Shown here: positions 1 to 64,000 of the stretch, piece by piece | Position numbering within the stretch: position 1 is the first letter of the stretch | How the letters are laid out: each line of letters begins with the position of its first letter | NCBI RefSeq assembly: GCF_042453785.1 | Contig: NC_091664.1 | Coordinates: 16,775,001 to 16,839,000 of the forward strand | Length of the DNA stretch: 64,000 nt | DNA from: Malus domestica | Taxonomy: Eukaryota > Streptophyta > Magnoliopsida > Rosales > Rosaceae | Direction of reading: 5' to 3' | Notes under the pieces: model-generated | Told to the model about the DNA's origin: nothing | Databases searched by the model: none | Seen by the model: the letters and a program-made list of their open reading frames with translations, nothing else | Translations under genes and position numbers: made by a program

Positions 1-2
1 CA

Positions 3-176
3 CAGTCAAAGAATCCCATTGTGGTTGATGCGGTCCATTTCCCTTTGCTACCTGACGAAAATCCTCAAACCCCTTGTTGTGTTCCTCCTTTATTTCAACC
101 TTTCCCTCTAGGGAACGCTAATACAACTCAATATGACCGTGACGCTTCTGTGGCAATTGAAAATTTAGGAATGTGA
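3..176 (+). CDS. Possible C-terminal end of an unidentified protein (partial at window edge)
   Basis: A reading frame is open from the first bases of the window to a TGA at 174-176, about 57 codons. The encoded tail is rich in proline and aromatic residues and ends in VAIENLGM. I do not recognise the family. A frame of this length can occur by chance, and a minus-strand frame lies close by at 203-394, so this may not be coding. The 5' part, if any, is outside the window. Confidence 0.25.
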   Translation, partial: QSKNPIVVDAVHFPLLPDENPQTPCCVPPLFQPFPLGNANTTQYDRDASVAIENLGM

Positions 177-399
177 TCCTTGGTTGAGCCATTGTTTTCT
201 GCTTACCATTGAGGTCCACATGATCTTTTTTTTTCCTTCATTAACTTGTGGTTCCAATTCTCAGAGACACCCGTCTTATAATCGAGTCTCCAACAGACCT
301 GATCTATATTTTCTAGCGGCGTTTCCAAGTCGGCATAGCTAAACCATGATGTAGGATTTGCCTTGGGTAACCATGGAAGTGGAGGAGGTTCCATGTTAT

Positions 400-1720
400 A
401 CCACCATGGAACTCGGTGTTAAAACCCTCAATTTCATGTATAAACTTGGACATGTTAGTGTTGTGAATTGTTTTGGCTCTCTGAAAATTGGAATGGCTTT
501 TTTGGTATGAGTTAATGGTTATGGCAAATAAGTGTGAGAACCCTATTTATAAAAGTGTAACACTAATGTGGTAGAAAACTCATTAGGTAAAAGAGGGATT
601 GTGTTGAAACTATTTGTGTGGTGAGGATTTGATGCATGTGACCTACAAAAGTTGTAGGAATCCCCAAACACCTTTTTTGTCCCTCCTGCTATTTCTTATA
701 ATATAATATAGGTTAGGGAAATTGATCAGTGGCGGAGCCACATAGATGGCAGGGTTGTTCCAAGTCCATCCTACAATTTTTATACTATATATCAATTGTG
801 TGCAAGTTTAAACAATATTTAGTGTCATGTCAGTTGGTGAGTATTGTTTGGTAGTTTCAACAAAACATGGGTTTGAAACTAGATGGTTTTTACATCTTTT
901 TTTGTTTATTTTTTTTTTCTAAACCCAGTCTTATGTTTTACCATATAAAATTTAATTCCTTTTTGGTTCAATACAATTTAGAGGAAGATCTAATTATGTT
1001 GAAAGAAAATGTCATAGTAATATAGTTTTAAGTCATGACTTTAATTTTTATTTGAATTTAATGCAGTAATTTTTTCATTAAAGCTGTAAACAAGTTTTGT
1101 TTTTATGATATAATCGACTCAATACTAATTTTTCATATATACTTTAAAACCCCATCTTTCTTTTTTGACTAAAATTTACCATGGTAATGTGTCTTAGAAA
1201 TTCCATAAGCAGCTCCCTGCCCAAGGAATTTTTTACATATCATGTGCGTATAGTGTGCATACCATATGCATAGAGTGTACATATAATTCATGTATTTGTG
1301 TTCAATTATGATTATGATAACATGGTTTTGTATATATCACTAACAATTGGCCATTATTTTACAATTACTAACCTTATAATTAAAGTATTTGTGTTGGAAT
1401 ATGATTATAATAACATGGTTTTCACAATATGTGTAATCATGTGTGAAGTTACACCGTAACATTGGTGTACTAATATACATATGATTGTAGTGAAATAGAT
1501 TAATTATTTAATAAAGAAATAATATAACTATTTAATTAATTAATTGTAAATGATACGACTGTTGGGCATAACTGAACATTTGTAATGAACATAAAAAGGT
1601 GTAACTGAACAGTTGCATGCAAAGGGTATTTCATCTCTATATATTCACCAAATTCTGGTTCTTGTCAGAACCATTCAATTCCAATGTGTAATTGTTCACT
1701 TTGTCATATCTCTTACCCTT
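400..1720. other. AT-rich intergenic DNA, nothing recognised
   Basis: This stretch is AT-rich with many short homopolymer runs. I see no coding frame of note, no RNA gene and no clear terminal repeats. A TATA-like sequence on the minus strand near 546-556 is discussed under rejected items. Confidence 0.5.
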
Positions 1721-1721
1721 A

Positions 1722-2565
1722 GGCCTCGTTTGGCAGCTCGGACTGTACTGACTATTTCTGTCGGATAGGATAAATAGTCACCGGATAGTACTGACTAAAT
1801 TAGTCGGGCGTTTGATACAGTATCGGACTAATGACCGTATTATTTATACTGTGTTTAGTATTATACCATATAGAAGAAATCATACTTAAAACAAAATTAA
1901 ACTTAAAATAAAATAAAAAACTGAAATCATCTATTTTTCCCCAAACATTGATTCAGCACCAATCTCCACTGCCAATCTCTACTGCCCAGACATTAAAAAA
2001 AACTGAAATCATGCAAAAGAAAAGCTATACTGCCAATCTCCACAGCTGGGCTTTGTTTAAGCCGAAACTCAAAAGGTAGTGAGGGAAAGAAAAAAAAAAT
2101 TTGACATCCTGGGCTTTGTTTGTAGGGGTCGGAGATGCAGCGGCGGAGAAGAGGGAGGGACATCCGGTAGCCAGAAGAAGATGCAGGGAGAGAAGAGCCT
2201 TGTTCTGGGTGGTTGGATGGAACCTAGTGGTGGTGGTGGTTCATGGTGGCCAGCGAAGGAATTAGGTTTTGGGATTTGTGGGAAGGAGGGGGAAGAACAG
2301 AGGGAGGGGAAACGAAGAAGAAGATGTTCATCTTAGTCGACGCCGGTGGTGGTCACTGCCAACCAATCGCCATGAGCACCATCAGTATCGCAGCGACTCA
2401 AAGGAAAGGGAACCGGACTAATAATCCACTCCTTTTGGAATGGTTTATTAAGAAGGTGTATACCCGACTATCCTATCCGATTGCATAAATTAGTCCGGCG
2501 ACTATTTAGTACAAGAGGACACCAAACAACCGGGTCTGTACTATTAATCCTATCCGCTTCCTTAT
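1722..2565. mobile_element. Degraded small DNA transposon / MITE-like element
   Basis: The left end begins GGCCTCGTTTGG and is followed by repeated subterminal motifs such as CGGATAGGATA and TAGTCG. On the right, the motifs CCTATCCG, GACTATTTAGTAC and ACACCAAACAAC appear in inverted orientation between about 2465 and 2565. This layout fits plant MITE families with the end GGCCTCGTTTGG. The inner part is GA-rich and has only shadow frames. I could not fix the right end or find a convincing target-site duplication, so the superfamily (hAT or PIF/Harbinger) and exact length are open. Confidence 0.45.
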
Positions 2566-2644
2566 TGTCCAAGATACAAACCATCTATTTAAGTTGTCTT
2601 CTCAAGGGCTTGTGTTTTATTTCAAAACCATAAGTTCAAAAAAG

Positions 2645-3393
2645 ATGAAGAAAGCCAAAACCACCTCAACGCCCATACAATCTCTTCCTGACGAACTTCT
2701 TGTCCAAAAACTAATGAAGGTTGTTTCCCGGTCTTTAAAATACCTATTTATAGCAAAGATGGTGTGCAAGAAGTTCAACCAAATCATCCATGATCACCGT
2801 ATATTCGAACTCATCAACATTAGGGAATTTGAAGGCTTCAACCCCTTTACTTCATGGAGCAATAATGAAGATGTCTCCAAGTTCTTGAAACGTTGCGTGG
2901 AGTGAGGCAATTCCAACGCCCTGTACATGCTAGGGATGGCATACGTCTTTCAAAACAGTAATAAGGAAGTCGGAATTGAGGCTCTAAAGATGGCAATCTC
3001 AAAGGGTCATGAAGTAGCAACGTATATCTAAGGTGTCATCTTGGTGTGCTACGCAGGGAGGAAAGGGGAATTCCAAGCATGAAAGTCTCAAGCTTTTGTA
3101 TTCTCAACCCTCACATATTAAGACAGTTAAGCATAATGGAATGTCAAGATATGGTTCACCGGTATTTGTCAAGCCTTTGGGTAAACAGGGAAGTAATAGG
3201 TGAAATTTTACAATTTCACGATCACATTGCTGCCATGAAAGCATGCAGAGACTGTGGAAGTCCACAGGGTCCTTTCACAATCCGATCGCATTGGAATTTC
3301 TTTGACCATGAAAATTTCAGTAACTATAATTCCTACATATGGCATCAGGAAGTAAATATATTTTGTGATAAATTATGTGGTAAAGATTGGTAA
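2645..3393 (+). pseudogene. F-box protein pseudogene (At2g35280-like family)
   Basis: The frame starts MKKAKT at 2645. Residues about 11-60 carry an F-box-like pattern (SLPDELLVQKLMKVV, then KMVCKKFNQII). A TGA at about 2903-2905 interrupts the frame. The downstream sequence in the same frame, including LYMLGMAYVFQ and EALKMAISKGHEVA, resembles the Sel1-like middle of this plant F-box family. A second stop follows near 3029, and the reading then moves to another frame at about 3046-3110. The C-terminal part there has the spaced cysteines CRDCG and IFCDKLCGKDW, ending at 3393. Two stops and a frameshift make it a pseudogene. In intact members the F-box recruits targets to SCF ubiquitin ligases. 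Assignment to the At2g35280-like group rests on remembered pattern, not a search. Confidence 0.6.
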
Positions 3394-3649
3394 ACTAAAT
3401 TAGTTTATTTTGGTTTAATTTGCTTGTAATAGTTGCGTTTAAATTGCAACACATCGTTTTTTTGTTCCTTTACTTTTCTAATGTACTTTTTTTACTTCCA
3501 AATTATATGGTCTTTCTATTTTTCATTTTTTGCAAAAAAAAAACCATCAATTTATGATAGTTATGGACGAAACCCAAGGTGTCATCATTACCATGCAAGT
3601 ATATCTACCTTGTTGTGGGAGCATGATTTTCCAGGGCCGGAGTAAGGCT

Positions 3650-5480
3650 TATTCGAATACTATTAACTCAAAAGTCCGGTCGTGGACTCACCAACTCTGA
3701 ACATAGCTGTATTAGATGGAGCAGGGTACCACCATCACTCAACTCTAAGGCAATAGGCAAAGTCCACGAAACAACGCTAGATGACCATGCTTATTCCGCA
3801 AGACACGTGATTTTATCGACATATGGACACAATAAAATCCTATAAGTCTTGGAGTTCTTACAATCTAGGGATAGGAGTGCACTACAAGTAATCACAACTC
3901 CTAAGAGGAAGCAACATCTACTTACTAGATATCTTCTAGGATTCTCCCAATTTAGAATAAGGATTCTATCTTAAAAAAGTGTCTCTCCCAGGGTATAAAT
4001 ACACCCATCTAGGGTTTCTACGGCAACGCAATCTATACACTTGAATTCTCTTACCTAGTGCTTGAGTCTAAAAGTCATTTACTAACTTGGCTGTCGGGTA
4101 GCTGTTTTTGCTGGTTGCTCAGGATTACAAGAATTTGTGCTCAGCTGCCACTCACAGAGGTGCACAGATTTGGTTCCAACAATTGGTAATATAATTGAGA
4201 GAGAACCTATATTCTTCTCGACCATACCATTCAATTCCATAAAGACCGCGCCCAAAAAGTAGTTGTTTGGGCAAACCATGAGCCCGGATGAAGGAGAGGC
4301 TTCTTTATTGACCAGTTCTGGGACGATGCCTTGAAGATACATACGTAAGTGAAAGACCTCAAAAAGAATTTACAAATCAAAGAAAAGTTGAAGCTTGCCG
4401 GCCTAAATATGAGAATGAAAATTGTAAAGGAGGCCCTCGCCGGATTAGAAAGTCCTATTCCACAATAGTTCATCTAGGAGCCCTAGAACATCTGACAAGG
4501 CTGCAAAAGATCGTTACTTTACCAACACTCAGGTAAGAAGTTCTTCCCATGCATCAATTGCATAAAAAGAAAACAAGAATATTTCAATAAAGTACAAAAA
4601 AGAAACAAGACGACCTAGGGAGAACCCCAGGTGAAATGTTCTTCAACCAGGCCAGGAATTGCTTACCCGCCTTCCAACGGCACCTTCGTCGTCAAGCTAC
4701 AAATCCAACACGTTATGGTCGGAAGAACTTAATCGATAATGGGTTAAAAATCAACGTCTTCTTCAAATGGGCAGCTATAAAGATGGCATCTTGGATGAAG
4801 TCAACTCAAGAAAATCTACTATCCAGACCCTTAGGGGGATTTTACTAAGCACGCTAGGGACAATACGTCTCATGGTTCAAGCAAAATCATTTGAGCATAT
4901 GATGACTTTCTATGTGATGGATAGCTCGTCTCCATACAAAGCTATCCTCAGCCGGGAGTGGTTACATGTCATGGGAAAGGTCCATTTTAATGACAGAATC
5001 CCATCTCGTTATCCCAGAATGTTACCAAGTAGTGAAAGATTCAACAACAAATAAATTGGAAGACCTATGCCAGAAGATGGAGTCTTCACTGCAGACGATT
5101 AAAGCCCTTGCAGACCGCTCAAGATGGCCTGAAACAAAGCCAATCACCACACGAACTACACGTGATTTGATTCCCTTCCCAAGATATGTAGGCAGTCCTC
5201 TCTGGACTCAATCGCAAAGCTACTTTCTGTGTGAAGACAAGTCCGCGAAGAACTCATTTCCTAATGCCTCACCATATGCTTATTGTCAAAAGTGCCCCCT
5301 TGTAAACGAACTTTACTTAGATCATGAATAAAGAGCATTTGCTTGTCTTAAATACGTGTTCTTTCTTTATTTTTTCCATGATGCGGAGAGTACCCTACTC
5401 GTTCAAAACAAGGCCCAAACTTTGAAAACGTCGCAACAATGCAAGTCTAAAAATGTTCAAAGTTACACTGTCAAATGAGT
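3650..5480 (+). mobile_element. Decayed Tat-like LTR retrotransposon remnant (LTR end, gag and protease pieces)
   Basis: The part at 3650-4180 looks like the end of a 5' LTR and leader: a TATA box (GGGTATAAATAC, about 3992-4003), a GGGTTTCTAC leader, and TTCCAACAATTGG near 4174-4186, where such elements have the LTR end and primer-binding site. Downstream frames at 4636-4848, 4767-5054 and 4966-5331 read as one damaged polyprotein split by frameshifts. Recognisable pieces are LIDNG (retropepsin-type active-site surroundings), TLGTIRLMVQAKSF, and YKAILSREWLHVM, which resembles the ILGREWL motif of Ty3/gypsy proteases. Reverse transcriptase and integrase are not visible. The copy is clearly dead. 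Tat lineage placement is inferred from the leader and protease style. Confidence 0.55.
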
Positions 5481-6500
5481 CTCCTTTAGCCCAATCTGTC
5501 TGGAACGATTAGCAACTTCGGAGACTTGAACCGCAATAAGTGAGGTAACAATTAGTGGGCTACGGATACGGGCATATGGCGCTTTTGACTCGGAAGTCCA
5601 TTGCAAAGTTTATGCAACTAGCAAGGTTGTGGATTATAACATTCATGTGTTTGTAAGAACCCGTACTGCCTAAAAAGATGTGCAAAGGAACAAAGAACGA
5701 CAGCGACTCAAATGTCCATAAAGGATTTCCATTTAGCCCAGCAAGGGCATAATCGTAATTTTCCAAAGTTGAGAAATAAATAATAAATTCAGGATGGGAT
5801 GTCACATATATAAAGCCTAGTTCTCTACTGTATTTTACAGATTTCAGATTATAGCAATTAAACTTCATTTTATTTTTTTGGTGTGTTTTAAGTTTTAGGC
5901 GCTGCTGGTATAAGGTTTATCAGATTATTTTGTTGCGTTCTTTCAATCCATTACATTTCGTGTTCAAACAATTTCCCCTTCTTTTAATATAGATCAGAGT
6001 AGTAATATCAATAAAAATAGGAGATTTTTATATAAACCGTTCAATATTATCTCTAAACCAAACTTAACAATTTTGCTCTTAATTTAAACAAAGAAAGGGA
6101 GAGAAGAAATTAAGTTTCTCATCCCTTTTTTTTTTTTTTCTATTTCATTGATTGAAATCTTATTCCTTTTTCATTTTTTATCAAGGTCCTTTGATTTTTA
6201 TCCACTTCATTATTTCAATATAAAATATTTACTTGTTAGCATATTTAAATTTATTTTCCAAATATATCCATTTAGTGTTAAAATGGTTACATTTGGTATA
6301 TTTATATTTATGTCTAAAATTTGTGTCATATATTTCTATTTTTAATTTGTACCCATTTTCAATTTGCAACCCCTTTTTTTTATTTTTTATTTTATACCAA
6401 TTTCCTTTCTAGTTTTATTTTGTACCTGTATATGTAATTTCATTTATACCCATATTTTTTAACTTTTATTTGTAGATATAAATTTTTTTACCTTTTATTT
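5481..6500. other. AT-rich repeat-like DNA, no gene recognised
   Basis: The sequence is AT-rich with long T runs near 6125-6145 and 6375-6400. The minus-strand frame at 5560-5868 has no recognisable motif. The left part may be the 3' continuation of the decayed element to its left. I see no terminal repeats that would define another element. Confidence 0.4.
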
Positions 6501-7478
6501 GAAGGAATTTTTTTGTCCTAACTAAGAACATGTGAGAATATTGAACATACAAGCATACAAATAAAGTAGGCATGCATTCAAAACAATTCTTTGACCAAAG
6601 AAATTCAAAGCCTAGTGTGGAGCCTAAAATAATCCCAAAAGTTCTAGAGGCGACACGTGGACTTTTCTCAAGAAAGACAAGATTGCCCTCAATAAATGGG
6701 CAAGCTTCTCAGACAATCCCACGCGCAGCTCACACTCCTGAAGGTCTCAGCAGCTGAATACAACTGCCCACAGCTCATCTGCCCTTGGCAAGGAAAAGTC
6801 AAAGATTAAAGATAAGGATTAATTACCCAAATCCTATCTTTAATACATTCCCAATTGAAGATTGACTCCATTCAAGTAAGTAATCCCTATTTAATTCAAT
6901 TAGGGATAATTACTTCATTATCTCAAGATATTATTTACTATTTAATATCTAGAGAATATTTCTCCATAAAACATTGGCCAATAGGGTGCCGCCATGTGTA
7001 GGGTAAAACCCTAACACTATGGCCGGCCCTCTCCCCTATATATACCCCATATTCTACCAACTTTTAGAAGCTTTTGCGACCCTAAAAAACCCTAAACACT
7101 TTACACTTCTTAGAGAAACTAACTAAGGCATCGGAGATCCATTGGCCTAACTCCCCCACCTCGTGGGCGCGTGAGGCTTAGGTCATTGATCAAAGGTGCT
7201 TATTGTTTTGCAGGTGCATTTTTGTCAAGACTGAAGACGGCGGAAATTTGCATCGACGCCTAGTATATGGTGAACCTAAAGACTCTTTGCAAAAGAAAGA
7301 AGAAAGTTTTAGCTTTTCTCATCCTTGAAGCTCATCCTTGTTTACACAAAGGATTCACCCAAGTGGAGGGCCTTCAAGACAGGTTCTTGCTCCTTGGTTC
7401 TTTCCTTTCTTCTTGGCTTTTTGCTCCTTGAATCTTTGCTCCTTTGCTTCTTGAGAATGTGAGGAAATGATCTCCTTG
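6501..7478 (+). repeat. Third, partial copy of the 0.9-kb module (same orientation as arm B), split by a solo LTR
   Basis: From GAAGGAATTT at 6501 the sequence follows the module at 10337-11220: TTGTCCTAACTAAGAACATG, then ACATACAAGCATACAAATA, then the run into AAAGCCTAG. It is broken at 6611-6615 by a solo LTR and resumes at 7259 with CCTAGTATATGGTGAACC. It ends near 7478 (GAGGAAATGATCTCC), where the sequence joins directly to the inverted arm A. Its left part therefore forms an inverted repeat with about 8070-8394. No coding frame is visible. Confidence 0.7.
6616..7258 (+). mobile_element. Solo LTR (643 bp) with 5-bp target-site duplication
   Basis: The insertion starts TGTGGAGCC and ends GCATCGACG. 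It is flanked by CCTAG on both sides (6611-6615 and 7259-7263). The right terminus would be CA in an intact LTR and reads CG here, a one-base change. A promoter-like TATA (CCTATATATACCCC, about 7033-7046) is followed by a leader with AACCCTAA-type sequence, as in Tat-like plant LTRs. The interrupted host repeat continues in register after the insert, which confirms the boundaries. It most likely arose by LTR-LTR recombination that removed the interior. Confidence 0.75.
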
Positions 7479-7480
7479 AA

Positions 7481-8394
7481 TCAATTCACAATCGATCGTT
7501 AAGAGTAACAATCGCCCACTGCTTCGCTAATTGGAACCTAATGGATCGTACACCGAGTAAGGATGAAAGTGAAGAAATATAAATGAGATAGATAAGCAAT
7601 TAAATGGTTTAATTGAGAATGGTCAAGATTAATTAATTAGTTAATTAATTTTACGAAAGGTTCGTATTGGGCTTTTAAGTTAGTTTTGGGCTTTGGGGTC
7701 CAAAAGGGTTTAGTCCACTAGGCCCATTATGTTTAAGTTGTATGACAACTAAAACAAATATGGGCAAATAGCCCAATCACTTAAGATGGCCGGCCAGAGC
7801 AAGGGTAGTGGGAAGTTTTGCTTAATTGCAAGTTTGCCACTCACCTAAGAAAAGAGATATAAAAGCATCTTTATAGCTTTTACCTCATTAGGGTTTTCTT
7901 GAGACAAAGATGAGAAACACTTTCTCTCTTTTTCTCTAAAGGAGGCCGGCCACTTAGCGAAGATATAGCTAGCAATCTTTTCTTCTCTAAGTCATCCATT
8001 TCATCTTCACACCTCATCCTTGGTGTGGAGACTTAGAGACACCAAATCTTTGGTGTTCTTAGAGATCATTTCCTCACATCCTCAAGGAGCAAAGGAGCAT
8101 CAAAAGGAAGAAAATCACAAGGAAGATCCAAGGAGCTAGGAGGTGACTTGAAGGCCCTCCACTTGGGTGAATCCCTTGTGTAAACAAGGATGAGCTTCAA
8201 GGGTAATGAATCTCTAAATCCTTCATTCTCTTTAATGTTGTTGAAGAGTCTCTTGGTTCACCATTCACTAGGCTTTGAAAGTCATGGGTTTTAGAATTGT
8301 TTTTGAATGCATGCCTACTTTAATATGTTAATAGTTTGCATATGTGTTCAAATATTCTCACATGTTCTTAGCTAGGACAAAATTTTTCCTTCAG
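7481..8394 (-). repeat. Arm A of a large inverted repeat (about 0.9 kb)
   Basis: The left end TCAATTCACAATCGATCGTT (7481-7500) is the exact reverse complement of 11201-11220. The right end, running to TTCTTAGCTAGGACAAAA near 8394, is the reverse complement of the region starting at about 10337. Shared internal landmarks in inverse order include the AACTTAAGTTAGT-type AT-rich block, GTTGTATGACAACTAAAAC, and TTGAAGGCCCTCCACTTGGG. The two arms carry scattered substitutions and indels, so this is an old duplication. No protein-coding content is recognised. Confidence 0.75.
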
Positions 8395-10336
8395 CAACAA
8401 TAATGAAAAGATCACACTTTAGCCATTTACAACCTTTGTAATTACCCATCTAGTTTGGCCTTTAGACATTGATGCCTCAAAAGAATATCATATTGGCACC
8501 ATTGGACTTAGTTAAGTAATTCCCACCATGCCAGTTCGAGTAAAGGTTCAAGAATGGCCTCAGAAGAATATCATATTAACGTACTTGTTACCTACCTTTA
8601 CTTCATCATATGTTTATAGGTTCCTCCTGAATGTAAACACATACTTTGTATACCCCAGAACTAGATGGATACGGTGTATGAGTCACAAACGATTGGAGCC
8701 TACCATGGTGGAATGCTCATAAAAGAGATGTTCAAAGCATCTTTTGCTTATCAACTTAATATTCGTTTTGTTGAGGGAGTAGTGTTAGGCTACATCAAGT
8801 TCATTTTAATATTATTAACAAGTCTTGGGCCTATCACAACCATTGGTCCAAGTTTATATGAATTATAATACTCCCATTGTTTTGATGAAACGAGCGAGAC
8901 TATATGGAACTACTAACTAATGCGAAGCATCCTCATATGGACTGTATAGTCATCTTAGGTCTTAGGATGATTATGAACCGTTTGATTTGATTCAACACGA
9001 GCCTTGTGTTGGACCTTGGGTCTAAGGTGGGTAGTCATTGATTTTAGTTACACATTTAATCTAATTAAACCTTTATTTCTCATTGGGCGTTGGGCCCAAC
9101 TATTCCAATTTTCATACAATTAAACAAAAGGGAATACTTGAAATAAAGAGAAGGGCTTACACCCTTTTACATCACAATTGAACTAATCAAATGACATTCA
9201 AATCTAAACTACTTAACTCATTCATGCATAATGTTAAGCGGTCAATCACATAACTCAATTATCATAGGCCTTTGGTTCATAATCATGCCGTTTCAAAATT
9301 AATCACATTAACTAAAAAAGCAACTTTAACAATTGGTTCTTGAATCCATAGAGTTTATTTAAATGGAGCTAAATTAAATGAAAATCAAATTCTCGTTAAA
9401 GAGACAAAACTATTTTGTTCTCTAGCTAATTTGGGTCAAAATGCAATAACCTCAACTATTACGCCATTATGCAAAACATAAACTTTTGGGAGTCACTTTT
9501 TAAAAACACAAAAGTTCACAACTTCATATAATTACTAGACCCCAAAATTTCAACAATTACGAAAAAAAAAACTTCGTTCAAGGAGCAAAAGAATTTGTCC
9601 TTTAATGATTTTGGGTTTTACGTAAACACATAAGCTTTCAGGTCAAAGTGCAAATACACAAAAGTATCAAAACTTTATGTTATTACATAGAAGTTCCAAA
9701 AGTGCAGCCATTGTAGGGGTGGCAAGTATTGGTGAGGGGTGGTCATGTGTGTGAGTTGATTTGCATGTTGAAGGAAGTGATTGGTGAGATAAGGTTGAAA
9801 AAAGTGATTAGTATGACTTTAAATAATAAAATACCAAACAAGTACACCAACCATGACTAACAAAAATTTCAAATAAACAACCAAACATTTTTGAACTCAA
9901 AACAACAAACTTTTTGTTCTTGGTATGAACATCAAGAACATTGAAGAACATCAATGAAAACTCATAAGAGCTCCATAAATGTTTTCACTCAATAAAACTC
10001 AAAATTTCACTACTCAAAAGAGGGTTAACATCCTAGGGTATTAGGGATTCCTAATGTTACTTTAAAACCTTTTTAACAAGACAAATATGAACCCAAAAAT
10101 CCACCCCATGGATTTAGCTGAATTTCTCCACAAACATGGCACCTAATTTTAGCTCCAAAATACATGCTTAAATGAATTGCATAAACAACTTTTGAGATGG
10201 CAAATTTTCTAACAAAATTTACATTCAAAGAAGTAAGAATAAAGCTTGTAACATTTACAACATTCAAAACATAAACTTTGAAAATACAAAACCCAAAAGG
10301 ATTCACCATACACTAGACCTAGGCACTTGATACCAC
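8395..10336. other. Spacer between inverted arms, copia-like noncoding remnant
   Basis: About 1.9 kb separates arms A and B. Two short frames at 8528-8722 and 8665-8868 have no recognised motif. The stretch near 8850-9080 (ATGGACTGTATAGTCATCTT, AACACGAGCCTTGTGTTGG, GCGTTGGGCCCAACTATTCC) has the style of noncoding parts of plant copia elements, from memory only. The rest is AT-rich. No primer-binding site, polypurine tract or target duplication could be assigned. Confidence 0.35.
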
Positions 10337-11220
10337 TTGAAGAAAACTTTTGTCCTAGCCAAGAACATGTGAGAATATTGAACATACAAGCATACAAATA
10401 ACTCTTAAAGTAGGCATGTATTCAAAAAAATTCTTTGACCCAAAGAAATTCAAAGCCTAGTATATGGTGAACCTAAAGACTCTTTACAAAAGAAAGAGGA
10501 TGAGCTTTTCTCACCCTTGAAGCTCATCCCTATTTATACAAGGGATTCACCCAAGTGGATGGCCTTCAAGTCACTTCCTTGCTCCTTGGTTATTTCCTTT
10601 CTTCTTGGTTCTTTGCTTCTTGTGGATGTGAGGAAATGATCTCCAAAAGTACCAAAGGTTTGGTACCTCTAAGTCTCCACACCAAGGATGATGATGTGAG
10701 GATGAAATGGATTACCTAGAGGAAGTTGGATGCTAGTGAACTCCTTTAGGAAGGCTGGCCTCTATAGAGAGAAAGAGAGAAAGCGTTTCTCTTATTTGCC
10801 TCAAGAAAACCCTAGTGAGAGAATGGCTATAAGATATTTTTAAACCACCTCACAAGTGAGTGACAAACTTGAAATTAAGCCAAGTTCACCCTCTCTTTAG
10901 TTTGGCCGGTTTTGGCTTTGTTTTTAGGCTAATTTCCCATTTAGTTTTAGTTGTCATACAACTTAAACTCAATGGGCCTTATGGACCAAAAACCCTTTTG
11001 GGCTCAGTAACCGGACACTAACTTAAAAGCCCAAAACAAACCTTTCGTATAATGTACTAACTAATTAATTAACCTTGACCATTCTCAATTAAACTATTTA
11101 ATTACTTATTCATCTCATTTATATTTCATCACATTCATATTTACTTGTTGTACGATCCATTAGGTTCCATTTAGCAAGGCAATAGGTGATTGTTACTTTT
11201 AACGATCGATTGTGAATTGA
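10337..11220 (+). repeat. Arm B of the large inverted repeat
   Basis: This copy runs from about 10337 (AGAAAACTTTTGTCCTAGCC) to 11220 (AACGATCGATTGTGAATTGA). It is inverted relative to 7481-8394 and parallel to the partial copy starting at 6501. With three copies available, this is the longest uninterrupted one in that orientation. It has no coding frame of note, so it looks like a non-autonomous element or an LTR-like unit rather than a gene. Confidence 0.75.
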
Positions 11221-12335
11221 AACCACATTTCAATTCTTCATTTGGTGAAGATTAGTGTTTGATAATTTTCAGGGCTTCCACAAACCATGAGTGACACCTA
11301 ACAGTATGTCATGGCTACCTAAGCTAAGTAGAAGTAGTTGGAGAACCTATCCAGCTACAGCTACATTGAAATATAGTCATTCTCTAATACAATACCCTTG
11401 ATCACATTGTTTAAGTGATAGTATGTTTCATGTATACTATCAAATGTGATACGTCTCTACATGATTCACTTGAATATGATTTAGAACATTCTTCCAAGTC
11501 ATATTCATATGTTTTTTTTCTTTCCAAAAACTCCCAAATCATATCTCAGAGTATTCTCCTTCTGCCATCAAAGATTAGAGATTCCTTGTTATGCATTCAC
11601 ATGCCTACATGACTAGATAGCTTAATCCCAACAATGACGTGGACATTCTCAATGGAATGCCTGACATGATCAAAGATCAAGGACCTAACCATCAGACAAC
11701 TATGATGCCTCAGGTCAAATGACTACTTTGCATATTGCAACTTATGAGTTCTTACATGTATGTTCGAACTCTCTTTTGATCGTTGTTCAGTGTACTCGAT
11801 TACCCTTTCGAGCACGTATGTGTTTGTCTTTGGTTCCAACACTAAATGACTTGAGACTAGTCATACTCACGCTTGAGTCAACATAACACATACTAACCTT
11901 AGCGGATTGTCAATGCCCAATTGACAATCTTATGTCTAGGAACGTTTTAGGAATGAATATAAGAGAAATGCCTCGTCAATCTAACTTACTTAGATCACTT
12001 CTCTCTAGAACAAATAAGTTCCTTGGATTCCCTTATTGCTTAAACACATGATACAATAAAAAGTGATTAACAATAAACTTTGCCCTTCGTTAAGTAATTA
12101 AAAATTTAATCATATTTCACAAAATTCAAATTTGAGAAGAAAAAAAAATTAAAAATACTTATATGGTATAAGCTTTTGCATGATTATGGGAGAAGTTATT
12201 AATTTTCATTATTAATTTCTTAATTAATTTTTAAATTTAACGTTTTGTCCTTTAGTCTAAGAATTTTTGGTCAACTATGGAACTGAACTTAAAAAAAAAA
12301 AAAACCTAAACCAAAGGTCTAAAACTCCAGCAATA
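11221..12335 (-). mobile_element. Probable copia-like retroelement noncoding remnant
   Basis: The minus-strand reading contains phrases typical of the region between pol and 3' LTR in plant copia elements: GGGATTAAGCTATCTAGTC, AGGCATGTGAATGCATAAC and GTCATTTGACCTGAGGCATC. No integrase or reverse transcriptase frame remains. Boundaries are uncertain on both sides. The call rests on the character of the sequence and memory of similar plant repeats. Confidence 0.35.
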
Positions 12336-12496
12336 ACTTACACGCCCCGACCCCAGTAACAAAAGTTACGAGGCCATGATGTGCTTGCCAACACTAAATT
12401 GACCATATAACTCCATTGTAAGATGACATCGTAAGATATTTGTGATGTGTAAGAATTTGAACAAAAATGTTCATTTATAATAAATCCAAAGCTACT

Positions 12497-14222
12497 TGAT
12501 GCGAAATTTTTCTTTACACACAAATTAAACCCTCTTTTTGACAATTGTAGTATAGATGTAAGTAGGGTATCGTTCTAGGCCGGGGATTAGGAGGGATTGC
12601 TAATCTATTCTAAATTAATTTAAAAATATTAAATAAGACTCAAGGACACAAAATTAGGCTAAAAACTCTAATAACTCGAAACACACTTAAAATGACTCAA
12701 AATAATGAAAACAATTAAATTAAACACTAGGAACTGAAATGGACGGAAATTAAATTAAAAGACTAACAATAAAGAAAACTAAATAAATAATATAATTTAA
12801 TAATGGATGGGTGTTTGGTTTTGATGAAAAGTAAATTAAACTTAATTAAATTACAGAATTGACAAAAACATGAAATTAAGGTAAAATGATAAATGACGGA
12901 CTAGCTAGAGGGTTCTTCTCCACACATGTTATACTTGCATACAAAATGATTTCCAGTTGCTTTTCGATAAGCTATTAATTCTCAATGCCCCAAGTTAATT
13001 AGGTACGCTTAAATTAACCCTCAGTTTTTCCACAAGTTATTGGGTTGGATGATTGCATACGACAACCCAAAACATTCCCTACAAGTTCCCTACATGAGTT
13101 GCATAATAGAGATACAAGCAAGAATCAATAAGTTCTATGAAAAACATAAGCATTGACGAGACACTCGTTACTATGATTTGCATGAAACTTATGCCAAGAA
13201 TTTACTTAACGTGATTGTGACTAGCAACCTTCACTACTTATGAATATAAGTTCATAACGATTAGGTGAAATTCCCTTATATTCTAGCGTCAAATTCATGC
13301 ATGAAAATTAAGCGTGCACTCTCAACCAACATACACAAATCAGTTTTTATACGAACGGATAAGTAAATTGAATTCACAACTTATAAATCACAACTGGATG
13401 TAATCAATTCATATTACAAATATAAATCATGGCTTTGAATTAACCTCTAGCCAAAATAAAATTAGTTACACATTATTAAAACAGAAATAAAATAAAAGTT
13501 TAGAGAGAGTAAACCGAAAGAAGGTGATCTGCTGCATCTGCCTGTCTTCCTCTCGCTGACAATTCCCTGGACTGCGTCAGTTGCTGCCAAAGGGCAGCTC
13601 CTGTTCTTCCCCGCGTCACCACCTCCTCGTGGACTCTGTCCCTCTCTTCTCTACATACCTGATCCTCTCTTGACAGCACCTTATCTTCTTTTTTTCGCCC
13701 CGCAGCTTCACGCTGCCCAAAGGGCAGCGCCCTCTCTCGGTCCTCCCAGACCCCCAAATCCTTGCGTCTCTGCGAGCTGCCCAAAGGCAGCCCCCTTCTC
13801 TCGCTCCCGAGGCCCCCTTCTTTTACGCTGTCTCCTTCCACTTCTTCTTTATTCTATTATTTCCTTCCATTCTTCACATTCCCCGTGCTTTTCCTTTCCA
13901 GCTACCAATCCCTTTAACCTGTCTTTCTTTTCTTTATTTTATTCCCTTTTTCTCACTATCCTCTTTCTGCTGACTCGCTCCTTCTTCTCTATTATATTAT
14001 TTTCTTTCCTTTCTTCGCATCTCACTTCTTTCTCTCCCTGCACACATTTCCTTTTTCTGCTATTTTTTATTCTTTTTTTTTATTCTTTTCTTTATTCTTT
14101 CTACAAAACATAAATATGATGATGTTTCACAAAAATAACGTAAATAGCTTAAAAATATAAGGAACTAACTAAGAAAAGACAGTGAATTCGAAGTAAAAAT
14201 ATATATAAATATGATCCGATCA
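12497..14222 (-). repeat. 3' LTR of the LARD (1,726 bp)
   Basis: It matches 18334-20056 almost base for base. Differences I saw are T/C in CTTCACA(T/C)TCCCC near 13873, a few bases of T-run length near 14070-14095, and a clearly different block in the first about 24 bases (see findings). A C- and T-rich segment at 13500-14100 includes three short hairpin-forming motifs of the type GCTGCCCAAAGGGCAGC. Open frames in this segment (113 and 147 aa) are compositional. Confidence 0.85.
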
Positions 14223-14240
14223 AATACCCCCACACTTAAC
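14223..14240 (-). other. Polypurine tract of the LARD
   Basis: The minus strand reads GTTAAGTGTGGGGGTATT directly before the LTR start TGATCGG. This is the expected position and composition for the plus-strand primer. Further in (14246-14270) is the CTCGAGGACTAGC motif that commonly precedes this tract in Tat-type elements. Confidence 0.7.
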
Positions 14241-16080
14241 TTTTGCTAGTCCTCGAGCAAAACAAAGAAAACAAGAACAAGAAGTAACAAGAAAAACATT
14301 AGCTTCCCTCTATGTGACCCTCATAGAATTTCATTCAAGAAAACGAATCATCAAGAACCATAGCTAGCATCAAGGAACTAATCCAAGTTCATCTTCCTAA
14401 TTCAAATATTAGCAGTAATCTTTGAATCATCCTTGAAGTGTAGTGTGTGAGATAGCCATGCTAATGCAATTTCAAGTTTTTATTTTTAAAATCATCATAT
14501 GCAAACTAGCGACCTTCTCACGGGATATGCACTCAATCACACATGTGTTTAGTTTTAATGTGTTTCGCTCAAAGAATCAAATGTGAAAGTTCTACCATAA
14601 GCTTGCATAAAGATCACTTCTCCACAGTCATAATTGCAAAACTTAAATCAAGAGGACTTTTATTGGATGTAATGAGGTTTAGGGATAGGGTTATTGAAAC
14701 AAAAGAATAGGAAACACAAATTCCAAGCTACATTGCAAGCAATTTTTCTCTTTAGATTTATAAGAACTCAAGCTCTCCAACGATTCTTCAGAAACCTCCA
14801 ATCACACCCTTAAACTGAAACTTGAAAAACAATTTTTTTTTATTTTTTCTTCGTATACAATCTTTCTTTTTCTTTTTCTTTTCTCTTTTTTTATTTTTTT
14901 TATTTTTTATTTTATACAAACATGAAATACCCCCACACTTATTTTTTTGCCAAACACCTTCAAAGTACTTTACAAACATTTCTCATAAGACAATCTCACA
15001 TTGCTCACTAGCTTGCTTTGGAAAGGGTAAGGAAAAAAAATGTTTCAGGTATAAGGGTAGACATATCTGGAAATAAGAAATAAAAGGCTCAACATACACG
15101 GCTCAAATTGGCAATCTAATGATATCATTTTTCTTTGGGAAACATGGTTATTTGGGCCATGGTGGTAAACCTAATGTCTCTATCATTTCCAAGTTCATGC
15201 AATCAATGACAAACATTTCGAAAGATCGTTACGCAAGTTCTAGAGATGTATCTCACATAAGTTCATCACACATGAAAGAATAGGAGTGTATGAAAAATGC
15301 ACACACTTTCAATAGGCTCAAAAACTCACATAGGATGTATATGGTCACTAAATTCACATATGAAGCTTTAAGTCATACTTTAGTTTCACATTAACAAGGC
15401 TATGTGCATTTGGTTTTTCAAAGATGATCAAACATGTACAATACTAACAAGAGAATTAGGAATTTCACAAAACACATGTTAACTAAGTTCTTGATGATCA
15501 TGGTTCAAATTTGATCCAATTATATCATTGGGTCGGGAAACTAACAAAAATCTAATTCAGAACAATAAGGGGAACAAGACAATATTTTTGGATTTTTAAA
15601 TTTTCCGAATTTTTAAATTTTTATTTTTTATTTTTTTTATAGAGAAAACAAAACTAAAAAATAAAAAGCAACAACACAGAAACAAATGAAACCACTTCGA
15701 AGTTGAAGGTACAAAAAAAATTTCAATTTGGTCATTTTTACCCTTTACCCCCATACTTAAACTGGACATTGTCCCCAATGTCAGAAAACACTATAATGCA
15801 AATAAAAATAAAATGAATAAATAATAAGAAACAAAATAAAGCAATTGGACTGAAAACTTCCCTAATTTGCAGTAAAATCAAGTGATGACCCCCAAGCTAA
15901 AATTCTGCAATCAACTTCAAGGGTGGAAATAACCAAAAGTTCCTGCAAAGAAAAGAAATAATTCAGTTAAGTAACGCAAGAAAATGTAAAAAAAATTGCA
16001 AACGAAAAATTGAAAATCACGATAAAAGACAATGAAAAGAACTAATAAGTGATCATTGGTCGTGCTTGTTGACTTTCCAC
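14241..16080. other. LARD interior, noncoding, AT-rich with PPT-like repeats
   Basis: No protein domain is visible on either strand. The segment holds T/A homopolymer tracts (14829-14915 and 15590-15640) and two internal copies of a polypurine-tract-like motif (14928-14940 and 15746-15760, top strand CCCCCACACTT and CCCCCATACTTAA). Short frames at 14788-15076 and 15596-15778 are homopolymer artefacts. Confidence 0.6.
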
Positions 16081-17218
16081 AGCTTTCCTCTTGAACTGGG
16101 TGACACTTAGCTTTTTACTTGCAAGTGATGATTTGATGATATTGTACGGCGGAGCTTTGCTCTTTGGCGATGTTGTTGAAGTTTCTTGAGTTCTTCAACT
16201 CAGATTCCTTCTGCTCTCGAGTTGATTGTGCAGGCTCAATTCCTTATTTGTTCTCCAAGCAGATGTGGCAGCTTCTCTAGTTCTTCATCTCAGACTCCTT
16301 CCGTTGGGATGATTGTGCAAGCTGCATTCTTCTCTGCTTGTTTCTTCTGCACGTTGTCTCCACATGCTGCTGGTATCATTTTCGCTTGCCTTATCTGTTC
16401 TTCGGATAGATGTGGCAGCTTCTTTGGAGTACATCAGCAGTGGAAGACGAGTACTCGAGAGCAATTTCTCCATGTCCTGCAGGTTAGAACAAAGACAAGG
16501 AAAAGGACATGGAGAATGCATGATATGAGATACTCTTGCTTTCAACCTTTATGATATGAAATACTTTTGCTTTGAATGGGTTGTTCGCAGGAGTATCCCA
16601 AGGAATGAGGAACACAGAGTGACTCGAGAGGATTCTTTGGGAATGCATTTTCGGAGATGAAGAAGTGTTGAGAGGGTGTGCTGAGAGAGTGTGCTTTTGT
16701 TGTGGAAGGCGAAGGTAGAAACTTATAGGACTTGTCTTCACAACCGGAACTGTTCTCTCACTCATTGTCGGTAGCCGGTGGATGGATGAATAGTACAAAT
16801 TACGCGCTTTCTGACAAAGCTGCCCGTAATTTCCGCAAAGCTACCGGTTGCATGTGACGAGTGACGACACGTCTGGACAAAGTGATCTTTCGAAATCCGG
16901 GATTCGGCTCATGGTTGCTGAGCAAGCCCATTTTTTTGAGAAATGAAACGCCTCTTTTGAGAAAAGAATCCGGCTTTTAAGAAAGGAGCGTCCTCTTTTC
17001 AGAAAAGAATCCGGCTTTTGAGAAATGAGCCCCGACTCTTCGATTTGCGAGAGGACGCTTCATCGATTTCTGAGGAGCGCCTCTTTGATTTCTTCTTTTT
17101 ATAGAGGCGTTAATTTTGTTCCACAACACACTTGAGTACCCTCCTGTAAACACTCCCTTCTTGCACTTGTTTAATCTTGATCATTCCGACTCTCTTCTTT
17201 CTTTACCACCTCTGAAAA
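16080..17218 (+). promoter_or_regulatory. Upstream region of the antisense ORF, with repeated CCTCTT/GATTT boxes and TATA
   Basis: Between 16940 and 17110 there are several copies of a box around CGCCTCTT(C/T)GATTT or CCTCTTTTGAGAAA. They are followed by a TATA-like element (CTTTTTATAGAGG, 17094-17106) about 115 bp before the ATG at 17219. The same core promoter layout precedes the related ORF at 44409-45083. The more distal part (16186-16800) shares phrases with 47215-47560 in inverse orientation, such as GATATGAGATACTCTTGCTT and GAGTACTCGAGAGCAAT. The upstream region therefore travels with the ORF. Promoter activity is inferred from position and conservation. Confidence 0.5.
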
Positions 17219-17845
17219 ATGTCTGGCCCTTCTGATCGTCGTTTTGACTTGAACATTGGTGAAGAGGCAGCTCCGCCTTCACCAGACAACATATGGCGGC
17301 CATCCTTCATATCCCCTACCGGTCCCCTTACCGTGGGGGATTCGGTGATAAAAAATGATATGACAGCTGCGGTGGTGGCCCGAAACCTTGTCACTCCCAG
17401 AGATAACAGACTGCTCGCAAGGCGGTCTGATGAATTGGCGGTCAAGGAGTCTCTGGCTCTCAGTGTGCAGTGTGCGGGTTCCGTATCCAACATGGCCCAA
17501 CGCCTATATGCCCGAACCCGTCACGTTGAATCCTTGGTGGCTGAAATACAGAGTCTCAAGCAAGAGATTAAAGGGCTCAAGCATGAGAATAAGGAATTGC
17601 ACAAGCTCGCACACAGCTATGCCACCAGCATGAAGAGGAAGATTGACCAGATGCAGGACACCGATGGTCAAATTTTACTTGATCATCGGAGGTTTGTGGG
17701 TTTGTTCCAACAACATCTGCCTTCGTCTTCTGGAGCGGCACCGCGTAGTGAAGCTCCAACTGATCAACCTCTACCGCCTCCTCCTTCTGTAGCCCCGCCG
17801 ACTGCTGAAGCCCCGCCTACTACTGAAGCACCACCCGACCAATGA
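17219..17845 (+). CDS. Antisense element-borne ORF, leucine-zipper protein with EAR-like FDLN motif (unknown function)
   Basis: This 208-aa ORF runs opposite to the LARD that carries it. Residues 8-12 read RFDLN, close to the plant EAR repression motif (L/F)DLN(L/F)xP, though the final proline is absent. A conserved block about 15-100 includes PPSPDNIWRPSF and TGPLTVGDS. Residues about 100-150 form a leucine zipper with at least four leucines seven apart (LVAEIQS, LKQEIKG, LKHENKE, LHKLAHS). The tail is rich in proline, alanine and threonine (PPTTEAPP type). It is about 84 percent identical by eye, over the first ~166 residues, to 44409-45083, mostly with conservative changes. No transposase, gag or enzyme motif is visible. 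Tat-type elements are known to carry antisense extra ORFs, which fits. A nuclear regulator is a hypothesis only. Confidence 0.65.
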   Translation: MSGPSDRRFDLNIGEEAAPPSPDNIWRPSFISPTGPLTVGDSVIKNDMTAAVVARNLVTPRDNRLLARRSDELAVKESLALSVQCAGSVSNMAQRLYARTRHVESLVAEIQSLKQEIKGLKHENKELHKLAHSYATSMKRKIDQMQDTDGQILLDHRRFVGLFQQHLPSSSGAAPRSEAPTDQPLPPPPSVAPPTAEAPPTTEAPPDQ

Positions 17846-17878
17846 ATACTATTAGTTTACATCATTGTAAAATATTTG

Positions 17879-17881
17879 TAC

Positions 17882-17912
<31 letters not shown>

Positions 17913-17929
17913 TTTTTTTTTTTTTTTAA
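17879..17929. repeat. Poly-T tracts
   Basis: Two long T runs separated by a few A bases lie about 35 bp after the ORF stop. They are a simple low-complexity stretch, and their length may vary through sequencing or slippage. Confidence 0.85.
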
Positions 17930-18310
17930 TATATGTAAATTAATGTAAAGAGACTTTGGTTAATCCTCCCCCACACTTAAACTAAATAACACAAACTCAC
18001 AGAAATCAACCAAATAACACAACTAACTAAACAAAACAAAATGAAAACAGTAAAGATAAGGGTGGAAGAATGCAAAGCTGATTGGGTTAGTGATTCCAAA
18101 GTCTCCATTCGTTGAATGCTTGGGTTGCCTCCCAAGAAGCGCTTGATTTAACGTCTTTAGCCGGACGCATCTTTCCTTTAAATTTCCCTCGGCTCCATTT
18201 GAACCTAAAATCAAAGAAAGAAAAATAAATCAAATATCAAAAGTAAAATACACAAACACCAATATAAACATAAACAAAAACAAAAATAAAAGGATTAGCA
18301 AAGTTGCTAA

Positions 18311-18328
18311 TCCCCGGCAACGGCGCCA
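18311..18328 (-). other. Primer-binding site of the LARD
   Basis: The minus strand reads TGGCGCCGTTGCCGGGGA, five bases inside the right LTR. This is the well-known primer site of plant Tat/Athila-type Ty3/gypsy elements. It fixes the element orientation and shows that 18334-20056 is the 5' LTR. Confidence 0.85.
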
Positions 18329-18333
18329 AAATT

Positions 18334-20056
18334 TGATGCAAAATATATAAGCACACAAATTAAACCCTCTTTTTGACAATTGTAGTATAGATGTAAGTAG
18401 GGTATCGTTCTAGGCCGGGGATTAGGAGGGATTGCTAATCTATTCTAAATTAATTTAAAAATATTAAATAAGACTCAAGGACACAAAATTAGGCTAAAAA
18501 CTCTAATAACTCGAAACACACTTAAAATGACTCAAAATAATGAAAACAATTAAATTAAACACTAGGAACTGAAATGGACGGAAATTAAATTAAAAGACTA
18601 ACAATAAAGAAAACTAAATAAATAATATAATTTAATAATGGATGGGTGTTTGGTTTTGATGAAAAGTAAATTAAACTTAATTAAATTACAGAATTGACAA
18701 AAACATGAAATTAAGGTAAAATGATAAATGACGGACTAGCTAGAGGGTTCTTCTCCACACATGTTATACTTGCATACAAAATGATTTCCAGTTGCTTTTC
18801 GATAAGCTATTAATTCTCAATGCCCCAAGTTAATTAGGTACGCTTAAATTAACCCTCAGTTTTTCCACAAGTTATTGGGTTGGATGATTGCATACGACAA
18901 CCCAAAACATTCCCTACAAGTTCCCTACATGAGTTGCATAATAGAGATACAAGCAAGAATCAATAAGTTCTATGAAAAACATAAGCATTGACGAGACACT
19001 CGTTACTATGATTTGCATGAAACTTATGCCAAGAATTTACTTAACGTGATTGTGACTAGCAACCTTCACTACTTATGAATATAAGTTCATAACGATTAGG
19101 TGAAATTCCCTTATATTCTAGCGTCAAATTCATGCATGAAAATTAAGCGTGCACTCTCAACCAACATACACAAATCAGTTTTTATACGAACGGATAAGTA
19201 AATTGAATTCACAACTTATAAATCACAACTGGATGTAATCAATTCATATTACAAATATAAATCATGGCTTTGAATTAACCTCTAGCCAAAATAAAATTAG
19301 TTACACATTATTAAAACAGAAATAAAATAAAAGTTTAGAGAGAGTAAACCGAAAGAAGGTGATCTGCTGCATCTGCCTGTCTTCCTCTCGCTGACAATTC
19401 CCTGGACTGCGTCAGTTGCTGCCAAAGGGCAGCTCCTGTTCTTCCCCGCGTCACCACCTCCTCGTGGACTCTGTCCCTCTCTTCTCTACATACCTGATCC
19501 TCTCTTGACAGCACCTTATCTTCTTTTTTTCGCCCCGCAGCTTCACGCTGCCCAAAGGGCAGCGCCCTCTCTCGGTCCTCCCAGACCCCCAAATCCTTGC
19601 GTCTCTGCGAGCTGCCCAAAGGCAGCCCCCTTCTCTCGCTCCCGAGGCCCCCTTCTTTTACGCTGTCTCCTTCCACTTCTTCTTTATTCTATTATTTCCT
19701 TCCATTCTTCACACTCCCCGTGCTTTTCCTTTCCAGCTACCAATCCCTTTAACCTGTCTTTCTTTTCTTTATTTTATTCCCTTTTTCTCACTATCCTCTT
19801 TCTGCTGACTCGCTCCTTCTTCTCTATTATATTATTTTCTTTCCTTTCTTCGCATCTCACTTCTTTCTCTCCCTGCACACATTTCCTTTTTCTGCTATTT
19901 TTTTATTCTTTTTTTTTTCTTTTCTTTATTCTTTCTACAAAACATAAATATGATGATGTTTCACAAAAATAACGTAAATAGCTTAAAAATATAAGGAACT
20001 AACTAAGAAAAGACAGTGAATTCGAAGTAAAAATATATATAAATATGATCCGATCA
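18334..20056 (-). repeat. 5' LTR of the LARD (1,723 bp)
   Basis: Read on the minus strand it starts TGATCGGATC and ends TTTTGCATCA. It repeats the left LTR closely, including the three hairpin motifs at 19418-19433, 19547-19563 and 19611-19626. The near identity indicates a fairly recent insertion compared with the decayed sequence around it. Confidence 0.85.
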
Positions 20057-20775
20057 CTACTACATAGTTCACTTATCAACCTCCCCACTTAGGGACACAA
20101 AATATCTTGGGATTAAATCCCGTTATTATCACATCACATTAAAGTAGCTAGAAGTTTCACACAACAGTAATTAAACACATAAAAGTGCAGTGTTGGGCAT
20201 TATCAAAAGTGTGATCATGCAATTATTACAATCAAGATAAAACTACAGTAAATGAACTATCGCCCTAAATCCAAAGGATGAAAACCTCACAGCCAAGCCC
20301 ACTTGTCATCACCGGTGTTCTTCTTATTCTCGTTACGTCCTAAAGATGTCGACAGAACAAAATGTGAGTGGACCAGTTTTATCACTTCAAAATCATTCAA
20401 ACATAATAACCCCTATTTTGAAAACATAGATAGTGAAAACTACATACATAGTAATACAAGAGTAATAGTAGTCTAGATCAACTCAATCTTGCACGTCATA
20501 TCAAAGAAAGTAAATCAATCACAAATAAGTAATGTATAGCAAGCAAGTGAAGTGGCATCTACCTAATCAATATCTAGCGTCTACTAGCGAGTTCTAGCAT
20601 CTCTAGAATATAATGTACCTGTAATAAATCCTGCAGTCATAGCTAGCTATACGATATGTATGATAACCATGTGGTGAAAGTAAATCACAAATGATCTCAA
20701 GATGTCATCTAATATTAATTTAAGTATAAGTGTAGTCAAAGACTAACATAAGTAATATGCATCCGCATATAAAAG

Positions 20776-20797
20776 CATATATATATATATATATATA
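20776..20797. repeat. (AT)n microsatellite
   Basis: An uninterrupted AT dinucleotide run of roughly ten units lies within the old Tekay-like LTR remnant. Confidence 0.85.
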
Positions 20798-22459
20798 ACG
20801 TAAAAACGTTTGAGTTTTCGAAGGGGTCACTCATAGGTACGCAGGGCGCTCCTCGTCAAAAGGCTCCTTGCTTGATTTCTTTTTATCCTCTAATAAACCT
20901 GTGATAATCATATAAAGCTAAGTTAAGCTTTAATCGACAATTTATGAAAATCGTCCAAAACTACCATTTTAAGTAATGAATTTGCTCGAACAGGGCGCCA
21001 TGTGATTCAGAGCATTGAAAAACGTAAACATTGGTCACGGGTCCTGCACACACCTCCACACATGCCGCGTGCTCCGGCCACGTGCCACCACGCGTTGCCG
21101 TAGTGGTGTCACGTGCCAAAAAACACGCACCATTGTGAGCCACCGTTGTCAGTGAACGCATTTTCGTACTTGCCGTCGCGGTTCAACAAGTAGATGTCAC
21201 ACTCGTCGTTGCCGAAGCCACGTTTTGGTGCGGTGAGGTTCAACAAAGATAACGGAATATACCTGATGAGGAAAGATATGCAGTTAAAGTTAACGGCACC
21301 GTCACTGTAGCCGTCAAAACGGCGGTCGCCGGAATCTGCAGAAAAGTACAGAGACGATCAGGCCTTCCTCAAGCTCCAAATTTACAGATTTTTAATTCCA
21401 AATTGATCCCAGAGATCAAGAGACTCACCTAAAACTAGTTTAGAAGGATGAGAGATTGAATCCACCTCGGATTCAACAGTTTTTGCTCAAAAAACCTCGT
21501 CGGAAACTGCAGAAAGTGACAGAGAGTTAGCATGCATCCAAATAGAGGCCAACACCACATTAAACTCGAGGAAAATCCCACAAAAATGACTCAAAACTTA
21601 TCCATACCACATGTAGCAGGATTGGGGGGGAATCAAGGCTCGAACTCGCTGGAGTTCGTCCTCCTTCTCTTGCCGAAAACTAGAAATAGAGATAAGGGTG
21701 CATGCAGGTGTTAGAACTTGAACACATAGCTCAAAAGCCTCATCCAAACATCCCAGATGCAAGAGAGAGAGAATGTATGGATCACCAACACCAGCCGACT
21801 TCAAACTCAACGACATTTTCCGGAATTTGTCGTTAAGGCTGGATTCGTATGCAAAAAAGTTGCAGAGGTTGAAACCCTCGAGTTTCAACATAAAATTAAC
21901 ATCACAGAGTGAAAAATGATAAGGTTAAACACAGAAATTCAAAGGGTAAATAGAGACCATACCTGGGTTTGAGTTTGAGAGCTTCAAGCTCTCGGCTTTA
22001 ATGGTGTCGAGGTCCACACTGCACCGATCTCACATACAAGACCACCATTGTGATCCTTGCATCCCACAGACTTCGAATATGTAGAGCTTTAGGTTGATTT
22101 GTGAAGGTAATGGGAGAGTGGGAGCTCCCTTCTCTCGGTGTTTTAGGGAGAGAGTGAATTCAAGAGAGAAAGATAGTGGGCCGGACGTGGGATAAATCCT
22201 ACTTAACCTAACTTAAGTGAATTACCAAAATTACCCTCCACTAATTGTAAAATTACAATTAGGCCCTCGTACTTTCGATTTGAGATTCAATTATCGACGT
22301 TGTGTTAACGTACCAAAATTCATGAAACTTTAGAAAGTATGAGAATTGAATTCTCGAGTCGAGATTCGATAAATAATTAGAACATCGATTTAGAGCCAAA
22401 ATGATCATTTTACAGGTTTAAAGAATAAAATACAATATTTTAAGAAACGGTTTGTAACA

Positions 22460-23207
22460 ATAGTCACTCTGTTCTCTCCTCAAACGAACCCAATCCAAAT
22501 CTTGCGGCACTTTTTCCTGTCGAAGGCCACAATCCCCTCCTCTCTCTTTCTATCGTTCACCTCTGACCTCTCCTCTTTCTCTTGCGATTAAAAATAAAAA
22601 ACAAAAAAGTGATATCCAACAACAAACCCCCACATCCCTGTGTTCCATTTCCGGTTAACCACCCAATCACCAATGGTGCCTCTATGACGCCAACGACCAT
22701 CCCTCCATGACCACCATCTCTCTTCTTTTTATCTCTCCTGCATGGCTATGCTCTCTTATCTCCAGGTGGAAACTTGTCGGGCCCAACCGATCGAAAAAGA
22801 GAGGTCGGTGAGGAGGGTGAGTTGAAGGCGGAGCAAAAAGGACAATCAGTAATTTTCCCTTTTTTCGATGGGGACAAAATCGTTGCTCGCCTATTTGTAA
22901 TTAAACAATTTTATCTCTACACCCAATTTTTATTTATGTCACATTTGAAATGTAACATTTATCAAATGGATAATGTTAGGGAAATAAAATTTTATATCAA
23001 ATTTGAAAACCAAATAATGTGTCACTAATAGAAAATAAACATGTTAATCAAGACTTAAGTAATAATCTAATAGTGGTATTAGACACATCTCATTGTCCTA
23101 TTTCTACGCCCACATTATAATTATACCCACCATAAAAAATAAAAATATTATTTCTCCACCCACCATTATTCATAAAATAACCTCTAATATAAATTTCTTT
23201 TACCAAC
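22460..23207. other. Intergenic DNA, nothing recognised
   Basis: The left half is CT-rich (CTCTCTTTCT runs) and the right half AT-rich. The short frame at 22774-23028 has no recognisable domain. I see no terminal repeats or RNA gene here. Confidence 0.45.
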
Positions 23208-23402
23208 AGGATCCTCTTTGGATCCCTTCGGTGATGATCCTAGGGATCTGTGAATCGTGTCCGTTCATCATACATCGTGCGGTTAGTTTTTGTCAGCTAT
23301 TATTTGTGTTCAATTTTAAATAAAAATATTTAAAATGATTTCTGACTGCACGATATATGATTCACGGACACGACCCTGAGATCCTCGCAAAGAGGATCCG
23401 GA
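23208..23402. mobile_element. Short MITE with GGATCCTCTTTG ends
   Basis: The left end AGGATCCTCTTTGGATCC (23208-23225) pairs with the right end GCAAAGAGGATCCGG (about 23386-23400) in inverted orientation. Subterminal segments also pair: CGTGTCCG at left and CGGACACG at right. Total length is about 195 bp with no coding capacity. Target duplication and superfamily were not determined. Confidence 0.6.
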
Positions 23403-23439
23403 TTCTTTCTATTAATTTTTCAAAGGATATTGTTAATAT

Positions 23440-24139
23440 GTTAAAAAAAAAAAAAAAAAAAAAACCATCATCGTTCCTTAATTACAACACAGCACCTGCA
23501 TTACCCTAGCCGCACCAACACCTCCACCCACCCTTATCAAAAACCAAAACCCTTGACACTTGCTTGGCGGCATCTCCTTCGGAAAGAGAGAGAAACGAGA
23601 GGGGGTGGAAGAGAGAAGCACGAGGATGAAGAGAGAGAAATGGGAGGGGGGAAGAGAGAGAAGCATGGGGAAAGAAGATCCAATACAGGGGAAGATTGCT
23701 CCAAATCGTTTATTCCAAGTGGGAGTTGGTATTTATTCGATTTGAAAATCTGGGTTGTCGTCGTCCTTTTCCATGACTGCCTCCTTTGTTGCATCTCCAT
23801 TCCACACGTGATTGGTGGTCATCGTTGTTTGTCTTTATGGAAGAGGAACAAAGGGTGAAGGTGGTAGTACCAGAATTTAAAGGGAGAGTGAGGTGGTGAT
23901 TGTCGCTGGAGAAGGGTGATGGATGACTGGGGACTTGATAGTCATCGGCCCATCATGGATGATTTGGGAGGGTGATGGATTTTATTTTTATTTTTGTTAG
24001 TTTTAGTGTTTCTTTATTCTATTTTAGTTTATTTAGTTAAAATCATAATGAATTTATACATATGGATTTAAAAGTATTTTACTAAAAAATAAATATGTGA
24101 GTAACATTTTTATTAAGGTGGGTGAAAAAATAAGACAAA
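23440..24139. other. Intergenic, poly-A and GA-rich, no gene supported
   Basis: A poly-A run (about 23442-23463) is followed by a GA-rich segment (23580-23680). The latter produces several overlapping open frames on both strands through composition alone. No domain is recognisable. Confidence 0.45.
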
Positions 24140-24150
24140 TTTTAGTACCA

Positions 24151-26018
24151 GGTAATGCTAGGAAGACTAAATTTGTAAACTAAATTTTAAAAACTAAACG
24201 ACATGGAAGTTAATGATTTGGTTTATTATTTACACATTGATAACGTAGGGGTAGGTTCGAAAAACCGAAAACCGAAAAAAAACAGACCCAACATCGAACC
24301 AAAACCGAAAAAAATCAAACCGAAAAAGAAAAAACTAAACCGAACTGAGCCTTATTGGTTCGGTTTTGGTTTCGGGGGTTTGAAAAGCGAATGAAACCGA
24401 ACCGAACCAAATCCCTTTACACTTTATTAATGTATACCCATGATGTCTCTCTTTTGTGAAACTTTGTTGCCAAGTTTGAAACTAAGCCTAAGGCTTTTTC
24501 AAGGAGCATACTTGATTCAAATAGGGAGGATATTTCATTGGTTATAGAGGAAAGTTTTGGAAGGCTTCGGAACTTGGAAGAGCTTCTCTATTTGTTTACT
24601 TATTGAATGGATGCAGTGATCATTTTTCTTTGCAATTGATGTTGTTGATAGAGTAGGATTGATTTATATGATCTTGTATATGTACAACTACCTTCCCACT
24701 TTCCACTTTCCCCATTTTCTTATGGGTTTTTATCACAATGGTTCTTGAGATTGACCAAACTCATCATTTTGGTCCCTCACTTTCAAAATCAATCAATGTC
24801 GTCCCTAACATTCACTACCTCACATCAATTTGGTCATTCCGTTAAGATTTCGTCAACTATTATGTTAGTTTTTATGTAGGACTCACAAATCCAATCAAAT
24901 GGTGACACGTGAATTACACGAAAGAAGGCTTTTTATCGCAAATGGTCCCTGACATTGATACAACTCCTCATTTTGGTCATTGATTTCAAAAATCGATAAA
25001 TTTGGTCCCTAACTTTCACTATTGCACATTAATTTATTCCCTCTGTTAATGTGGTCTTACTAATCCAATTATATGGCTCAACGTGGATTAACTATAAGAA
25101 ACTATTTTTCTAAGAGTGAACCAAAAGAAGAGTATTCCACATTGGCATTTTTCTGGCATCCCACAACCCCAAATGGAAAGAAAAAAAATCAAAAAAAATT
25201 TGATAAAATTGAATCCAAATTCAATTCAAATTTGATAAGATTTAGGATTATAACCAACTAGAAAGAATGAGGAGTGAGTTTAGGACGCCAAGTACTTTAG
25301 TGGTGTCATGGTGCCTTCCTTTTCCTTTTGAGCATATCCTGATGAAGACAACAATGACTTTTTTCTATTCTTTTAGTTTTCGTTTTTAGTTTCTTGTTTT
25401 ACGTTTAGTTTTAAATCTTAAAAAGAAAAAAAAAGTTTCTTATACATGTGGTGCCATATGATTGGACAGTGGGACAAAAAATATTGACGAAACTTTAACG
25501 GAAGGATTAAATTGATGTGCAATATTGAAAGTCAGGGACCAAATTTATCGATTTTTAAAACTCAAGGACCAATGTATCGATGTTAGGGACCATTTGCGAT
25601 AAAAACCCTTATTTTGTGTAATCCACATGCCAGAATTTCATTGGATTTGTGGGTCTCACATACAAACTAACAGAATAGTTGACGAAATCTTAACGAAAGG
25701 TTCAAATTAATGTGCGGTAGTGCATGTTAGGGATAACATTGATTGATTTTGAAAGTGAATGACCAAAACAATGAGTTTGATCAATCTCAGGGACCATTGT
25801 GATAAAACCCATTTCTTATTATTAGTCTACTAATGCAAGCCTCTTTTCTAAATTCCATATTAAAAGAAGATCAAGTTTTATAATAATAAATTAAAAAAAA
25901 AAACTGAAACCGTAACAAAACCTAACCAAACAAAACCAAACTGATAAAAAAAAATTGAATCGAAAAAATAGAAATAAAATTGAACTGAACCGAAAATTTA
26001 GTCTTCCTAGCATTACCC
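24151..26018. mobile_element. DNA transposon (1,868 bp, MULE-like) with 24-bp TIRs, itself interrupted by a second element
   Basis: The ends are inverted: GGTAATGCTAGGAAGACTAA at 24151 and, on the other strand from 26018, GGGTAATGCTAGGAAGACTA. Outside both ends stands the same 11 bases TTTTAGTACCA (24140-24150 and 26019-26029). A 9-11 bp duplication fits Mutator-like transposition. Just inside each end are accgaa/ggttcg-type low-complexity repeats (24256-24410 and about 25905-26000). No transposase is encoded. Removing the nested element leaves about 770 bp. Confidence 0.7.
24724..25810. mobile_element. Nested Mutator-like non-autonomous element with about 340-bp terminal inverted repeats
   Basis: The element begins GGGTTTTTATCACAATGG and ends CCATTGTGATAAAACCC. 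The inverted arms extend from 24724 to about 25060 and from about 25470 to 25810. Shared phrases include GAGATTGACCAAACTCATCATTTTGG and its complement with scattered changes, and AAATGGTCCCTGACAT. Flanking 9-mers TTTTCTTAT (24715-24723) and ATTTCTTAT (25811-25819) agree at eight of nine positions. Long TIRs plus a 9-bp duplication are the hallmark of Mutator-like elements. The central loop has no transposase. Confidence 0.75.
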
Positions 26019-26029
26019 TTTTAGTACCA

Positions 26030-26530
26030 CCCTAATTGGATCATCAACAACTACATCATTTAGTTTGCAAATTTGATCTCCTCAGCATTATCTTTATCAA
26101 AAAAGTGATGAGGGTAGACAGAAGACAACTCGGTTCAAATAAAAAGTCCTAAAAAAATAAAGATGTGTTATTGGCATTCCAAAAATCTCATTCTACACTC
26201 CTCACAATTGTATTTTTCTTTCCTAATATAAAAAGTTTAAAGTGTAAAATGAAAATTTTGAAGTGCTAATAACAATTTCCAAAAAATAGAGAAGTAAATC
26301 TTGCTCACCTGGTCAGCAATATAGAAGGCCCATCAATATTCCAAGCCCACTAAACCTCCCAGATACCGCCTCTGAGTTTAGTGAAATCTCTATAAAATTA
26401 AACCCAACCCCCCCAAAACAAATTTTTATCATCGAAATCCCTCGCCTTCCTTCCCTCCCTTCGTTTTCCCAAATCTCCTTGCCCATTTGAATTTTGATGC
26501 CAATTTTGCTATTTGGTCTTACCAGAACTT
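26030..26530. other. Intergenic to upstream region of TAF8
   Basis: At 26068-26095 there is a second, diverged end of the same MITE family (complement GATAATGCTGAGGAGATC). The rest is AT-rich and then CT-rich towards 26600, as is common upstream of plant genes. No separate gene is supported. Confidence 0.4.
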
Positions 26531-26947
26531 TACCAAATATCATTTTTTTCCTTTCAAAAATTCATAAATTCCCTCCATATCCCAAACCTTCTCCCTCGCC
26601 TTACTTCTCCTTACTCCTCTAGGGTTTGCGATGTTTCCCTCAATCTGAATCCGAACTTGCAATTTTGCTTCTGATTCGTGTTCCGGAGTCTTCGATTCGC
26701 TGCAAGACTCCGTGAATTGCGTTTCTTTCACTTCAATTTTGACTATCTCTCGCTGCTCTGCGGTCTGAATTTTTCTAGGGTTTCTGAGTGTGAGCTCGAT
26801 TTTACTTTCCCCCTTTATATGTTTCTGTTTGACTCTCGAGAAAAGGAGGGAAAAGGAGGGAAAATTCGTGGGTTCTTGCGGGAATGCGCTCACGGGTCGA
26901 TTAATATGAGAGTTGAAGAAAAAGCTGAGTGATATGAGGGTTTGAAT

Positions 26948-28138
26948 ATGAGCCATGGAGATGCGGGCAGTAGCAGCAGAGTGAATCAACCAAGTAGCGA
27001 TGCGCCGAGGAGAACAGGATGTGGAGGAGGAGCTGATGAGTTTGGCCGGGCCTTGTCGACAGTTGCGGTGGCGCAGATATGCGAGAGCGTTGGGTTTCAG
27101 AGCTTCAAGGAGTCTGCTTTGGATGCCCTTGCCGACATTGCCATCAGACACCTCCGTGACCTAGGGAAGATGTCGAGTTTTTACGCCAACATGGCAGGTA
27201 GAACCGAATCCAATGTGTTTGATATTATTAGGGCGTTGGAGGATTTGGAGTCGTCGCAAGGGTTTTTGGGTGCTGCCGAGGTGGGACATTGTCTTGCAGA
27301 GTCCGGGATTGTAAGAGGCATTGTTGAGTATGTGGGTTCGGCTGAAGAGATCCCGTTTGCACAGCCATTGCCTTGGTTTCCTGTGATCAAACAACGGAAA
27401 TTGATCCCAAATTTCGAGCAGATTGGGGAGGCTCCGCCAAGTAAGCATTTGCCCAATTGGTTGCCGGCTTTCCCTGATCCACATACTTACATCCAAACAC
27501 CAACGTGGAATGAGAGGAAGACCGATCCTCGAGAAGATAAGATCGAGCTGGCTAGGCAGAGGAGGAAGGCTGAGAGGTCTCTGTTGAGTCTGCAGCAGAG
27601 GTTATTGTGCAATGGTGAGGCTTCTGGTTCAGGAGAAGCCTTTGCAGCAGTGGCATTGAGGGGCAGCAGCGGTGGCGGTAATGATGGAAAGGGATTGTTA
27701 TTATTACAGGGGAACGAGAGTGATCAAAGTAATCCATTCCTTGAACCGCCAATCCAGCCGGGGGAGAAAGATGTATCAGTATCCCAAGTAGTTTTGCCAT
27801 CCAGGTTTTCAGACGAAGTGGCAAAAGGGAACAATGCGGGTTCTTCCCTTTTGGATGCGTTTGCGCCTGCCATTGAAGCTGTGAAAAGTGGGGCGTGGAT
27901 GGATGGAGACGATGAGAGGAGACAGCTTCTTCCCGAAACCAGGCCGTCAGTGAATTTCAAGTTCAGAAGCGGGAAGAAGTTTTTGGGGCAACCGTCGGAT
28001 CTGAGCCAGCAACAGAAGGGTGCCGGAAGACAGGCATATTGGTTCGGGCGAGACGAGGAGAGGGATGACAAGAAGAGGAGAGCAGAGTTTATTCTTAGAC
28101 AGTCGATGGAAAACCCACAGGAACTCACTCAGTTGTAG
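26948..28138 (+). CDS. TAF8: Transcription initiation factor TFIID subunit 8
   Basis: A single-exon gene of 396 aa from the ATG at 26948 (MSHGDAGSSS). The frame is open two codons further upstream (TTG AAT), but these do not supply an ATG. Residues about 30-110 form a histone fold of the Bromo_TP type (EFGRALSTVAVAQICESVGF, ALDALADIAIRHLRDLG). Residues about 165-215 hold the TAF8 C-terminal signature (KHLPNWLPAFPDPHTYIQTP, then TWNERKTDPREDK). The rest is low complexity, with a basic end (DDKKRRAEFILRQSM). TAF8 pairs with TAF10 through the histone fold and joins the TFIID lobes in the nucleus to start RNA polymerase II transcription. Intact, ending in TAG at 28136-28138. Intronless TAF8 genes are common in plants. 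Sequence at 26540-26940 is likely 5' UTR and promoter. Confidence 0.9.
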   Translation: MSHGDAGSSSRVNQPSSDAPRRTGCGGGADEFGRALSTVAVAQICESVGFQSFKESALDALADIAIRHLRDLGKMSSFYANMAGRTESNVFDIIRALEDLESSQGFLGAAEVGHCLAESGIVRGIVEYVGSAEEIPFAQPLPWFPVIKQRKLIPNFEQIGEAPPSKHLPNWLPAFPDPHTYIQTPTWNERKTDPREDKIELARQRRKAERSLLSLQQRLLCNGEASGSGEAFAAVALRGSSGGGNDGKGLLLLQGNESDQSNPFLEPPIQPGEKDVSVSQVVLPSRFSDEVAKGNNAGSSLLDAFAPAIEAVKSGAWMDGDDERRQLLPETRPSVNFKFRSGKKFLGQPSDLSQQQKGAGRQAYWFGRDEERDDKKRRAEFILRQSMENPQELTQL

Positions 28139-29080
28139 ATTAATTTGATTGACTGGTTTTCTAGGGATTTTAGGAGTGGTATTTTTATGTCCTTTGTTGT
28201 TCTACAAGTAGAATCTAGTTAGAGGTAATGTGAATGATTCTTTCAATTTCCACGCTTTCTTGTGAACCAATTTTTCTAGGATTAAGTTGTTTTTTTCGGG
28301 TATTATTTTTTCCCCACCATCTGAGATTTGTATTGACACATTGAATTCGAATGTTGAGTTGATCGGAGCAAATTATGTGCTCCTCCTTGTCTTCAATTCC
28401 TTTCGACTGGATCCGTTTATACTTTTTTGGGTAGTAATTTAAAGCAAAGAAGAGAAAATGGTTTTCGCACGTCTCTTTTCTCACCATGCAAGTACAAAAT
28501 ATATGGAGGTGAGGAGGAGAAAAGAGATGTACGAAAATTACTTCCCAACAGAAAATGTACTTCCTTAAGAGTGGGAGGCAGTGATCACGTGCTGCTTTCT
28601 TAAATTGGAAATTCAAAAGCTTGATTTAAGACCAAACGATAAGAACATGATCATTTTATCTTTTACAAAATATTTAACGATTAAAAACTTTACAACATAA
28701 GGTACTCCAGAACACCATAAAAATCCCGAGAGAATCAGTTCACAACGTGGGTAAGTAATGTCGTTGAACTCTTCAATTTGACAAGCAGGCATATAGTTAT
28801 ATCGAAAGCTAAATCGTCTCCAAGTTTAAATTACTTTCAATGACTAGGCCAAGGCAACAATAAAGTCAGCAGGCATCTGTCTTTGGTAAGGGGATACACA
28901 GTGAAGAGAAAATACAAAAAACATAATCCAAGACAACTAGAACATGCATGGAAACATATGCAGAAACAGTGCTGATCTGCCGAATGCTGCCATTCTACCC
29001 TAAAGGCCAAGAAAGAAACTGAAATCGTCAGAGCATTGGTCGAATACATCCCACCCCAAGTTTGCTTGATTGAAAATACC
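28139..29080. other. 3' flanks between convergent TAF8 and EMC5
   Basis: TAF8 (+) and EMC5 (-) end towards each other. This 0.9-kb interval should hold both 3' UTRs. I see no additional gene. The minus-strand frame at 28215-28616 has no recognisable motif. Confidence 0.55.
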
Positions 29081-30446
29081 TCAGTGTTTGAACTTCAAAT
29101 CCAACTCCACGGGAAACACTCTGGCACGATGGTTGAAGATCATAAAGTCAAGGTTGTCTGGTAGAGAAACAATCCTGCACTCCAAAATAAACGGATGTTA
29201 ATGATCCAATCAAACATCTTGCATACAGCATTTCCAAAGTCAAATTAGCTATTATTCCACAATTGTTAATTTCCAGTACAGAGACCATCGAATAAAAAGC
29301 AACTGAGATATTTCATTAACACAGTTTTCTCTTGCAAAGTTTATGCCTAAAAAGAGCAAACATAGCTGGTTCTTATCTTATCAATAATCCCCACTACAAT
29401 GAGACATACAAATTCAGCTCTTAGCCTATGTTGGGTTTATTGATAATGGAGAAAGCAAAGAACTAAAGTCTTTGTGCTCGTTTGGTTTCTAGGATTGAAT
29501 TGGATTGGATAACTTGCTAGATTCAACATGAGTTGAATGAAGAAATGGATGTCAACCTCCAAATCTTGTCCAAGTTGAAGATGGAAAATAATTCTCTGGA
29601 CAAAATTTGGAGTTGGCATCCATTTATTCATTCAACACACACTGAATTCAGTGATTTATGCAATCCAATCAAATCCTTAACACCAAACAAGGCCCTTATC
29701 TTTCCATTATCCTATTATTAGTGAAAATAGAAAGAAAAAGGAAGTAAGTTCAGGGTTTTCTTCTCAAACTCTCTCCTTCCAATTTTGTCAGGATTTGGTA
29801 AAGTTCCCAAAGTATTATCTTCTCAAGGGAATATTAAAAGTTCCCGTTTGTACGTTCTCTACTTTCTCAATCTTACCATGAACCAAACATGAATTTTGAA
29901 ATTGTTGCCATCTTCTTTCCATCCAGTCCTTGCCAACTCACAGATTCTCAAACTCGAGATTATAATTAAAAGGTATTGTATGCAAAGTGCATAAGCATAA
30001 CACAATGTCTACAGTTTACTTCAACTTTCAATTGCAGGTATCGAAAATAGTCCAATCACACCCTGAACTCAAACCCAAGTCAGGTATTGAACAGAATAAA
30101 ACACGTATACGTACCTGTTCTCTTCAGAATAGGGATGAATCGAAAGAAACGTGCCCGGGACAGTAAGTGCCGCCCACATACAGAACGCTAACCCTAGAAG
30201 CAATTCAGCCACCACCTGCATTCCCAATAAACCCTTTTAGACAAGCTAAACCACAATCAACCCAATTTTATGAATTTGTATTTGTTAAATCTCACAGTTA
30301 ATGGAGGTCCTGAAAACTGTTCCTCCATAATCTTCAACAATCCCCTGTCTGCAATCAAATCAAATCAAATCAACCAACCTAAAAAACAATCCAATTTCAA
30401 TCACACAACTAAACCCCATATTCCTTTTACTCTCTAATGCAAATTG

Positions 30447-30479
<33 letters not shown>

Positions 30480-30588
30480 GATATAGATATAGAGACGATT
30501 AGGGCTTACATTGAACGGTTGAATAAGCAGCGTGAGAGAGAATTACAACTCCCAAGATGCCAACAACGAAGCCCAAACTCATCGCCAT
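29081..30588 (-). CDS. EMC5: ER membrane protein complex subunit 5 (MMGT1-like), 4 exons
   Basis: Four exons on the minus strand join in frame with GT-AG junctions: 30588-30510, 30348-30296, 30215-30115 and 29174-29081. Together they give 108 aa, the usual plant length. The first residues are MAMSLGFVVGILGVVIL, a membrane segment (about 5-22). The second membrane segment is about 45-66 (VVAELLLGLAFCMWAALTVP). Diagnostic family phrases are YRGLLKIMEE, GPPLT, FLSIHP and DFMIFNHR. EMC5 is a core subunit of the ER complex that inserts transmembrane segments. The family was earlier described as a membrane magnesium transporter. The gene lies head to head with the fusion gene to its right, with 275 bp between start codons, and tail to tail with TAF8. 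It appears intact. Confidence 0.88.
30447..30475. repeat. (AT)n microsatellite in EMC5 intron 1
   Basis: A run of about 13 AT units lies inside the first intron of the minus-strand EMC5 gene, a likely length polymorphism. Confidence 0.85.
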
Positions 30589-30863
30589 TCTAGCTCCGAT
30601 CTCCGGCAAGTTAGAACTCCGGTATTGGCCTAAACGACGTCGTTAGCGATGCAAGAACGAATCGGCGTTTGGCTCTTCTCCAGTAAACTCTGAGAGGGCT
30701 TCTTGTCCTTCTTTGCTTCGTTTTGTAGAAGATGCGAATTAAAACTTGGAAATACATGTCGTTTATATGTATTGCGACACCATCACAATAAACGACACGT
30801 CGTTTCATCTTCTCCATGTTAAAGTTAAAACGGGCACAGCCGGTGAGGCTTCGGAGCAGAAAC
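30589..30863. promoter_or_regulatory. Bidirectional promoter region between EMC5 and the PGK-TrmB gene
   Basis: Only 275 bp separate the two start codons, which face away from each other. Within it are two near-palindromic boxes, AACGACGTCGTTAG (about 30630-30644) and ACGACACGTCGTTTCA (about 30793-30808), with ACGT cores of the kind bound by plant bZIP factors. No strong TATA is evident for either side. Shared regulation is inferred from spacing. Confidence 0.5.
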
Positions 30864-33800
30864 ATGGTTCAACTTCATGCAACTTTCTCTTTCAGAAACT
30901 CTCCCAAATTCTCAGGTTCTTCTCCCAAACGTCCCCGTTTCTCTCCCACATCCTCAGGCCTCTCTCCGAAACGTCACCGTTTCGGTGTCAAATATCTCAG
31001 AGCAAATCTCCTTGGCACTAATTTAACATTTAATTGCAAGGTAAGTTATTCTAACACTCTAATCCACCAGCTAAATTTCGCTTCTTTTTTTCTTTTATGT
31101 GATTATTTTTCAATTTTTTCCATTTTTTCAATTGGGGTTTTTGTGTTTAGGCCAATGGAGGAGAATTGGATCCCCTGCCTCACTTGCAGACTCTCGGAAC
31201 ATTTCCAAGGGAGGAGCTTGCTGCAAAAGTTGTCCTGGTCAGATTTGACTCTGCCCTTTTGCTTCATGAACATGTGGAACAACACAGATTCCAATCCGAT
31301 GCGGTATTAACGATTAAGTATTTATGCCAATCCGGGGCTAGAGTAGTTCTTGCTAGTGATTGGAGTGTTAAAACTAATCCTAAACTGTGTGTTGCACAGT
31401 CTGTTGCAGGTATAAAATGCTTCTTGGTAATGTTAGTTTTAGTTTATAACTGTAATTTAGACGATTATGATGTTCTATGATAGCGAACGTTGTGTTGTTT
31501 GAGCTGTGTGACAATTCAGCATTTTGATAGTTTGTTTATTGCTTGTTGGTTTCCATAAATCAGATTTCTTGTCATCTCTTGTTGACTACAAAGTTGCTCC
31601 GGTGCAATGTATTTCTAACCTGGCATCAAAGGTGGAAGGTTTTGAGAAAGGAGATATTGTTCTTCTTGAGAATCTTTCTGAGTTTAGAGGGGAAGTTGCC
31701 AATTGTTCAAAATTTGCTCAAGTATTGTCATCAGGAGTTGATATTTTTGTTAATGACTACTTTTCCCGGTCTCATAAGATGCTTGCATCCACCTGTGGAG
31801 TTGCTCGCTTCTGCTATGGCAACTTAGCTGGTTTTCACTTTGAGAAGAGCCTATCTCAACTTAGAAGGGCTGCAGAAACCGACACAAAACCTTATGTAGC
31901 AATTGTATGCCCTTGCTGCTATTATATTTTTATTTGGCTCCACTTAAAATTTGACTTATGAACTCTAACTTTGTTATCTTTGGATATGCAGATTGGTGGG
32001 GGTAATCTCTCTGATAAAGCAGCTGCTTTGCACTCCTTAGCTTCAATATGCGATGGGTTAGTCTTTGTTGGAATGATGTCATTTCAAATAATTCACGCCT
32101 TAGGGATATCTGTTCCCTTGAATTTCTTGGAACATGGGGCACTTAAGGAAGCTTTAGATATAGTCCAGGTTGCACACGATAGAAATGTACAGATACTATA
32201 TCCAAAAGACTTTTGGTGCAAGAATGATTCTCTTCCGAAGCAATTGGAAATATTTCCTGCTCATGGTATTCCAGATGGTGAGACTGCATTTGATTGACCA
32301 AAAATATGATGCCTTTTGACTCCCTTCCTTTCCACGAATGATTAGAACATGTAGCCATGTATGAATTGACTTCTTCTTTTGACTGCTTTTGCTGATCACA
32401 ATATCATTGAAACTGCGCAATCTAAGTCTCATGTGATAGTAACTTGTGAAATTGGGTTTTAATCCAAGTTATTTTCCCCTATTTTAGGATGGGTACCTAT
32501 TGATATTGGGCCTGTATCGTTGGTTGAAATAAACTCCATGCTTACAAAGTGCAAGGTAAATCAAAAGACTTTCAAAGTACTATTATAAGGAAGAGGAAGT
32601 GTTTTTTGGTTTCGAAATGCCAATTTAATTAAGTTTTGAGGTGACAGTATCAATTTGTTAACTATTTCTCTTTGTATTTAGACAATGCTTCGTTTTATTG
32701 ATAGATTTCAGTGTGCATAAGAGTTTGCTCAGGTACTTTATCTAAGCATGACATCTAGCAAGCTTAATATAGCCCTGGAGACGGTTTTTTCACTTTCAAC
32801 TCCGGTGTTGGGCTCCATATTCATTATTCTGTTCTTTTGCACCCTTATGGTTGTTTACTTTTCAGCATTGAAAACTGAAAATTTTAAATTTTATTGCAAA
32901 AGTTTCAAAGTTAAATTCCATCTTGATGTCATCTCTATTTTCTTTCTTGACGGAATTATGTTCTCTTTTGTGTTAAGTGTTCAAGCACTCATTGTTTCTG
33001 GCCTTGTCATGGACTCATTATCAGGCATCCCTCATTTGAATTGCAGAAAGTCACTTGGATTGGTCCAGTAAAATTCTGTATGAGTAACTGCACAAAAGGA
33101 GCTTCTATACTGGCCCAAATGCTTAATCAACTAAGTCAAAGCAACTGCAGCGTAACTGTTGTTGGGAGTATGGCATGCGAAGCAATGGTGAAGGAATCAA
33201 ATTCTGTCTCTCATTTGACCATGATTGAGAATGCTTCAGTTGTATGGGAGTTTCTCAAGGGAAGAAAACTTCCGGGGGTCATGGCCTTAGATAGGGTATG
33301 TTTCATGCTCTTCTTTCATAAAAATTCACCACTTTAACCAGAAGCTTGAAAAAAATTGATTCAGAATTATCGAATGAGACAAAACTAAATGTCTTGTATT
33401 GTAACCCATCATGGTTGGAAAGACCATCTAGTATCTGGTGGCCACGTCAATATTGGTATATATTTTGCATGTGTGTTAATCAGAAAATGAACCCCTTCTT
33501 GTAATGACTGTCCCGAACCACTGTAATATATGAAAGTACATGAGCTGCAATTCTTTGGGAATCTAGCCTCATATCTCATGATGGTGGTAGTAGTTCCTAC
33601 CACAAGGGCCATTAACTCAAAACACTTTGTTTAAATTTATTTATGGGTAAAATGTGAATTGATGCATCAACCTGACTTCACTCTCAGTGATGTAGAACTG
33701 CGGTAGTATTAGGGTGAACAAGGGTGTGACGGGACCGAGAAGAAGTAAAAGATCAAGGAGACGAATTAGGGGTCGAGGAGACGAAGGGAAAGGGGAAGAA

Positions 33801-36800
33801 ATCAGGGAGTTCTAGTAAGGAGAGTTTTTCATTCATCAAAAATTAAATTAAAAGATTACAATCTGCTCTATTTATAGAGACAAACTTTGAAAAATTAGGA
33901 AAGCAATTTAACTAATAAGAAATCCTTTAACAACGGGGAATTCTTAACTAAAATAGGAAAACTAATAAAAGGAAAGCTAATCCAAGTAGAATTAGGAGAT
34001 GCATTCTGCATCATTCTCCCCTACTGAAAAGAACTCGACACAGGCGAGTAAGCCAATATTAAGGACAACGACGACGTTTGTAAGTATGGATGATAGGAGG
34101 ACGGGATGCTGCCAAATCAAGATCCTGAAGAGCATCCTGATAATGGTGCAAAAGACTGGAATCCAACTCGCGAAATTCAGCTTCTGTAATCCAAGTATCC
34201 TCAGTAGCAGGCTTTCCCACCCAACGAACCAGATAACGGGTCGATCCTCCAGTAGACGAAGTCACAACTTCATGATCCAAAACGTCAGCAATCTGCTCTG
34301 TAGGGGCAGAAATAGTGGACGGAAGTCGTGGTGCCATAGGAGGAATGGAACTCTGAGCAACATCCATCGACAGAGGTGGAGAAAAGGTTCCCCGATAAGG
34401 AGATAAGTCAGAGACATTAAAAATGGGACTGATCTGCATCGTGGCAGGTAACTCAATCAAGTAAGCATTGGACCCAAGCTTCCTAAGGACACGATAAGGA
34501 CCCATCGAACGAGCATGAAGCTTTTTAAAAGATTGCTTAGGAAAACGCTCAGGACAGATCCGCACCATAACAAAATCCCCGTGCTGAAACTCCTGGTGAC
34601 GACGATGAGCATTGGCGGCCAGTTGATAACTGTCGGTGTGCATGGCTATTTGCCGACGGACGTCATCATGCAGTTGTCTAATATGTTCAGCAAACGACGT
34701 AGCAGAGTCGGAGGCGCGGGCAGCCATAGGAAGAGCAACTAGATCCACAGGTGATCGGGGAGAAAACCCGTGAACAACCTCAAAAGGACTTTTACCGGTG
34801 CTTCGATTAACTGAGTTGTTATAAGCAAACTCAGCCACAGGCAACAAGAGATCCCAATTACCAGGCTTATCCCCAACTAAACAGCGAAGTAAATTTCCAA
34901 GACTGCGATTAACCACCTCCGTTTGTCCATCCGTTTGGGGATGGAAAGCGGAGGAAAACTTCAAAGTAGTCCCGAAAAGCTTCCACAAAGTTTTCCAAAA
35001 ATAACTAACAAATTTGACATCACGATCAGAAACAATAGAGACAGGGAGGCCATGCAAACGAACTACTTCCTGAAAAAATAATTTGGCCACATGAGAAGCA
35101 TCGGTATTTTTGGCACAAGGTAGAAAATGCGCCATTTTAGAAAAGCGATCAACTACGACAAAGATGAGTCATGGCCGCGACTAGTCTTAGGTAAACCAAG
35201 CACAAAATCCATACTAATATCCTTCCAAGGAGCATGAGGGATTGGTAGAGGGGTATACAGACCTGTGTTACGTTTGCGAGCTTTAGCTAGCTGGCATGTG
35301 CGGCATTGGGAGAGGAGCCGAGCAACATCACGTTTTAACGACGGCCAATAGAAACGGTCTTCCATCAAGGCAATGGTTTTATCTTTACCAAAATGTCCAG
35401 CCAAACCACCACCATGTAGTTCCCAAATAAGGAATTCACGAAGAGAAGTACGAGGAATGCATAATTGGGTTTTCCGAAACAAGAACCCATCCCTTGTAAT
35501 AAAGTCCACATACTCACGACGGTTACCGTTGGAAACTTCATGGAAAATAATTCCAAAATCTGGACACGACGAATACTCGGCCTTAATACGATCAAACCCA
35601 GTGACCTCAACTGTCATTGTGTGCAAAATAGTAGCCACGCGACTAAGGGCATCAGCTGCCTTATTGTCAATGCCTGGACGGTGTCGTAAAACAAACGTAA
35701 AGATCTGTAGATATTCAGACCACTTGACATGTCGACTGCTGATGGTGCGTTGAGAGTGGAGATATTTCAAAGCTTGATGATCGGAATATAGCACAAATTC
35801 GTTTGGCAATAGGTAATATTGCCAATACCGAAGGGCCTGTACCACAGCATAAAACTCCTTGTCATAAGTAGAATAACGTTGCTTTGCTGCATTAAGTTTC
35901 TCACTAAAGTAGGCTACTGGATGTCCTTCTTGGCTAAGCACGCCACCAATTCCGACTCCGGAAGCGTCGCATGCCACTTCAAAGACTTTAGTCAAATCAG
36001 GATGTCGAAGAACAGGTGCTTGACTCATCTTTTGCTTCAAAATTGTAAAGGCCGTGGCAGCTGCAGGGGTCCAAAGAAACGCTCCTTGTTTCATGCAATC
36101 AGTTATTGGTGCCATAATAGTACTGAACCCGGGAATGAATCGGCGATAAAAAGAGGCGAGACCATGAAAGCTGCGTGCCTCTGTTAATGTCGTAGGTGTT
36201 GGCCAACGAGTAATAGCCTCCACTTTAGTGGGATCGGTGCTAACCCCAGCTGCAGAAATATTGAACCCCAAAAATAGAACTTGCGGTTGAAGAAACGAAC
36301 ATTTGGGTAAGTTAGCATACAGTTTTTCCGCTCGTAATGTAAAGAAGAGCGAGTGAAGATGTTTGAGATGTTCTTCTCGAGAGTGGCTGTATACAAGGAT
36401 GTCATCAAAATAAACCACCAGAAATTTGCCAATATAGGGCCGTAACACATGAGTCATCACCCTCATAAACGTGCTAGGTGCATTGGACATGCCAAAGGGC
36501 ATAACAAGCCACTCATATAAACCATCAGGGGTTTTAAACGCGGTTTTCCACTCATCTCCTTCACGAATTCGGATTTGATGGTAACCACTGCGAAGATCTA
36601 TCTTAGAAAACCATTGGGAACCAGCCAAATCATCCAACATATCCTCAAGTCGCGGTATTGGGAAACGATACTTAACTGTAATTTTATTTATGGCGCGACT
36701 ATCCACACACATTCGCCAGGAGCCATCTTTTTTTGGTGTAAGGAGAACTGGAACAGCACAAGGACTTAAACTATGACGAATAAAACCCTTAGCCAGCAAC

Positions 36801-39800
36801 CCCTGGATTTGTCGATTTAATTCCGCTCGCTCAGGTGGGTTCATACGATAATGGGGAAGGTTAGGAAGTTGTGAACCAGGAACAAGGTCGATGGCATGCT
36901 GAATCTCTCGTGCTGGAGGTAGTTCATCTGGTAAGTCCTCAGGTATAACATCACAGAATTCCGTGAGTAGCTGCCGTATGGGTTCGGCAAATGGAGTGGG
37001 GGTACATTTAGAGACCGGTTTAAGCAAGAGAGCAAAGACCACACCCGTGTCTTGTAGTTCATGTGTAAAATCTACAGGTGATAAGATACTTAAACGATGC
37101 TCCGAAGCCTTCCCGTTTAAGGGCAGTGTCGGTTGAACCTCCTTAATTGGTTTGATGGCTGGGTTGGAAGGCTTGAGTGTTATGTTTTTCCCTTCATGTT
37201 GGAAAGTATAGGTGTTCTCTCGGCCGCAACTTTTGACGTTACGGTCATAAAGCCAAGGCCGGCCTAGTAGCACATGTGCAACACTCATAGGTAGGATATC
37301 ACAATAAAGTTTCTCGTGACAGGGACCCAATTGAAGAGGAACAAGACATCTTTCAGTAACAGGTAACCTAGTTTTATCTACCCAGCCGACTTGAAAAGGA
37401 TGGGGATGTGGTTCGGCCTGAAGATGAAGACGATCGACGGCAGCTTTAGAAATAACATTCAGCGTACTTCCCCCATCAATAACTAGCTGGCATCGAGTGG
37501 TACCGCAAGGGACATAAGTCTGGAAGATACTTGTGCGTTTCCATGAATCAGGAGGTGGAGGTGTAGATGCTGAATAAATACAACGCATAACACTCAGTTG
37601 TTGCAATGCTTCTTCCTCACAACAATTATCAAGGTCGGGATCATAAATAGGTTCAAGGGGCTCCACATACTCGTCCACACGAGGGTCCTCAATGTTGGAG
37701 CTAATATTTAAAGTTCTGTGGGGGCAACGGGAGGCGATGTGGCCCTTAGCATGGCAACGATAGCATTCGAGGTGAGTAGCCGTGGATAGGGCTGGTCCCT
37801 TCTCTGTGGCAGGTACCGTGGGAGCAGGTGGACCAGTGATGCCATATTTGGAGCTTGGATTACTGCGGTTTGGAGCAGAAGTGGAAGGATACCCGGGAGT
37901 CCCGGTGTACCTACGTTGTGGCCGCAAAAAGGTTTCAGCTTCCAATGCATGGCAATATGCATCTTCCAAAGTATACGGACGGAACCGACGGACTTCACGC
38001 TTGATATCGTCCCGAAGACCATGAATAAAACGAGACATGGTGATGTCGGGTTCTTCACGAAGCCCCGCACGTATTTTGTGTTCAATAAAACGAGCGTGGA
38101 ATTCTGTAACGGTAAAACTTCCTTGTGAAAGGGTCCATAACTGATCATACAATTGATGGCGATAAAATGTAGGAAGATATTGTTCGCGAAGCTTGAATTT
38201 CATCTCGTCCCAAAGAGTCACAGGCTGTTGTCCCAGTTGGTATAGTTGCTCCTCCACAGAATTCCAATATTGTCTAGCGGCTCCCTGTAATGTCATCTTA
38301 CCAATGCGTAGTTTATAAGCATCCGTCAAATCATACCAAGCAAAATAATCTTCCAGGGCTTGGATCCAATCAAGAAACATCGTAGGATCCCCACGACCAT
38401 CAAAAGTAGGAGCGATAGGTTTGATGTGGCGGATGATCTCGTTGTCAAACTGGCGAGGGGGAGGAGGGTACTGATCATGTGGAGCGGGTGGGAGGTTTAG
38501 AGCCTGAGGAGTCACTGGAGGAGGACCTATTGTGTGTTGAGTATAATGGAGTGGCAGCATAGACCCAGTGGAGCTAAGCGGCATTCCGTAGGACACTGCC
38601 TTTAATTTAGGATCCACCGGTGGAGTGGGCAAAAGGCCACTTGGTGGTGGCGTAGACGAGCTTGGGATCACTGTGGAGGAAGACGAAGTTGCAGCGTGTT
38701 CAACCCGAAAGTGGTTGATAAGTAACTGAACGGAGTTTTGAAGTTTAGTGATGGCAAGGTCCGTCGTTGAACGATGGGCGTGAGCCTGTACCAACTCTTC
38801 TTTGAGGTCAGTGCTGAGTTTAGAGAGTTGGGTTTCTATGCCCGCGATATCGTCCGTGACTTTGTTTTGGAACGTATGACATTGCTCTGCAAGGTTGGCC
38901 ACGGTTTGGGGTGCCATGGCAGGGATCAAACGCCAACGAAAGGGATTGTAGGCTCTGATACCAAATTGATGTAGAACTGCGGTAGTATTAGGGTGAACAA
39001 GGGTGTGACGGGACCGAGAAGAAGTAAAAGATCAAGGAGACGAATTAGGGGTCGAGGAGACGAAGGGAAAGGGGAAGAAATCAGGGAGTTCTAGTAAGGA
39101 GAGTTTTTCATTCATCAAAAATTAAATTAAAAGATTACAATCTGCTCTATTTATAGAGACAAACTTTGAAAAATTAGGAAAGCAATTTAACTAATAAGAA
39201 ATCCTTTAACAACGGGGAATTCTTAACTAAAATAGGAAAACTAATAAAAGGAAAGCTAATCCAAGTAGAATTAGGAGATGCATTCTGCATCACTCAGCTA
39301 AGGGATCTTTCGGATCAATTCACTTCCGAAACATACAATTGTCCAGCATTGCATACGGTGCTAATTTTTTTTTTTCAAAATTCTGAAAGTGGTATTTTGC
39401 AGGCATACCCTTTTGATATTGACTGGATTGCTGCCTATTCTGATCCAGCTCAACCTTTGGTAGTTGATATTGGAAGTGGTATAGTATTTGAGCTTCTTCT
39501 CTGCTCCTATGGGGTTTTCCCCCCTCCACTTTTAGGTTGCAGTTTGTTACATTGTTAGTTGTTCTTGGTCTCTGTGTTAGAAAGCTAAATCAGAGAAACA
39601 TGATGATTAAGTTCTCACAAGAAGCTAAATTTGATACAAATGATAAACTTATGATTGGGATAAACAAATATTCATTTAAATGTTTCTATAATATTGGGAA
39701 AAAAAACTTTATGATTTGATTATGAGATAGTTATAGAAGTTACTGGTTATTTTCTAACTCCAAATAATAAATGACAGGTAATGGAATGTTCCTTTTCGGG

Positions 39801-41475
39801 ATGGCCAAAATAAGGAAGGATTTGAACTTTCTTGGTTTGGAGATGAATAAAAAGGTTTCCAGTATTTTAATTTTTTATATTCTTTTTGCTTATTCTTATC
39901 ATCTACTAGTGACAGTTTTACAACTTCTTTCAGCTGGTACAACCTTGCCTGGATTCTGTTCACCAGTCTGGTATACGAAACGGGTAAGGGTTCTATCCTT
40001 GTGCTGCAAAACAACTACGTCCTTGTGAATTTGCTGGTCTAACTGACTTCTACATGAAATTAAACTAGGTCCAGCAATTCTTTGTATTGTGCATGTCTAG
40101 TTAGCTTGTGCCAGATAAAATTGGTTGTTCAGTTTTGTAAGTTAAATTTAGTGGACGCATCCTGTGTGAGTGTGTGTTTGCACCTATCTGTTTGAATTGG
40201 GGTTGATGTAGGAAACTATGCTGTTTTCATTGATAGAATAGGATGTTTCTAACATTAAAGCTCAAGCTTCATCATCTTATCTATGTTTGTTCTGCTTTTG
40301 TCTACATTAGGTATTTCATTGCAACAAATGCAACATCAACATTCCGTTCAATTATCTCTAGTTACCCTGGAAAGCTAGTTCTTGTGTCAATACAGGTTAG
40401 GATTGCAACTCTTATGTCTCTTATCTTTTATGGTCAAAACTCTATCTCTTATCAGAATGTAATGTCATTCTACCAACAACGGTTCTGCCTCTTTAATCAA
40501 GTGTCTAGATAGGGTTCGTACCTAGACGTTGTTTACTTTATGAATTAGGAAAATGTAATATCATTCTGCCGATATTGGTTTTTTCCCATGCCAACACTAA
40601 AAAGACATGGTAAACTGAGTTTTTTTTTTTCTTTTCATTTCTTGTTTTCTTTAATGGAATTGTATATGTGATTCATATATTTACTTTATCTTTTGTAAAA
40701 ATTCGTTTGATAACTTGAATAGTTCCTTGTAGAGAACAACCTGATGCCGCATTTCCACATTATAAGTTAAGAAAGATATAGTTCTCTTTTAAATTTGTAT
40801 CTATCACTTCACTTGCAAATGACATTGAAAGTAGGGAGTATATGTGATGTGATGTTTCCACTGATTACTTAGATTTATATATGTATCTATAATTTAACTG
40901 GGATTTTCCCCATGTAGTGTCCGAATCCTGATTTCAGTGAACCAGAACATAGATGGAGTATGCTGCAAAGGTCATTAGTTGAAGCAATTTCTGATCTCCT
41001 TACAGCTAATGGAAAGGTACTATTTTTCAACTCCACTTCAGTACAGAGTTGCATATGAACTTTGCTTACCTTCTTTGCCAACCTTCATTCTCCCTTCTAA
41101 CCACTGCAAATAACGGCGTATACTCCAAGATGCACTGTTAAACATACAAAATCTTGAAAATTTTATGTAGGTGAGCTGCATGACAGGGCTCTGACAGGTC
41201 AACTTGCTAACTTTTCTTGTATTTGGTAGGTCTTTCTGCAATCTGACATAGAGACCGTCTCTGTGAGAATGAAAGAACAGTTTCACAAATATGGTAAGGG
41301 AAAGCTTACTGTTCTGCATGAACAAAGTTATGTCGTAACTAATGGAGGGTGGCTTAAGGAGAACCCCTTTGGAGTTCGGTCAGATTGGGAACGACATGTC
41401 CTAGATCGTGGGGCTCCTATGTACAGATTGATGCTTCGTAAATCAAACTCTGGTGAAAGAAGTGATTGCAGTTAA
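30864..41475 (+). CDS. PGK-like domain fused to TrmB-type tRNA (guanine-N7) methyltransferase domain, 12 exons, probably plastid-targeted
   Basis: Twelve exons join in frame with GT-AG borders to give 670 aa: 30864-31040, 31151-31409, 31564-31904, 31992-32277, 32488-32555, 33047-33295, 39403-39478, 39778-39854, 39934-39983, 40311-40395, 40918-41016, 41230-41475. Residues 1-59 are Ser/Arg-rich and look like a transit peptide (an upstream in-frame ATG at 30816 is possible). Residues about 75-459 follow phosphoglycerate kinase (AAKVVLVRFD, GDIVLLENL, VNDYFSRSHK, LPGVMALD), but nucleotide-site motifs are lost: the GGGDT loop reads VVGSMAC (415-421), and the Lys of GGxK is Asn. Residues 461-670 match TrmB, with SAM motif VDIGSGNG (481-488) and CPNPDF (557-562) where TrmB has PDPW-type sequence. 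A pseudokinase plus methyltransferase is inferred. Intron 6 falls at the domain border and holds a 5.6-kb retroelement in opposite orientation. Confidence 0.85.
33688..34013 (-). repeat. 3' LTR of the Reina-like element
   Basis: 326 bp, from TGATGTAGAACTGCGG to GATGCATTCTGCATCA on the top strand. It appears identical to 38967-39292. It is bordered inside by TTCTCCCCTAC (34014-34024), the complement of the polypurine tract. Confidence 0.9.
34059..35135 (-). CDS. Integrase C-terminal half and chromodomain of the Reina-like element
   Basis: This is the downstream part of the polyprotein, separated from 35153-38929 by a frameshift. It opens at MAHFLPCAKN, inside the integrase core. It then has VSIVSDRDVKF and SAFHPQTDGQTE (second Asp and the Glu region of the DDE triad), and the GPYRVLRKLGSNAY region. 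The end carries a chromodomain-like segment (DVLDHEVV, RYLVRWVGKPATEDTWI). Chromodomains steer insertion to certain chromatin. As it stands, this frame would not be made as part of the polyprotein. Confidence 0.8.
   Translation of the reverse strand: MAHFLPCAKNTDASHVAKLFFQEVVRLHGLPVSIVSDRDVKFVSYFWKTLWKLFGTTLKFSSAFHPQTDGQTEVVNRSLGNLLRCLVGDKPGNWDLLLPVAEFAYNNSVNRSTGKSPFEVVHGFSPRSPVDLVALPMAARASDSATSFAEHIRQLHDDVRRQIAMHTDSYQLAANAHRRHQEFQHGDFVMVRICPERFPKQSFKKLHARSMGPYRVLRKLGSNAYLIELPATMQISPIFNVSDLSPYRGTFSPPLSMDVAQSSIPPMAPRLPSTISAPTEQIADVLDHEVVTSSTGGSTRYLVRWVGKPATEDTWITEAEFRELDSSLLHHYQDALQDLDLAASRPPIIHTYKRRRCP
35153..38929 (-). CDS. Gag-Pol polyprotein of the Reina-like element, ends early at a frameshift
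   Basis: 1,258 aa. Gag spans about 1-390 (FDGRGDPTMFLDWIQALEDY, ARQYWNSVEEQ) and ends with a zinc knuckle CYRCHAKGHIASRC. Protease has LVIDGGSTLNVISK. Reverse transcriptase has [12 protein letters not shown] and VVYFDDILVYSHS. RNase H has FEVACDASGVGIGG and LYSDHQALKYL. Integrase begins with the HGGGLAGHFGK...CRTCQLAK zinc-binding domain. The frame then ends in GHDSSLS and a stop near 35153, where about one base appears to be missing relative to the continuing frame at 35135. The start is probably M at 38929 or the MAPQ four codons later. Confidence 0.88.
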   Translation of the reverse strand: MIPAMAPQTVANLAEQCHTFQNKVTDDIAGIETQLSKLSTDLKEELVQAHAHRSTTDLAITKLQNSVQLLINHFRVEHAATSSSSTVIPSSSTPPPSGLLPTPPVDPKLKAVSYGMPLSSTGSMLPLHYTQHTIGPPPVTPQALNLPPAPHDQYPPPPRQFDNEIIRHIKPIAPTFDGRGDPTMFLDWIQALEDYFAWYDLTDAYKLRIGKMTLQGAARQYWNSVEEQLYQLGQQPVTLWDEMKFKLREQYLPTFYRHQLYDQLWTLSQGSFTVTEFHARFIEHKIRAGLREEPDITMSRFIHGLRDDIKREVRRFRPYTLEDAYCHALEAETFLRPQRRYTGTPGYPSTSAPNRSNPSSKYGITGPPAPTVPATEKGPALSTATHLECYRCHAKGHIASRCPHRTLNISSNIEDPRVDEYVEPLEPIYDPDLDNCCEEEALQQLSVMRCIYSASTPPPPDSWKRTSIFQTYVPCGTTRCQLVIDGGSTLNVISKAAVDRLHLQAEPHPHPFQVGWVDKTRLPVTERCLVPLQLGPCHEKLYCDILPMSVAHVLLGRPWLYDRNVKSCGRENTYTFQHEGKNITLKPSNPAIKPIKEVQPTLPLNGKASEHRLSILSPVDFTHELQDTGVVFALLLKPVSKCTPTPFAEPIRQLLTEFCDVIPEDLPDELPPAREIQHAIDLVPGSQLPNLPHYRMNPPERAELNRQIQGLLAKGFIRHSLSPCAVPVLLTPKKDGSWRMCVDSRAINKITVKYRFPIPRLEDMLDDLAGSQWFSKIDLRSGYHQIRIREGDEWKTAFKTPDGLYEWLVMPFGMSNAPSTFMRVMTHVLRPYIGKFLVVYFDDILVYSHSREEHLKHLHSLFFTLRAEKLYANLPKCSFLQPQVLFLGFNISAAGVSTDPTKVEAITRWPTPTTLTEARSFHGLASFYRRFIPGFSTIMAPITDCMKQGAFLWTPAAATAFTILKQKMSQAPVLRHPDLTKVFEVACDASGVGIGGVLSQEGHPVAYFSEKLNAAKQRYSTYDKEFYAVVQALRYWQYYLLPNEFVLYSDHQALKYLHSQRTISSRHVKWSEYLQIFTFVLRHRPGIDNKAADALSRVATILHTMTVEVTGFDRIKAEYSSCPDFGIIFHEVSNGNRREYVDFITRDGFLFRKTQLCIPRTSLREFLIWELHGGGLAGHFGKDKTIALMEDRFYWPSLKRDVARLLSQCRTCQLAKARKRNTGLYTPLPIPHAPWKDISMDFVLGLPKTSRGHDSSLS
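38952..38963 (-). other. Primer-binding site of the Reina-like element
   Basis: The minus strand reads TGGTATCAGAGC, complementary to the 3' end of plant initiator methionine tRNA, three bases inside the 5' LTR. Confidence 0.9.
38967..39292 (-). repeat. 5' LTR of the Reina-like element
   Basis: The partner of 33688-34013, same length and apparently the same sequence. It carries a TATA-like CTCTATTTATAGAGAC segment (palindromic around TATAGA) at 39147-39161, which may be the element promoter. Confidence 0.9.
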
Positions 41476-42532
41476 CGATGTAGGAAACTGGCAAGCCTTG
41501 TACCAGTGGAGCTAAATGGGGTATAGTCTAACTGTGCAGTGGTCTAGACTCATTTCCCGATCACATCTATTTCTCCCAGCAATGGTAAGGGCTGGCGGTT
41601 GCTGCATTTTTGTGATCTTATCATATTATAAATGGGTAGCACTAATTCCAGATTTGTGGCTTGCACTCCACCTAATAAACTGAAGGAATCTTCCGTGTAG
41701 GTCGTAAGCCAGCAACAAACGGGTGGCAACAGATAGTGCAACTGCTATAAATATTTTTTTTACGTTGAGTTTATTAATGTCAAATTGCTGTGCATCTGTT
41801 CTATAACATAATCAAGTTGAATTTATTGAAAATTGTCAGTCAAGTGAATATGCTGAACTAATATGCACAGTTTGCAGGGATGAACAACTTCCCGAGTTAG
41901 AGAGATGGTGGCGGATGGACGTTATTGATGAAGCACATGCAGTATCAAAAGAATAGGGACCAAATATGGTTTGAGAACATGCATGTCGGAAGCTTAGCAT
42001 CGATCTTCCCTGCTGGTGTCTGTAAAGCAAAGGAACCACATGATTGACAAGCTTCAACAGTAGTTATCTGAAGTTACCTCTTTATCATTTCGATCATTAT
42101 ATCTGCATTTGTAATCACTGACACTTGTATATAACAATTTTGAGTGTAAGTTCAGTTTATATCGTATAAATTTGCAGGTTTTGGGGTTTCGTCGTCGCTC
42201 TTGATGTAGCGTTTGGAATTGTTGCTTAGGGAACCAACCAATTACTTCTCTTTTGGCTGTTCATTGTTCAAGTGAATCAATCTACTCTCCTACAGTTCCT
42301 ACTGTGAAATCCCTTCGAAATGCATCTCAGTAAAGTGGCTGCAGCAGGATCTGCAACCAAGTTTTGACAACAATATCCGAAAAGACCGGCTTATATGGAC
42401 TCTTTCCTCGTTAGATGTATATGATTGGATGGATGGACAACTAAATTAAAGGTGCGTTCAAGAGAGAAATGAAAAAATTTAGGTCCAATCATCGATAATA
42501 AGGTAGGATAGTATTGCGAATTTGTTTACGGT
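41476..42532. other. 3' UTR of the fusion gene and intergenic DNA
   Basis: The first few hundred bases should be the 3' UTR of the PGK-TrmB gene. Nothing else coding is seen. Short minus-strand frames at 41550-41741 and 41836-42057 have no recognisable motif. Confidence 0.5.
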
Positions 42533-42547
42533 GAAGAGATTGTTCAG

Positions 42548-44148
42548 TCGCGGTTAAAGACAGATGGAGAGGTTATTTTCATAATCTTTTCAATGAAGGA
42601 CATGAAAGGAGTGCTTCTTTAGAGGAGTTGAGTAACTCAGAAGAGTGTAGAAACTACTCTTTTTATCGTCGAATCCGGAAGGAAGAAGTGGTTGTAGCTT
42701 TGAAGAAGATGAAGCATAGAAAAGCAATAGGCCCAGACGATATACCAATCGAAGTGTGGAAAGTTTTGGGAGAGACAGGTATAACATGGCTCACTGACCT
42801 TTTCAATAGGATTTTGAAAACGAAGAAGATGCCAAATGAGTGGCGAACGAGCACTTTGGTGCCTATCTACAAGAATAAGGGCGACGTACAAAATTGCATG
42901 AACTATAGGGGTATTAAGTTAATGAGTCATACAATGAAGCTTTGGGAGAGAGTCATTGAGCATAGATTGAGGCAAGAGACACGGGTTTCGGACAACCAAT
43001 TCGGGTTCATGCCAGGGCGCTCAACCATGGAGGCAATCTATCTCTTACGAAGATTGATGGAAAGATATAGAGATGGGAAAAAGGATTTACACATGGTCTT
43101 TATAGATTTGGAAAAAGCGTATGATAGGGTCCCAAGAGACATTCTTTGGAGGATCTTAGAGAAGAAAGGAGTACGAGTAGCATATATCCAAGCTATAAAG
43201 GATATGTATGAAGGAGCAAAGACTGCCGTAAGAACTCATGAAGGACAAACCGAAAGCTTTCCCATAACTGTAGGATTACATCAAGGCTCATCCTTAAGTC
43301 CTTACCTTTTTGCGTTGGTAATGGATGAGTTAACAGGACATATTCAAGATGATATTCCTTGGTGTATGCTTTTCGCAGACGATATAGTGTTGATAGATGA
43401 AACTCAGGAAGGGGTAAATGCAAAGCTTAACCTTTGGAGAGAAGTGTTGGAATCTAAAGGTCTTCGCCTAAGCCGATCAAAGACAGAATATATGGAGTGC
43501 AAGTTCAGTGCAGATGGAGGCCAAAACGAGTTAGGGGTGAGGATCGGAGATCAAGAAATACCAAAGAGCGACCGTTTTCGTTACCTAGGATCTATCTTGC
43601 AAAAGAACGGAGAATTAGATGGAGATCTCAACCATAGAATACAAGCTGGATGGATGAAGTGGAAGAGTGCATCTGGCGTGTTGTGTGACCGCCGTATGCC
43701 ACTGAAGCTCAAGGGAAAATTTTATAGGACGGCAATAAGGCCGGCGATGCTGTATGGCACAGAATGTTGGGCGGTGAAGCATCAACACGTACACAAAATG
43801 GGTGTAGCGGAGATGAGGATGCTTCGTTGGATGTGTGGGCACACGAGAAAGGATAAGATTAGGAATGAGGATATCCGGGGTAAAGTAGGAGTAGCCGAAA
43901 TTGAAGGAAAGATGAGAGAAAATCGGTTACGGTGGTTTGGACATGTGCAAAGAAGGCCTACTGACGCTCCGATTAGAAGATGCGACTATGGGACAGAGGT
44001 TCAGGGCCGAAGGGGTAGAGGAAGACCTAGGAAAACTTTGGAAGAGACTCTAAGAAAAGACTTAGAGTACTTGGATCTAACGAAGGACATGACACAGGAC
44101 CGAGCACAATGGCGTTCTAAGATTCATATAGCCGATCCCACTCAGTGA
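42548..44148 (+). CDS. RTE-type reverse transcriptase, 5'-truncated (endonuclease domain missing)
   Basis: The frame is open from the truncation point; the first internal Met is at 42628 (506 aa to the stop). It carries the RT fingers and palm: [79 protein letters not shown]. The catalytic motif is [10 protein letters not shown], with FADD rather than the YADD of L1 elements. The C-terminal part ([40 protein letters not shown]) is the usual end of this plant LINE family. The apurinic endonuclease domain expected at the N-terminus is absent because of 5' truncation, so it cannot act alone. No stop interrupts the RT region. Confidence 0.85.
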
Positions 44149-44408
44149 CTTGGATTTTTCAAGTCTCCAACCGAGAAGTTTTCCTCACTCGAAAAATTAA
44201 GGGAACACTACCCCAACCTACATGCTCCACTTAGAAAGCTTCAACATACAAGCTTCAACAAAAGAAAATTCAAAGAACTTAGCGAAGAAGGCTTTGGTGT
44301 ATTTAACACAATACGTTGAAATGAAGGAAAACTTATTTATTGATATCCCCGATAAGCTACAAATATGTACATATACATGAGTCAAAATAAACAAACAAGA
44401 TGGAGCCT

Positions 44409-45083
44409 TCACAAAGGTTGCTTAGGAGAAGTCTCAGCAGTCGGTAGAGCCCCAGAAAGAGAAGGCATCGGAGGGGGATCATTCGGAGCCTCAGTACTGG
44501 ACAGAACCCTAGAAGGAGGAGGCATCAGAGGTTGATCATTTGAAGCTTCATTACGCGGTACAGCCCCAGAAGACGAAGGCAATAAATGCCTTTGGAACAA
44601 ACCCACAAATCTCTGATGATCAAATAAAACCTGACCATCAGTTTCCTTCATCTGGTCAAGCTTCCTCTTCATGTTTGTAGCATAGTCATGTGCGAGCCGG
44701 TGCAACTGTTTATTCTCATGCTTGAGCCCTCTAATCTCCTGTTTGAGACTCATCACTTCGGCCGCCAATGATTCAACTTGGCGGGTTCGAGCAAATAGGC
44801 GTTGGGCCATATTAGACACAGAACCTGCACACTGAACACTGAGAGCCAGTGAATCCTTAACAGCTAACTCATCAGACCGTTTGGAAAGTAGTCTGTTATC
44901 TTTGGGAGTGAGAAGGTTCCTGGCCACCACCGCAGCGGTCATATCATTCTTCATCACGGAATCCCCAACGGTAAGAGGACCAGTAGGGGAGACGAAGGAT
45001 GGGCGCCATATGTTGTCTGGAGAAGGCGGGGCTGCCTCTTCAACAAGGTTCAAGTCAAAACGACGGTCGGAGGGGCCAGCCAT
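44409..45083 (-). CDS. Second copy of the antisense ORF family, leucine-zipper protein with FDLNL motif (unknown function)
   Basis: 224 aa, starting MAGPSDRRFDLNL. Residues 9-13, FDLNL, match the core of the plant EAR repression motif (L/F)DLN(L/F)xP, except that proline is not at the last position. The conserved block (PPSPDNIWRPSF, TGPLTVGDSV, AAVVARNL, SVQCAGSVSNMAQRL) and the zipper (LAAEVMS, LKQEIRG, LKHENKQ, LHRLAHD) are kept. The tail is longer than in the 17219-17845 copy, with repeated SS(T)EAPNDPPP-type units. The frame is intact. Differences from the other copy in the first 166 residues are about 27, mostly conservative (I/L/V, K/R, D/E), which suggests past selection on the protein. 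No enzymatic motif is seen. Confidence 0.65.
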   Translation of the reverse strand: MAGPSDRRFDLNLVEEAAPPSPDNIWRPSFVSPTGPLTVGDSVMKNDMTAAVVARNLLTPKDNRLLSKRSDELAVKDSLALSVQCAGSVSNMAQRLFARTRQVESLAAEVMSLKQEIRGLKHENKQLHRLAHDYATNMKRKLDQMKETDGQVLFDHQRFVGLFQRHLLPSSSGAVPRNEASNDQPLMPPPSRVLSSTEAPNDPPPMPSLSGALPTAETSPKQPL

Positions 45084-46935
45084 TTTTCAAAGGTATTGAA
45101 GAGAGAAGAGGTCGGACAAATCAAGATCTTAGAAGTGCAAGAATGGAGCTTCTACTGGTGGAGATTCAAGTGTGCTTTGGAACTTAATGCTAGCCCCTAT
45201 AAAAAGCTGCACTCGACGGAGCTTCAGACATCGAAGAGGCGCCTGCTCAGAAATCGAAGAGGCGTTTGCTTTCTCAAAAGCTGGGCTGCTTAGAGACCAC
45301 GAGGGTTGATCTCATAAATCGAAGAGGTGTTTGCTTTCTCAAAAGTTGGGCTGCTCAAAGACCACGAAAGTCGATCTCAGAAATCGAAGAGGCGCTCGCT
45401 TCCTCAAAAGCTGGGCTCCTCAGAGACCACGAGGGCCGATCTCAGAAATCGAAGAGGCACCTACTTTTCCAGCCTTGTCAGCACCTGTCACACGCACACT
45501 CAGCTTTGCGGAAATTATGGGTATTCTGTCGAAGACTTCTGGGGAAGTAGAAAACACATGAATCTTACTGTCCAATCACCCACTTCCCACACGCAGCAAT
45601 AGCTCATGGGTACCACAGATAACTTTGCCAAAGTTCTCTGCCAAAGTTGAGCACGTGAAGCTTGCAGCTCCCACTACATCGCTCTGACCAAGAAGGGTAA
45701 AAGAATAGCAAAGAAACAGCACTAACAAAGTTTAGACCCATAAGGGTAAAGGAACAGTACCACTGTTGGATAATTGGAAAGTCCCTGTGTGTCAACCTCT
45801 GTGCCTCGTGGCAAGGTAGACTAGCAAACATGCCCAACCTTTACTCACATTCGAGAAAACACTCCCAATAAGATTGCTTGCTCCAAAATCGAAGAGGCAC
45901 CGTCCTCCGAATCTCGAGAGCCAGACTCCCAACATGACTACTTTCTCAAAAATCGAAGAGAGGGTAAAGGAACAGTACCATTGCTGGATAATTGGAAAGT
46001 CCCTGTGTGTCAACCTCTGTGCTTCGTGGCAAGGTAGACTAGCAAACATGCCCAACCTTTACTCACATTCGAGAAAACACTCCCAACAAGATTGCTTGCT
46101 CTAAAATCGAAGAGGCACCGCCCTCCGAATCTCGAGAGCCAGACTCCCAACATGATTACTTTCTCAAAAATCGAAGAGACACTGCTCCCCGAATCTCGAG
46201 AGCCAGACCCCCAACATAATTGCTTTCTCAAAAATCGAAGAGGCGCTCGCTTTCTCAAAAGCTGGGCTGCTCAGAGACCACGAGGGCCGATCTCAGAAAT
46301 CAAAGAGGCACCTTCTTTTCTAGCTTTGTCAGCACCTGTCACACGCACACTCAGCTTTGCGGAAATTATGGGCATTCTGTCGAAGACTTCTGGTGAAGTA
46401 GAAAGCACATGAATCTTACTGTTCAATCACCCACTTCCCACACGCAACAATAGCTCATGGGTACCACAGATAACTTTGTCAAAGTCTCTGCCAAAGTTGA
46501 GCACGTGAAGCTTGCAGCTCCCACTACATCGCTCTGACCAAGAAAGGTAAAAGAATAGCAAAGAAACAGCACTCACAAAGTTTAGACACATAAATTTTGA
46601 AGGTCTAGCTACCATATTATTACCCACAAGGGTAAAGGAACAGTACCACTGCTGGATAATTGGAAAGTCCCTGTGTGTCAACCTCCGTGCTTCGTGGCAA
46701 GGTAGACTAGCAAACATGCCCAACCTTTACTCACATCCGAGAAAACACTCCCAACAAGATTGCTTACTCCAAAATCGAAGAGGCACCGCCTTCCGAATCT
46801 CGAGAGCCAGACTCCCAACATGATTACTTTCTCAAAAATCGAAGAGACTGCTCCCCGAATCTCGAGAGCCAGACCCCCACCATGATTGCTTTCTCAAAAA
46901 TCGAAGAAGCATCGTTCTCCGAATCTCGAGAGCCA
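45084..46935 (-). promoter_or_regulatory. Repeat-rich upstream region of the second antisense ORF
   Basis: The minus strand carries a TATA-like CTTTTTATAGGGG (complement of 45194-45206), about 115 bp before the ATG, aligned with CTTTTTATAGAGG in the LARD copy. Beyond it are at least fourteen copies of a box read on the top strand as AAATCGAAGAGGC, with variants at 45229, 45253, 45319, 45380, 45440, 45886, 45950, 46104, 46172, 46233 and 46770 and further right. Between boxes, longer units recur, for example CTCGAGAGCCAGACTCCC and TCAAAAGCTGGGCTGCTCAG. The arrangement looks like an expanded promoter or enhancer array. Activity is inferred. Confidence 0.5.
45600..46760. repeat. Tandem/dispersed repeat units of about 200-650 bp
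   Basis: A unit reading GGATAATTGGAAAGTCCCTG, then GTGGCAAGGTAGACTAGC and CATGCCCAACCTTTACTCAC, occurs at about 45768, 45986 and 46654. A larger unit starting CATGGGTACCACAGATAAC occurs at 45606 and 46457. The copies differ at few positions, so duplication within the block is fairly recent. Confidence 0.8.
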
Positions 46936-48346
46936 GATACCACATACCACTTTTTCAAAGTGCTCTGACAGAGTTAAAACATGTGAAGCTGGCAGCTCCC
47001 ACTACCGTGCTATGACCAAGCAGGGTAAAGGAATAGCATTACTACTTGTTGTTAGGGAGACTCCTATATATGTCGACCTCCATCCCCAACGGACAGGCAG
47101 ACCTGCAAAAATGCTCAACCCTTCCTCATATCTGAGAGGGCACTCCCAACGAAGCCTTTCGAAATATTCAGCTTTCTTTCCCCCCGATAATACCTCTGCA
47201 AACAAGCTATACTAGAGCAAGAATATCTCATATCATCAGGGTTAAAAGCAAGAGTATCCCATATCATGCTTTTTCCCTGTCTTTTCCTTTGGCCTTGTTT
47301 TTACCTGCAAGACAAGGAGAAAGAGAGCAATCAGTCAGCACTTGAAATCAAGCTCCCAGCCAGGAACTGACAGCCTGGAACCCCTTACCTGATTACTTAC
47401 CTGGCATTGCTCTCGAGTACTCATCTTCAACATCTTATGTTGCCAGGGAAGATACCGCATCTGCTTGAGGAACAGATAGGGCAAGTGCGAAGGATACAAG
47501 GAAGCATGTGGAGACAAGCGTAACAGCACACGTGCCGATCCATCCATTACTCTGTCAAAAGCAAAAGTATCCCATATCAGCAGGGTCGAACGTACTCTAG
47601 ATTTGATGGACTTGTTTTGACCCTCAAATTCTTCAGTCGGCCTTATACTCTGGAGGAAACCAGAAAACCCTCCAGCTCAGTTCAAGAATAAGCCTGTGGA
47701 AAGTTACTTCTTCAAAAGCAAAAGTATCCCATATCATCTCTTCTCATTTTTCTTCTCTTTATCCTTCATGCTGCTGCAAGATGGGGAGAAGGTGAACAAT
47801 CAGCCGGAGCTCTGATTGCTTACCTTGTCTGTCACCTCTTTCAGCAAATCCCCTAGCTCGGCGACTTGGGGGACTCCTACTACATGGTTTGTATCGCGCT
47901 TGACCAAGCCTGAAACTACAAGTAAGCTTCAAGTGAAATTGATACATTACCTTGTGCATCTTCACCAGTTAAAGATACCACCCCTGGATGGAGGAAGAGT
48001 ACTTCCAGAGAAGCTGCCACATCTACCTATGAGACAGATAAGGCAAGTCGATACCACACTCCGATACTTAGAAGTTTCGTGATTACGAGATCATTCTCCC
48101 ACAATATTTCCTAATGTCATTTGTACTCTAATGTCATTTGTACTAAATCATTCACTTGTACTCACTAAAGGAGAGCTTGAACCTATGTACTTGTGTAAAC
48201 CCTTCACAATTAATGAGAACTCTTCTATTCCGTGGACGTAGCCAATCTGGGTGAACCACGTACATCTTGTGTTTGCTTTCCTATCTCTATCCATTTATAT
48301 ACTTATCCACACTAATGACCGGAGCAATTTAGCGAAGATCACAAAA

Positions 48347-48927
48347 AGCGACCGTTTTCGCTACCTAGGATCTATCTTACAAGAGAACGGAGAATTAGAT
48401 GGAGATCTCAACCATAGAATACGAGCTGGATGGATGAAGTGTAAGAGTGCATCCAGCATGTTGTGTGACCGTCGTAGGCCACTGAAGCTCAAGGGAAAAT
48501 TTTATAAGACGGCAATAAGGCCAGCGATGTTGTATGGCACAGAATGTCGGGCGGTGAAACATCAACACGTACACAAAATGGGTGTAGCAGAGATGAGGAT
48601 GCTTCGTGGAATGTGTGGGCACACGAGAAAGGATAAGATTGAGAATGAGGATATCCGAGGTAAAGTAGGAGTAGCCGAAATTGAAGGAAAGATGAGAGAA
48701 AATCGGTTCCGGTGATTTGGACATGTGCAAAGAAGGCCGACTGACGCTCCGGTTCGAAGATGTGACTACGGGACAGAGGTTCAGGGCCGAAGGGGTAGAG
48801 GAAGACCTAGGAAAACTTTGGAAGAGACTCTAAGAAAAGGCTTAGAGTACTTGGATCTAACGGAGGACATGACACAAAACCGAGCGCAATGGCGTTCTAG
48901 GATTCATATAGCCGACCCCACTTAGTG
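48347..48927 (+). pseudogene. Second RTE LINE 3' end (C-terminal coding part with a stop)
   Basis: Homology to the LINE begins abruptly at AAGCGACCG and follows 43566-44147. A TGA at 48713-48715 replaces the Trp codon of RLRWFGHV, and the frame resumes to a TAG at 48923-48925. It is followed by the intact LINE terminus (GTGGGAAAAGGCTTTG) that the first copy lacks. Clearly non-functional on its own. Confidence 0.85.
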
Positions 48928-48937
48928 GGAAAAGGCT

Positions 48938-48960
48938 TTGTTGTTGTTGTTGTTGTTGTT
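48938..48960 (+). repeat. (TTG)n tail of the LINE
   Basis: Seven to eight TTG units close the LINE. Simple-repeat tails rather than poly-A are typical of plant RTE elements. The 15-bp target duplication follows directly. Confidence 0.9.
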
Positions 48961-48975
48961 GAAGAGATTGTTCAG

Positions 48976-51194
48976 TGACACACCCTGATCCGGAGGATCC
49001 AGGTGTGCTGGCCGTCACGTGGGCGTGACGTAACCATAAGCACGACACGGAAGCGTAATAACAACATATAACAACAGAAATTCAACCCAAACTCAACATA
49101 ACCACATACGGACATAACCGGACGAGTTTACAAGTAAACACATAAGTTCAGAGCATAGGTTATCTGCAGTCTAGTAGGACTAAAATAAGAATACATCACC
49201 CTCAGGTGAGTCCTACATGTCCCAAATCTGTCAGAAAGCCGGAAAGGACCTCGTGAGCCAACCACCGCTAAACTAGAACCTGGAGGGGCGCAAAACAAAA
49301 TGAGTGGGTCAGTAAAACAAATTAGTTTTCCAAAACATTTCATTAAAACAGTTATATCCCCTCGCCGTAAAAACCTGTATACTTTCCCAGAAATATATAA
49401 CCATATAAAATCTCAACATTTAAATCTCAAATCTTTAACATTTTCAAGAAAACATGCCATGACATAAATAAAAATATAAATCAGGTGAATAAGGAATTAA
49501 TCGGAGACCCTGCAGTTGGTCCTATACGATTAATTCAATAGCTCAAATCCCACTAAGCCGGAGTCACCACAGTGACCTATACGGCCCTACTCTGCACATC
49601 ACTCGGAACTACGTAAGGTAGTCTATACGATGAAAGGTGTAAAAATACGCTCTAGTGCTTCTCTCATCATATCATCAGCGCGCATAACTAAGATCACCCA
49701 CTAGTCGGAATCACGCCTAGTGATCTATACGACTAGCATGTCGGAACCCTCACATGGTCTGTACGACATCCACCTACTTGGATCCAAGGCGAGCGTGCGG
49801 TGTGGTGAATAATATAAGCACTAACACCTAGGGTGCAGGTTATGAGCTCAAATTATATTGATATCAATCCATTCAATTAAATGAATAATGAACTCACCTG
49901 ACTTACCTGTGCCTCCACAGCACCATGCAACATGTATGCATCATATCTCAATCATATAATTCATAAACCAATTCATGATTTTCAAATAATTCTATGCATG
50001 GCATATTCAAGACATATTTTCATATAGAACATTTTTCTGGGAAAAACAGTAGTATATAGGTAATACGAAAACAAAACTGCCCACTCACTGATAAGTCGAC
50101 GGGTCGTAACCCCCGTGGCGTCCCTGGATGCGGTCGTCCTCGGGATACGTCTCACCTATATGCGAAACAACTATAAAAACATTAATTTTAAGCATATCAC
50201 CAATAATTCGAAATAACTTCTCATACGATGCTCAATTTTGGTATATGAATATACCACATCGACCTACTCGACGTCACGAGCGTCGAGAAATTTTTAGAAA
50301 AATTTTTGGAAGCCCCACGCGCCCCCACGCGCCACACGTGGCACGGGTCCACGCGCTGGCCACGCGCAGCACGTGCAGCGCACGTGTCGTCTTCTTCACA
50401 GGGCCTCGCCGGACTGGTTCTCCGGTGGCCGGACTCCGGCCGAACTCCGGCCGATTTTCAAACTCACTATTCTCCTTCGTTTTTCACCCATTTTCTTCGT
50501 ATTTTATACCAAATTGAAGCCCTAAGAGTGTACTATCACGTTGGACTAGTTTTAGGGCCTAAAAACTACGAAATCTCACCTTGCAAAGACCAAGGGTTCG
50601 GCCAAACTTGAAACCTACGATCCCGACGTCCAAAACTCTCCAACGAACGTCTCCGAGCTTCCTTAGGACCTCCTAAAGCTCACCACAAGCTTGAAATCTC
50701 CTGAAACACAACATTTTACGTTCGCATGAACAGTACCTCAAAAATGGAGGTTCGGGATCTACGTGAAATCGAAGGTTTCACTTCCTAAAACTAGCACCAA
50801 TGAACTCAGGACGTCAAAACGATGAAGATACATACCTTATTTGCCCCGATCCGTCAAGTTTTGAAGGGTTTTGGTGGTGGTCCGTACGATATGGGTGTGT
50901 TTGGGTGTGAGGTCGGGAGAGAGAGAGAGAGACTGAGAGGGTGATCGAGAGGGAGGAGAGAAAGGGACTGATCTTGTGTGGTCAAACCAATCCACACCAT
51001 CCAAAATCTCTCTTAAGTCCCTAACCACAAAAATATAAAATCAACTTCCAAAATATTTCTAACTTAAACAACTTCTTAAAAGTTTAGGGACCAAACATTT
51101 TCAAAACGTAATACACCCATACCTTGATACCTGACAAGGGCATTTTTGTCCTTTCACATTCCCGCCAAAAGTACCTCCGGGACGGGCTGTGACA
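48976..51194 (-). repeat. Tekay-like LTR, copy 1 (2,219 bp)
   Basis: Top strand from TGACACACCCTGATCC to GACGGGCTGTGACA. It contains a GC-rich segment with CACGCGC repeats at 50310-50380 and a (GA)n run near 50918-50930. Frames inside it (49128-49343, 50128-50517 and others) repeat in every LTR copy and are not known proteins. A polypurine tract complement (ATCTCCCCTCCTT, 51195-51207) borders it inside. Confidence 0.9.
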
Positions 51195-51248
51195 ATCTCC
51201 CCTCCTTATAGAATTTCGTCCCCGAAATTCCCATAACCAAATCATAAT

Positions 51249-53456
51249 TCAATACTCGTAGAATAATCTTGGGTACATCTCTCTCATCCGGTCTTCCGTC
51301 TCCCAAGTAGCTTCCTCCACAGAATGATTTCTCCACAACACCTTCACCAAACTCACCGTCTTGTTCCTTAGAACCTTGTCCTTCCAATCCAATATTGTGA
51401 TTGGTTCCTCATCATAAGTCAAATCCGGATTAATCTCTAACGGTTGATGAGGGATCACATGAGATGGATCAGAAATATAATGCCGAAGCATAGAGACATG
51501 GAACACATTATGGACCTTAGATAACTCCGGAGGCAGTTCCAACCGGTAGGCAACTTCACCAACTCTTTCAGTGATCACATAAGGTCCAATATATCTCGGA
51601 CTTAGCTTCCCTCTTTTCCCAAATCGTACCACACCTCTCCAAGGCGACAATTTCAAGAATACCCAATCACCCACATCATACACTCGATCAGTAGTATGCC
51701 GATCCGCTAAACTCTTATGTCGATCCTGGGCTGCTTTCAGGTTTGACTTAATTACCTGAACATTTTGAGTCGTCTCATCCACGATCTCAGGGCCTTCTAA
51801 TACCCGTTCACCAACCTCAGACCAACACAATGGCGTTCGACACGCCCTACCATAAAGTGCCTCGAATGGGGACATACCAATGCTCGAGTGAAAACTGTTA
51901 TTATAAGCAAACTCCATTAAGTCTAGACGATCATGCCAAGAATCACCAAATTGTAATACCGAAGATCTCAACATATCTTCCAACGTCTGAATGGTCCTCT
52001 CTGATTGCCCATCAGTTTGAGGATGATAAGCTGTGCTATACAGTAATTGAGTACCCAGAGCTTCCTGAAAAGCCACCCAAAATTTAGAAGTAAACCTCGG
52101 GTCTCGATCGGAGATAATATTTACTGGGACTCCATGATACTTGACAATCTTCGAAATAAACAACTTAGCCAATTTATTCAGAGGGTATTTCTCCCTCACT
52201 GGAATGAAATGCGCAGACTTGGTGAGTCGATCCACAATCACCCAAATACCATCAAATCCATTTCGCGTACGAGGAAGTTTATACACGAAATCCATGGTTA
52301 TATTTTCCCATTTCCACTGGGGAACGGGAAGTGGTTGCATTCGCCCAAAGGGCTTCTTCCTTTCTGCTTTCACTTGCTGGCAAATAATACACCTGCTCAC
52401 ATATTCTGCAATTTCTCTTTTCATACCCGGCCAATAATAAAATGGTCGAATGGTATGATACATTTTTGTTCCTCCCGGATGCATCGCATAAGCTGAACAA
52501 TGTGCTTCGTCCAGAATTTCCTTCTTCAATTCCCCATTATTCGGAACATACATTCTGTTTTCTTGCATGAGCATACCATCTGATTCCCGAATTCTGAGGT
52601 CTTTCTTTTTCCCTTCACTTCTTAACTGAACCAACTCCTGAATTTCTTCATCCACCATTTGAGCTGCAAGTATACGGTCCACCAAAACTGGCCTGACTTG
52701 AAAGCTAGCAAGAAAGGCTCCACTAGGGTCTTCAATCTCCAACCTTACTCCCGTTGCCCTCAGTTCAGCAAGAAGAGGAACACGGCAAGCATATAGGGCA
52801 TTAAGTCTACCTTGTGGTTTCCTACTCAGTGCATCCGCTACTACATTAGCACGACCTGGATGGTATTCAATAGAACAATCATAATCACTTAGCAATTCCA
52901 TCCACCTTCGCTGACGAAGATTAAGATCATGCTGGGTGAATAAGTACTGAAGACTCTTATGATCAGTGAAGATCTTACACTTCTCACCATACAAATAATG
53001 TCTCCAAATTTTCAAAGCAAAAACAATTGCTGCCAATTCAAGATCGTGAGTAGGATAATTCCTTTCATGATTTTTCAACTGCCTAGAAGCATAGGCAATC
53101 ACCTTATTATGCTGCATCAAAACACATCCCAAACCATTTAATGAAGCATCACTATATATCTCAAAATTACCGCTATCGTCGGGAAGTACCAACACCGGTG
53201 CATGAGTGAGGCAATACTTCAATTGCTGAAAACTCCTCTCACAATTCTCATCCCACTCAAATTTAACATCCTTCCTGGTCAACTTTGTCAACGGTAAAGC
53301 AATCATAGAGAAATCCTGAACGAACCGTCGATAATAACCTGCTAAGCCAAGAAAGCTTCGTACCTCCGTGACGGTTCGAGGTTGCTCCCAATTCTCCACT
53401 GCTGCAATCTTTTGAGAGTCAACTTGAATACCTTGAGCTGATACAACATGCCCCAA
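51249..53456 (-). CDS. Pol C-terminal part, unit 1: RNase H, integrase, chromodomain
   Basis: 735 aa. It opens at [16 protein letters not shown], the end of the reverse transcriptase thumb/connection, one frame away from the gag-RT frame. RNase H shows [13 protein letters not shown] and [11 protein letters not shown]. Integrase has the HHCC finger ([14 protein letters not shown]...[10 protein letters not shown]) and core motifs [22 protein letters not shown] and [14 protein letters not shown]. The C-terminus (about 680-735) is a chromodomain ([33 protein letters not shown]). Lineage Tekay/Del is inferred from these motifs and LTR size. It is intact, but expressed with gag-RT only if a frameshift at 53455-53460 is bypassed. 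Confidence 0.88.
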
Positions 53457-56103
53457 AAAATGCCACTTCAGTCAACCAAAACTGACATTTACTGAACTTG
53501 GCATACAACTGATGCTCCCTTAATTTCCTTAACACCAAATTAAGGTGTCGGATATGATCTGCTTGGGACTTAGAGTATACCAAAAGATCGTCAATAAAAA
53601 CAATAACGAATTTATCAAGATATTTCTGGAATACCTCATTCATTAATCTCATAAAAGCTGCAGGTGCATTAGTCAACCCAAACGGCATAACCGAAAATTC
53701 ATAATGTCCGTACCGAGTTCGGAAAGCCGTCTTAGGTACATCGTCTTCTTTAATCTTCAATTGATAATACCCGGATCTCAAATCAATCTTAGAAAATACA
53801 CACGCACCTTTCAGCTGATCAAACAAATCATCAATGCGGGGCAATGGATAACGGTTTTTAATCGTTACCCGGTTCAATTGTCTATAATCAATACACAATC
53901 GAAGAGTTCCATCCTTCTTCTTCACAAATAATACTGGGGCACCCCAAGGTGAAGAACTAGGTTGAATAAAACCTTTATCAAGTAATTCTTGCAACTGGAT
54001 TTTTAATTCCCTTAACTCAGCAGGAGCCATTCTATAAGGAGTCAGAGATATAGGGTCCGTACCTGGAAGCAAATCAATAGAGAATTCCACCTCTCTGTCT
54101 GGCGGCAATCCCGGCAAATCATCAGGGAAAACATCCGGATAATGTCTGACCACACCAACTTCTTCTATACTAGTAGGAGCAACATCATTTAATACCACAT
54201 GTGCCAAATATCCCTGACAACCCTTCGATAATAATTTCCTCGCCCTTATGGCAGAAATAACTCCATGTCTCACCCCACTTCTCTCGCCCACAAAAATAAC
54301 CTCGGGTAATCCAGGACGATAAAAAGTAACTGATTTACCATAACAATCAATATGGGCACGATTATGGTGTAACCAATCGGCCCCTAAAATCACATCAAAA
54401 TCCACAATATCTAACGGAATAAGATCAGCGGACATAATCACGCCCTCAACCATCACTGGACACCCCAGATACACACTATCCACAATACATTTATCTCCTC
54501 TAGGCATGGCAAACTCTAAATCAAATCCTAGAGGTGAAGGGTGAGGTTGGGTTATTTGAGCAAACGTATGAGAAATCACAGAGTGCGTAGCACCACAATC
54601 AATCAAAACCTTAGCAAAATGACCAAGAACATTTAACGTACCCATTATCAAGTCTGGATGGTTCTGAGCCTCCTGCAGGGACATATGATTAACTCGCCCC
54701 TGAGCTTGCTGACGTCCACCTCGGCCTCTATTGCCCTGATTACCTCGTCCCTGAGGATTACGTCCCTGGCCTGGCTGACTAGGCTGCCTGGATGATCCTG
54801 CACCACCAGTAGCAATTTCCCCCTGACGGGGCTGACCTCCCTGATGCCACTGCGATCCACCAGTTGGCATAGAGGAATAAGAAGAATAACCTCCAAAATC
54901 CTGAGAATACCCTGTCTGAGGATAAGGCTCCTGAGAATACTGATAAGGTCCGGAAGCATACGGAGCCGCATCCCCCTGATAGTGGTAAGCACCACCACGA
55001 TTCGGCTGGCCATAACCACCCGGTCCAAAACTCTGCTGAACTGGTGCTGGAGGTGGCATATTAGTCTGCTGCGGTCTCTGCTGACCCTGGGGGCACTGAG
55101 AAGCCCGATGTCCCATCTGCCCACACGTAAAACAAGCACCAGAACCTCTCCTACACTCACCATGGTGACGGGAGTTACAACGGCGGCACCATGGAGCGCC
55201 AGATCCACCAGCATCCCTCTGACCCTGAAATCTGGGTCCACCAGAAAATCTTCCACCACCTCTCCTCGGGCCAGTAAAACTATATCCCCCACTAGAAGAA
55301 CTCGAACTCGCTCCACTCTTCTTAAAACACTGAGTCTGTCGAGGTCCAGGAATAGAAATACCCTTACCTTTGTCATTCTTCTTTTGACCCTCATTCTTGT
55401 CCTCATCATCCTCACTGTCAGGAAGATTATCAGAGTCCTCCATCCTAACCAGAATCTCGAAATACTCATGATAATCAGCGCAGGGGAGTGCATTGGCAAA
55501 GGTACGCCACTTCTTCTTAGATCCCAACTTGAAACGTCGAAGCATCTCTCCCTGATTACCAGCTGTATCAGTGTCATAACGAGACAAATCAGTAAACTTT
55601 CTATAATATTCATGTGCCGACATATTTCTCTGTTTCAACCTGGTGAATTCCTGCTTCTTACGGTCAATATACTCAGGAGGAACGAATCTCTTCATAAAAT
55701 GCTCCTTGAATACTTTCCAGTCGGCTGCCGTCTCAGGTGACATGTACCTAGCCTGATTTATCCACCATGCTGCTGGTTCACGACCCAAAAACCAAGTGGT
55801 GGTCTCCACCCACCTATTAGCAGGGAGATTCCCCTGACTCTGCATCACCTGGAAAGTTTTCTCAATATGATCAAGCCATTTCTCTGCCCCCTCATGACTT
55901 TCATTACCCATAAACCGATCTAACTTCAAGTTGTACATGGTCTCCAGAGGTGTCCTCGGAGGAGGGGGAGGACGAATCACATTCTGTAAAGCCTGGGCCA
56001 TCGCTTCCCCTAACTGAGTAATATCCGGGAAATTAGGTTCAGAAGTACGGCGGGACTCTCTACGCTCTCTACGAGGCGGCATGATTCTGACAGAAAACAT
56101 CAA
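53419..56103 (-). CDS. Gag-protease-reverse transcriptase, unit 1
   Basis: 894 aa, the likely start being MPPRRERR at residue 8. Gag core about 50-230 ([42 protein letters not shown]-type region), then a Gly/Gln-rich part with the zinc knuckle [14 protein letters not shown] near 312-325. Protease near 500: [13 protein letters not shown] and ILGADWL. RT about 690-880: [59 protein letters not shown]. The frame then runs through TTTTTTGGGG at about 53451-53460 and ends in unrelated residues ([11 protein letters not shown]), while the next frame continues the polyprotein. Confidence 0.88.
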
Positions 56104-56146
56104 AAGATCGTTAAGACATTAACAAATTTACAGGACTGCAACCTAA

Positions 56147-56158
56147 GCTCTGATACCA
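56147..56158 (-). other. Primer-binding site, unit 1
   Basis: The minus strand reads TGGTATCAGAGC, three bases inside the middle LTR, complementary to initiator methionine tRNA. The second unit has the same site at 63333-63344. Confidence 0.9.
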
Positions 56159-56161
56159 AAC

Positions 56162-58380
56162 TGACACACCCTGATCCGGAGGATCCAGGTGTGCTGGCCG
56201 TCACGTGGGCGTGACGTAACCATAAGCACGACACGGAAGCGTAATAACAACATATAACAACAGAAATTCAACCCAAACTCAACATAACCACATACGGACA
56301 TAACCGGACGAGTTTACAAGTAAACACATAAGTTCAGAGCATAGGTTATCTGCAGTCTAGTAGGACTAAAATAAGAATACATCACCCTCAGGTGAGTCCT
56401 ACATGTCCCAAATCTGTCAGAAAGCCGGAAAGGACCTCGTGAGCCAACCACCGCTAAACTAGAACCTGGAGGGGCGCAAAACAAAATGAGTGGGTCAGTA
56501 AAACAAATTAGTTTTCCAAAACATTTCATTAAAACAGTTATATCCCCTCGCCGTAAAAACCTGTATACTTTCCCAGAAATATATAACCATATAAAATCTC
56601 AACATTTAAATCTCAAATCTTTAACATTTTCAAGAAAACATGCCATGACATAAATAAAAATATAAATCAGGTGAATAAGGAATTAATCGGAGACCCTGCA
56701 GTTGGTCCTATACGATTAATTCAATAGCTCAAATCCCACTAAGCCGGAGTCACCACAGTGACCTATACGGCCCTACTCTGCACATCACTCGGAACTACGT
56801 AAGGTAGTCTATACGATGAAAGGTGTAAAAATACGCTCTAGTGCTTCTCTCATCATATCATCAGCGCGCATAACTAAGATCACCCACTAGTCGGAATCAC
56901 GCCTAGTGATCTATACGACTAGCATGTCGGAACCCTCACATGGTCTGTACGACATCCACCTACTTGGATCCAAGGCGAGCGTGCGGTGTGGTGAATAATA
57001 TAAGCACTAACACCTAGGGTGCAGGTTATGAGCTCAAATTATATTGATATCAATCCATTCAATTAAATGAATAATGAACTCACCTGACTTACCTGTGCCT
57101 CCACAGCACCATGCAACATGTATGCATCATATCTCAATCATATAATTCATAAACCAATTCATGATTTTCAAATAATTCTATGCATGGCATATTCAAGACA
57201 TATTTTCATATAGAACATTTTTCTGGGAAAAACAGTAGTATATAGGTAATACGAAAACAAAACTGCCCACTCACTGATAAGTCGACGGGTCGTAACCCCC
57301 GTGGCGTCCCTGGATGCGGTCGTCCTCGGGATACGTCTCACCTATATGCGAAACAACTATAAAAACATTAATTTTAAGCATATCACCAATAATTCGAAAT
57401 AACTTCTCATACGATGCTCAATTTTGGTATATGAATATACCACATCGACCTACTCGACGTCACGAGCGTCGAGAAATTTTTAGAAAAATTTTTGGAAGCC
57501 CCACGCGCCCCCACGCGCCACACGTGGCACGGGTCCACGCGCTGGCCACGCGCAGCACGTGCAGCGCACGTGTCGTCTTCTTCACAGGGCCTCGCCGGAC
57601 TGGTTCTCCGGTGGCCGGACTCCGGCCGAACTCCGGCCGATTTTCAAACTCACTATTCTCCTTCGTTTTTCACCCATTTTCTTCGTATTTTATACCAAAT
57701 TGAAGCCCTAAGAGTGTACTATCACGTTGGACTAGTTTTAGGGCCTAAAAACTACGAAATCTCACCTTGCAAAGACCAAGGGTTCGGCCAAACTTGAAAC
57801 CTACGATCCCGACGTCCAAAACTCTCCAACGAACGTCTCCGAGCTTCCTTAGGACCTCCTAAAGCTCACCACAAGCTTGAAATCTCCTGAAACACAACAT
57901 TTTACGTTCGCATGAACAGTACCTCAAAAATGGAGGTTCGGGATCTACGTGAAATCGAAGGTTTCACTTCCTAAAACTAGCACCAATGAACTCAGGACGT
58001 CAAAACGATGAAGATACATACCTTATTTGCCCCGATCCGTCAAGTTTTGAAGGGTTTTGGTGGTGGTCCGTACGATATGGGTGTGTTTGGGTGTGAGGTC
58101 GGGAGAGAGAGAGAGAGACTGAGAGGGTGATCGAGAGGGAGGAGAGAAAGGGACTGATCTTGTGTGGTCAAACCAATCCACACCATCCAAAATCTCTCTT
58201 AAGTCCCTAACCACAAAAATATAAAATCAACTTCCAAAATATTTCTAACTTAAACAACTTCTTAAAAGTTTAGGGACCAAACATTTTCAAAACGTAATAC
58301 ACCCATACCTTGATACCTGACAAGGGCATTTTTGTCCTTTCACATTCCCGCCAAAAGTACCTCCGGGACGGGCTGTGACA
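56162..58380 (-). repeat. Tekay-like LTR, copy 2 (shared by both units)
   Basis: The same sequence as copy 1, offset by 7,186 bp. It acts as 5' LTR of the left unit and 3' LTR of the right unit. A single LTR between two internal regions is what unequal recombination between LTRs leaves. Confidence 0.9.
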
Positions 58381-58434
58381 ATCTCCCCTCCTTATAGAAT
58401 TTCGTCCCCGAAATTCCCATAACCAAATCATAAT

Positions 58435-60642
58435 TCAATACTCGTAGAATAATCTTGGGTACATCTCTCTCATCCGGTCTTCCGTCTCCCAAGTAGCTTC
58501 CTCCACAGAATGATTTCTCCACAACACCTTCACCAAACTCACCGTCTTGTTCCTTAGAACCTTGTCCTTCCAATCCAATATTGTGATTGGTTCCTCATCA
58601 TAAGTCAAATCCGGATTAATCTCTAACGGTTGATGAGGGATCACATGAGATGGATCAGAAATATAATGCCGAAGCATAGAGACATGGAACACATTATGGA
58701 CCTTAGATAACTCCGGAGGCAGTTCCAACCGGTAGGCAACTTCACCAACTCTTTCAGTGATCACATAAGGTCCAATATATCTCGGACTTAGCTTCCCTCT
58801 TTTCCCAAATCGTACCACACCTCTCCAAGGCGACAATTTCAAGAATACCCAATCACCCACATCATACACTCGATCAGTAGTATGCCGATCCGCTAAACTC
58901 TTATGTCGATCCTGGGCTGCTTTCAGGTTTGACTTAATTACCTGAACATTTTGAGTCGTCTCATCCACGATCTCAGGGCCTTCTAATACCCGTTCACCAA
59001 CCTCAGACCAACACAATGGCGTTCGACACGCCCTACCATAAAGTGCCTCGAATGGGGACATACCAATGCTCGAGTGAAAACTGTTATTATAAGCAAACTC
59101 CATTAAGTCTAGACGATCATGCCAAGAATCACCAAATTGTAATACCGAAGATCTCAACATATCTTCCAACGTCTGAATGGTCCTCTCTGATTGCCCATCA
59201 GTTTGAGGATGATAAGCTGTGCTATACAGTAATTGAGTACCCAGAGCTTCCTGAAAAGCCACCCAAAATTTAGAAGTAAACCTCGGGTCTCGATCGGAGA
59301 TAATATTTACTGGGACTCCATGATACTTGACAATCTTCGAAATAAACAACTTAGCCAATTTATTCAGAGGGTATTTCTCCCTCACTGGAATGAAATGCGC
59401 AGACTTGGTGAGTCGATCCACAATCACCCAAATACCATCAAATCCATTTCGCGTACGAGGAAGTTTATACACGAAATCCATGGTTATATTTTCCCATTTC
59501 CACTGGGGAACGGGAAGTGGTTGCATTCGCCCAAAGGGCTTCTTCCTTTCTGCTTTCACTTGCTGGCAAATAATACACCTGCTCACATATTCTGCAATTT
59601 CTCTTTTCATACCCGGCCAATAATAAAATGGTCGAATGGTATGATACATTTTTGTTCCTCCCGGATGCATCGCATAAGCTGAACAATGTGCTTCGTCCAG
59701 AATTTCCTTCTTCAATTCCCCATTATTCGGAACATACATTCTGTTTTCTTGCATGAGCATACCATCTGATTCCCGAATTCTGAGGTCTTTCTTTTTCCCT
59801 TCACTTCTTAACTGAACCAACTCCTGAATTTCTTCATCCACCATTTGAGCTGCAAGTATACGGTCCACCAAAACTGGCCTGACTTGAAAGCTAGCAAGAA
59901 AGGCTCCACTAGGGTCTTCAATCTCCAACCTTACTCCCGTTGCCCTCAGTTCAGCAAGAAGAGGAACACGGCAAGCATATAGGGCATTAAGTCTACCTTG
60001 TGGTTTCCTACTCAGTGCATCCGCTACTACATTAGCACGACCTGGATGGTATTCAATAGAACAATCATAATCACTTAGCAATTCCATCCACCTTCGCTGA
60101 CGAAGATTAAGATCATGCTGGGTGAATAAGTACTGAAGACTCTTATGATCAGTGAAGATCTTACACTTCTCACCATACAAATAATGTCTCCAAATTTTCA
60201 AAGCAAAAACAATTGCTGCCAATTCAAGATCGTGAGTAGGATAATTCCTTTCATGATTTTTCAACTGCCTAGAAGCATAGGCAATCACCTTATTATGCTG
60301 CATCAAAACACATCCCAAACCATTTAATGAAGCATCACTATATATCTCAAAATTACCGCTATCGTCGGGAAGTACCAACACCGGTGCATGAGTGAGGCAA
60401 TACTTCAATTGCTGAAAACTCCTCTCACAATTCTCATCCCACTCAAATTTAACATCCTTCCTGGTCAACTTTGTCAACGGTAAAGCAATCATAGAGAAAT
60501 CCTGAACGAACCGTCGATAATAACCTGCTAAGCCAAGAAAGCTTCGTACCTCCGTGACGGTTCGAGGTTGCTCCCAATTCTCCACTGCTGCAATCTTTTG
60601 AGAGTCAACTTGAATACCTTGAGCTGATACAACATGCCCCAA
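58435..60642 (-). CDS. Pol C-terminal part, unit 2: RNase H, integrase, chromodomain
   Basis: The translation is the same as 51249-53456 over all 735 residues, with the same domains (RNase H, HHCC finger, DDE core, chromodomain) and the same opening residues out of frame with the upstream ORF. No unit-specific change was noticed. Confidence 0.88.
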
Positions 60643-63289
60643 AAAATGCCACTTCAGTCAACCAAAACTGACATTTACTGAACTTGGCATACAACTGATG
60701 CTCCCTTAATTTCCTTAACACCAAATTAAGGTGTCGGATATGATCTGCTTGGGACTTAGAGTATACCAAAAGATCGTCAATAAAAACAATAACGAATTTA
60801 TCAAGATATTTCTGGAATACCTCATTCATTAATCTCATAAAAGCTGCAGGTGCATTAGTCAACCCAAACGGCATAACCGAAAATTCATAATGTCCGTACC
60901 GAGTTCGGAAAGCCGTCTTAGGTACATCGTCTTCTTTAATCTTCAATTGATAATACCCGGATCTCAAATCAATCTTAGAAAATACACACGCACCTTTCAG
61001 CTGATCAAACAAATCATCAATGCGGGGCAATGGATAACGGTTTTTAATCGTTACCCGGTTCAATTGTCTATAATCAATACACAATCGAAGAGTTCCATCC
61101 TTCTTCTTCACAAATAATACTGGGGCACCCCAAGGTGAAGAACTAGGTTGAATAAAACCTTTATCAAGTAATTCTTGCAACTGGATTTTTAATTCCCTTA
61201 ACTCAGCAGGAGCCATTCTATAAGGAGTCAGAGATATAGGGTCCGTACCTGGAAGCAAATCAATAGAGAATTCCACCTCTCTGTCTGGCGGCAATCCCGG
61301 CAAATCATCAGGGAAAACATCCGGATAATGTCTGACCACACCAACTTCTTCTATACTAGTAGGAGCAACATCATTTAATACCACATGTGCCAAATATCCC
61401 TGACAACCCTTCGATAATAATTTCCTCGCCCTTATGGCAGAAATAACTCCATGTCTCACCCCACTTCTCTCGCCCACAAAAATAACCTCGGGTAATCCAG
61501 GACGATAAAAAGTAACTGATTTACCATAACAATCAATATGGGCACGATTATGGTGTAACCAATCGGCCCCTAAAATCACATCAAAATCCACAATATCTAA
61601 CGGAATAAGATCAGCGGACATAATCACGCCCTCAACCATCACTGGACACCCCAGATACACACTATCCACAATACATTTATCTCCTCTAGGCATGGCAAAC
61701 TCTAAATCAAATCCTAGAGGTGAAGGGTGAGGTTGGGTTATTTGAGCAAACGTATGAGAAATCACAGAGTGCGTAGCACCACAATCAATCAAAACCTTAG
61801 CAAAATGACCAAGAACATTTAACGTACCCATTATCAAGTCTGGATGGTTCTGAGCCTCCTGCAGGGACATATGATTAACTCGCCCCTGAGCTTGCTGACG
61901 TCCACCTCGGCCTCTATTGCCCTGATTACCTCGTCCCTGAGGATTACGTCCCTGGCCTGGCTGACTAGGCTGCCTGGATGATCCTGCACCACCAGTAGCA
62001 ATTTCCCCCTGACGGGGCTGACCTCCCTGATGCCACTGCGATCCACCAGTTGGCATAGAGGAATAAGAAGAATAACCTCCAAAATCCTGAGAATACCCTG
62101 TCTGAGGATAAGGCTCCTGAGAATACTGATAAGGTCCGGAAGCATACGGAGCCGCATCCCCCTGATAGTGGTAAGCACCACCACGATTCGGCTGGCCATA
62201 ACCACCCGGTCCAAAACTCTGCTGAACTGGTGCTGGAGGTGGCATATTAGTCTGCTGCGGTCTCTGCTGACCCTGGGGGCACTGAGAAGCCCGATGTCCC
62301 ATCTGCCCACACGTAAAACAAGCACCAGAACCTCTCCTACACTCACCATGGTGACGGGAGTTACAACGGCGGCACCATGGAGCGCCAGATCCACCAGCAT
62401 CCCTCTGACCCTGAAATCTGGGTCCACCAGAAAATCTTCCACCACCTCTCCTCGGGCCAGTAAAACTATATCCCCCACTAGAAGAACTCGAACTCGCTCC
62501 ACTCTTCTTAAAACACTGAGTCTGTCGAGGTCCAGGAATAGAAATACCCTTACCTTTGTCATTCTTCTTTTGACCCTCATTCTTGTCCTCATCATCCTCA
62601 CTGTCAGGAAGATTATCAGAGTCCTCCATCCTAACCAGAATCTCGAAATACTCATGATAATCAGCGCAGGGGAGTGCATTGGCAAAGGTACGCCACTTCT
62701 TCTTAGATCCCAACTTGAAACGTCGAAGCATCTCTCCCTGATTACCAGCTGTATCAGTGTCATAACGAGACAAATCAGTAAACTTTCTATAATATTCATG
62801 TGCCGACATATTTCTCTGTTTCAACCTGGTGAATTCCTGCTTCTTACGGTCAATATACTCAGGAGGAACGAATCTCTTCATAAAATGCTCCTTGAATACT
62901 TTCCAGTCGGCTGCCGTCTCAGGTGACATGTACCTAGCCTGATTTATCCACCATGCTGCTGGTTCACGACCCAAAAACCAAGTGGTGGTCTCCACCCACC
63001 TATTAGCAGGGAGATTCCCCTGACTCTGCATCACCTGGAAAGTTTTCTCAATATGATCAAGCCATTTCTCTGCCCCCTCATGACTTTCATTACCCATAAA
63101 CCGATCTAACTTCAAGTTGTACATGGTCTCCAGAGGTGTCCTCGGAGGAGGGGGAGGACGAATCACATTCTGTAAAGCCTGGGCCATCGCTTCCCCTAAC
63201 TGAGTAATATCCGGGAAATTAGGTTCAGAAGTACGGCGGGACTCTCTACGCTCTCTACGAGGCGGCATGATTCTGACAGAAAACATCAA
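60605..63289 (-). CDS. Gag-protease-reverse transcriptase, unit 2
   Basis: The translation is identical to 53419-56103 over 894 residues, including the same frame break in the T6G4 run at about 60637-60646. Sharing of this break by both units means it predates the tandem duplication, or is a working frameshift site of the family. Confidence 0.88.
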
Positions 63290-63347
63290 AAGATCGTTAA
63301 GACATTAACAAATTTACAGGACTGCAACCTAAGCTCTGATACCAAAC

Positions 63348-64000
63348 TGACACACCCTGATCCGGAGGATCCAGGTGTGCTGGCCGTCACGTGGGCGTGA
63401 CGTAACCATAAGCACGACACGGAAGCGTAATAACAACATATAACAACAGAAATTCAACCCAAACTCAACATAACCACATACGGACATAACCGGACGAGTT
63501 TACAAGTAAACACATAAGTTCAGAGCATAGGTTATCTGCAGTCTAGTAGGACTAAAATAAGAATACATCACCCTCAGGTGAGTCCTACATGTCCCAAATC
63601 TGTCAGAAAGCCGGAAAGGACCTCGTGAGCCAACCACCGCTAAACTAGAACCTGGAGGGGCGCAAAACAAAATGAGTGGGTCAGTAAAACAAATTAGTTT
63701 TCCAAAACATTTCATTAAAACAGTTATATCCCCTCGCCGTAAAAACCTGTATACTTTCCCAGAAATATATAACCATATAAAATCTCAACATTTAAATCTC
63801 AAATCTTTAACATTTTCAAGAAAACATGCCATGACATAAATAAAAATATAAATCAGGTGAATAAGGAATTAATCGGAGACCCTGCAGTTGGTCCTATACG
63901 ATTAATTCAATAGCTCAAATCCCACTAAGCCGGAGTCACCACAGTGACCTATACGGCCCTACTCTGCACATCACTCGGAACTACGTAAGGTAGTCTATAC
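63348..64000 (-). repeat. Tekay-like LTR, copy 3 (partial, runs off the window)
   Basis: The first 653 bases of a third LTR, matching 48976-49628. It should serve as 5' LTR of unit 2 if the array ends here. Whether further units follow cannot be seen. Confidence 0.9.

Follow-up and report, generated by a model that had tools for sequence, protein, structure and literature searches.

Antisense additional ORFs (aORF-3R, eORF-3'R) are carried by several plant LTR retrotransposons of the Ty3/gypsy group, among them Retand, Grande (gene23), RIRE2 and PvRetro13. Antisense TRP28 (PF04195) ORFs are reported from 97% of recently active Retand clusters and are presented as a hallmark of Retand (PMC11963269). 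The antisense product of Grande is described as nuclear, and the region of gene23 as transcribed from its own promoter, while an SMC-like domain is reported for the antisense ORF of PvRetro13 (PMC7264820). Both accounts treat the function of the antisense ORFs of plant LTR elements as an open question (PMC7264820, PMC11963269). HBZ of HTLV-1 is likewise an antisense-encoded leucine-zipper protein of an LTR retroelement, and is described as lowering HTLV-1 expression at the 5' LTR (PMC10186651). Apple has a high-copy LTR-type repeat, HODOR (9,716 bp, KX869746), for which the published descriptions give no BLAST trace in strawberry, rose and black raspberry assemblies (PMC13334179, PMC6901071).

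In this paper we analyse a stretch of 64,000 nucleotides from Malus domestica, referred to throughout as the window, which holds two related ORFs:

17219-17845, plus strand: ORF1, 208 aa, antisense in element 1, with an N-terminal RFDLN and a proline-rich tail
44409-45083, minus strand: ORF2, 224 aa, the second family member

Both sets of coordinates and both lengths had been given exactly in a preliminary description of the window. ORF1 and ORF2 are actual protein-coding genes, which are selected now or were until recently. Our reading as a whole, to which we give an even chance, is that they belong to a family of antisense accessory genes which mobile elements of apple and pear carry, comparable in kind to the plant Ty3/gypsy aORFs, and encode a coiled-coil regulator. 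This is a known phenomenon with two unusual traits, namely a carrier that lacks gag-pol and the presence of the gene with its upstream region in two contexts. No description of this apple ORF was recognised in the open-access literature searched.

ORF1 lies inside a complete element of 7,560 bp with the following parts:

12497-20056, minus strand: element 1, a complete non-autonomous LTR retrotransposon, LARD-like, with LTRs, PBS, PPT and TSD
18334-20056, minus strand: 5' LTR of element 1
12497-14222, minus strand: 3' LTR of element 1
12492-12496 and 20057-20061: 5-bp TSD, CTACT
18312-18328, minus strand: PBS TGGCGCCGTTGCCGGGG, complementary to tRNA-Asp
14227-14238, minus strand: polypurine tract TAAGTGTGGGGG, adjoining the 3' LTR

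Because the PBS and the PPT are on the minus strand, element 1 reads from right to left and ORF1 is antisense to it. With the TG..CA ends of the LTRs and the CTACT duplications, this bears out what had been proposed for ORF1, which like the aORFs of Retand, Grande, RIRE2 and PvRetro13 is antisense to its element, multi-copy and, between the two copies compared, conserved. The PBS pattern has a single match in the window, against a mean of 0.00 in shuffles, and was assigned using what we take to be the sequence of tRNA-Asp. The LTR pair is 99.77% identical across 1,707 aligned columns. Over their full length the LTRs differ in 14 alignment columns, which are clustered, with 8 in the first 20 bases (12497-12516 / 18334-18351) and 6 elsewhere.

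No open gag-pol is present in element 1. Stop-free stretches of the internal region in the sense of the element reach 118 codons at most, there is no open RT frame, and comparison with the gag-pol and LINE proteins encoded in the window gave no similarity at E 0.01. Large retrotransposon derivatives (LARDs) have LTRs, a PBS, a PPT, a TSD and a long internal region without open gag-pol, and element 1 has all of these; what sets it apart from LARDs is an intact antisense gene belonging to a family under selection. Without gag-pol, it would need an autonomous partner for movement. By description, element 1 and HODOR are both LTR-type repeats of apple, of 7,560 and 9,716 bp. The 3' end of ORF1 is about 490 bp from the 5' LTR, that is, on the PBS side of the element.

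Two further observations concern element 1 itself. Polypurine copies resembling TAAGTGTGGGGG lie at 14227, 14930, 15748 and 17968 on the minus strand, one of them with a mismatch; all four are within element 1, where 0.23 would be expected in the window, and the ORF1 module sits between two of them. Near the U5 end of each LTR, a 20-nt stretch (12545-12564 and 18380-18399, plus strand) matches the 5' half of tRNA-Asp at 18 of 20 positions, with the search pattern built from the shared bases. It lies antisense to the RNA of the element, whose PBS corresponds to the 3' end of that tRNA. Second primer-tRNA contacts are known from Ty1 and HIV, and the stretch could be a contact of this kind.

The two ORFs had been estimated to be about 84% identical over their first 166 residues, and the count is 139 of 166 (83.7%), with 27 amino-acid differences over codons 1-166; BLASTP gives 161/200 identical. 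Nucleotide differences in the 166 codons number 16, 12 and 49 at codon positions 1, 2 and 3, so that third positions hold 49 of the 77 (p = 7e-8). For codons 1-166, dN/dS was 0.084/0.585 (NG86), 0.096/0.460 (YN00) and 0.086/0.522 (LWL85), a ratio of 0.14-0.21 by the three methods, and for this pair not the value near 1 which the preliminary description had named as a sign of passive hitch-hiking. Taken by part (NG86), the ratio is 0.11 for codons 1-47, 0.07 for codons 48-90 and 0.22 for codons 91-166; the proline-rich tail is looser (0.235/0.542, dN/dS 0.43, NG86), and all 208 aligned codons together give 0.110/0.574 (NG86). When the same substitutions were placed at random in codons 1-166, 2000 neutral simulations gave a mean of 51.2 amino-acid changes and a minimum of 40, compared with the 27 observed, and 1744 of the 2000 runs gained a stop. 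There is purifying selection between ORF1 and ORF2 which, coming from one pair, cannot be placed on a branch.

These counts bear on whether the functional product is a protein at all. Antisense RNA could instead supply double-stranded RNA that feeds or blocks silencing, and a role of antisense RNA is raised as a possibility for retroelements (PMC7264820). A role of RNA only, however, predicts neither the concentration of differences at third positions (49/77) nor amino-acid changes at about half the neutral number. The codon pattern is strongly against RNA as the sole product, and we regard this explanation as very improbable.

The family is large. Of 2904 candidates, 2053 protein clusters are related to ORF1 at E of 1e-3 or lower, and where the organism is named among the 120 of these clusters that were listed, it is always Malus (119/120, the remaining one being P0022). 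The best matches among those listed have 96-99% identity to ORF1 and come from Malus baccata and Malus domestica. Many apple proteins called hypothetical are therefore probably this element gene. A length-shifted search gave 64 matches, 62 of them named Malus or Pyrus, and a second, with a divergent pear query (E up to 0.01), gave 60, of which 58 were so named; the remainder in both were P0149 and P0156, and since a match requires common 5-residue words and only part of the length range was covered, relatives outside apple and pear are possible. Unlike the aORFs of plant Ty3/gypsy elements, this family has, among the matches listed, named relatives only in apple and pear. P0022, P0149 and P0156 are on sequences of 1.2-1.4 kb, which would suit transcripts. 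All 195 proteins retrieved contain the ORF core in part or whole. A viral or phage origin was rejected, as the two pattern matches in viral contigs were not confirmed as relatives and phages gave none.

The pear models include a divergent class of seven (P0161, P0163, P0165, P0166, P0170, P0171 and P0185), onto which a common second protein region is chained. The RFDLN start is absent from the four of these that were read (P0161, P0163, P0166 and P0171). Five of the seven are labelled S ribonuclease, which looks like an annotation artefact.

Another explanation is that ORF1 is a passenger, captured from another element or from a now unrecognised host gene and merely carried, with the signal of selection coming from functional source copies elsewhere. 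The absence of open gag-pol from element 1 agrees with this, as does the position of the gene at the PBS end, a place where gag-pol could have given way to a passenger, and a pairwise dN/dS cannot assign the selection to a branch. Some apple and pear gene models (P0164, P0173, P0174, P0179 and P0195) join part of the ORF to host protein domains and are counted on the same side; we have taken them for insertions in or near genes, or for mis-joined models. Against a passenger stands the largest of the listed clusters, P0027, with 964 members, a full-length protein of 208 aa that shares 94% identity with ORF1. The chimeric models aside, neither length-shifted search found a related host gene family. 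We consider the passenger explanation possible, and on balance unlikely.

ORF2 is found in a different setting, a block flanked by LINE sequence:

44148-48341, no strand assigned: block 2, holding ORF2, between two LINE 3' pieces
43562-44147 and 48342-48927: the flanking LINE 3' pieces, direct repeats, 93.7% identical

The two mobile contexts claimed for the pair are thus confirmed. ORF2 had also been suggested to be antisense to its host block, and this we do not accept: within block 2 we found no LTR pair, no PBS of the tRNA-Asp type (the sole type searched there), and nothing resembling the gag-pol or LINE proteins that the window encodes. What element 1 and block 2 have in common is the ORF and its upstream side. 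The aligned pieces are 17011-17788 with 45284-44511, 16465-16672 with 47322-47114, and 16354-16465 with 47517-47406, besides weaker ones; the last piece ends at 17808, 37 bases short of the end of ORF1. Downstream of the stop codon nothing meaningful aligns between the two regions (best E 0.05). Similarity stops at the 3' end of the ORF, and the shared unit is therefore the upstream region plus the ORF. The upstream features are:

16354-17218, plus strand: ORF1 upstream region, piecewise related to 47517-45084; a weak further piece starts at 16072
45084-47517, minus strand: ORF2 upstream region, piecewise related to that of ORF1
16521-16542 and 16552-16573, plus strand: two copies of the 22-nt motif TGATATGRGATACTYTTGCTYT upstream of ORF1
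47214-47235, 47245-47266, 47558-47579 and 47715-47736, minus strand: four copies of the 22-nt motif upstream of ORF2

Pieces related to the ORF2 upstream region, which is enlarged by direct repeats, lie within the 0.9 kb upstream of ORF1, and directly 5' of the ATG 148 of 201 ungapped columns are identical. That part of the upstream region has also been kept is a further point against a passenger. A TATA-like block, CTTTTTATAG(A/G)GGC, is present in both copies roughly 110 nt before the ATG; its direction is ambiguous, because the opposite strand reads CTATAAAAAG, which is the better TATA box. The six copies of the 22-nt motif in the window compare with 0.02 expected (3 mismatches or fewer), an optimistic expectation because the pattern was derived from these copies. 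The TATA-like block and the 22-nt repeats are candidate regulatory sites.

In the window proteins, which according to the preliminary description have no enzyme motifs, no Pfam family reached its curated cut-off. RFDLN, described there as near the N-terminus, occupies residues 8-12 in both ORF1 and ORF2, and the four-heptad leucine zipper is confirmed, running from L106 (L106, L113, L120, L127). Weak Pfam matches of the window proteins are for the most part to coiled-coil families. The zipper pattern, at four heptads, is present in 177 of the 195 retrieved proteins. AlphaFold2, with an alignment of 45 sequences (the two from the window and 43 chosen from those retrieved), predicts one main helix at residues 60-164 with disordered ends; 75 residues of the helix have pLDDT of at least 90, and with a mean pLDDT of 70 and a pTM of 0.34 for the whole model the helix is the one part to be trusted, although a single long helix would fit any coiled coil. 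Most of residues 1-47 is predicted as disordered. The results support a coiled-coil protein family that is carried by mobile elements, is conserved and evolves under purifying selection. In a search for a solved relative, 11 distinct PDB sequences matched with E no higher than 1, none of them convincingly; the best match (0.024) is a response regulator, and others, among them TPR, geminin and NRBF2, align to the coiled-coil portion.

A zipper of this kind invites comparison with bZIP proteins, whose signature is N-x7-R/K-x9-L. ORF1 has N91-x7-R99 and lacks the leucine at the right distance, the full pattern occurs anywhere in 15 of 195 proteins, and PF00170 scores 13 bits against a cut-off of 27.6. 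Membership of the bZIP class is rejected, as the basic region is out of register. In the comparison with HBZ, ORF1 likewise differs in having no basic region in register, and the comparison concerns only how the proteins may work.

The long helix predicted here, which is charged and followed by a disordered tail rich in proline, might belong to a structural or RNP factor, a coiled-coil protein of particle assembly, RNA binding or nuclear import that takes no part in transcription; the sequence itself does not require a role in transcription. Its antisense placement would, however, mean that a structural protein is made from a separate transcript, and the products of some antisense ORFs are described as nuclear (PMC7264820). 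We think this explanation improbable.

The N-terminal motif had been called EAR-like, which holds in the loose sense and fails in the strict one. N-termini were placed by pattern in 161 of the 195 proteins, of which at least 5 are false placements, leaving 34 not placed. The loose form [FL]DLN is kept in 151 of the 161, and the strict EAR motifs DLNxxP, DLNxP and LxLxL occur in none of them; LxLxL occurs anywhere in the protein in 15 of 195. Strict EAR membership, on DLNxxP or LxLxL, is accordingly rejected. In the treatment consulted, loose [FL]DLN counts as a repressor motif under broad definitions only (PMC6479872). Mean majority shares in the alignment of 45 rows are 0.96 for the four FDLN columns, against 0.90 for residues 1-25, 0.95 for residues 26-47, 0.88-0.91 for the rest up to residue 166 and 0.75 for the tail. 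FDLN therefore stands out only slightly, above residues 1-25 and level with residues 26-47.

These figures decide how much can be made of a special case of our reading, in which the product is a TOPLESS-recruiting repressor: the FDLN peptide would bind the corepressor and the zipper would bring it to element or host promoters. The retention of [FL]DLN in a region mostly predicted to be disordered, the dN/dS of 0.11 over codons 1-47 and the slightly better conservation of the FDLN columns than of residues 1-25 overall are consistent with it. Set against this, the strict motifs are absent from all placed N-termini, LxLxL occurs at any position in 15 of 195 proteins, no basic region stands in register beside the zipper, and DLN is common, being reported from 2112 non-transposon rice proteins (PMC6479872). 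With only the loose motif kept, TOPLESS recruitment stays a hypothesis, one that we judge quite improbable, and EAR-TOPLESS is the least supported step of the mechanism considered below.

The relation of the family to known antisense ORFs comes from gene models. In 10 of the 195, the model joins the ORF to a stretch resembling the antisense TRP28 ORF, which is always downstream; two of the ten supplied the queries, and the models are automatic, from a length class that favours fusions. All ten were scanned for PF04195, which was found in two, P0160 (19.7 bits) and P0168 (24.3 bits), both below the cut-off of 26.2, and gave no match in the other eight. Automatic models may join wrongly, yet sequences so joined are still neighbours on one strand, and in this way the chained models tie the ORF to accessory ORFs already known in antisense position from plant Ty3 elements. 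TRP28 membership of the window proteins was rejected, PF04195 being listed for neither ORF1 nor ORF2 at E up to 10 with filters that drop most weak matches. The TRP28 ORF of Retand is a different protein and, as far as sequence goes, a neighbour of this family and not a homologue. Unlike the aORFs of plant Ty3/gypsy elements, then, ORF1 has no TRP28 match, and it sits at the PBS end of an element lacking an open pol.

We count in favour of an antisense accessory gene the purifying selection, the antisense architecture, the related upstream regions with the 22-nt motif, the predicted helix and the TRP28-chained models. Counted against it are the position of ORF1 on the PBS side of a pol-less element and not between pol and the 3' LTR, the lack of a TRP28 match in the protein itself, and a TATA-like block that is better in the opposite direction; the selection, moreover, rests on one pair, the tail is looser, and the TRP28 link comes from automatic gene models. 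If ORF1 is an accessory gene, it would be transcribed from its own upstream region, against the genomic RNA of the element, and its product would dimerise through the zipper. The product probably regulates the element; it may act in the nucleus and adjust in trans how strongly the element family is transcribed or silenced, as HBZ acts on HTLV-1. Retand-type elements are the probable origin of the gene, next to a TRP28 ORF in antisense position, and its later carrier would be an element without gag-pol, dependent on an autonomous partner.

A stronger version makes the locus a plant counterpart of HBZ, in which a portable cassette of upstream region and zipper gene has moved between apple-pear mobile contexts. 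The gag-pol-less element would keep it since its zipper protein, acting through the FDLN peptide and the 22-nt motif, would repress, or else redirect, host silencing or the transcription of the element family. We hold this version to be quite improbable. Compact and intact, ORF1 represents a family under selection within an element that lacks gag-pol; if it is the accessory gene that an element of this sort retains, that gene ought to count in the spread of the element, and the small size of the gene would make it easy to express and test.

The remainder of the window holds other elements and a host gene. From 48976 to 64000 a Ty3 element unit of 7,186 bp is repeated head to tail, with 100% identity over 7,839 bp and, at the junctions near 56158 and 63344, a PBS that is presumably of the tRNA-Met type; this is either a very recent LTR-sharing tandem element or an assembly artefact. 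A host gene for the TFIID subunit TAF8 (Pfam TAF8_C, Bromo_TP) is at 26942-28138 on the plus strand. On the minus strand, a further Ty3 element at 33688-39295 has gag-pol in two frames, a chromodomain, and terminal repeats of about 329 bp that are 99.7% identical.
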